From Hondaea fermentalgiana (lineage: Eukaryota; Sar; Bigyra; Thraustochytrida; Thraustochytriidae): a stretch of DNA of 38,460 nt. The stretch spans positions 4,298 to 42,757 of the forward strand of contig NPFB01000054.1 in the NCBI GenBank assembly GCA_014084085.1. The letters run 5' to 3'. This document shows, piece after piece, positions 1-38,460 of the stretch (position 1 is the stretch's first letter; every line of letters starts with the position of its first letter). Under the pieces are notes generated by a model. The model ran no database searches. It was not told the DNA's origin and was given only the letters and a program-made list of their open reading frames with translations. A program made the translations under genes and the position numbers.

Positions 1-494
1 CAACAATCGGGAGCCACAGGTGCGTCCTCTATCACGCGCGACCTCGCGTGAATATATTGGGATAGCCTGAAAGAAAACTCAGCACAAGATGTGATCGCAC
101 GATTCATGACGATGAATGTTTTTCTTTTGTTTTCTCATCATTAGAAGTAACATAGGATGCTAATACCGAAGAGCAATGAAGTGAAAGGCCAGCATGAAAT
201 GGGTGGCAGATTTTAAAATCAAGAAAAAGGAATGAGTATGTCTGACAGTACGTTTTGCTATGGATGAAGGCTATACACGTGGCGATGAATGCCCGCAAAG
301 TGACGAGATTGTCTATTACGAAGACAAATGGACTGTGACGGTACTTTGTCCATGCAAGAGAAAGAAAATGCATGAGTGTTTGTGAGAGAGAGAAAGAGTT
401 AAAGGGACTGGTTTGCCTGATTGATCGGCTTGTATGTCGTCCATTCGTCCCTGCGCAACGCCAACATTTCGCTGTTTCACCAATCATGAGCAAA
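1..494. other. Intergenic edge, downstream of NDUFA3
   Basis: I see no supportable gene here. The stretch lies downstream of the minus-strand NDUFA3 stop codon and should hold its 3' untranslated region. A short GA-rich run sits near 385-400. Open frames on both strands are short, lack recognisable motifs and are AT-richer than the coding DNA nearby. Confidence 0.5.
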
Positions 495-965
495 TTATTC
501 CTCCTCAAGGAGTTCTGGCTTGACACCAAGATCCTTGACGAAGCGGTACTGGCGGCTCCTCGGAAGCGTGTCACGGTAGCGGCCGGTCGCCCTGTGAAAG
601 TTAAACGCATTGAATAGAACCAGGCAAGAGCGCGTTTGTTAGTAAGATGGATCAATCTCCTCCAGCAGAGCCAAGGCAAGGCAAGGAAAAGCGAAGCGAG
701 ATGGTGCTGTTTCCTTGGCGATACCTTGCATTAGCCAGCCTTGCTCTGCAAATGAAGCGAAGCCAAGCCAAGCAAAGGAAAGTAAAGCAAAAGAAAAAGA
801 AACGTACGGGTCCTCCATGCCAAAGTACTGGTCCGTGGGAAGTCCCATTGCGAGACGAACCTTGGGGACGACGGCAACCATGCCGAGCGAGAAGGCGCCA
901 ATCGCCACGCTCACCACAACCATGGGCTCACGGTCCAGGCCGTAGCGGATGAATCGAGCCGCCAT
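495..965 (-). CDS. NDUFA3: NADH dehydrogenase (complex I) subunit NDUFA3/B9, two exons
   Basis: Small accessory, membrane-anchored subunit of mitochondrial respiratory complex I. I join exon 965-808 to exon 591-495, giving 84 residues, the same length as human NDUFA3. The N-terminus starts MAAR, then has a basic/aromatic stretch, a D-R-E-P motif and one hydrophobic helix (about residues 15-34) ending in V-P-K; the human protein has MAAR..DKEP..VVSFVVGG in the same order. The intron (592-807) begins GTACGT, ends CACAG and carries a perfect TACTAAC branch site at 638-644. Joining keeps frame and gives a charged tail ending in Leu-Leu-Glu-Glu-Glu before TAA. The start at 965 has A at -3 and G at +4; an in-frame upstream ATG exists but would add residues absent from the family. 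The gene is divergent from the VPS26-like gene. Family call from memory of the human protein; splicing is inferred. Confidence 0.8.
592..807 (-). other. Spliceosomal intron of NDUFA3
   Basis: The 216-base intron reads on the minus strand from GTACGT to TTTCACAG. A TACTAAC branch-point sequence lies about 46 bases before the acceptor. Removing it restores one continuous 84-codon frame. Confidence 0.75.
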
Positions 966-1826
966 TGTGATTCCACACGCAATACTCTCTGTCTTCGTCA
1001 TCGTAAGCGTTCTTGTCAGCGTCAAGCGTCCCCCTCCTCGTCGTCCTCGCCGCTCACGCGCGTCGAGGCGCCGTCCATCCATCCATCCATCTTGCGCCTT
1101 GAAGCGTCCCAGGCAAGGGGGGCGTGAGACGCGCGCGAGCGGCCTCGAGAGCGGGCGGGCGGGCGGCCACGTACCTGTGCAAGCGGACGAGCGGCTTCTC
1201 CCTCGGTCGAGCGTAGTCTGCCTCCCTCCTCCTCGCCCTTTCGCGGCGGTCGCAGCAGCGCAGATCGGCCGGCCTTAAACTGCGCTCGCGCCAAGTCGCT
1301 AAACCCCGTCACGCAACAGCGCTAAAGGGCATTTAAGGCGGCTTCTACAGTGGACAATTTCCGCATTGCCCTCTAATCGGGGCCGCTCGCAGCGCTGCGC
1401 TTCTCGACTTGCGGACGTCCACGTGGCCACTTGCAAATGCGCCTATACTCGACTTGCGAAGGGGGTTAGGTCACTTGCACGCGGCGTAGACGCGCGGAGG
1501 TGCAAATAGGTCGCTTGCGGCGCGGGGCGCAAGTGAAGAATGGGGCGGCGCAAGTGAATAATAGGGCGGCGCAAGTGGCGACGTTGAGACTCGCGAGCTA
1601 GGATGAAGTAAGAGTGGCCTGCCTCGTAGAACTACTACCATACGAGGCTCGAAAACGCAGTCGGCGGAGACGACGCGGACGCGCGGGCCGTGCGCACGAG
1701 TCGCGACCGCCTCCCGGCTCGCCCCTTGCTCGCGCGCCTCAGGCCTCAACGAAGAGGAAGAAGTCGTGACACCGCTGCCGCCGGGAGACCGAGGGTCAAC
1801 GGCACGGCACGTTGACAACAAGCAAG
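966..1826. promoter_or_regulatory. Divergent promoter region NDUFA3 / VPS26-like
   Basis: GC-rich 0.86 kb between two diverging genes, so it should hold both promoters and 5' untranslated regions. It has a short CCAT run near 1073-1090 and the CACTTGC/GCAAGTG cluster annotated separately. I see no coding potential: the open frames are Arg/Pro/Ser-rich and characteristic of random GC-rich DNA. Confidence 0.55.
1428..1577. repeat. GCAAGTG motif cluster with exact 21-bp tandem spacing
   Basis: GCAAGTG occurs at 1529, 1550 and 1571, exactly 21 bp apart, separated by A/G-rich spacers containing GGGCGGC. Its reverse complement CACTTGC occurs at 1428 and 1472, and related CGACTTGCG sequences lie near 1405 and 1450. 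The inverted then direct arrangement, upstream of the VPS26 start and between two divergent genes, suggests a transcription-factor binding array. The 21-bp period (two helical turns) would place the sites on the same DNA face. The function is inferred. Confidence 0.5.
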
Positions 1827-3208
1827 ATGAGCTTGTTCAACTTTGGTAAGTCCAACGGGGGGAAGAAAACACGCGAAACAAGAGCGCGATCGGGCTCTCC
1901 TGCGCTGCGTTACCCAAGGAGAAAAATCTATCTAACGTAGACTTGCGCCGATAACTCGTAGGTGGACCGGGATGGTTCAATGATGTCTTCGAGGTCGAGC
2001 TCAAGACCAATGCGTCGAGATCCATCACATGTCATAGCTTGCTGTTCGAGGAAGACTGCCCGGTACGTATCTCGCCGTTATATCGTTGTTTGGGGAAAAG
2101 GCAGACTCTAACGCTCGTCCTGCCCCGTGATTCTTTCTCTTCTTTCTAGCTCGTGACCACAAATGAGACGCTCTCTGGAGAAGTGATTATCCGCCCGCCG
2201 CCAAACCGAACAGTTTGGCAGGGCGGCATCAAGGTTTTGCTCGACTCGACAGTCTCGTTCTTTGAGAGCTTGACCTCGACCGACTCGGAGCTCATCGAAG
2301 TGAAACTATGCGAAGCAGGCAACATCTCCGAAGAGACAACCTTCAAATTCGAACTTGACCTTTCTGAGTTACCGCAAGACTTTCTGGACTCGTATGACGG
2401 CGAAATGTTTTCTGTGCGCCATTCGCTCCTTGTCACCGTAGAACGCCCATGGTATACCTTTGACGTGATGCGCAGCATGACCGTGGCCATCCACTCGTTG
2501 AGCCCTGCGCCCGCCGAGAGCCCGCGCAAGGTTGACGATGATCTGTCGCTGCCAATCTCCCCTCGTTCGCCCGCAAGTGCAGCATCACCAGACGCCGCAA
2601 CCTCTCCTGCCGCTGTGAACCCGGTCTCGGACGCCTCGATCAACAGGATTCGTGTCGTTGATGTCTACCAAGGCCTCTCGATGATCTATGCATCGTCCGC
2701 ACTCAACCTTGGGGATTCCATCCGTGGAGAGATCACCTTTGGTGGCGGTAATCCGGAAGACTTCAAGGCGAGCCTTCCGCCTCGCAAGGTTCTTGACATT
2801 ACTAATCTGCAGGTGGTTCTGTACAAGATCGAAGCAGGCGAAGGTGACTCGAACGAGGTCATTGTCTACGTGCATGAAGTCGAGGTGCCCGGCAAGAAAG
2901 CCCCGCAAGAAGGAAGTGAAGATACCGGGAACGCTGAAATCCCGCAAGATGCTAATGACGGTGTTGTTGACCCAAAGACCTACGTGCCACCTGAACCGGT
3001 TAAGATTCCCGTCGAAATTCCGCTCGTAAAGTCTGAAAAGTCTGGCGAATTTGGACCGACCATTATCAAGAAAAACAAGGACCAGTCCACGAGTGTTTCT
3101 GTTCGCTACTACCTGCGACTCGTGGCGATTGACGCCGAGGCAACCAATTTCTGGAACACGCATGAAATCGTTCTGTACAGGCCGTCCGCCGGTGTTGAGA
3201 TCGCATAG
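1827..3208 (+). CDS. VPS26: VPS26-family retromer (arrestin-fold) subunit, three exons
   Basis: Core cargo-selection subunit of retromer, which acts at endosomes in retrieval to the trans-Golgi; assigned by family. Exons 1827-1845, 1962-2062 and 2150-3208 join in frame to 392 residues (human VPS26A is 327, from memory). The N-terminus contains F-N-F-G-G-P, like the FxGGFFGP start of VPS26. Next comes the first arrestin lobe with an L-S-G-E-V strand (about residues 48-52) and a W-Q-G-G-I-K strand. The second lobe ends with S-V-R-Y-Y-L-R-L-V and H-E-I-V-L-Y-R, matching the VPS26 signature of SVRYYLNLV followed by QEITLWR. Two low-complexity insertions explain the extra length: a Pro/Ser/Ala linker at about 158-206 between the lobes and an acidic loop in the second lobe. 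Exon 1 codes for only six residues plus one base. It converges on the lectin gene. Confidence 0.82.
1846..1961 (+). other. Intron 1 of VPS26-like gene
   Basis: This 116-base intron starts GTAAGT, carries TCTAACG (branch site) at 1931-1937 and ends CGTAG. It interrupts a Gly codon after the first base. Confidence 0.75.
2063..2149 (+). other. Intron 2 of VPS26-like gene
   Basis: This 87-base intron starts GTACGT, carries TCTAACG at 2107-2113 and ends in a pyrimidine-rich TTTCTAG. It lies between codons (phase 0). It uses the same CTAAC branch core as intron 1 and the NDUFA3 intron. Confidence 0.8.
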
Positions 3209-3487
3209 ATATGAATTTTATGCTGTCTGGCCTTCCGCGTTTTGATTTCATGCATGCATGCGTGTATGATTCCAAGAGTCATCAAGTTACTACTACCTAT
3301 ACCAAGATAGACTTTTTCTTTCCCCTTCAAAAGTAATCTTTTGTGTTTTTTTCTTGTTTGTTGATTTTTTGGGGGGTGGGGAGGTGTTCGATGAGTTGCA
3401 TCTTTCGATTTCATGAGCGGAAAGTCTGTTTCGTTCTCACTTCCCATTTCGCCAGGTATATTGAAAGTGACCAGACACCAGCTTATC

Positions 3488-6400
3488 TCACTCAGAGGCG
3501 ATTAAAAAGCTTCCGAGACTTCTGTATGGTGCACTTGTGTCACCGCCGTAGCGAGCCAGCACGTGAAAGGTGCCTTGCATTTGTGGAACAAGCTTGACGT
3601 GAATCAAACCTTGGGGGTCTGCCTGTACGTCAATGGGAGTAAATCGCCCACCGTGAGGGTCCTCAATGAGCACCTCCGGTGTCTTCGAAAGTGCTCTCCG
3701 GATGGGTGCCCCGCAACTATCACGCAAATCGACAGTCATCTTAACCGTGCGCTTCGCTTCCCCAATGACCAGACCCTGCTCAACAATGACGGACGATTCG
3801 AGTGACGCAAGAATATTGCGTATTGCTACGTTCTGCACACGCTGAACAGACGACATGACAATGCCTGTCGACGCCGTAAAGCCCATCCATGCACGTCCAC
3901 TATCTTTGGCAATGGCATCAAGGTCAACACAAGCGCTCTTTTGCGCTTTCGCGCCCCCGGCAGAACATTGTCCCTGGTCGACCTGTTCTGGCTCCCATAC
4001 GTTGACCGTGAGCTGCCAGACACCATCGAGGTAAATATAGACTTTGCGGTCTGCACGCGAGTAAAAGACTCTCAAATTATGCCTCTTGCCATCTGCCGCC
4101 GATGGAAGCAGAGGCGAAGCCGCAAAGCCAACTTCGGGCTTCGACTGCCCGTTGACCAAGACATGCAGCTCGACATGCTCAGTCGTCGATCGGTACAGGA
4201 CGACAGCAAAACTGGGGCCTGGGATGCCCGTGTACCCGTTGCACGGGGAGTTAGAGCACCGCTCGCCCATTGCCTGAGGCCCGCCATCTCGTTGGACGAC
4301 GAATGCAATACCATCACCGCCCCCAAATGTCGACGTGTCCTTGAGCTCAAAGTCGAAACTTGCGTCAAAACCGTCGCCCACCATGACCTTTTCCTGCAGC
4401 CACGCTGCAGCAACCTCGTCGGTCTCACCCTTGGTCAGCAAGAGAACCCCCGGCGAAGTCATGCTCGCTGTACCTTGCAAGGACCACTTTGCCGATGCAG
4501 GGGGAGGCGCTGGCAGCAGCGCGGGCATGCAAGCAGGCTCGTAAAGACATGCGTTGCTGCCGACAGCCGTGACATTGTAAATGCTGAGCTTTTGCGTCCA
4601 CACAAAACTACCGACGCCGACCTTAAAAATGCCCCCAGGAACCGAAGCGCAAAGCTCTTGGACCTTTTCTGCCGCATTGTACAAGCGGCAAGCGAGTTCG
4701 ACGCGCCGTTCGAGTAATCGGACTGTGGTTTCAGGTAAAGACATTGTGGCGTTGCCAGGGATCACCATGTCCAGTCCCGTAGCGGAGAGATCTGTCACCA
4801 GCGGAATGTTGAGCTGCGGCGCGTAGTTGCTCGGAAGGTAATACAAGTATTCGCCCGTAGGGTCATCAAAAGTGAGGTTTAACGCGTACGCGTCAACCCA
4901 GATTGGAAAAGCAAACGGATTGTGCAGAACCACCTGAACAGCGAGATCGATTCCCTGCTCCACGAGTGACTGCCAGGCCGTGCTCCAGCCGTCGACATTG
5001 ACCGTGTTGAAGACACCGACAAACTCGTCCATGGCTGAGCTATTGGCGCCCGAGGGAAGATCTTTGGCAAAGCGAGGTGGAGGCACATACGGCCGAATGG
5101 CTTTACCCGTCTCTCCTTCGAGAAAAACTGCCTCGAAGTTGACTTGAATCCGTGATCCTTCTGGATTGCGAAAGCCTGCGGCGACAAGAATATGTGTCTC
5201 CGTCTTGCCTACCATCTTTTCCAGCAACGTGGAGATAACGCAATTGTGCCGAGTTGCAGGATCCGAGATCGAAGCTTTACTGCAACTTGCTGGCGGCTTG
5301 TCGCCATGCCCAGAAGTTTCCTGCTTTGCGACCAAGGTCGACAGAATTCGTGAGCTTTCATTTCCCGGCAAGATAAGGTCTCCGGCGTTCACATGGCCGT
5401 GTCCAAAAAATAAAGCTTCGCGCGGCGTTGCCGCGTCGGCTCCGCCAACCAAGTACGCCACCTTGCAGTCCATATCCGGTAAAACAGCCGTCACGGGCGA
5501 TGGATTGTGCAAGAGCATATTCACTTCAAATGACGCAGTCGTCGACGTCGTGTACACAAGTCTCCATGCCCCTGTGCTTGCCAGTGGAAACCACCACTGC
5601 TTTGCCTTGGGAGTCGGCACAGGTCGTCCGTCGGGCGAGGCAGCCTCAAACTTGAGCATCACATCGGCATCTCGGAGTAGCGCGGGGAGCATTGATTGCT
5701 CATGCCTTTCTTGAGGGACGAAAACGCGAAAAGAAATGGGCACCACCGAGTCCAAGAGTGTCTGCAGCGCATTTCGCAAGAGCTGCACGTCTCGAAGCGT
5801 CATCGTAAACGGCACGGACACCAAATGCGAGACGGACGAGTCTACCTTGATGTCAACCGCGGGTACGGAAAAGTCGATCATACGGTTGTGCACACCCGCG
5901 TTGAGCGCAAAGGCAATGGGTGGCGCTCTCAGCTGAAGGCGACGAAAAAAGCGAGCGTCTAGGGCGAGCGACCCCAGCAAGTCGTAGATGAGCGTGTACG
6001 GAGCGCCATTCAGATCCTTGGGGACGGCAGGGCACAGATTCGGAAGCACACACGGCACGTTAAGCTCAAGTACTCGAGCGGCCCCGGGAGAAGTCCGGCC
6101 ACCAAGAATCTCGAGTGAATACTCTGCAGGCGCGCGATCGCGCGTCGAAACTGCAGTCAAGTTTAATCTTACGTCAATGATCTCGTCTGCAGACCGAAGG
6201 TGCACGTCTGAGCTGAGTTTATTGACCAGCGATCCAATGAGTCTTGCAACTGCAGGCGCTGTATTTGCGTCGACCTGATAGTCCACCTGAAAGTCGGACA
6301 CCAAGCCTGTATTCGCAAAGACCCAGGCGCTCGTCTTCAGCGTACCCACGTCTCCAAGCACGAGTTCGAGCGCAGGGACATCGAGACGAAGCTGACCTGC

Positions 6401-9301
6401 TTGGCGTGGGGATGGCGTACAGTCCAGGGATAATTTCACGTGGTCAGGTCCAGAGAAGACATCGAGTGAAACGTCTTCAGCATAGACATTGTCAGAATCA
6501 GCTGCGCTCGCATTTACCTGATTGCCGGATGATGTGTTTGAAGGGCTGAGAAGCGCTGCTCCAACGTAACCTATCGCCGCGCTAAGCAGGCTGTAGCTGC
6601 TGTCACCACGAAACGATTTGCTCAGAACTTCTGCCTGGACGACGTTCCGTAAAGCCTCACTCGTGGATGTTTCAAAGGCCACCGTGCTGGACACACGCGT
6701 ACCACTGCTCATAAAAGTCGAAAGGTCAGGTGTACTGACCTCGAGCGTTGCCCCGGGAACAGGCAAGAGGCGGAGACCCGGCAGCTCGCGTATGTTGAAC
6801 CGAATATTTGGTAAGGCGAGCGCGAACTGAACGGGAGCAATTTCGGCCCGGATGCCAGCACCGTCTGGATCGCAGGGCGTGCCTGCCGTAGCGCACCCAA
6901 AGTCCAAACCCGCGCCGGCTGGGCCAGTGGACTTAAGGGATGCAAAAAGAGCGCTTGCTTCGTATATAATGCTTGCTTGGTTCAATGTCGATGAAAAAGA
7001 TTTCGAAGACTCGACGATCTGCTTCGGAGCAACGAGTCTATGCAGCGCCAAGAGCGTCAAGTCGATGCACTGGCTTTTGCGCAAGGTCAGTGAGGTGTTA
7101 CCATGTGCGCGTATCTCGCGCACAAGTGCTCCAAAGCCCGCTCCAACATTATCATCTCTCCACGAGAAATCTACCTGAACGGTGTTTCGCGTCTTTGGCC
7201 CGAGTTCCATTGAGGGGACGCTGAGCTCCATACGAACCTTGTGGCGTGCGTTTGAGATTACCACCGGGTCACCACCCACACAGCGCGGAGCCCAGCGGAC
7301 ACGGAACGGCAATGTATCGTTGAGGGAGGAGAAAAGCACATGAATGCCCGCAGCAACTTCGGTCGTGGACGAGCGTGCGTACAGGTCGATGGAATCAGAA
7401 GCCTCGTCGCGAGATCTCTTTAATCGGAGCTCAGGTTGTTTAATAGCATGGCGATTGAGGCTCCGAGCAGCTTGGTTGGGCGTTTCATTTGTCAGGGCAT
7501 ACGATACATTCCGGAGAATTGCCGAAATAAGCGTCACATCGTCACGAGAAGAGCCAACGAGAACAGGTTTGAGCTCATTCGCATCATAGTTGGCCGCGAG
7601 AAGCTGGTCCCAGAGCAGGCCAGGACGCTGAAAGTTCACCGTGGCAGATACTCCACGTCGTGGATCAAAAATTGTGCCATTCGGTACGCTGATCTCAATC
7701 GTGTGCTCCCCAAGAGAAGCCACGTCCATGACAACTTCGGGAATAAAGCCCGTAACGTTAGCCGTCAAAAACGTCTTGAGGTCGACTCGCCCCTCCGTTT
7801 GCGACGAAGTAATATTCTCGACCCGAACTTCGTGGACTAGAGACTGCCGCGTCGCAGTATGTATCGGATCTTGTAGCGCGCGAGCGCTCAGGGGCACCAA
7901 CTCCACGCGAACGGGGTCCATCTTGTCAAGAACACGCGCAAGGAAGCTCGTGTCGACGGCTTGATGATCCGCGTTCGTCTTTACGTACATGAAGCTGGAG
8001 TGACCGCCGTGAGCAACCACATATCCGCTTGCAACGGTCTGCATTGTCGCGAGACTCATGTTTTGCGAGCTGCTGAGCACTGATGCCTCAAGCGCAAAGG
8101 TGCGACTGGCATGAAAAGGTGCAATTTTCGCTTCAGCGACGAGGCCAACGTCAGGATTGTGAACAAGATTGGCCATGATTGGGACAAAGGACTCGTTGGA
8201 TGCATAGACATCGAGCCGGCCTAGATTTGCTGTCGTGAAATTGGCGCGCAGCTCGGGCAAGGTGTCGCTGATCGTGACGCTCACCGTTGAATTAAAGGAC
8301 AGGTCTGTGCGCGGGTTCGCGGTTTCGTGAAAGTCGACGCTCACGAGATCAATCAGGAGATTTGACGAAGCACTGCTGCTGCTGCTGCTGCTGCGAGAAA
8401 GTCTTGAATTGCGTGAGGGTTTGGCCGCATCCACGTGAAAGGAGATGCGCTGGTCGATGTGCTTGCGAAAAGGAATCAAAAAGAGATTGATGCCGACTTG
8501 GGCGCGCACATGCACATCAATAGTTAGACCAAGCTCATTGACCATGAGCCACGCCACATTTGCAACGCGGAGAGCCGCTTGATCATCGGCATTGTCAACA
8601 TGCATCATAGGATATGCAGCAAGGCGGACCGCACTCTTGCCAAAATCAAGCCACCGTTTTCGCGAACTTCCGTTCGCGTCGGTAAAGACGGGCGTGAGCG
8701 CATTTGTGCGGAAGAGGAGAGAATCATTGTGAAAGGCCTCGACCTCGACATGGTCGACCATGAGACTGACCCAAGAAAAGGACGGAAGATCAATCGATGC
8801 TTTGACATTGAAGGGAATGTCGATGTGTGGTTTGCTGTTGGTTCCCGTTCCGAAAAGCTCGATGCTCTCGAGCTTGACGCAGCTATCATTCGCACCTCCG
8901 CCGCCATCGCCATTGCTGCTGCCGCTCGCATCGCACTTTTTGTAGACTCCGAAGAGTTTAACTCCAACAAAGATTGCGAGACCAAGAACCGCCAGCAGAA
9001 AGACGCCGCAGGTCATTGCACAAAGGCAGACTCGTCGTCTTGAGCACCACGGCTTGCCTGGCGCCTCGGCACTCTCGGGCCCATCCTCCTGCGCCAGCAG
9101 CGGCACCTCGAGGACCTCGATGGAGCTCATCGCGCCTTCCTCCTCATCCTCGTCATCGTCACCTTGCGCCGCCACCACCCTCTGAGCTCGGCCTGAGCCC
9201 TCTCCGCGCCGCGTGCGTTCCTCGTCCCGCCCCTCGTCCTCGTCGGAGTCCGCGAACGGGTTGTACGCGGCGTCCATCTCGCCCGAGCTTTCCTGCGCCA
9301 T
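3488..9301 (-). CDS. Giant single-pass membrane protein with C-terminal L-type-lectin-like and filamin-like domains
   Basis: Intronless, 1937 residues from the chosen ATG at 9301, which lies in a perfect GCCGCCATGG context; the frame stays open further upstream but runs into the divergent gene. Residues 1-90 are acidic, cytosol-type sequence with an NPF tripeptide at 14-16. Basic residues then precede one transmembrane helix at about 91-117. The remaining roughly 1800 residues should be lumenal or extracellular (type II) and carry many N-x-S/T sequons. The middle is beta-rich and repetitive in pattern, with short N-P-[DSF]-x-[GPF] motifs reminiscent of LEA14-like repeats; that comparison is weak. 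About 1603-1830 resembles a legume/L-type lectin: W-S-L-Q-G, F-x-F-x-L, G-G-G-D-G-I-A-F-V-V-Q, and a strand ending V-Y-I-Y-L-D-G. About 1833-1937 resembles a filamin/Ig repeat ending G-T-F-H-V-L-A-R-Y-G-G. A Ser run is encoded by an AGC repeat (8373-8394). Likely a carbohydrate-binding surface or vacuolar protein; not matched to a named gene. Confidence 0.75.
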   Translation of the reverse strand: MAQESSGEMDAAYNPFADSDEDEGRDEERTRRGEGSGRAQRVVAAQGDDDEDEEEGAMSSIEVLEVPLLAQEDGPESAEAPGKPWCSRRRVCLCAMTCGVFLLAVLGLAIFVGVKLFGVYKKCDASGSSNGDGGGGANDSCVKLESIELFGTGTNSKPHIDIPFNVKASIDLPSFSWVSLMVDHVEVEAFHNDSLLFRTNALTPVFTDANGSSRKRWLDFGKSAVRLAAYPMMHVDNADDQAALRVANVAWLMVNELGLTIDVHVRAQVGINLFLIPFRKHIDQRISFHVDAAKPSRNSRLSRSSSSSSSASSNLLIDLVSVDFHETANPRTDLSFNSTVSVTISDTLPELRANFTTANLGRLDVYASNESFVPIMANLVHNPDVGLVAEAKIAPFHASRTFALEASVLSSSQNMSLATMQTVASGYVVAHGGHSSFMYVKTNADHQAVDTSFLARVLDKMDPVRVELVPLSARALQDPIHTATRQSLVHEVRVENITSSQTEGRVDLKTFLTANVTGFIPEVVMDVASLGEHTIEISVPNGTIFDPRRGVSATVNFQRPGLLWDQLLAANYDANELKPVLVGSSRDDVTLISAILRNVSYALTNETPNQAARSLNRHAIKQPELRLKRSRDEASDSIDLYARSSTTEVAAGIHVLFSSLNDTLPFRVRWAPRCVGGDPVVISNARHKVRMELSVPSMELGPKTRNTVQVDFSWRDDNVGAGFGALVREIRAHGNTSLTLRKSQCIDLTLLALHRLVAPKQIVESSKSFSSTLNQASIIYEASALFASLKSTGPAGAGLDFGCATAGTPCDPDGAGIRAEIAPVQFALALPNIRFNIRELPGLRLLPVPGATLEVSTPDLSTFMSSGTRVSSTVAFETSTSEALRNVVQAEVLSKSFRGDSSYSLLSAAIGYVGAALLSPSNTSSGNQVNASAADSDNVYAEDVSLDVFSGPDHVKLSLDCTPSPRQAGQLRLDVPALELVLGDVGTLKTSAWVFANTGLVSDFQVDYQVDANTAPAVARLIGSLVNKLSSDVHLRSADEIIDVRLNLTAVSTRDRAPAEYSLEILGGRTSPGAARVLELNVPCVLPNLCPAVPKDLNGAPYTLIYDLLGSLALDARFFRRLQLRAPPIAFALNAGVHNRMIDFSVPAVDIKVDSSVSHLVSVPFTMTLRDVQLLRNALQTLLDSVVPISFRVFVPQERHEQSMLPALLRDADVMLKFEAASPDGRPVPTPKAKQWWFPLASTGAWRLVYTTSTTASFEVNMLLHNPSPVTAVLPDMDCKVAYLVGGADAATPREALFFGHGHVNAGDLILPGNESSRILSTLVAKQETSGHGDKPPASCSKASISDPATRHNCVISTLLEKMVGKTETHILVAAGFRNPEGSRIQVNFEAVFLEGETGKAIRPYVPPPRFAKDLPSGANSSAMDEFVGVFNTVNVDGWSTAWQSLVEQGIDLAVQVVLHNPFAFPIWVDAYALNLTFDDPTGEYLYYLPSNYAPQLNIPLVTDLSATGLDMVIPGNATMSLPETTVRLLERRVELACRLYNAAEKVQELCASVPGGIFKVGVGSFVWTQKLSIYNVTAVGSNACLYEPACMPALLPAPPPASAKWSLQGTASMTSPGVLLLTKGETDEVAAAWLQEKVMVGDGFDASFDFELKDTSTFGGGDGIAFVVQRDGGPQAMGERCSNSPCNGYTGIPGPSFAVVLYRSTTEHVELHVLVNGQSKPEVGFAASPLLPSAADGKRHNLRVFYSRADRKVYIYLDGVWQLTVNVWEPEQVDQGQCSAGGAKAQKSACVDLDAIAKDSGRAWMGFTASTGIVMSSVQRVQNVAIRNILASLESSVIVEQGLVIGEAKRTVKMTVDLRDSCGAPIRRALSKTPEVLIEDPHGGRFTPIDVQADPQGLIHVKLVPQMQGTFHVLARYGGDTSAPYRSLGSFLIASE

Positions 9302-9521
9302 GGCGGCCGCCGACGGCAGCGGCAGCAGCAGCTGCTGCGGAGGCAGGAGCGGGGCGTGCGGCCGCGCGGGCTGCGCTGCGCCACGCGTCGGGCCGGGGAG
9401 GGCCGGCGCCGCGGTCGCTCGCGGGTCTTGAGGGTCTGCCGCGGGAGCTAGCTCCCTCCGACTCTGCGCCGGGCAACGATCGCCGGCAGGCAAAGATATT
9501 TCCCTCGCGCTGGGCGGCGCC
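9302..9521. promoter_or_regulatory. Short divergent promoter, lectin protein / mini-carrier
   Basis: About 220 GC-rich bases separate the chosen starts of two diverging genes. At 9521-9524 the sequence CATG gives an ATG on each strand, so frames in both directions could begin there. I chose the downstream minus-strand ATG at 9301 because of its ideal context, which leaves this stretch for both promoters. Confidence 0.45.
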
Positions 9522-10166
9522 ATGTCAGCAGAACCCGTTTCCATCGAGCGGGCCGAGGCTCCGCGCCGGGCGCGGCGTCGCTGCGCGCGGGCGGCGGCGG
9601 CCATGTTCTGCCTCGACTACGCCCTCGCGTTCGCGGTGCACTACGTTCTGTGCGGCTCGCGCCCCGCGGCTCCGGATGCAAACACGCCGGCGACGCCGGG
9701 CTCGGCGGACTTGACGGGCGCGACGGGCGAGAAGAGCGACGGCGGCGTCCCACGCTGGGCGCGGGAAACGACAGCGGGCGCCGCCGCGGGGCTCGCAGCA
9801 GCCGTGGCCCTGTACCCGTTTGACGTCTTGCGCCAGAGCGCCGTGCAACGAGGCACGTCCTCGTTTGCAGCGAGTACTGTGCCATTCATGGCCGTGTACC
9901 TTGGCATCTTCTTCACGGCGGTCCCATCTGAGCGCCCGGCAGAATTCTCCACAAAAGCACGCACTGCAGTGGCTGCGGCCACTGCAGCAGCGGTGGTGGA
10001 GTTTCCGCTTGACAAGGCGAAACATGCTATTGCAGGAGGGAATCGTGGAATGGCTCTTGCGACGTCGGCGGCGCGAATTCCACTTTCTGCATTCCTACTT
10101 CTTGCATACGATCACATGCTTCGCGCTGCACAGCAACGACGTCAGCTCGAGGCCACGAGAAGTTAA
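9522..10166 (+). CDS. Short mitochondrial-carrier-like protein with two signature repeats
   Basis: 214 residues from the ATG at 9522; an in-frame ATG at 9603 (Met28) is an equally plausible start. Mitochondrial carriers (SLC25) are built of three repeats of about 100 residues, each with a P-x-[DE]-x-x-[KR] signature ending the first helix. Two signatures are visible: P-F-D-V-L-R at 99-104 and P-L-D-K-A-K at 162-167. Each follows an Ala/Gly-rich helix and is followed by a second hydrophobic helix (about 117-134 and 181-199). The last part, A-R-I-P-L-S-A-F-L-L-L-A-Y-D, looks like the end of a carrier repeat. Only four carrier helices are clear, plus a short hydrophobic patch at about 30-44; the protein is well under the usual 300 residues. 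The Arg-rich N-terminus could be a targeting sequence. Substrate unknown; it could be a degenerate, non-transporting relative. Confidence 0.65.
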   Translation: MSAEPVSIERAEAPRRARRRCARAAAAMFCLDYALAFAVHYVLCGSRPAAPDANTPATPGSADLTGATGEKSDGGVPRWARETTAGAAAGLAAAVALYPFDVLRQSAVQRGTSSFAASTVPFMAVYLGIFFTAVPSERPAEFSTKARTAVAAATAAAVVEFPLDKAKHAIAGGNRGMALATSAARIPLSAFLLLAYDHMLRAAQQRRQLEATRS

Positions 10167-10657
10167 TGGGACACCACTGACATCAGAAACTCGGCCTGTT
10201 TCGTTGCCAAGAGGAAAGTAGGAAGGAGACTCAAAACAATGAATCGAAAGTAGGCCTGTCAGAGTCTGTGTCGACTGGAATAGAATTTCCCCTCGCCAAC
10301 GGTTCGTGACGTAGCACGAGACTACCGAAAGCGAAAACCTTGCAAATTACGGCAGGAAGCGCCTTCTCGCCGACGCTTGCGACAAGTACGAGAAAGACAA
10401 TGGTGAAACGTCTATCAACGACTTTTGTTGCGACCATTGGATGATTTATCCAGGCCCATTGGAGGCTTTGTATCCGATGCACCAATCAATCGACCATCAA
10501 GGTACACTGAGTCGAAGACAGGAGAAAGAAAGGGAGAAGGATTCGCTTCATCATTTAGAGTAGGCCTCTGAGAGCATCGCAAGAGCTTCCGTGCAAGCAG
10601 GCTCTTGACCTGTAAGCTTCTTCTTGATTGCCTGTCTGCTACACTCGCGCGTCGAAA
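10167..10657. other. Convergent 3' intergenic region
   Basis: Lies between the stop codons of two converging genes and should hold both 3' untranslated regions. AGTAGGCCT followed by a purine-rich stretch occurs twice (near 10250 and 10559), a weak repeat. No gene seen. Confidence 0.5.
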
Positions 10658-13204
10658 TCAAAGAATGGCTTGCGCAAAGCTTTCGGTCATCAAGGGAACC
10701 AGAAGACTATGATAGTCTTCTGCAAACTTGACTTCAATGTGGTCTAGAACTGGCGGTGGCGCTTGGCTCGCGGTGGCTCGCGAGAGATTGCGGCGCGCAA
10801 TTGTGACCACCATCGATTCCCCGGGGACACCTCGCAGTCCAAGACGTACACCACCTGACTCCCATTTGATGGCCGCAAAGCGATGCTCCGAGACTGGCAC
10901 AAGCTTTGCTGCTTCGCCAAGAATGGCAATCTGGGTTCCCTTGTCATTGTCACCAAGCCAGGGCGCGGCATGAAAAACGCGAAAATCACTTGCCCCGCTC
11001 TTGGGCACGCGCATGGGATGCGTGCCGTCAAAATCGCCGAGCTGGGTGAAGTTGCGAGGCGCCCCGTATCCTGTGTAGGCTAGGTACTTTTGGCTCGGGT
11101 CCGCGTCCACGGGCAGCATGGCGGGAGTGACAACCGTCTCCATCTGGGAGAGGATCGAGACGACATGAACCCATTTGTGGCCATCCACATACGTATGCGT
11201 GCTAGAGGTAGCACAGATCTCATGACCCTTGGTTGACAACGTCGTTCCAATGTTAACATTGGGCTGGGCGCCACCAAAAGCCGCGTCTATAAAACATTGG
11301 TCAATGGCCGTAAGCGGGCGAGAGGGCTGCAAGAGACGCCCGTCAGGGGCGCACATGAGGTCGATGACTCGCTTGTCGGCATGTCCCACCTTGTCTCCGA
11401 CTTGCACGGGTCCAGCGCTGTAGACTGCAACAGCAGCGAGCATCTCAGCATGGGGCTCCTCCGCCTCGCCATACGGGTTTCCGGGCTGCACTTGAGACGT
11501 CCAAAAGACGTCTTTTGCTGGCGCGAGGTCGAGAGACCATAACAGCAAAGAAGTTGTCTGAATGTAGTACAGACAATACGGAAAGCGGCAATTCTGAGTG
11601 TTTCCAGGGTGGTAGTCATCTCCAGCACGAACTTGAGTCACTGCCGGGTGCTCGATACTTTGGAGCACCATGCGTGGCAATGGCATGCAGTATTGGATAG
11701 AGACGTTGTAAGCAAGCGCAGCGCGCGCCATTTGTGCCAGCCACGAAGCCCCAAGCGTCGGCTCGCGCATGAGATGCGATGGCATGCCCTCGAACTCGTT
11801 ATAAAGCCAGTCCTGCTCGTAGACAAACATGCCCTTTGCACTCATATTGCGCATGAGATCGTCCCAGAACTCTTGATCCAGAGGTACAGAGTAGGAGTTC
11901 TCGACCTCAAAGTGATACTTGCCCCCGTTGTCGACATTGTAAACATTGTCGGGCGACCAGTACCGGTTGTGCAAAAAGAGTGGCCAATCTGTGCGTTTGG
12001 AAAACTCGGCCAGGCCATGCGGGAAGACGTCGTCGCGAGCCTCCCAACGCTCGACGCCGCCGCCTTTGCCGCGTTTGTACCACCAAGAGTCAAGCTGGAT
12101 GTAGCGGTATGGAATGTCCTTGCTCTTGGCGTCCTCATAGACTTGAAGCATGGTGTCCTCGTAGGTTGCTCCGTTTTCTGTCTTGTAGTAGTAGTAAGCG
12201 CCGTTGTCTGTAATGTAGCCCAGATAAGAGAGAGAAATGTCGCGCGCGATGGCTTCTTGGCGCATGTCACCAATGTCTTGGTACGCAAGCATAGCTTCGC
12301 CCAACTGCTTGCAAGCGACTGTGACACCCGCGCCGGAGATGGTCAAAATGGTGCGGAGCTCAAAACCAGGAGGCACGTGGTCGATACTTCCAAGAAGACC
12401 ACTTGCAAAGATCTCGCCCTCGCGAATATCGAGACCTTGCACAGTCGTTGCCATCGAGCCCGCGAGAGGGCCAATTGCAAGATTCCAGCTCATGTGCCGA
12501 TCAAAAAAGATCATTGGGCCAGCGCGCTCGCCCCCGAACTCGTGAGTTGCGTATCCGAGCGCATCAGCCGCGCTCCGCTGCATAAATCGATCATTGAAGG
12601 ACAAGAGACCAATGTTCAGCTGCGTGAGATAGTCAACATACTCAAGTGGACGGTCATGTCGGACTTTGTCGTAATACGAAGGCGCAATGGCGAAGCTGGG
12701 CCAGTGAGAGGCGGCATGATTGCTGCTATGCACAGAAGTATCATTGGCGCCCTGAGGCCAATTTTGCACGAACACCAAGGTTTCGCTTTCCTCGTAGCGC
12801 AACACGGCCGTTTCAAAGGTCCATGTATCGTCGGCGTTTCCCTTGCGCTGCCAAATGAAGCGCGTCTCTCGAAAGTGTCCCAACTTGTCGGTGCCGTTGC
12901 AGGTCTTGACGTCTTTGAGTTTTAGATCAACGCCAGCCGTCAGCGTCTGACCGTCTACAGTCGTACTCACAGGCAAACTTGTAAAAATTGCAGGGTCGCC
13001 GTGCTTTCCGTCCTGCATATCAAAGCCAAGCGTGAAGCTGCCCTCGTCGAGGTCCAAGGTGAAGCCCAGCTTGATGGGGTCCATGGCAGTTTTCGGCGCT
13101 CTGCCCCGAGCCACGGCTGCGAGGCACGCTAGCGAGAGCGCCAAGACGAAGGCAGTCGCCCATGTCTGGGAGCACGCGCGTCTGCGCTTCTCCGTCGCTG
13201 TCAT
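10658..13204 (-). CDS. Secreted GH36/raffinose-synthase-like glycoside hydrolase
   Basis: 848 residues from the ATG at 13204. This start is preferred because it places a cleavable-type signal peptide at the N-terminus (basic residues 6-10, hydrophobic 15-32); the upstream extension has a non-signal sequence. Residues about 40-300 form a beta-rich N-terminal region and about 320-650 the likely catalytic barrel. Motifs of clan GH-D (alpha-galactosidases, raffinose and stachyose synthases) are visible. I-Q-L-D-S-W-W-Y at 369-376 resembles the barrel strand with the 'DDGW' pattern. Y-E-Q-D-W-L at 462-467 carries the likely nucleophile Asp465. R-A-G-D-D-Y-H-P at 526-533 resembles R-A-S-D-D-F-x-P of raffinose synthases and holds the likely acid/base Asp. 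Several N-glycosylation sequons support secretion. It probably cleaves or transfers alpha-galactosyl or related sugars; the substrate cannot be read from sequence. It follows the receptor gene in the same direction, 254 bp away. Confidence 0.65.
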   Translation of the reverse strand: MTATEKRRRACSQTWATAFVLALSLACLAAVARGRAPKTAMDPIKLGFTLDLDEGSFTLGFDMQDGKHGDPAIFTSLPVSTTVDGQTLTAGVDLKLKDVKTCNGTDKLGHFRETRFIWQRKGNADDTWTFETAVLRYEESETLVFVQNWPQGANDTSVHSSNHAASHWPSFAIAPSYYDKVRHDRPLEYVDYLTQLNIGLLSFNDRFMQRSAADALGYATHEFGGERAGPMIFFDRHMSWNLAIGPLAGSMATTVQGLDIREGEIFASGLLGSIDHVPPGFELRTILTISGAGVTVACKQLGEAMLAYQDIGDMRQEAIARDISLSYLGYITDNGAYYYYKTENGATYEDTMLQVYEDAKSKDIPYRYIQLDSWWYKRGKGGGVERWEARDDVFPHGLAEFSKRTDWPLFLHNRYWSPDNVYNVDNGGKYHFEVENSYSVPLDQEFWDDLMRNMSAKGMFVYEQDWLYNEFEGMPSHLMREPTLGASWLAQMARAALAYNVSIQYCMPLPRMVLQSIEHPAVTQVRAGDDYHPGNTQNCRFPYCLYYIQTTSLLLWSLDLAPAKDVFWTSQVQPGNPYGEAEEPHAEMLAAVAVYSAGPVQVGDKVGHADKRVIDLMCAPDGRLLQPSRPLTAIDQCFIDAAFGGAQPNVNIGTTLSTKGHEICATSSTHTYVDGHKWVHVVSILSQMETVVTPAMLPVDADPSQKYLAYTGYGAPRNFTQLGDFDGTHPMRVPKSGASDFRVFHAAPWLGDNDKGTQIAILGEAAKLVPVSEHRFAAIKWESGGVRLGLRGVPGESMVVTIARRNLSRATASQAPPPVLDHIEVKFAEDYHSLLVPLMTESFAQAIL

Positions 13205-13458
13205 CTTGTTGGACGACGAGGTCAAATTCCGCGGGCTAAGCTCGATTGCGATTTGGTCTCGCGCCCCCCAAGGGAGTCGTGCGATCGATCCGTCGCTGGA
13301 GCGGAGGGAAAAATCTTTTTCTTTTTTTCTTGAAAATAAAAAGATCTGCAATCGATCCAGCTTTTGCCAGCCTGAGGAACACACACTTCAGTTATCTTGT
13401 TTCTACATGTTGAGATTTTTACTGCAGCCTGAGCATCATCTAGTTCTAGGCCCAAGGC
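13205..13458. promoter_or_regulatory. Intergenic, promoter of GH36-like gene
   Basis: 254 bases between the receptor stop codon and the glycosidase start, both on the minus strand. On the minus strand it contains an A-rich stretch (complement of 13312-13340) just upstream of the glycosidase start. It must hold the receptor 3' end and the glycosidase promoter. Confidence 0.4.
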
Positions 13459-16400
13459 CTAATTCAACGCGACCGAATTCGTGCCTTTGGAGGTGAGACC
13501 GTGCGCCGTCTGGTGGTAGCCTGACGTGTTGACGGACGTCTTGTTCGTCGAGAAGAAACGGTGCTTGGCTTCTTCAGAAAAGAGGTAACCGTAAACCTTG
13601 GGGCCAAAAATGAGGCCCAACGCATCGAGCGTGCAGAGGATGATCACGAGAGCTTTGACGAGTCCATCGAGACTAGGAGTGTTGATGGTCACCATGAAGA
13701 TTGGAATGCCGAGGACGAAGAGCTCCAAGTAGCTGACGAGCGCCATGGCGATAAAGCGACCCTCTGAAAACTTTGTTGGAACATTTCGCCCCTTGTACGC
13801 CAGGTAGTTTCCCCCAACCAAGCAGACGACAATAAAGCAAATGAGAGGAATCAGAAACGGTATAGGATTTTCGCACGTGCAGATTCCCACAGACTGGACT
13901 GGCGCACCCGTGACTGGATCCGTTTCAATGATTGTTCTCTTGAAACGGAGTGGATCGACAATGAGCCAAGCTAGTAAAGTGACGAGCACACACGCGAGAA
14001 ACAGAAGCTCGTATTGAAAAAGCTGTCGATTGGAGATGGAGATACGCTTCAATCGCTTGTTGTTGAAGAGCTTGTTGATTCGCCACGTCTTGAGCAGCAA
14101 CGGTACGACGATGATACCAAACCCCGCAAAGAAAAAAATAGGAATGAGCATGCAATTGATATCCAGACTTGCGTACACGTCGATCTCATTGTACAGATCC
14201 GCGTTCTCGCCAAACAGGACGCTGTCGTCCTTGGTCACAAGAATGGCTGTGTGCACTGAGATGAATGCGCCGACCAAGACCTGGATGAGAAAGACAGGCG
14301 AGGAAACGTGGATGATCGCCGCACGTCTCTTTCTCACGACCCAAACAAGCAGCCCAAGGATGCTTGCCTCGAAGAGAAGCACTACAATAGTAATGACAAT
14401 CTTGGACGCATCCGACATGACGCCAATGTCGTGCTGCGGCAGCATCACGGACTGCCCGTTGCAGGTTACTGCCGTTGCTGCCAGCTCGACGTCTGCCAGA
14501 GCGGAGGAAGAGCGCTGAGGTGCGTATGCCATTTCAGCCGAGGCGAGCGGACGCTGCAACGTATCAACGTCCAGAAACCAGTGTAAAAATGTCGCAAACT
14601 CTTCGCCTTCGCTGAAGACGCTGTCGTCTTCGTTGCTATCGTCCTTGCAAGCCTCGTTGAGGAAGTTTGTGGGAAAGACCGCGTCCAGAACTTCGACAAA
14701 GGGCCAGCACGACGTAGAAACGTTGCGTGAAGGAACCGATGACGAAATCTCGATGTCTTCAATGCATTCCAGAATCGAAGATTCGGAAATCGCGAGTGTA
14801 TCTCCGTCGTCCGTTTGGATGGAGATCATCGAAGCGAGTGAGCCGAGCTGAGAGACTAGAGGAATCACAGCCATTGAGAATGGAGTGCTGTACACTGTTG
14901 CGAGGAGAGCTTCCGGCGAGTTTACGGTCGTGGCTGATGCTGAGAACGTAAAGTTACTCTCGCCGCTCGCTGCGCTGAGCTGCGCGCTGAAGCGGTCCAT
15001 CCAATCGAGGCTGGAAGCGTCGTCCGAACGAAAGAGTCGAATCATCTCATTGGGGAGCGTCGCGGTCGTCTCTTTGTCCACGGCGATAATGCCCGAGGCG
15101 TCCCAGCGAGATATACTGCCATCCAAGATGGCCGTCAATGTTTTCACGTCCATTGAGACGGCAACGGTCGAGTAAGAGCACTGATTCTGGCTTATCGCTC
15201 CACAAAGATTGAAAACAATCGCGTGAGCCACGCCCGTAAAGCGCAGACGACGCAGCCCAAGTTCGATGGCCATGGTGCTCTTGCGCGAGAGCATGTCCGT
15301 GATCCTGTCGGCAAAGTCAATCAGCATCGCAGGCTGAGCAATCTCCACATCGGTCCACGAAGGCGCGTCAGACGCGATCGATACGTTGAACGTGAGCGTG
15401 TCGCGTATAGACTTGTATGCAGGCTCGACGAGGGCCATCACCTGATCAAGCACTGGGTTGATATCAAAGTGCACGTTCACTTTGCGAGGTGCTTCATAGA
15501 CGAGCTCGCCATTGCACTTGAAACTGGTGCGAATTCGTTCGAGAACGGCGGCACTGACCTCTGAAGGAAGGCTTGCAAAACCAAGTGTTTCCGCCAAGGT
15601 ACTAACGACGGTGTCGGTGTAAAACCACGTCAGAAAGTCGAACGTAGCCTCGCGATTGGCGCAGGTTGCGCCCTCTCGCAAGGTGTCCTTGCGCAGCACA
15701 AAGTACGTGTAGCCCACGACAGGCCAGGCGAGACGGCCTTTTGCACCAAAAATATCGGCAGTCATGCTTGTGGAGTTGTCACCATTATTGCCAAAATCAA
15801 GACCCTTTTCCATGACAGCAAAGTTGACAGATTCTGATGACGCATGCACAATGGTCCCATCTTTAGAAATACCTGCTTTCTGAGCGTTCATCTCGTCAGC
15901 ATCTGCGAGTACCGCGTACGAGACGGACCCAGGTGTCAAAAGCACCGATGAAACAAGGCCCATAGTTGTGTCTTTCTTCTCGAGATTCACTGCGTTCCAC
16001 GTCGACTTGGAGGAGACACCGACTTGGATTTTAAAGGCTTCTTCAAACGAAGAGAGTGCACTGCGAAAGATCTCCGTCGTCCCCGAACCGTCAGCTCGAA
16101 CCATGACCTTGATTTTTCCATGCTGCTGCGACGCCTCGTGCAGCGCGTCTTCACGACCAGGATTGAGATCCAAGATGTCGCTATGATTCCAATAGGCGAT
16201 CGACTCTGGCTCACAGCCATCAGTTGCGGGATAATCACATTGTCGAAAAATGCGACTCAGAACTTCAGTGCTTAAGACGAGATCTGGGACATTTTCTAAG
16301 TTGTAAATGGGGACGACCGCACCAGCCACGGACGGGTACATTTCCAGGTCGCTGTATTCGTTGTATGAGTCCCACGTCATGACTGCATCGCTCCCAGCAA

Positions 16401-16863
16401 GGTCAATCACGGAAGGCTGGCGGTCGTCGCCACTGCTTGTCCCGTCAAAGTCAACCTCAAAGGGGTGTCCACACTCTTTGCAATATTCCTTGATGCGGCA
16501 CAATCCCTTGCTGCTACCCGTTCCAGTGTATGAGATTTGCACGTTGTTGGCCGTAAAACCATAGGCAAACATTGCCGATTCGTAGAGACGCTCCGGGAAC
16601 GTCGCTCCAGCGACTTGTACGAGGACTTCGCCGGAGCTGCCAAGAGAATTTGCATCTGCTCCTGTGAATGCTTCGCATGCCTCTGCAGCGGCCTCTTCGT
16701 TTGCATATACAGGGCCTGCAATAATACCCTTTGGGTTCAAGGCTACGCAAAGCATGAAGATGTACGAAAGGTTGCTGATATCGAGTCGAAGCATGCGACA
16801 GAGTCTGTTTGGACGCACGGCAGCGTGCACTTCCCCAATCTCGAGAGCTCGTCCTTTGCCCAT
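13459..16863 (-). CDS. Class C-type seven-transmembrane receptor with tandem PstS-like phosphate-binding ectodomains
   Basis: Uninterrupted 1134-codon frame. The start may be 16863 or, better for secretion, Met24 at 16794, which is followed by a hydrophobic signal-like helix (about residues 32-42). Residues about 78-450 resemble bacterial PstS (type II periplasmic phosphate-binding fold): V-A-G-A-T-F-P-E-R-L-Y at 84-94, T-G-T-G-S-S-K-G at 113-120, G-S-D-A-V-M-T-W at 157-164, and the phosphate-loop-like R-A-D-G-S-G-T-T at 256-263. Residues about 461-790 repeat the fold: L-D-G-S-I-S-R-W-D at 580-588 matches the PstS 'F.GKI..W' region, but the loop is R-S-D-D-A-S-S-L. Seven hydrophobic helices follow at about 822-843, 852-876, 900-925, 950-970, 1001-1023, 1037-1060 and 1067-1092. 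V-D-P-L-R-F after helix 4 and F-G-P-K-V-Y in helix 7 are GABA-B/class C-like. Probably a plasma-membrane receptor for phosphate or another oxyanion, coupling to G proteins. Ligand and coupling are inferred. Confidence 0.82.
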   Translation of the reverse strand: MGKGRALEIGEVHAAVRPNRLCRMLRLDISNLSYIFMLCVALNPKGIIAGPVYANEEAAAEACEAFTGADANSLGSSGEVLVQVAGATFPERLYESAMFAYGFTANNVQISYTGTGSSKGLCRIKEYCKECGHPFEVDFDGTSSGDDRQPSVIDLAGSDAVMTWDSYNEYSDLEMYPSVAGAVVPIYNLENVPDLVLSTEVLSRIFRQCDYPATDGCEPESIAYWNHSDILDLNPGREDALHEASQQHGKIKVMVRADGSGTTEIFRSALSSFEEAFKIQVGVSSKSTWNAVNLEKKDTTMGLVSSVLLTPGSVSYAVLADADEMNAQKAGISKDGTIVHASSESVNFAVMEKGLDFGNNGDNSTSMTADIFGAKGRLAWPVVGYTYFVLRKDTLREGATCANREATFDFLTWFYTDTVVSTLAETLGFASLPSEVSAAVLERIRTSFKCNGELVYEAPRKVNVHFDINPVLDQVMALVEPAYKSIRDTLTFNVSIASDAPSWTDVEIAQPAMLIDFADRITDMLSRKSTMAIELGLRRLRFTGVAHAIVFNLCGAISQNQCSYSTVAVSMDVKTLTAILDGSISRWDASGIIAVDKETTATLPNEMIRLFRSDDASSLDWMDRFSAQLSAASGESNFTFSASATTVNSPEALLATVYSTPFSMAVIPLVSQLGSLASMISIQTDDGDTLAISESSILECIEDIEISSSVPSRNVSTSCWPFVEVLDAVFPTNFLNEACKDDSNEDDSVFSEGEEFATFLHWFLDVDTLQRPLASAEMAYAPQRSSSALADVELAATAVTCNGQSVMLPQHDIGVMSDASKIVITIVVLLFEASILGLLVWVVRKRRAAIIHVSSPVFLIQVLVGAFISVHTAILVTKDDSVLFGENADLYNEIDVYASLDINCMLIPIFFFAGFGIIVVPLLLKTWRINKLFNNKRLKRISISNRQLFQYELLFLACVLVTLLAWLIVDPLRFKRTIIETDPVTGAPVQSVGICTCENPIPFLIPLICFIVVCLVGGNYLAYKGRNVPTKFSEGRFIAMALVSYLELFVLGIPIFMVTINTPSLDGLVKALVIILCTLDALGLIFGPKVYGYLFSEEAKHRFFSTNKTSVNTSGYHQTAHGLTSKGTNSVALN

Positions 16864-16881
16864 CTTTCCTTCCCTCCCCCT

Positions 16882-16898
16882 CCCCCCCCCCCCCCCCC
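16882..16898. repeat. 17-base C (minus-strand G) homopolymer just upstream of the receptor start
   Basis: The run of 17 C on the plus strand lies 19 bases upstream of the first possible receptor ATG, preceded by shorter C-runs at 16872-16880. In the receptor mRNA or promoter it reads as a long G tract. Its true length may be uncertain because homopolymers are hard to sequence. Confidence 0.8.
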
Positions 16899-18400
16899 TC
16901 GGAAAGAGCTTGTCCAGCTTGGTCTTCCACTCCTGAGTTGCAACGATGTCAGTCGAGGCGGGTTGTCGCTCGTCGACGGTGATTTGCGGTTTACCGAGGC
17001 GCCGTCATCGACGAAGCACGAGCAATTTTTGTTTTGTATTCCTTTGACATACTGTTTCAAAAACATGCAGCAAAACCGACGATACACATCACATTGGTCG
17101 ACTCGACAATTTTGAAGTGACGGCGCTCGGTCGAAGACAAGGTTCTTACCAACTGAGAGAACGAAGGAAAAGTTTGTTGGCTGGCTCTGCGAGCCGGATC
17201 CGGAGCAAAAGCGAAACGGGTGGACCTTTTGTAAGGCGCAGCCGCATGCTTGGCGCCATTCTACCCTTTTCAGCTTTAACATGCAACGTACGTGTTGCGC
17301 TTGCGCAAGAGATCCGGCGTAGGTTGTGACACCCCCCCCCTCTCCAAATAAGGTTGTACCGTGCTCCAACTCGCTCCGCCCCACACCAGCGGGACCGTTT
17401 TTTTAAAGCCACCTTAGCTCACAGCAGGCTACGCCTACCAAATTCGTGGGAGCCTCCGACAAAGGCGTAGTGTACTTGGTCCTTGGGGGGCGCTGAGATT
17501 TTTTGGCCCATCGTCACGCCAACGGCTCTGGGGAGCGATGAAATTTCAAAGCAAAGCTTTGACGTGAACCACCACTGACAAGGACCTCGCAAACCGCCTC
17601 CCTCGTTTGCCGACACTGATTCGGGGTTGCCCTTTAGCCATTAGCTTGCTGGCTCATCAACAACCGCATCCGGGCTGCCTAGTACGTCTCTCCTTGGTTT
17701 TCTGTGGTCAACGGCTTTCACAAAAAGGAAAGAAAAAAACCTGGATCAGAGTCGATAACCCTGCGGGGCTGAAGGAAGATATGTCGGAGGGGGAGCAATT
17801 GTCGTGCAGACAAGAACATCAGCGTCCAACTGGGCATTCGTTTTCTGCGTTCCTTCAAGCACAAAGTAGAAGGAAGATGCAACATCATTTGCGGTGTTTC
17901 TTCTGCGGGCTGTTCGTTCTCCGAGGGAGAGAGACAGCGGTGACATTTTCTGATGTGTGCCTGTACCGAGACGGATGAAATTCCAAGTTCGGGAGTTCGT
18001 TCGGCTTTGGGGCAGGTTTGGGCCTTCGAAACTCTAAATCTGAAAAATAACCGCTTGGGGATTTGTAGGTTAGATGCGAGAGTCTTCTGCGCTATGACTC
18101 AAGCTCGAGATTGAACATGATCTGACATGACGAATATTGAGGGTATGCGACGAATGACCTGGTCGATACTGGTCGAACGAGCAACAAACGACTCGTCACG
18201 TGTCGGTATTGCTGCTCAGCGAAAACTTACTTTAAGAGGGTGACGACAGATCTAAGAGAAACGGGTGGGTCGGGCAAGTCTCTGAAGCCGGCTTGCCGTT
18301 CAAGTCTGCCTTGATCCCGAATGCCCAAATTCTGCCTCAAAGCCGAACGGGTCTCCGAGTTTGGCCTGCTTGCCGGCCAGACCACTGACCAGGTTGCTCG

Positions 18401-18425
18401 CCAGCCAGCCAGCCAGCCAGCCAGC
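18401..18425. repeat. CCAG microsatellite
   Basis: About six perfect copies of the tetranucleotide CCAG, about 100 bases downstream of the exportin-2 stop codon. The same tetranucleotide (as CTGG/GGCT) recurs at 26891-26934, 27650-27662, 30310-30321 and near 32626-32640. Confidence 0.8.
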
Positions 18426-18529
18426 CGGACAACCCAGGACGGTTTCGGGGAGAACAAAAGAGATCTTGTAAGAATGAAAGTAGCCAGGCGAGGCAGAGCA
18501 GTTTATTTTTTTCTTCGCGATAGAACTAA

Positions 18530-21472
18530 CTACACGATGTTAACCTGTGCCTCCTGCGTGATGTTCTGAAAGCAGGTTGCAAAATTTGGCTTGCCGTTGA
18601 GGGCGTTTTGGATGAGGTTCGGAAAAACATTGGGCGTGGCCTGCGAGGCCTCGGCAATCTTTCTGACAAAGAACAGCTTGGGGTTCTCAATCTCCTTGAA
18701 GGAATCTCGAATCTCGGTTTGTCCGTGGACAAGCTTCGAGAACGAAGATGCGTAACCCGTTTCAGAAATCTGATCGAGCTGCTCCTCTTGCGATTCGAGA
18801 TCCACAGTAGGAGCCGGGGCCTCAAAAATGTGGAGCACGGCCACAAAAACGTTGGGCCAGAGCGATGTAGAAAGAGGTGGCGTGCGCAGTTCCGGGGCCT
18901 CGACGACAACGCGAGTGAGAGCAACGGCGCAGGCTTTTCGGTCGGTAACGCCCTTGATTGCCTTGGAGCTGGGGACCCAGACGTTGGCAAGATAGTCGTT
19001 AAAATTGAGCCCCCCAAGCGACTGCATACCCTGCTGGACATCCTGCACACCGTGCTTGCCGACCATGACTGAGATGAAGTTGGTGAGAGAGAGCGCAAAG
19101 TCCTTGCTATTCGACTGGCGGAGCGCCGTAAAGGAAAGCTCGAAGATCTTCGGCAAGTAGCCACGGTACGCTTCTGGTGGCAGGAACTCGACAATGCCAA
19201 TGAGCAGGCGGAAGGCGATGTCAACGGTGGACTTTTGCGAGAGAAGGAGGTGAAAGATGCCGAGCATGCCCTCGAGCTGCTTGGGGTTGGCGCCGACGGT
19301 CTCTGCCGCAGCTTTGCGCATGTAGGCCTCAAGAAGACGCACGAGAGCCGGATGGTTGCCGACATTACGCCAGTTGTCCGGATGCAAGAGAGGCGGAAAG
19401 AGCGAAAGGTAGCCTTGAGAGATCTTGCTTGGTCGCAGCTCGAGGAGCTGAGCAAGAATCTGAAACACATAGGGCGTGAGCTCGCTGATTTCCTGCTGCA
19501 GCACGACCTGGAAGGGAGGCATGAGGCGTTTCTCAAACTCTTCGGCATATTGCGGGTTGACTGAGCAGGCGCTGCGGATAAGCGCAGCGATGGACTCACA
19601 GAGAAAGTGAATGAACTTGGGGTTTTGCGGGTTGGCGCAAACGCGGCCCAACACAGTGTTGAGCTTGTCGAGCACGCCGTCGGTAGCCTGCGCAATAGTG
19701 GCCGGTTGTGCCTTGGTGATAATACGCATGACGGCCTTGGCGACGTACTCGTTCTCGAATCCGCCCTCGTAAGACTCGAGAATGGCAAAGAGGTTGGTCA
19801 TCGCAGGTGCCAACACGGGAGTGAGATCCTCTGCGGTGTAGACGAACTTCCTACGAGAAGAAGGTGTGGTAGTAGCCCCTGCCTGCGGCTGCTCGCGGAT
19901 CATGAAGATGCGGTCGATCGCCTGGGCCGCATAGGTGTGCACGACGAAGGAGCTAGCTTTGAGGAGGGCAACGAGCTGAGGTAAGATCTGAACGACCATT
20001 TCCTTGGGCATTTGATTGCGGAACGTGGCAAAGAACTTGATGACGTCCGCCTTGACCACGGGCTGGGAGTCGACATTGGAGGATGTGAGCTCAGGCAGGA
20101 TGAGCTGTGAGAAAAATTCGTTGACGTTGATGTTGGGGTTGACCTCGCTGACGCCGCCCACGAGTGAGTGGCGACGTACGGCGACGGCAAGCATGAGCGT
20201 GATGGCGGTGTCCATTTGGTACCAATTCTGAGACGGGTTGGAGCGGTACTCGTTGACGAGAGCGGTCACAACAGTTTCGCAAAGCTTGGTGGTCTCCTGG
20301 TCGAAATGGCGACACATTGCGCGCACGAGATCGCAGGCCATGCGCCGGCGCGTCTCGCTGTCCGAGCCTTCGATATCGCGGCGAATGTACTCTATGGGAT
20401 TGTCCTCAAAGGTCTCGTAGTCGGATTCGCGGAGACGGAGGTTCGGGACCACGATCTTTTCAATAATCTCCTGCAGAGTGCTTTGCTGCGCAAAGAGCTG
20501 TTTTTGCCTGACGTTACCGATGAGCTGTGCAAGAAACTGAAGTGCCGAGGTGACGAGGCCATCGTAGCGCGCGAGCATGGGTGTCTTGTTGAGTAGATGC
20601 CAGGTCGTGATGGCAAACTGCTGGACGTGCTGGGCAAAATCCTCCTCGTACTTTGTAAAGTAGAGTTTGAGGTTCTCGATGACTGCCTGCTGCACGAGCT
20701 CCACTTTGCCAGGCTGTTCGTCGTCGTCGGACTCGAGAGCCTTGGACTCGAAGACGAGAAGCTTGTGAAACTCTTGCATCCACTCGGTCATGTGGTCCTC
20801 AAAGAACTCGGGGAGCTCTTGCCAGTTGAGCGAGTACCAGATGCGCGTGAGAAGACGCAGGGCCGTAAAGATGTTGGTCAGCATGGCTGGGTTGCTGCCA
20901 TTGGGTTCGATCATGCCCATGCAGCTCTTGAAGAAAACAAGAAGAGGTTTTTGAAACTCCTCGAGGCAGTACTTGAGTTTGAGAAAGAGCTCGTCCGAGG
21001 CCTTTTCGTCGCGAAACATCTTGAAGAGGGTGTTAGCCGTCTCAAGAAGGCCGATGATGATTGTAAAGTCCTCGGTGGCCCCGAGCTTTTGCGTGAGGTC
21101 GGGGAGGAGTGTCTTCCAGTTGTTGGGGAAGTCGCTCTTGCCGATGATGCGAATGGATTCCCCGAGCTGGGCCTGGACCTGTCGGTTTACCTGACACATG
21201 AGCGTGAGCAGGTTGTTCTTGATTTGCTCGCGCTCTGTGGGCGCCAGCACGCCGTTGGGGTCGTCGTCCCAGTATCTCTTGACGAGGTTCTTGAAGTACA
21301 CGGATCCGGCCTGCTGCACGCCGGGCGGCGCGTTCTGCGCCTCCAGCAAGCCGAGCATCTGCACCGCGAACCCGGGCTGCGCGGTCATCTGGTCCAGCGT
21401 CTTCTCCGCCGCCCGCCGCGTCTCCGCGACGGGGCTGAGCGTGTTGCCCAGCAGGGTCGCCACATCGCCCAT
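18530..21472 (-). CDS. CSE1L: Exportin-2 (CSE1/CAS), importin-alpha re-exporter
   Basis: Nuclear transport receptor of the importin-beta family that, with Ran-GTP, returns importin-alpha from nucleus to cytoplasm. 980 residues in one exon; human CSE1L is about 971. The start at 21472 has a strong context (GACCATGGG). The N-terminal importin-beta domain is clear: R-R-A-A-E-K-T-L at about 19-26, then Q-A-G-S-V-Y-F-K-N-L-V-K-R-Y-W at about 54-68, and N-N-L-L-T-L-M immediately after. The CSE1-type core follows with F-P-N-N-W-K-T-L-L-P-D-L, E-D-N-P-I-E-Y-I-R-R-D-I-E-G-S-D and R-R-M-A-C-D-L-V-R-A-M. These are hallmark blocks of exportin-2 as I know them. The C-terminal CAS/CSE domain continues as HEAT repeats to the stop. 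The gene is divergent from SLX1. Confidence 0.95.
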   Translation of the reverse strand: MGDVATLLGNTLSPVAETRRAAEKTLDQMTAQPGFAVQMLGLLEAQNAPPGVQQAGSVYFKNLVKRYWDDDPNGVLAPTEREQIKNNLLTLMCQVNRQVQAQLGESIRIIGKSDFPNNWKTLLPDLTQKLGATEDFTIIIGLLETANTLFKMFRDEKASDELFLKLKYCLEEFQKPLLVFFKSCMGMIEPNGSNPAMLTNIFTALRLLTRIWYSLNWQELPEFFEDHMTEWMQEFHKLLVFESKALESDDDEQPGKVELVQQAVIENLKLYFTKYEEDFAQHVQQFAITTWHLLNKTPMLARYDGLVTSALQFLAQLIGNVRQKQLFAQQSTLQEIIEKIVVPNLRLRESDYETFEDNPIEYIRRDIEGSDSETRRRMACDLVRAMCRHFDQETTKLCETVVTALVNEYRSNPSQNWYQMDTAITLMLAVAVRRHSLVGGVSEVNPNINVNEFFSQLILPELTSSNVDSQPVVKADVIKFFATFRNQMPKEMVVQILPQLVALLKASSFVVHTYAAQAIDRIFMIREQPQAGATTTPSSRRKFVYTAEDLTPVLAPAMTNLFAILESYEGGFENEYVAKAVMRIITKAQPATIAQATDGVLDKLNTVLGRVCANPQNPKFIHFLCESIAALIRSACSVNPQYAEEFEKRLMPPFQVVLQQEISELTPYVFQILAQLLELRPSKISQGYLSLFPPLLHPDNWRNVGNHPALVRLLEAYMRKAAAETVGANPKQLEGMLGIFHLLLSQKSTVDIAFRLLIGIVEFLPPEAYRGYLPKIFELSFTALRQSNSKDFALSLTNFISVMVGKHGVQDVQQGMQSLGGLNFNDYLANVWVPSSKAIKGVTDRKACAVALTRVVVEAPELRTPPLSTSLWPNVFVAVLHIFEAPAPTVDLESQEEQLDQISETGYASSFSKLVHGQTEIRDSFKEIENPKLFFVRKIAEASQATPNVFPNLIQNALNGKPNFATCFQNITQEAQVNIV

Positions 21473-21520
21473 GGTCTCCCGGCCGATCCCGATCTCCCTC
21501 CTGGCACCGGGCCGCGCCGC

Positions 21521-21550
21521 CGCTCCCGCTCCCGCTCCCGCTCCCGCTCC
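21521..21550. repeat. Hexanucleotide CGCTCC tandem repeat
   Basis: Five contiguous copies of a six-base CGCTCC unit, about 50-80 bases upstream of the exportin-2 ATG. On the exportin coding strand it reads as a GGAGCG purine-rich tract in the promoter or 5' untranslated region. Confidence 0.8.
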
Positions 21551-21929
21551 CTCTCTGCACGCCGGCCTCGCGCGCAGGGCCTGCGCCTCCGCCGCGCGTC
21601 TCGCTCGCCGCGCTCGCGCTCGCGCTCCGCCCGTCCTCGGCGCGGTGGATACTGGTTTTGGCTTTGCCGCCTGCTCGCTCGCCTGCTTGGCTCGCTCTGC
21701 TTGGGCCTCTCTCGCTGGGCCTCTTCGTTACTACGGCCGGCTGGTCCAACCACCGCGTCCGTTTCACGCCGCGGCGCCTCCGTCGAGCGACGCTGCAACG
21801 ACGACGCCGACGCCGACGCCAACAGCCTCCGCGGCGGCCTCCTCGGCGGCGGCAGCAGCGTCGGCGGCGACCTGCCCGGCGCCGAGTCGGGCCCGAGAGC
21901 GTGCCAAGCGAGAGTGGCCTGGCAGGGCA

Positions 21930-22018
21930 GGCATGGCACGGCATGGCATGGCATGGCATGGCATCGGGGTGAGGCGCGAGACAAAGCGAGGCAAGGCATG
22001 GCCCGGCATGGCATGGCA
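21930..22018. repeat. GGCAT pentanucleotide repeat clusters
   Basis: Seven near-perfect GGCAT units at 21930-21964 and a second cluster at about 21996-22018. The related pentamer GCATT is expanded at 27161-27187, so pentameric expansions recur in promoter DNA of this genome. Confidence 0.75.
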
Positions 22019-22294
22019 TACACAGCAAGGCAAAGAGCAGCAGAGCCCGAAGCCGAGCGGGCTGGAGAGCGCCGAGGAGGCGGCGGCGGAGGACAAGGCG
22101 CGGGAGAAGGTCTGGGCTTGCGGGCGCGTGCTGCAGCGAGCTGGGTGTCCGCTTGCATGAACTGACCAACGCACCGCGAGCGACGAGGAAAGCGAGAGCG
22201 AGAGCGAGGGCGAGACGAGAGTTGGGAGTAAGCCCAGGTGAAGGCAAGGGGCCAACGTGGCTGGACGCATTGTGGCGAGACGTATGCAACACAG

Positions 22295-23359
22295 ATGCAC
22301 TGCTGCTATCTGCTGACGCCCGTACAAGACAAGAGCGGTGAACGCACCTATGTTGGGTACACGACGGACCCGACACGAAGAATCAGGCAGCACAATGGGG
22401 AATTGACCATGGGCGCGAAAAGAACGCGCTATTACAGACCATGGCGGTTTGTGTGCGTGGTCATGGGCCTGCCTTCGCGCTTTTCGGGACTGAGCTTTGA
22501 ATGGGCGTGGCAAAACCCGTTCAAAGGTCGACTTACTAAAGATCAAATGGCTCCCTACGAACGTGTCAAGGGTTTTGGTCGTCGTGGAGGCGTCCGGCGG
22601 AAGCTCATCGAGCTCAAGGTGATGCTGGCACATTGCAAGCCCTTCAAAGACCTTGGACTTAATGTCTGTTTTGGAAATGAGCAAGATTGGGTGTTTTTCG
22701 ACAAGGTCATCAAGGGCGAGGCTCCTCTTCCGCGACACATTATTGTCGAGGCGCGGGAGATTGGCGCATGCTATCGTGATCTTGTGCAGCAGCAACAATC
22801 TGGCGAACAATCACTAGCCGAACTCGTGACTGCGCCTGAGGCGCTTGTTTGTCTGCTGTGCGAAGAATCGTTCGTATGTGGTCGTCCCGCTTTGCAGCAC
22901 GCAACGTGCGGGCTTTTGGTGCATCCCGTTTGCCTTGCGCGCGAGTTTTTGCGTTCTGTAGCGAAATCCGCCAAGGCCGACGCGGACCATCTCTTGCGGC
23001 CACAGTCTGGTGCGTGTCCTCTTTGCGACGTAGATCTCGTGTGGGCCGAGCTCGTTAGGAACGCTGCCACGATTTTGACAACCCAGACGTTGACGGTTGC
23101 TTCTTCTGCCAATGTCGATGAAGACGCTGGTGTGCAGCAAGAACAGCAAGAAGAGGAGGAAGAAGAAGAAGAGCAGCTCGATTCACAAGGCGAGGTATTT
23201 GAGGCGCAAGGAGACGATGAACTCGAGAGAAATGAAGACGCTGATGCGCGAGGAGAAGAATATGATGCTATGAATGATGATGCCAATGTCATCGCTCGTA
23301 CAAATGCGAACAGTGCTCACGAAATCGGAGTCAGTGAAGATCCACCTTTGCTTGCGTGA
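22295..23359 (+). CDS. SLX1: SLX1 structure-specific endonuclease (GIY-YIG + RING-type zinc finger)
   Basis: Catalytic subunit of the SLX1-SLX4 nuclease, which resolves branched DNA such as Holliday junctions in the nucleus. I start at the ATG at 22295, right before the C-C-Y-L-L strand that opens the GIY-YIG domain (354 residues); an in-frame ATG at 22238 would add 19 residues. The GIY-YIG domain (about 1-85) shows Y-L-L and T-Y-V-G-Y-T-T-D-P-T-R-R-I-R-Q-H-N-G, with the catalytic Arg region. It then has W-x-F-V-C-V-V-M-G-x-P-S and F-E-W-A-W-Q-N-P, all SLX1 hallmarks. A C-terminal zinc-binding module follows: C-L-L-C-E-E, a central C/H-P-V-C, and C-P-L-C. After it comes an unusual acidic, low-complexity tail of about 90 residues rich in Glu, Gln and Asp. 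Converges on the acyltransferase gene. Confidence 0.9.
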   Translation: MHCCYLLTPVQDKSGERTYVGYTTDPTRRIRQHNGELTMGAKRTRYYRPWRFVCVVMGLPSRFSGLSFEWAWQNPFKGRLTKDQMAPYERVKGFGRRGGVRRKLIELKVMLAHCKPFKDLGLNVCFGNEQDWVFFDKVIKGEAPLPRHIIVEAREIGACYRDLVQQQQSGEQSLAELVTAPEALVCLLCEESFVCGRPALQHATCGLLVHPVCLAREFLRSVAKSAKADADHLLRPQSGACPLCDVDLVWAELVRNAATILTTQTLTVASSANVDEDAGVQQEQQEEEEEEEEQLDSQGEVFEAQGDDELERNEDADARGEEYDAMNDDANVIARTNANSAHEIGVSEDPPLLA

Positions 23360-23629
23360 ATATAGGCATCAACGAAAAGACGCAGTTCTGTGGCATTGCT
23401 GTATTCTTTTATCGTGCCTGGGAGCAACCAAGCTCAAAGATACTTGAGCGTTGAGGGCAGACGTGGCAATTGGAAGAAAAAATACAATCCTCAAAACGTC
23501 GAGTCGTCAAGCGCGTTGACCGTCTTGCAGACGGAACGCAAGGCCGAATGTGTGGCGCCCCGTCAATGGAGCAAGGCGAATTCCCATTTGGCTAATGGTT
23601 TGCGCAAAATCCGTGGTAGGAATTTGCAG

Positions 23630-24865
23630 TCATGTCGGCAAGGTCGTCTTGGGTGTCGAGGACCTCGCAAGCATCCATTGAGAGAAGAGAGCACCCGCCT
23701 TTGCGCTCGGAATCTCCAACAGATGATATGCAGGCACCGCCACGAGAAAACTCACGACAAAGCCACCAATATAGAGCATAAGCTTGGGCACGTAAGGTTG
23801 GACATTGACGGCAAAGAAGGAAAAGACGAGCAAATGCCAAATGTACAGCTGATAGCTGTACGGCGCGGCGCGTTCCATGAGTCGGTTGTCGAGAATGCGC
23901 TGCATGGCGCGTGGGGCATAGAGAATAAAATACACAAATCCCACTGCCGACAAGGTAAGGCAAAAGTGCTGACCATACATTGGGCCCGGCCACCAAGGCA
24001 AAGAGACGAGCACGCTTGCGATTGGAAGCGAAACGAGTCGGATGCGGTCGCGGAGGGCAACGTTATTGTATAGATCCGCGAGGGCTGCCCCTGCGACCAC
24101 GCCTGTAAAGTATGAGTAGGACTCCCTATCGCGAGGGTTTCCCGATAAATAAGTAATAACTAGAGCGTACCAAGCGAGGCGAGCTCTACCGCGAGCGCCC
24201 ATGACTGGAAGTTGAGCAGCAAGGGCCACAAAAGGCGCGAGAAAGAGCGTCTCGAGAATCCAAAGTGATCCAGAAAGTGAACTTGACCATATGGCCCGCA
24301 TTCCTATGCGGTATGGTTTGAGGACGTCCTCGCTTCGCGGAAAGCTCAAATACGGGCCATACGCAAGTCGTTGCGACCAGAGCATGAGGTGCACGCCATG
24401 TACCGCGAGAAGAGGCAGGCCGAGCCTCCAAAATCTTGACAGGAAGGCGCGCTGATAGCGTCTAACGAGGGCAGAACTTGCGCGCGCAAAGCGTTCATCC
24501 TCGTTAAGGTTTTCATTATCTCGTGCCAAGCGGTACCAGACCTCATGCGCGGCAACAAAGCCGGCAAGGATCAAGAAGACTTCTACCGCAAGGTGTCCAG
24601 GTCCAAAACCAATGAGATGAAGGAAGAACTCGGCGATGGGGTTGCCTTGGCCATCAAGTGCGGATTGCTGCTGGGATCCGAGCATGCGTCGTCCGCTTCC
24701 GATGGGAATGTGACCTCGTGCTTCACGCTGTCTTTTGAGATATCGTGCGTCCCATAGATCTTCGTCGAGGGCTCCAATATGGTGGAAAAGCACGATCACC
24801 GCTGACACGGCGCGTGCGCCGTTGAGGACGCCGACGTTGCGTGGTCTTGCCGTCGCTGTTGCCAT
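23630..24865 (-). CDS. Acyltransferase 3 family integral membrane protein
   Basis: 411 residues from the ATG at 24865; an in-frame ATG at 24922 would add 19 residues with no obvious role. Acyltransferase-3 proteins (OafA/NRF-6 type) are multi-helix membrane enzymes that transfer acyl groups, often acetyl, to sugars or lipids. The family's opening motif is present: L-N-G-A-R-A-V-S-A-V-I-V-L-F-H-H at 14-29, with the conserved His pair at the end of helix 1. A second signature follows, H-L-A-V-E-V-F-L-I-L-A-G-F-V. About ten hydrophobic helices follow, and the last shows Y-S-Y-Q-L-Y-I-W-H-L-L-V, the family's usual penultimate-helix pattern. The substrate cannot be told. It converges on SLX1 (270 bp apart) and has the long repeat-rich region on its promoter side. 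Confidence 0.85.
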   Translation of the reverse strand: MATATARPRNVGVLNGARAVSAVIVLFHHIGALDEDLWDARYLKRQREARGHIPIGSGRRMLGSQQQSALDGQGNPIAEFFLHLIGFGPGHLAVEVFLILAGFVAAHEVWYRLARDNENLNEDERFARASSALVRRYQRAFLSRFWRLGLPLLAVHGVHLMLWSQRLAYGPYLSFPRSEDVLKPYRIGMRAIWSSSLSGSLWILETLFLAPFVALAAQLPVMGARGRARLAWYALVITYLSGNPRDRESYSYFTGVVAGAALADLYNNVALRDRIRLVSLPIASVLVSLPWWPGPMYGQHFCLTLSAVGFVYFILYAPRAMQRILDNRLMERAAPYSYQLYIWHLLVFSFFAVNVQPYVPKLMLYIGGFVVSFLVAVPAYHLLEIPSAKAGALFSQWMLARSSTPKTTLPT

Positions 24866-26890
24866 GATCGCAGTTCGAGCAAGGTCTTTTCGATGGCGTA
24901 CGGCCGCAGAAGTTGAGAGCAAACAGGCCCACTCGGGGCGGGCAGGTAGTCGGGCTGGCGCTGGTTGACTCGCTGGCTGGCGCTGGCTGGTTTATGCGCC
25001 TGCTAGCTGGCACGAATTGCCAGGGCAACTGTCCCTGCGTTTGTATTGGCTACATGATGATGGTCAAGATTTTTTTTTGGTTTTCTCGGGTTTTCTTTTC
25101 ATTTAGACCAAACAAACAAATAGCAAATGCCCCTACAGCTTATGCTGGCACTTGAAGTTGTCGCGTGCCCAAATGCGTATTTCTACTACGTTTACGCGAA
25201 GCAGTCACATGGCAAAGGCATGCATACTCCTCAACGAATGAAGCAAAGTATGAAGGAAACAAAAGGAAAAGGTAGGGCTGAGATTCCGCGACATCATCGA
25301 AAGCATGGAAATATCCAAGCTCCAACGCGGATCTTCGAATCATACGCTTTGATCAAGAAGAAGATGCCGGGCATGGCAACTCACAACAAGCACTTTCATC
25401 TCGCTTATGATTGAATCAATGTTGCAGTCACATGGGAGCGCAAACGTCAACATGGACGATCCAAAACACAGATCCACCCTTTTCTTTTCTCAAAGATCGA
25501 ATGCAAGATCGTGATTGTAACTCACCGCCAGCCACAGTCAATCAATGGTGGCTGATTTCGGCAAGTGATTTGTGCGCCTATTTCTCTTCCAACGACAACA
25601 TCACACCACATGCACTTTTCGAGGAGCTCTCCTCCGACCGGCGCAGATGCCCACCGAAAAGGTGGGTTCGAGGTCGCTCATTCATTCCACTTTCTGCCGC
25701 AGGTGGTGCTTGCGCGCTCTGCTGCTGCCGCTCGTGAATTCAAGCGTGTTGACGGCCACCATTGTTCTCTTGTTGCCTTTTTGCTTTTCTCCTGCCGTAG
25801 TCGGCAGCGGCCATGCGGCAACATTCTGGCCAAGAAGAAGCCTACGTAGTCGGCAGTCACATCTTGCACAGATGCAGTCGCGAGCTCCACGCGTGCGACG
25901 CAGCCGCAGCCGAATGAACCTGGCTCCTCGATCGGTTGCGATGGTTGCGAATGTCGCTGTCACTACCGCTGTCGCATACGCATACGCACACGCATGCATC
26001 TGCACTGCTGCATGCTGTGCTTGATGTGAATGGTTGGAGGGAGGGAGGGAGGAGTCGTGAATACACAATGCGCCAGCCTCCAAGCCTGACCAGCAGCAGT
26101 TGCCGGCCATCCCTTGTTTGTTCGGCGAGATAGTCCGTCCAGCTGCGGGACGCCGCCATCATCGCCGTCATCAGAACCACCAGCCAGCATGCACGATGCG
26201 TGCGTGCATCAATAAATAATAATAAACAAATAATCACACAACATACTGCCAAGAGGCGGAGCAAGGGAGCGGCATCCTCGTCTTCCTCCCGCCGACTCGT
26301 CTCCTCCGCACCACCCCTCGCAGTTGCTGCAGCTGCCGCTCGCGCAGATAAGTGGTAGTCGCGGGATGATGATGACGACGCCTCCTGCTGCTGCCCTGCG
26401 GCGAGAGTGCGTTCGTTCTGCCTCGAGGAGGCGCGTGCGCGCCCGCAACACGCACGAGCGCGACTGCGGCCGCCGGCCACAGCTCAACGCGGCTCTGCAG
26501 GTGCCGGCGAGCGAGGTTCGTTCGCATGGTGGTAGCGGAGGTAGCGGAGGTCGCGGCAGCGGATCGAAGACGATCGATGGTCGCTGTCACTGTCGATCGA
26601 GCACGCAGATGCAGCCATATGGCAGATGCAGCGCAGACGGTCTGAATGACGAACTTGAAGCAATGAAATCGCTGACGATGACAATGGAGACCTGGAGCGC
26701 GCATCCCGACGCAGAGGAGTGCTCGCTGGCCTTGCTCGGCTGCGGCTTGTCAGCTCGGCCAGTCAGCCCGCTTGCCTACCTTGGCCATGCCAGCTGCTTC
26801 TGCAGCTGCAGCTGCCGTGCGCCCGAAATTGGTGGTCATTCCCGAGATACAAAACGAAGGATGCTCAGCAAACACCCTGCCGTGCCTGCT

Positions 26891-26934
26891 GGTTGGCTGG
26901 CTGGCTGGCTGGTTGGCTGGCTGGCTGGCTGGCT
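26891..26934. repeat. GGCT/GGTT tetranucleotide repeat
   Basis: About eleven tandem GGCT units with two GGTT variants. It is the longest expansion of the GGCT/CCAG tetramer that is scattered over the whole window. Confidence 0.85.
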
Positions 26935-27042
26935 GCTGCTGGCTGACCACGAACGAATGGAACTGCGACAGCGAGCGAGCGAGCGAGAGCACACACGCCG
27001 ACTTGGGTCGGGTCGCTTGGGCTGAATGGGTGGGCGGCAGGC

Positions 27043-27069
27043 GTCTCTCTCTCCCTCTCTCTCTCTCTG
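27043..27069. repeat. CT dinucleotide repeat
   Basis: A nearly perfect run of CT with one CCC interruption, directly followed by an alternating GCATGCATG sequence. Confidence 0.85.
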
Positions 27070-27160
27070 CATGCATGTCTTGTGTTGGCTCTATTCGATC
27101 GAGTGCACCATGCAGCAGGCATTGCTAATGCAGTGGAGCACAGCGCAGTGCAGTGCTAGT

Positions 27161-27187
27161 GCATTGCATTGCATTGCATTGCATTGC
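27161..27187. repeat. GCATT pentanucleotide repeat
   Basis: Five perfect copies of GCATT plus a partial one. Confidence 0.85.
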
Positions 27188-27686
27188 AGGCATTGCCTGG
27201 CTCTGCTTTGCCTGCGTTTGTTCGTGGAGAGCAGAGCCGAGCGGAGTCGAGCCGAGCGGAGCAGAGCGTGCGTGCACCTCTTCTACCTGCAGCTAGTAAT
27301 AGCTGGCAGTAGAGAGAAATGACGATCCCGCCCAGCCGAGTTCTTCCTTTCCTCCCGAGTCCTCGAAAATTCAAATTGCAAGGCGTGGCGAAGCGCCTGC
27401 CGAATGAACGCATGCAAGCACGCACGCAGGGAGGCATGCAGACATGCAGGCGACTGCGAGCAAGAGCGGTCGTCGGTGTCGACAGCTGCGCCGAGCAGAG
27501 AGCGCGGAGGAGGAAAGAGCCTGGCTGGCCGGTCGGTGTCCGGCCAGCCACTGCCAGCAGCAGCAGCTGCAGCGTTTGTTTGCTTGTTCGATTGACTGTG
27601 AGTTCTGCTTCTTGTTGTTATTTGCAATGCGAGGGTGTTCGCTCGCCTGCTGGCTGGCTGGCCTCGCTTCAGCTCCGCTCTCTGCC

Positions 27687-27709
27687 GCTGCTGCTGCTGC
27701 TGCTGCTGC
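27687..27709. repeat. CTG trinucleotide repeat
   Basis: Seven CTG units in non-coding DNA. A similar CTG run at 8373-8394 lies inside the giant membrane protein gene, where it codes for Ser on the minus strand. Confidence 0.8.
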
Positions 27710-28137
27710 GCGTGTCGGCGCTAACTAACTGTAAATCTTCCTCCCTGGCTGGCCGCCGGCAGCGCCTGCCTCTGCCTCTGCCCACCCACGGCAGCGCATT
27801 TCCCATTCCCGTTTCCGCTTTGCCACTTCGCGCCCGCGTTTGTTCCATTTGGTTGGCTGCGTGCTGGCCCGCCACCGCCCGCCACACTGCCACTGCCGCC
27901 TCGACTGTTTGTTCCACTTCTCCTCTGTTTGTTCGACTGGTAGCCGGCGCCATTGTCCAGTGCCGGCCGGCAGCAGCAGTGCAGCTAGCTCCGCAGCCGC
28001 GGATTTGAAAAATTTGTATTGACAGACAGCGAAGGGAGGAAGGCTTTTTGAATCCAAATTCGAAGGAAGCAAGCAAGGAAGGCCAATTCAAAACCTTTTC
28101 GCGCTTCGCGGGTTCGGCCGGCGCCCCTCGAGCGAGT

Positions 28138-28163
28138 CAGACAGACAGACAGACAGACAGACA
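28138..28163. repeat. CAGA tetranucleotide repeat
   Basis: About six tandem CAGA units, about 20-40 bases upstream of a candidate splice donor (28179) for the isocitrate dehydrogenase 5' untranslated intron. Confidence 0.85.
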
Positions 28164-28178
28164 CCCAACCAAAGCTGC

Positions 28179-28543
28179 GTACGTTTGTTGTTTCCGTGGT
28201 CCCGCGGGCCCGCGCGAGGAGGGCCGAGCAGCAGCGCGCCGCCGCGCGACCGCGCCCGCCCGCTCGTCGAGCGCGCGGCCGGGCGGCCGGGTCCGCGCGG
28301 GCGCAGCCAGCCTCAGTGCTCGCTTGAGGGAATCGACGCAGTCGCCAGCAGCAGCATGCTGCTGCAGCACGCACGCACGCCGCAGCACCTGCGCGCCCGA
28401 GACGGGCAGCTAGAGCTGGCGAAGGAGCGAGGCCGAGGCGGATGCGGAGGAGGACGAGAAGGAGACGGAGAAGGAGGATGAGGGACTGACGAAGAAGAAG
28501 GCGCTGGCGATAAAAATCCAACATTTTTCCATTCTTTGCGCAG
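28179..28543 (+). other. Candidate 5'-UTR intron of isocitrate dehydrogenase
   Basis: A GTACGTTT donor at 28179 is the same as that of the NDUFA3 intron. A strong pyrimidine-rich acceptor ends TTTGCGCAG at 28543, with a CTGAC branch-like sequence about 55 bases before it. Removing the 365-base interval would give a short 5' leader ending at the ATG at 28603. No coding frame tests this, so it is inference from signals alone. Confidence 0.35.
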
Positions 28544-28602
28544 GTCGTTTCGCAGAGAACAGCAGCAAAGGCCTACCTTACGTGTGAGGACGCACCAGCA
28601 CG

Positions 28603-30159
28603 ATGCTCGCGGCAGTACGCAACGGGCTCGTCGGCCCGCAGGCCGCCAAGAAGGTGCAGTATGGCGCTCGCGCCCTGTCCTCGGCCACGCCGGAGAAAAA
28701 GGTCAAGCTGCCTCCCATGGTCTTCATCAAGGGTGAGGAGATGACCCGGTACTGCATGCAGCTCATCCTGGACAAGTGGATCGAGCCCCACTTTGATACC
28801 TCGAGCTGGGAATACTATGACCTGAGCTGCAAGGCCCGCGACGACTCCGAGGACAAGGTCCTCCACGATGCTGTCGAGGCCGGCCAGCGCATCAAGGCCA
28901 TCTTCAAGGAGCCCACCGTGACCCCGACCGAGGTGCAAAAGAAAAAGATGGGCCTCCGCAAGACTTGGGGCAGCCCGAACGGCGCCATGCGCCGCGGATG
29001 GAACGGTATCACCATTAGCCGTGACACCATCATGATTGAGGGCATGGAGCTCGGTTACAAGAACCCGGTGCTCTTTGAACGCCATGCCGTCGGTGGCGAG
29101 TACGGCGCCGGCTACGCCACCGTGGGCAAGGGCGAGCTGCGCACCCTCTACTACCCGGAGGGCGTCAACCCGGAGAGCGATCCCCAGGCCGGCAAGCTGG
29201 TCGACGCGCGTCACCTTCGTGACAGCGAGAGCGCCGTCGTCACCTACGACAACCCGCTCGACAACGTCACCGACCTTGCACACCACTTTTTCACGCGCTG
29301 CCTCAAGGCTCGCGTCACCCCTTATGTCGTGACCAAGAAGACGGTCTTCAAGTGGCAGGAGGGCTTTTGGACCCGCCACAAGGACGTCTTTGACGAGCAT
29401 TACAAGGAGCGCTTCCAGGAGGCCGGTCTCCTCGACAACACGGGCGGCGAGCTCCGCCACCTCATTTCGGACGCCGCCACCATGCAGCTTATCCGCTGGA
29501 CCGACGGTGGCTTTGGCTGCAGCTCCCACAACTATGACGGTGACATGCTCACCGACGAGCTCGCGCAGATCCACCGCTCCCCCGGTTTCATCACGAGCAA
29601 CCTTATTGGCAAGTCCGAGGACGGCACCATGATCAAGGAGTATGAGGCATCACACGGCACTGTCGCTGACATGTGGGAGGATCACCTCGACGGTGAGGAA
29701 ACCAGCCTGAACCCGCTCGGCCTCGTTGAGGCCCTCATCGGCGCCATGCAGCACTCTGCCGCGCTCTCCGACTGCGAGGACGAGGCCTTTATTGTCGACT
29801 ACACGAACAAGATGCGCAGCACGATCCACAAGGCCTTTGTGGCTGGCAAGGGAACTCGCGATATTTCCGGCGACTCGGGCCTCACCACTGAGGCCTTTGT
29901 GGACCTCGTTGCCGAGGTTCTCGCAGGCAACGACTCGCTGCTCGAGAAGATTGAGGAGTCCTCTGACACCTCGGGCAAGGTCAAGCCCAAGACCAACCCG
30001 AGCTTCCGCCTCGTTGACAAGGAGCAGATGCAGTCCTTCTTTGCCGCCCTCGACACGGACAAGAACGGCGTCATCGACTATGAGGAGTTCGAATCTGGCA
30101 TGGTCCGTCTCGGCGTCTTCCCCAAGAAGTACTTCCCGGAGGGCCCGCCCAGCTTCTAA
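28603..30159 (+). CDS. IDH: Mitochondrial isocitrate dehydrogenase, probably NAD-specific, with C-terminal EF-hand
   Basis: Oxidative decarboxylation of isocitrate to 2-oxoglutarate in the citric acid cycle. 518 residues, no intron in the coding part. Residues 1-30 are Arg/Ala-rich with few acidic residues, like a mitochondrial presequence, ending near A-L-S-S-A. Type II-like IDH signatures: S-P-N-G at 124-127 with Arg130/131 (isocitrate binding), E-R-H-A at 159-162, Y-D-G-D at 311-314 (metal binding) and E-A-S-H-G-T-V at 348-354. NADP-dependent type II enzymes continue that last motif with R-H-Y-R, whose Arg/His hold the 2'-phosphate; here it is A-D-M-W-E-D, so NAD use is expected. A canonical EF-hand loop D-T-D-K-N-G-V-I-D-Y-E-E lies at 484-495, attached after the dehydrogenase domain, suggesting calcium control. 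Similar EF-hand NAD-IDHs have, as I recall, been reported from marine algae. Coenzyme and calcium effects are inferred. Confidence 0.92.
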   Translation: MLAAVRNGLVGPQAAKKVQYGARALSSATPEKKVKLPPMVFIKGEEMTRYCMQLILDKWIEPHFDTSSWEYYDLSCKARDDSEDKVLHDAVEAGQRIKAIFKEPTVTPTEVQKKKMGLRKTWGSPNGAMRRGWNGITISRDTIMIEGMELGYKNPVLFERHAVGGEYGAGYATVGKGELRTLYYPEGVNPESDPQAGKLVDARHLRDSESAVVTYDNPLDNVTDLAHHFFTRCLKARVTPYVVTKKTVFKWQEGFWTRHKDVFDEHYKERFQEAGLLDNTGGELRHLISDAATMQLIRWTDGGFGCSSHNYDGDMLTDELAQIHRSPGFITSNLIGKSEDGTMIKEYEASHGTVADMWEDHLDGEETSLNPLGLVEALIGAMQHSAALSDCEDEAFIVDYTNKMRSTIHKAFVAGKGTRDISGDSGLTTEAFVDLVAEVLAGNDSLLEKIEESSDTSGKVKPKTNPSFRLVDKEQMQSFFAALDTDKNGVIDYEEFESGMVRLGVFPKKYFPEGPPSF

Positions 30160-30523
30160 ACACAAAAGGTACCACCCTACCTTACAGAAGCAAGAGCTGC
30201 GTACACCATGCACGAGATGGTGGAATTGACGATATCGACAATGGCCTCAGCCACAGCCACAGCCAACCTTTTGTTCCTGTCCTGTGATAAAGGGCATGCG
30301 CGTGGTTGGGTGGCTGGCTGGCTTTGCGCCAGTCCTTTTGCCAAAGAAGAAGAATAAGTTTCGCGTACTACGATCAGTCCAATTTGTGAAGAAGAACTGA
30401 TAAAGTAAGATTATACACAATCTGTTTACCCGGTCGCTTTGCATAATGCAGCCAACTCTTGAGTTGAGCAAGAAGAGAGAGAGAACTTTGCGCTGCACGC
30501 AGGCATGCTGGCAGGCAAGCAAG
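30160..30523. other. 3' region of isocitrate dehydrogenase, no gene seen
   Basis: Downstream of the isocitrate dehydrogenase stop; it holds its 3' untranslated region and a short GGCT run (30310-30321). I see no coding or RNA signal. Confidence 0.5.
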
Positions 30524-31085
30524 CTACGGTCTCGTCGCCGGCAGCGGTGAGTGCAACGAAGAAAAAGCCCAGGCTGCGGGCGTGCATCGAGGGGCTACAA
30601 GTGGTCCGGAAGCGCTGCGCACATTGCGCAAGAGCGCCGTGAAAATCATGCAGTTGCAGATGGAGGTGAGCACCTTGACCTGCTTGAAAATCTCGTCCGT
30701 GGGGTAATTGGTTTTTTAGGTTTTGCACCGTGAGATGCTCCTCGGTGCACGGAAAAGCGCGGGCTGACCAATAGCCTCGGCTTTCCTGGTGTACAGTTTC
30801 ATGAGGATGACGAACTCCGGGTTCTCCCGTATCGACCGGGTATTGATGTACTTGCAGGCGAAGCAGATCTCTTTGAACTTGACCTCTGTGATCTGCTCGT
30901 GCGTCATGGGAATCCTAACGGCCGCGCCGTTATTGTCCTCGACGTCACCCATGCCCACGCATATCATCAAAAGTATCGGCAACGTCGCAAGCCGAAACGG
31001 CCACCGGCATCGCGGCGGCCAGGCGCCGCTGCTTGACTTCCTCTTTCTGCAAATCCTTGGCATTCAATGTGCCTCCAATTCTATC
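30524..31085 (-). pseudogene. Broken coding segment of unknown family (frameshift plus in-frame stop)
   Basis: Three consecutive minus-strand stretches read like protein but not as one frame. From 31085, just after a TTTTAG acceptor-like sequence, about 43 codons read D-R-I-G-G-T-L-N-A-K-D-L-Q-K and on to T-F-D-D-M. Near 30955-30945 the sensible frame shifts and continues M-G-D-V-E-D-N-N-G through K-F-K-E-I-C-F-A-C-K-Y-I-N. This runs to a TAA at 30716-30718. The same frame then continues with N-Y-P-T-D-E-I-F-K-Q-V-K-V-L-T-S-I-C-N to a stop at 30524. Mixed charged/hydrophobic composition is gene-like. I do not recognise the family. It could instead be a real gene with short introns, or coincidence. 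Confidence 0.35.
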
Positions 31086-31109
31086 CTAAAATGAGGGACG
31101 CGTGTAATC

Positions 31110-31199
31110 CAACGTATCATCGTATGTTGTGGCAACGCTTACAACTTTGGAGAGATTAAAAAATAGGCTATCGTGACCCCGAAAGGGTCAGGTCAGCAA
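31110..31199 (+). repeat. tRNA-associated dispersed repeat, copy A
   Basis: A 90-base element whose two ends match copy B at 38091-38160 (opposite strand). It begins CAACGTATCATCGTATGTTG and ends with the block TGACCCCGAAAGGGTCAGG followed by TCAGCAA. Copy A has an extra A-rich segment in the middle. GACCC(C)GAAAGGGTC can form a small hairpin. In both copies a tRNA-Gly-type sequence follows downstream in the same orientation (157 bases here). Confidence 0.65.
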
Positions 31200-31355
31200 G
31201 GAGTTGTACTCATGCCAAACTCAGAGTCGTCTCTCTGCTAGCAAAGCAGAGAGTCACTCGTCTTCAAGGTTGAAAGAGGCACGAGTCATGCCACAAAATT
31301 GCTTTATGAACAGCGCTCGCATCGAAGCAGGAATAAACTCATTTTGGAAGCGCTT

Positions 31356-31386
31356 GCGCTGGTGGATGAGTGGTGAAATAGCTGTT
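31356..31386 (+). pseudogene. tRNA-Gly(GCC) remnant (5' half)
   Basis: The first 31 bases match the 5' end of the intact tRNA-Gly genes at 36-38 kb with four differences (GCGCTGGTGG, then AGTGG..AAATAGCTGTT). The anticodon and 3' half, including the B box, are not recognisable. The upstream flank has GAAGC motifs like those before the intact copies. A pseudogene or a tRNA-derived repeat end. Confidence 0.6.
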
Positions 31387-31603
31387 GCGGAGCCACCAGC
31401 AGTCCCACCGCTGCATCCGAGGTCGGGCGTGCCGGCGACCGATGCGCCCTCTCACGCCATTGGCGTCGCACAAGATGGTGCATTTTTCACCTGCGTGGGC
31501 CATTAGGATCCAGATGTGGGAGGAGATGATGAGTAGCCTGAACAAAATGAAGAAGAAAATTGGTAGGCCTGCATGTATGATTTGAGTGAGGGCATCATGA
31601 TCA
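31387..31603. other. Downstream region of NRS/ER gene
   Basis: Between the tRNA remnant and the minus-strand rhamnose-synthase stop codon; it should hold that gene's 3' untranslated region. Nothing else is seen. Confidence 0.45.
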
Positions 31604-32596
31604 TCACGGAGAAGAAGACGGGGAAGCTGCAGGCGAAGACGAAGTGGCAGACGCGGAGGTTCCATCATGAGGACGATCTGAAGAAAGAGAGAAGAGATTT
31701 TCCGTGGCTGTGAGAATGTCAGGAATCGCCACGTCTGGCAGCATCGCTTCAAGTTTGCTCGTGTCAAGCATGTTATTGGATCGCGGTGCCTTGAGCACGC
31801 GCGCCTGCTCTGCTTCGGTAAAGTTGCGCCACGTAAACCTTGGGTCCACGTACCGCCTGTACAGCTCCAAACACTGATTGTGCGAAATGACACCGGGGTT
31901 GGTGAAATTAAAAACGCCCGTAAGACCTCGCACTGCCATGAGCACGGACACGGGAAGCATATCAGGAAGGCTTGTCATGGAGTTTGGAATGTCAACGACA
32001 CGCTCGTAGCGAGCAATCTTGTAGATAAAGTTGCGCGGCGCAGACATGTCCTCCGAGAGTGGCATGCGGACTCGTAGCAGCAAGGTGTTGTTGAGGAAGG
32101 GCTGCACAAGTTCCTCGACCATGCCCTTGGTTTTAGAGTAGTAAGATCCGTGAAAATTGGGCGCGTCTTCCTCGGTGAAGCCGCGAGCTCCTCCCAATGG
32201 GTGTTCTGCGTCATACGAGTAAATGCAGCCTGTGGCATAGATGGTGAGATGGATGCCAACCTCGTCACAAACGTCGCAAAGAGTCAAGGTACCAAGGACG
32301 TTGGCGCGAACGGTCTCTTTGCGATGGTCTTCGCACCAGTCAACATTGGGTCTCCCTGTGACTCCGGCGGCGCAGAGGACGTGGGTGGGTTTCGTTTCGG
32401 CGAGCTCTTTCTTGACCTGGGCGCGGTCTTCCATGCGACTCTGCGCGACGATCACCTTGCAAGCAGGTGCCTGATCTGCGATAATCTTGACGAGCGACTG
32501 TCCCAGCCAGCCGGTCTTGCCGCCAAAGACCAGGAAGCGGAGGTCGCGGCAGTCTTCCTCTGCGAGGCTCGAGTGGGCATCTCTCATGGCAGCCAT
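31604..32596 (-). CDS. NRS/ER: Nucleotide-rhamnose synthase/epimerase-reductase (NRS/ER type)
   Basis: NAD(P)-dependent short-chain (extended SDR) enzyme that converts UDP- or dTDP-4-keto-6-deoxyglucose to the L-rhamnose nucleotide by 3,5-epimerisation and 4-reduction, in the cytosol. 330 residues from the ATG at 32596 (GACCATGGC context). Upstream codons remain open but are Ser/Gln/Arg-rich and not part of the family. The Rossmann motif G-G-K-T-G-W-L-G is at 25-32. The block A-A-G-V-T-G-R-P-N-V-D-W-C-E at 76-89 is diagnostic of plant-type NRS/ER. Y-A-T-G-C-I-Y at 120-126 and the catalytic S-Y-Y-S-K-T-K (Tyr153, Lys157) follow. Later blocks L-R-V-R-M-P, P-R-N-F-I, N-F-T-N-P-G-V-I-S-H-N and A-P-R-S-N-N also match. 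After about residue 305 there is a Ser/Ala/Pro tail not typical of the family. It is divergent from the small membrane protein. Confidence 0.93.
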   Translation of the reverse strand: MAAMRDAHSSLAEEDCRDLRFLVFGGKTGWLGQSLVKIIADQAPACKVIVAQSRMEDRAQVKKELAETKPTHVLCAAGVTGRPNVDWCEDHRKETVRANVLGTLTLCDVCDEVGIHLTIYATGCIYSYDAEHPLGGARGFTEEDAPNFHGSYYSKTKGMVEELVQPFLNNTLLLRVRMPLSEDMSAPRNFIYKIARYERVVDIPNSMTSLPDMLPVSVLMAVRGLTGVFNFTNPGVISHNQCLELYRRYVDPRFTWRNFTEAEQARVLKAPRSNNMLDTSKLEAMLPDVAIPDILTATENLFSLSSDRPHDGTSASATSSSPAASPSSSP

Positions 32597-33081
32597 GGTC
32601 GCTCGCGGTCTCCCTCTCGCGCTCGCTGGCTGGCTGGCTGACTGGCTGGCCGGTCGGCGCACGAGCGTCTGGACAACCAGCACGAGCCCAGCAAGGTCGT
32701 GGCGACGTCGCGCTCAAAGAATCCCCGCGCCTGCGACGAACAAAGGGGCTCGTCCGAACGTTTTGAACGTTTTGTTTCCGCGTCTCAGCCGACTTGGACC
32801 CGCCAACGTTCACAGTGCTCGACTGTCGAAGCCTTCGATCTTTTCGCCCTGTCTGCTTCGGTTCACGGGCGGACGGACCTGTAAACAGCTCCAGGTGCCA
32901 CTTCACAGTCGCTCGCTCCGCAGCACAAGTTGAACTCGGCGGGGACGGAGACGCCTCGAGCGAGGAGAGGCAGCGAGGACGCGCGCGCGCGCGTATTCTG
33001 CGCAAGACTCGACTCGGTGTCGATTGGGTTCGCGTGCGCCTGCTGCGTCGAGTCGGCGTCCACGACGAGGCGGCCAGCGCC
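32597..33081. promoter_or_regulatory. Divergent promoter region NRS/ER / small membrane protein
   Basis: 485 GC-rich bases between two divergent starts. It contains a CTGG-type tetranucleotide run (about 32626-32653) close to the rhamnose-synthase start and a run of alternating CG at about 32981-32992. No coding signal beyond the flanking genes. Confidence 0.45.
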
Positions 33082-33522
33082 ATGCACCCGTTCTGGGCGA
33101 CGGTGCTCGCCGTCGCTGTCGTGGTCCTGCTCGTATTCGTCCTCTTTGCGGGGCCGCTGCAGTCCTCGTCAAGGACTTCGAGCGCAAGAGCGGGGGCATC
33201 CTCGTCTGCAAGATCGTCATCAGCAGGAGCAGGAGCGAGAAATGGTGCTCGGGTAAACGGCGCGGCCACCTCGAGCTCTGCCAGGGCGAGCGCAGACGGA
33301 TCAACGTCAGGGGTTGCAAGCAGGAGAAAGCCCGCATCTGCGGCAAGCAGTGGAGGCGCTTCTGGCTCAAAGCAGGCGCAGGCGAAGAACCAGCGCATGG
33401 ATGCGCTTAAGGAGGAAGCACGCGCGCGCTACTTGAAGCTTCACCCTGATTTTGTTCCTCCAGATCAAGCCGGACCTTCTCTACCCGCTGCTGCATCAAT
33501 GGAAACCAAAAAGGACGCATGA
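33082..33522 (+). CDS. Small single-pass membrane protein, unknown function
   Basis: 146 residues from the ATG at 33082. A strong N-terminal hydrophobic helix (about residues 4-24) acts as membrane anchor or uncleaved signal. A long Ser/Ala/Gly-rich low-complexity stretch with scattered Arg follows (about 28-105). The protein ends in a more ordinary charged tail with M-D-A-L-K-E-E-A-R-A-R-Y-L-K-L-H-P-D-F, which looks like a short amphipathic helix. This tail gives the best evidence that the frame is real. I do not recognise the family. An overlapping frame is also open but lacks this pattern. Orientation suggests a cytosolic tail of about 120 residues. Confidence 0.55.
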   Translation: MHPFWATVLAVAVVVLLVFVLFAGPLQSSSRTSSARAGASSSARSSSAGAGARNGARVNGAATSSSARASADGSTSGVASRRKPASAASSGGASGSKQAQAKNQRMDALKEEARARYLKLHPDFVPPDQAGPSLPAAASMETKKDA

Positions 33523-34122
33523 AGATTTCCCTTGGGTATTGTTTGCAGAATAGTGGGCTTATTTGTGAGGGCTAAAAAGGTGAGAGAGTGGACGCAGAGG
33601 CGATTCTTCTGTGGCGTCCTTCTTTCTCTCTTCCTCCTCGAGAGCATTTTGTGGGGAAATTCATGGTTTTAGGCCTGATGGCAGCCTTATTTTCGCATTG
33701 GCATCTCGGACTGACAGGAGTCAGATCAGATAAAAGGTAGAGAAAAACTCATTGCGCACGTGGCAGGCTCCCAAATGTTCCTTTCCCACGTCCGTCATCC
33801 CCTCTACAAGACCCAAGAATCAAATGCGGTCCAAGCGCCTGGACCTGCATTCCCTGTCATTCGTTGATGGCTTGCCAAAGAAGAAGTCAGTACCCAACTA
33901 GGCACGTGGCTGGCCGACCGTCTGTGTCGATCGCACGGCCCGCGTCAACTCAGCATCATGATGGTTGATAGAGCTCATTGATAAAACAGAAACCCCCTAT
34001 GCCGATTCTAGCCTCCGGCCGGCCAGCCAAGACCGAAGGAAGCCCGGAAGCCCGGAACCTGCTCCGAGCGAAGGCAAAAGCGAAAGCGAAAGCGAAACGA
34101 GGCCGCGCGGAGCGGCAGCACA
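33523..34122. other. Intergenic region before LRR gene
   Basis: 600 bases between two plus-strand genes; it should hold the 3' end of the small membrane protein gene and the LRR promoter. A purine repeat of GCGAAA units lies at about 34071-34098, 25-50 bases before the LRR start. No gene seen. Confidence 0.5.
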
Positions 34123-35718
34123 ATGGCGCTGCTGCGACTGCCAGCCCCCGTGCGCGAGGTGGTGCTTGACTTCGTGGGCGTGCTCGAGGCCGGGAACGAC
34201 CTCGAGCTAGCGCTGGCATGGCGTCGCGAGCTCGGCGTCGGATGTGCGCGCGTGAGTGAATCGGCGGTGTGCGTGGCGGCAGACCGCGCCGTGCTCGGAG
34301 ACCTGCGCGAGGTCGCGCTCGTCGGCAGGCATGGCGCCGGGCGCCTCGACGCGCTCTGCCGCGCCGTCGGCGAGGAGACCTCGTCCATTATGCAGGTCGA
34401 AGTCGACGGTCTGCGCCTGAACAAAGCGCGCGAGCAGGCTCTCCTCCAAGACACGAAGCGTCTGCGTCGCGTCAAACTCTGCTCGGTCGGCTTGCAAACA
34501 CTTTCCGTGTCGCGACTGGCCGTGTCGATTCGCGAGCTCGACTTGCGCGAGAACAATCTCTCCAAGGTCGAGAGCTTGCGAGGCATTTTCCGCCTCCGCT
34601 CCCTGAACCTGAGCGGCAACCACGTGTACGCCTCGGGTGCCAAGCTCTTGGCAGATCTTGCTTCACGGGGCGGTTGTCTGCAGGAACTCTTTCTCGCGCG
34701 AGCTCAAGTTGGAGCCGAAGGTGCACGTGCCTTGCTTTCCTGTACAACCCTGGACGCCCTCGACCTCAGCGGCAATGCCTTGCGACGCGATGGCGCCGAT
34801 GCTCTTGTAGAACTTTCATCGCAGTGGACATTGCGCAAACTATGGATTTCACGCAATGGGATCCCCGGAGACCGTCTCGACGGCTTGCGTACGCTCTCAA
34901 AGCTAGAATTTCTCGATATTTCGCATAATCATCTCGGCGCACAGGGAGCGACCCGTATTGTCGCTGCTGAAGCAAACCATTTGCGCGAGCTAGTGCTTGG
35001 GCACAATCAGCTCGGGCACATTGACGAGACACTCTCGTCGACATCGCTACGTTTGCGACGCCTCGACGTTACGGGTGCCGAGTGGAGTGGAGAGAACTCG
35101 CTACAGCGCTTTGTGGCAGGGCTCGTTCCTTCTCGTCTAGACGAGAGTCTCGTCGGTATCCCACCCGCTTTGCTGGATTTGAATTTGGCGCATTGTAATC
35201 TCGAAGATGAGGATGCCGCGCGCCCTCTGGCAGCCTGCATGCCTGGACTCGTGGCGCTCCGTCTCGCGGGAAATCTTCTCGGAAGTCGAGGTGCCGTGGT
35301 TTTGGCAAAGGCTCTCGAAGAAAACACGAGCGTGCGTGTGTTGGACCTTTCAGATAATCGAATCGGGCCTCAAGGCGCCGAGGCCCTGGCGCGCGCTGTA
35401 GAAAATAATAAGACGCTCCGCGAGCTTGAATTGCGCTGCAATCGAGCTGGTACGACGGGCGTCCAAGCTTTTGCCGCTTGCATATCTTCTCAGACGTCTC
35501 GACTGCGCAGGCTCAACTTTGCCTTTAACGGCGTCGAGTTTGAGGCCTCTGCAACACTTGCCCCACTTCTCGCTGCTTCGAAGCTCTTGTATTTGGGGCT
35601 GGCTGACAACTTTCTTTCCCCGGAAGGCGTTCAACTTCTTATTCAGGCCGAAAAACCCTTTTCCATGCGTGTCGACACTAGGTCGGCGTCCGTCGTGCGG
35701 CGAGTCGTTGCGACTTAG
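34123..35718 (+). CDS. Leucine-rich-repeat protein (ribonuclease-inhibitor type)
   Basis: 531 residues, single exon, start at 34123 in the good context CACAATGGC. After an N-terminal helical region (about 1-130, opening with L-P-A-P-V-R-E-V-V-L-D-F, F-box-like in pattern but not convincing) there are about 13 leucine-rich repeats of 24-32 residues. Their cores follow L-x-x-L-x-L-x-x-N-x-L: for example I-R-E-L-D-L-R-E-N-N-L at 136-146, then L-D-A-L-D-L-S-G-N-A-L, L-E-F-L-D-I-S-H-N-H-L and V-R-V-L-D-L-S-D-N-R-I. The G-A-x-A-L-A-x-A-L-type helices between cores are typical of RNI-like repeats. There is no signal peptide and no membrane helix, so it is probably cytosolic or nuclear and acts in protein binding. 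Partner unknown. Confidence 0.88.
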   Translation: MALLRLPAPVREVVLDFVGVLEAGNDLELALAWRRELGVGCARVSESAVCVAADRAVLGDLREVALVGRHGAGRLDALCRAVGEETSSIMQVEVDGLRLNKAREQALLQDTKRLRRVKLCSVGLQTLSVSRLAVSIRELDLRENNLSKVESLRGIFRLRSLNLSGNHVYASGAKLLADLASRGGCLQELFLARAQVGAEGARALLSCTTLDALDLSGNALRRDGADALVELSSQWTLRKLWISRNGIPGDRLDGLRTLSKLEFLDISHNHLGAQGATRIVAAEANHLRELVLGHNQLGHIDETLSSTSLRLRRLDVTGAEWSGENSLQRFVAGLVPSRLDESLVGIPPALLDLNLAHCNLEDEDAARPLAACMPGLVALRLAGNLLGSRGAVVLAKALEENTSVRVLDLSDNRIGPQGAEALARAVENNKTLRELELRCNRAGTTGVQAFAACISSQTSRLRRLNFAFNGVEFEASATLAPLLAASKLLYLGLADNFLSPEGVQLLIQAEKPFSMRVDTRSASVVRRVVAT

Positions 35719-36072
35719 GGACATGATCGACATGTGCCCGGATCTCGGCGCACTTGAATTGTATGTCGCATGTTACAAACAAAATCCTAAACTTTAAAAA
35801 ACTAACAAGAAAGAATGTCTGAAATGACAGAATCGGCGTAAGATTGAAGTCCGCTGATCCTTTCGAGCACTCGTTTTCCGCCGACGATCTGAAACGGAGA
35901 GACAAAGCGATGAAGAAATCCTGTGTTCCTTCGACAAGTTCCGGCCACGGGTGCTCTGGAAGATTTGCCCGGGACGTGCTCACGGACGCGGACCTTACCG
36001 CACTTCGCCACGCCTCATCAAATTTATACTTTTTGCTGAGCTGGAGTGGTTTTGGCAGTCTTCATGATCTGA
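35719..36072. other. LRR 3' region with possible coding remnant
   Basis: Contains the LRR 3' untranslated region. A plus-strand open stretch of about 86 codons at 35844-36101 has mixed, gene-like composition (K-S-A-D-P-F-E-H, then F-A-R-D-V-L-T-D-A-D-L-T-A-L-R-H). It lacks an early ATG (first internal Met is near 35908) and runs into the satellite. It could be an exon or remnant; I do not recognise it. Confidence 0.3.
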
Positions 36073-36210
36073 TACCGACGACGACGATCTGCTTCATATG
36101 AGACCGACGATCTGCTTCATATGAGACCGACGATCTGCTTCATATGAAACCGACGATCTGCTTCATATAAGACCGACGATCTGCTTCATATAAGACCGAC
36201 GATCTGCATG
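36073..36210. repeat. 23-bp tandem satellite, about six units
   Basis: The unit is about GACCGACGATCTGCTTCATA plus TGA. GATCT recurs at 36086, 36109, 36132, 36155, 36178 and 36201, exactly 23 bp apart. Units differ by single changes (CATATG versus CATATA; GAGACC versus GAAACC). The CATATG palindrome and GATC lie in most units. It is 118 bp upstream of the first tRNA-Gly gene. No spacers vary, so it is not a CRISPR array. Confidence 0.9.
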
Positions 36211-36303
36211 ATGACGCCGAGATCCAAGTTAGCGAACAGCCAGAGGCGCACATTGAGAGGCGTACGTTATTGCTATATGAATACCTTTCGACGCTTGCTA
36301 CTC

Positions 36304-36324
36304 AAGAAGCAGGAAAGAGCTTCT
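36304..36324 (+). promoter_or_regulatory. Conserved upstream element of tRNA-Gly genes
   Basis: AAGAAGC at 36304-36310 followed by AGAGCTTCT. The same AAGAAGC core lies on the minus strand at 36969-36975 and 37844-37850, in each case about 18-32 bases before the tRNA. It may be a polymerase III upstream element or shared ancestry of the duplicated units. Confidence 0.4.
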
Positions 36325-36328
36325 AATT

Positions 36329-36399
36329 GCGCTGGTGGTTTAGTGGTAAAATAGCTGTTTGCCATGCGGCTGCCCCGGGTTCGATTCCCGGCCAGCGCT
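36329..36399 (+). tRNA. trnG-GCC: tRNA-Gly (anticodon GCC), copy 1
   Basis: 71 bases including the discriminator T, the same length as other eukaryotic tRNA-Gly(GCC). The acceptor stem GCGCTGG pairs perfectly with CCAGCGC. A box TGGTTTAGTGG and B box GGTTCGATTCC are intact. The anticodon stem GCTGT/GCGGC has two U-G pairs and encloses the loop TTGCCAT with anticodon GCC. A T-rich polymerase III terminator follows (36400-36417). Confidence 0.95.
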
Positions 36400-36872
36400 T
36401 TCTTTTTTTTTCCTTTTTAGTTTTTTCAAAAATTTTGGGAAAAAAAATGGAAATTGAACATCAAACCTAATTTGTGTTTTTTTTTATCGAACAGATTGAA
36501 AAAACGAAAGCGATCCGCAGGTTGTGCAGACCTGCAAAAAGTGCAACCATATGGCAGGCGGAGCGCCGCATGGATCTGCGTCTGATCGTTGAGCTGCTCA
36601 TGGAGCACAAGGGTCGTGCCGTGAGCGGTTGCTCCTTGGTGACCATGAAGGAGGACGAGGCAAATGACGAGGTCAAGGACGAGGACAAGGACGAGGTCAA
36701 GGATGAGGACGAGGACGAAGAGGGCAGGGTAAAGCGGTCCCGACAGCGGCGGCGGTGCGTAAGGTTGCAACGATGTGATTCGAATTGAATAGATTTGGTT
36801 TGAGATTATTTGATTTGATTTGTTCTGATATAAAAAGGAAAAGAAAAAAAAAAGAGCCAACCAAAAAAAAGA
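36399..36872. other. Spacer between inverted tRNA-Gly copies 1 and 2
   Basis: T-rich next to copy 1 and A-rich next to copy 2. In the middle is a GC-normal segment with a degenerate GACGAGG/GTCAAGG repeat (about 36652-36722) encoding acidic low-complexity sequence in one frame. I see no supported gene. The two tRNAs face each other, so the segment is the loop of a 70-base inverted repeat. Confidence 0.5.
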
Positions 36873-36943
36873 AGCGCTGGCCGGGAATCGAACCCGGGGC
36901 AGCCGCATGGCAAACAGCTATTTTACCACTAAACCACCAGCGC
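36873..36943 (-). tRNA. trnG-GCC: tRNA-Gly (anticodon GCC), copy 2
   Basis: Minus-strand tRNA whose 70 stem-to-stem bases are identical to copy 1. It is followed, in its own direction, by a T8 tract (plus-strand A run 36863-36870), a strong polymerase III terminator. Intact A and B boxes. Confidence 0.95.
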
Positions 36944-37749
36944 TAGCTACTGAAGCGAAGTCATTGACGCTTCTTGAGCCGCATCAGCATGCTGGAATAC
37001 ATATACTACGACGGCAAAGTATCTATGCCAATACCGACGGGCACTCAAACGCTAATCAAACAGGCAGCCAATCAAACAGGCAGCCGATCAAACAGACAGC
37101 CAGCTGGCTAGTAATTACGAGTCAGCCAACCGGCCTGTAAGATCGTCAGCCATCAGTCAGCCAGTGAGCCAATCTTGGGCAGAATAATGGAGGTACTGAG
37201 AAAGCATGACTTCTGGCAAAAGCGTGTTACTCGTCTTGTTGCTATTCTTGATAAGGAATCGAAAACAAACTTAGAGGGAGGCAAAAGTACGTCCGGACTG
37301 GTCTGGATCGAGTTTCATAAGACGGTCTTTGCTGAATAGGATAGGAGTGCACAGTGTATCGCGATCACACGGAATTCGTGCCTCTTCAAACAGAGCTTTG
37401 CAGACATGCTTAGCAGTACTCGATCACCTAGAAAACTCAAATTGGCGAAATTTCGATAATTCTGAGAATCTACTACAAGCTCATGAGTTTATCACATTCC
37501 TGACCACCGTCTACTTTGCACAAAGGCGACACCTCCTCATTTCATAGCGTATAAGAAAAAGAAGCCAACATCACGACCGACTCTAGTTCTCTCATGCACG
37601 AGAGATAGAAGTCATGAGGGCCCTTCTTACAAGCAAGTAAGCAGCCAGGGCAGACCGACCATCTGCAGTGGAGAAACCGGCCACGCAGGAAGTCAGTTAG
37701 TCTTCATAAAGTAAAAAAATAAGAAGACAGCCAAAAAAAAAAAAAAGGT
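36944..37749. other. Spacer between tRNA-Gly copies 2 and 3
   Basis: About 0.8 kb without a recognisable gene. It holds a 16-bp tandem repeat (37054-37101), further CAGCC-rich sequence to about 37170, and AT-richer DNA after that. On the minus strand the part at the left is the 5' flank of copy 2. Confidence 0.5.
37054..37101. repeat. 16-bp tandem repeat, three units
   Basis: AATCAAACAGGCAGCC occurs twice head to tail, followed by a third copy with two changes. CAGCC-containing decay products continue downstream. Confidence 0.8.
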
Positions 37750-37820
37750 AGCGCTGGCCGGGAATCGAACCCGGGGCAGCCGCATGGCAAACAGCTATTT
37801 TACCACTAAACCACCAGCGC
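37750..37820 (-). tRNA. trnG-GCC: tRNA-Gly (anticodon GCC), copy 3
   Basis: Body of 70 bases identical to copies 1 and 2, on the minus strand, followed by a 14-base T tract in its direction (plus-strand A run 37733-37746). Preceded by a GAAGCTTCT palindrome and the AAGAAGC element. Confidence 0.95.
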
Positions 37821-38090
37821 AAGTTGTAGAAGCTTCTGAGAACGCTTCTTGCCCTACAAAGCTCATGGGCAGTTATATTGACTAGGCTTATACAGGGGTT
37901 ATTGACCACGTCCTGTCTGACCCGCTTGGGACATGATTGATGTGCTGTCATGTCTAGAATAAGAGAATTTGGCGAGACTAGCTTGTGCGCCCGGAGCATG
38001 AGCATAGCAGCTCGTGAAAATACACCAAGTATAAAAAGAGTTGATTCTTTCGAGGAAATCCGTCAAAACACAGAAAGAATATTGAGTCTT
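37821..38090. other. Spacer between tRNA-Gly copy 3 and repeat copy B
   Basis: 270 bases forming the 5' flank of minus-strand copy 3. Includes the AAGAAGC element (37844-37850). No gene seen. Confidence 0.45.
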
Positions 38091-38160
38091 TTGCTGACCT
38101 GACTCTTTCGGGGTCATGACAGCAACATCGTATGCTGCCACAACATACGAGGACACGTTG
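38091..38160 (-). repeat. tRNA-associated dispersed repeat, copy B
   Basis: On the minus strand it starts CAACGTGTCCTCGTATGTTG and ends with TGACCCCGAAAGAGTCAGG followed by TCAGCAA. It matches both ends of copy A (31110-31199) with only a few substitutions and lacks A's central A-rich segment. The tRNA-Gly copy 3 follows 271 bases downstream in the same orientation. Confidence 0.65.
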
Positions 38161-38177
38161 TGAACACTTAAGCAGCA

Positions 38178-38342
38178 ATGGCAAACGCAAACTCTAAGCC
38201 TTGGCCTATACCATGGTTGGTCGCGGAATTGAAATTTGCTGAGCTCGCTTTTCCGAATCCAGGTTTAATCTGCGTTTCGTCGCCCCCAAAAAAACATCTT
38301 GTGACCCTCGAGCATGTTTGCGCATACATTCTCGCACGATAA
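38178..38342 (+). CDS. Small open frame, 54 codons, unknown
   Basis: ATG at 38178 opens a 54-residue frame with an ordinary, protein-like composition (M-A-N-A-N-S-K-P-W-P-I-P-W-L and, near the end, L-E-H-V-C-A-Y-I-L-A-R). It sits between repeat B and tRNA copy 4. It may be a real small protein, a remnant of a longer gene or chance; nothing in it is recognisable. Confidence 0.2.
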   Translation: MANANSKPWPIPWLVAELKFAELAFPNPGLICVSSPPKKHLVTLEHVCAYILAR

Positions 38343-38410
38343 ATAGATGCCGAGGTCCTGAGCCATAGAGATTTCATCGCTGAACGTGCGCAACAGCGAG
38401 CAAAAAGAGA

Positions 38411-38460
38411 AGCGCTGGCCGGGAATCGAACCCGGGGCAGCCGCATGGCAAACAGCTATT
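38411..38460 (-). tRNA. trnG-GCC: tRNA-Gly (anticodon GCC), copy 4, cut by window edge
   Basis: The 3' 50 bases of a fourth tRNA-Gly on the minus strand, identical to the other copies as far as visible (B box, anticodon GCC and 3' acceptor strand present). The 5' end lies beyond the window. The downstream T tract is short (five T, plus-strand 38402-38406). Confidence 0.92.

Follow-up and report, generated by a model that had tools for sequence, protein, structure and literature searches.

What might a eukaryotic cell sense with a protein that joins a bacterial-type phosphate-binding module to the membrane helices of a receptor? Such a protein is encoded in a 38,460-nucleotide stretch of the genome of the thraustochytrid Hondaea fermentalgiana, a stramenopile (contig C188 of a 36-Mb assembly), hereafter the window, by a gene (P0001) that runs from ATG to stop on the minus strand, from 16863 down to 13459. 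The first-pass annotation, made from the letters of the DNA, had read this frame as a class C-type receptor with a PstS-like ectodomain. We analysed its domains, its phosphate pocket, its relatives and its selective constraint. The features of the gene are as follows.

13459..16863, minus strand: whole gene, uninterrupted frame of 1134 aa; dN/dS 0.20 against the C172 paralogue
16639..16863, minus strand: N-terminal leader, residues 1-75, hydrophobic stretch at about 30-50
15514..16638, minus strand: first PstS domain, residues 76-450, with a complete predicted phosphate pocket
16597..16602, minus strand: pocket Thr88 and Phe89, E. coli PstS T10 and F11 (alignment A1, pocket table, conservation)
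16513..16515, minus strand: pocket Ser117, E. coli S38 (invariant in A1)
16387..16389, minus strand: pocket Asp159, E. coli D56, the phosphate-selecting aspartate (invariant in A1; aligned to D56 of 1ixh)
16096..16098, minus strand: pocket Arg256, E. coli R135 (alignment, structure comparison, conservation)
16078..16086, minus strand: pocket Ser260, Gly261 and Thr262, E. coli S139, G140 and T141 (alignment, structure comparison, conservation)
14446..15510, minus strand: second, degenerate PstS domain, residues 452-806, without a recognisable phosphate pocket
13591..14427, minus strand: class C seven-transmembrane (7TM) domain, GABA-B-like, residues 813-1091
13462..13590, minus strand: short cytoplasmic tail, residues 1092-1134, fast-evolving

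A tandem PstS ectodomain on a class C membrane domain

The motifs on which the first-pass annotation relied are present (GATFP at residues 86-90, RADGSGTT at residues 256-263 and, following membrane segment four, VDPLR), and profile searches bear out both halves of its reading. Pfam PBP_like_2 matches residues 79-417 with 55.8 bits (cut-off 27), as expected for a type II, PstS-type ectodomain, and 7tm_3 matches residues 817-1089 with 114.8 bits (cut-off 33.5). Seven hydrophobic segments lie within residues 813-1091, as seven helices in the class C arrangement, and the frame passes from one domain to the other without a stop. The annotation had named two results that would speak against it, an ordinary Venus flytrap or other unrelated fold and transcripts of two separate genes (on which see the next section); a Venus flytrap was found neither by profile nor by structure, and the ANF_receptor profile gave no match to the protein up to E 1, PBP_like_2 being found instead. 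Its description of the ectodomain as PstS-like holds for the first domain; its picture of a single domain does not, because a second PstS-like domain at residues 452-806 had been missed. The ectodomain is thus a tandem of two PstS folds, with a pocket in the first only. These results support a single reading frame in which a PstS-type binding protein with a complete predicted phosphate site is joined to a 7TM domain of class C. The leader is probably a signal peptide, and the true start may be Met24; in the predicted structure it is mostly of low confidence. With a pTM of only 0.43, the whole-protein model is no reliable guide to how the domains are arranged.

Two other frames of the window were noted. 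One (28603-30159, plus strand) encodes an isocitrate/isopropylmalate dehydrogenase domain and a C-terminal EF-hand. The other (3488-9604, minus strand; 2038 aa) has matches to a legume-type lectin domain and, towards the C-terminus, a weak one to a Filamin repeat; none of these reaches its curated cut-off.

The fusion recurs and is under selection

The 36-Mb assembly contains four PBP_like_2 matches, of which three share a frame with 7tm_3 and one with Kelch repeats. Besides the window gene, two further loci thus carry the same PstS-7TM fusion, and their proteins are identical to public H. fermentalgiana proteins over 1144/1144 and 1016/1017 aligned residues. The window protein itself was absent among the best 20 proteins returned by a protein search, so that no public gene model was seen for it; the best public match was to the C172 paralogue's protein, with 84% identity across 89% of the query. 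When window positions 10001-20000 were compared by blastn with the C172 copy (L018), the only match (82.8%) spanned 13566-17033. It starts within the sequence that encodes the tail and ends some 170 bases upstream of the ATG, with no match in the flanks. Because the two copies resemble each other at the DNA level in the gene and these upstream bases only, we rejected the possibility that the two copies are alleles of one locus and regard them as paralogues. They differ by a dN/dS of 0.197 over the whole frame; for its parts, the values are 0.106 (first PstS domain), 0.256 (second PstS domain), 0.246 (junction, residues 780-840) and 0.123 (7TM domain). In the tail (residues 1101-1134), identity falls to 26.5% and dN/dS is 0.42. 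A public Hondaea protein, P0002, lacks most of the leader and continues about 420 residues past the end of its match with the L018 genomic frame; it is probably a mis-predicted gene model.

Precomputed domain annotations place PstS-7TM fusions also in metagenome proteins and in Heterosigma, Endogone and Phlyctochytrium. Since two further loci and relatives on other contigs carry the fusion, it is neither due to chance nor likely to be a chimeric assembly. We therefore rejected the idea that two adjacent genes, or an assembly join, had been misread as one gene, and we give it almost no credence: the domain order is common to the three loci and other contigs, the frame has no stop and its junction is under selection. 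Furthermore, the Plasmodiophora fusions are single coding regions by transcripts according to their authors (PMC4815078).

The predicted phosphate pocket

The phosphate contacts of E. coli PstS correspond to T88, F89, S117, D159, R256, S260, G261 and T262 of the window protein. All eight are kept in the first domain, and six are among the 26 of 375 columns that never vary in a 15-row alignment (p 1.6e-6); the same columns were invariant after removal of two duplicate rows. Asp56 of PstS gives preference for phosphate over sulfate, and a D56 mutant entry is listed among PstS structure entries. Its predicted counterpart, Asp159, speaks for phosphate rather than sulfate as the ligand. Among the matches listed, stand-alone PstS-type proteins invariably read TFSDRSGT at these positions (101/101). 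The pattern [TS]FSDRSGT is read by 13 of 15 PstS-7TM proteins, the pocket being altered slightly in P0165 and strongly in P0166, and by 20 of the 23 cyclase-type proteins with complete data (n=32 in all); eight of the nine partial ones keep RSGT. P0008, of the MHYT type, has E in place of T262.

The N-terminal contacts have no aligned counterparts in the second domain of the window protein, where R-A-S-S occupies the loop positions. The profile for this domain finds it in 11 PstS-7TM proteins, nine of which belong to its building set (P0163 and P0166 lie outside it). With TIGR00975, the PstS equivalog model, the window protein scores 162.6 bits, below the cut-off of 205; the first domain is predicted to be PstS-like at the pocket and is not filed as a PstS equivalog. 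The Kelch-PstS protein of the genome (L009:955-3486, minus strand, contig C205) departs from the pocket pattern, reading TNSDRSSS, and carries a single hydrophobic segment at its C-terminus.

Relatives and origin

A profile search for relatives gave 392 matches, of which 120 were listed. Many are from metagenome contigs and were assigned to eukaryotes from their domains, and the stand-alone rows were taken as bacterial from their length and a few names. The PstS tree has 69 rows; its stand-alone sample comprises 26 of 101 listed profile hits (all 360-440 aa) and two multidomain proteins. Forty rows taken as eukaryotic lie on one side of a branch with support of 99/93, and GPCR and cyclase types are intermixed among them (seven changes for 7TM, three for guanylyl cyclase). 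The Kelch protein is placed with the bacterial rows, at the end of a very long branch. Because the eukaryotic rows group together with their types intermixed, the tree suggests a single capture of PstS followed by several changes of output, in a limited bacterial sample and with the Kelch protein outside.

For the 7TM tree, we used 21 of the 24 7tm_3 matches of the genome and 12 relatives; two of these 33 rows (L028 and P0164) were too short and were dropped. The window gene lies in a clade of seven PstS-type rows (98/97). All 14 PstS-type rows do not form one clade (four changes), and a forced single clade was not rejected (p-AU 0.0585), so that one fusion and several fusions are not told apart. 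Five sister pairs are common to the two trees, as co-inheritance of both halves would predict. P0003 does not fit: the PstS tree puts it next to L015/P0007 (93/87), the 7TM tree next to P0001/L018 (99/96). Either co-inheritance is imperfect or the trees err.

Among the relatives are 21 receptor guanylyl cyclases with a PstS ectodomain (P0018, P0127-P0134, P0137-P0141, P0144-P0147, P0149, P0151 and P0152). They come from named molluscs, annelids and nemerteans, and several are called natriuretic-peptide, speract or retinal-type cyclases. In 16 of the 18 named animal cyclases with complete pocket data, the pocket reads SFSDRSGT. These receptors, such as P0018 of Haliotis asinina, share with the window protein a PstS sensor of the same eukaryotic group, with the pocket mostly kept. 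In contrast to the tandem of the window protein, the named animal sequences have one PstS domain (P0142 and P0135 have two), and the output of these receptors is a kinase-homology and cyclase region rather than a 7TM domain; apart from its leader, P0018 spans the membrane once. The animal cyclases are possibly phosphate receptors. A metagenome protein of 1360 aa, P0016, has two PstS domains in tandem, followed by a hydrophobic segment (697-724) and by WWE and PARP domains, and is possibly a phosphate sensor wired to ADP-ribosylation.

A candidate receptor for extracellular phosphate

We think it likely that the window protein sits in the plasma membrane as a class C receptor for extracellular inorganic phosphate. 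Its outer, membrane-distal PstS domain would bind phosphate and close; the degenerate membrane-proximal domain would pass this closure on, either as a rigid relay or as a dimer interface; and the GABA-B-like 7TM domain, as a dimer, would receive it and activate one of the heterotrimeric G proteins of the cell. G-alpha genes are present in the genome. Against this reading stand the TIGR00975 score, the altered pockets of P0165, P0166 and P0008, the discordant placement of P0003, the low pTM of the whole-protein model, the absence of the protein among the 20 public matches and the description of the Plasmodiophora relatives as transporters in PMC4815078.

If those authors' reading applied here, the PstS domain would capture phosphate and the seven-helix domain would carry it across the membrane, and bacterial PstS domains do serve import. 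We nevertheless consider transport quite improbable. Both profile and fold identify the membrane part as a class C GPCR, and BPD_transp_1, the PstC/PstA-type ABC permease, had no match in the 36-Mb assembly, while 14/14 controls matched. The same sensor domain occurs on guanylyl cyclases of relatives, which indicates signalling over transport. A class C receptor for a ligand other than inorganic phosphate, such as arsenate, sulfate, an organophosphate or a phosphonate, is another alternative, since a ligand cannot be read from the fold by itself; moreover, a class C receptor whose ectodomain is Phosphonate-bd/TtrS-like is encoded elsewhere in the genome. We hold this to be unlikely, because none of the eight PstS contacts is lost, among them the aspartate that selects phosphate over sulfate. 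For the receptor just mentioned (L034:948-3758, minus strand, contig C224), the nearest NCBIfam model is that of the tetrathionate kinase TtrS, whose cut-off it misses by far.

There is also a small chance that the protein binds phosphate as a non-coupling partner and dimerises with another class C receptor that activates the G protein, in a division of labour like that of GABA-B. The GABA-B-like 7TM domain and the 24 class C 7TM matches in the genome would suit such an arrangement, and the strong selection on the 7TM domain (dN/dS 0.12) speaks against it, although not directly. This arrangement is compatible with the phosphate-sensing step of the receptor reading that we prefer.

The window protein can be compared with several known systems. 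It shares with bacterial PstS, the binding protein of the PstSCAB importer, the fold and all the contacts, but its PstS domain is duplicated and tethered to a 7TM domain in a genome without an ABC-permease match. Its 7TM domain resembles those of the GABA-B receptor and GPR156, whereas its ectodomain is a tandem of type II PstS folds, not a type I ANF_receptor flytrap; for want of the latter, we do not class it as a GABA-B receptor. In outline the architecture is already known, because PBP_like_2 and 7tm_3 in one protein are mentioned for Spizellomyces SPPG_06488 (PMC3251606) and Plasmodiophora brassicae (PMC4815078). Krishnan et al. 2012 report PBP_like_2 in one Spizellomyces class C receptor within a domain list (PMC3251606). 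The Plasmodiophora genome paper describes fusions of 7tm3 with either SBP_bac_1 or PBP_like_2, designates four proteins as putative phosphate transporters and states that its authors found such fusions in no other eukaryotic genome (PMC4815078). The passages seen of both make no mention of a tandem ectodomain or pocket. Diatom class C receptors have other binding-protein ectodomains (PMC3727952), PBP_like_2 appears among the abbreviations of PMC10445921, and the accessible parts of PMC12716839 and PMC9960496 describe neither a PstS-type class C phosphate receptor nor a PstS-type receptor guanylyl cyclase. In the open-access literature, which leaves most subscription papers and preprints outside, we found neither kind of receptor described, the former as a phosphate receptor, nor the tandem ectodomain, the Hondaea genes or the link to animal guanylyl cyclases.

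Taken across the family, it seems to us an evenly balanced proposition that PstS was captured once, early in eukaryotes, as a widespread extracellular phosphate sensor. Thraustochytrids, raphidophytes and fungi would have it wired to class C GPCRs, and molluscs, annelids and nemerteans to receptor guanylyl cyclases, with other enzymes as further outputs; in the tandem subfamily, one copy would sense phosphate and the other would be a dead relay to the 7TM domain. Eukaryotic sensing of extracellular phosphate is poorly known: the best-described sensors either lie within the cell (SPX domains) or are transporters with a second role in sensing. Thraustochytrids are used to make omega-3 oils, and phosphate supply is reported to affect their lipid yield. 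A receptor with a residue-level ligand prediction, for which E. coli PstS point mutants offer template controls, makes the question of phosphate sensing directly testable, and the same sensor on molluscan receptor guanylyl cyclases would give orphan animal receptors a candidate ligand.
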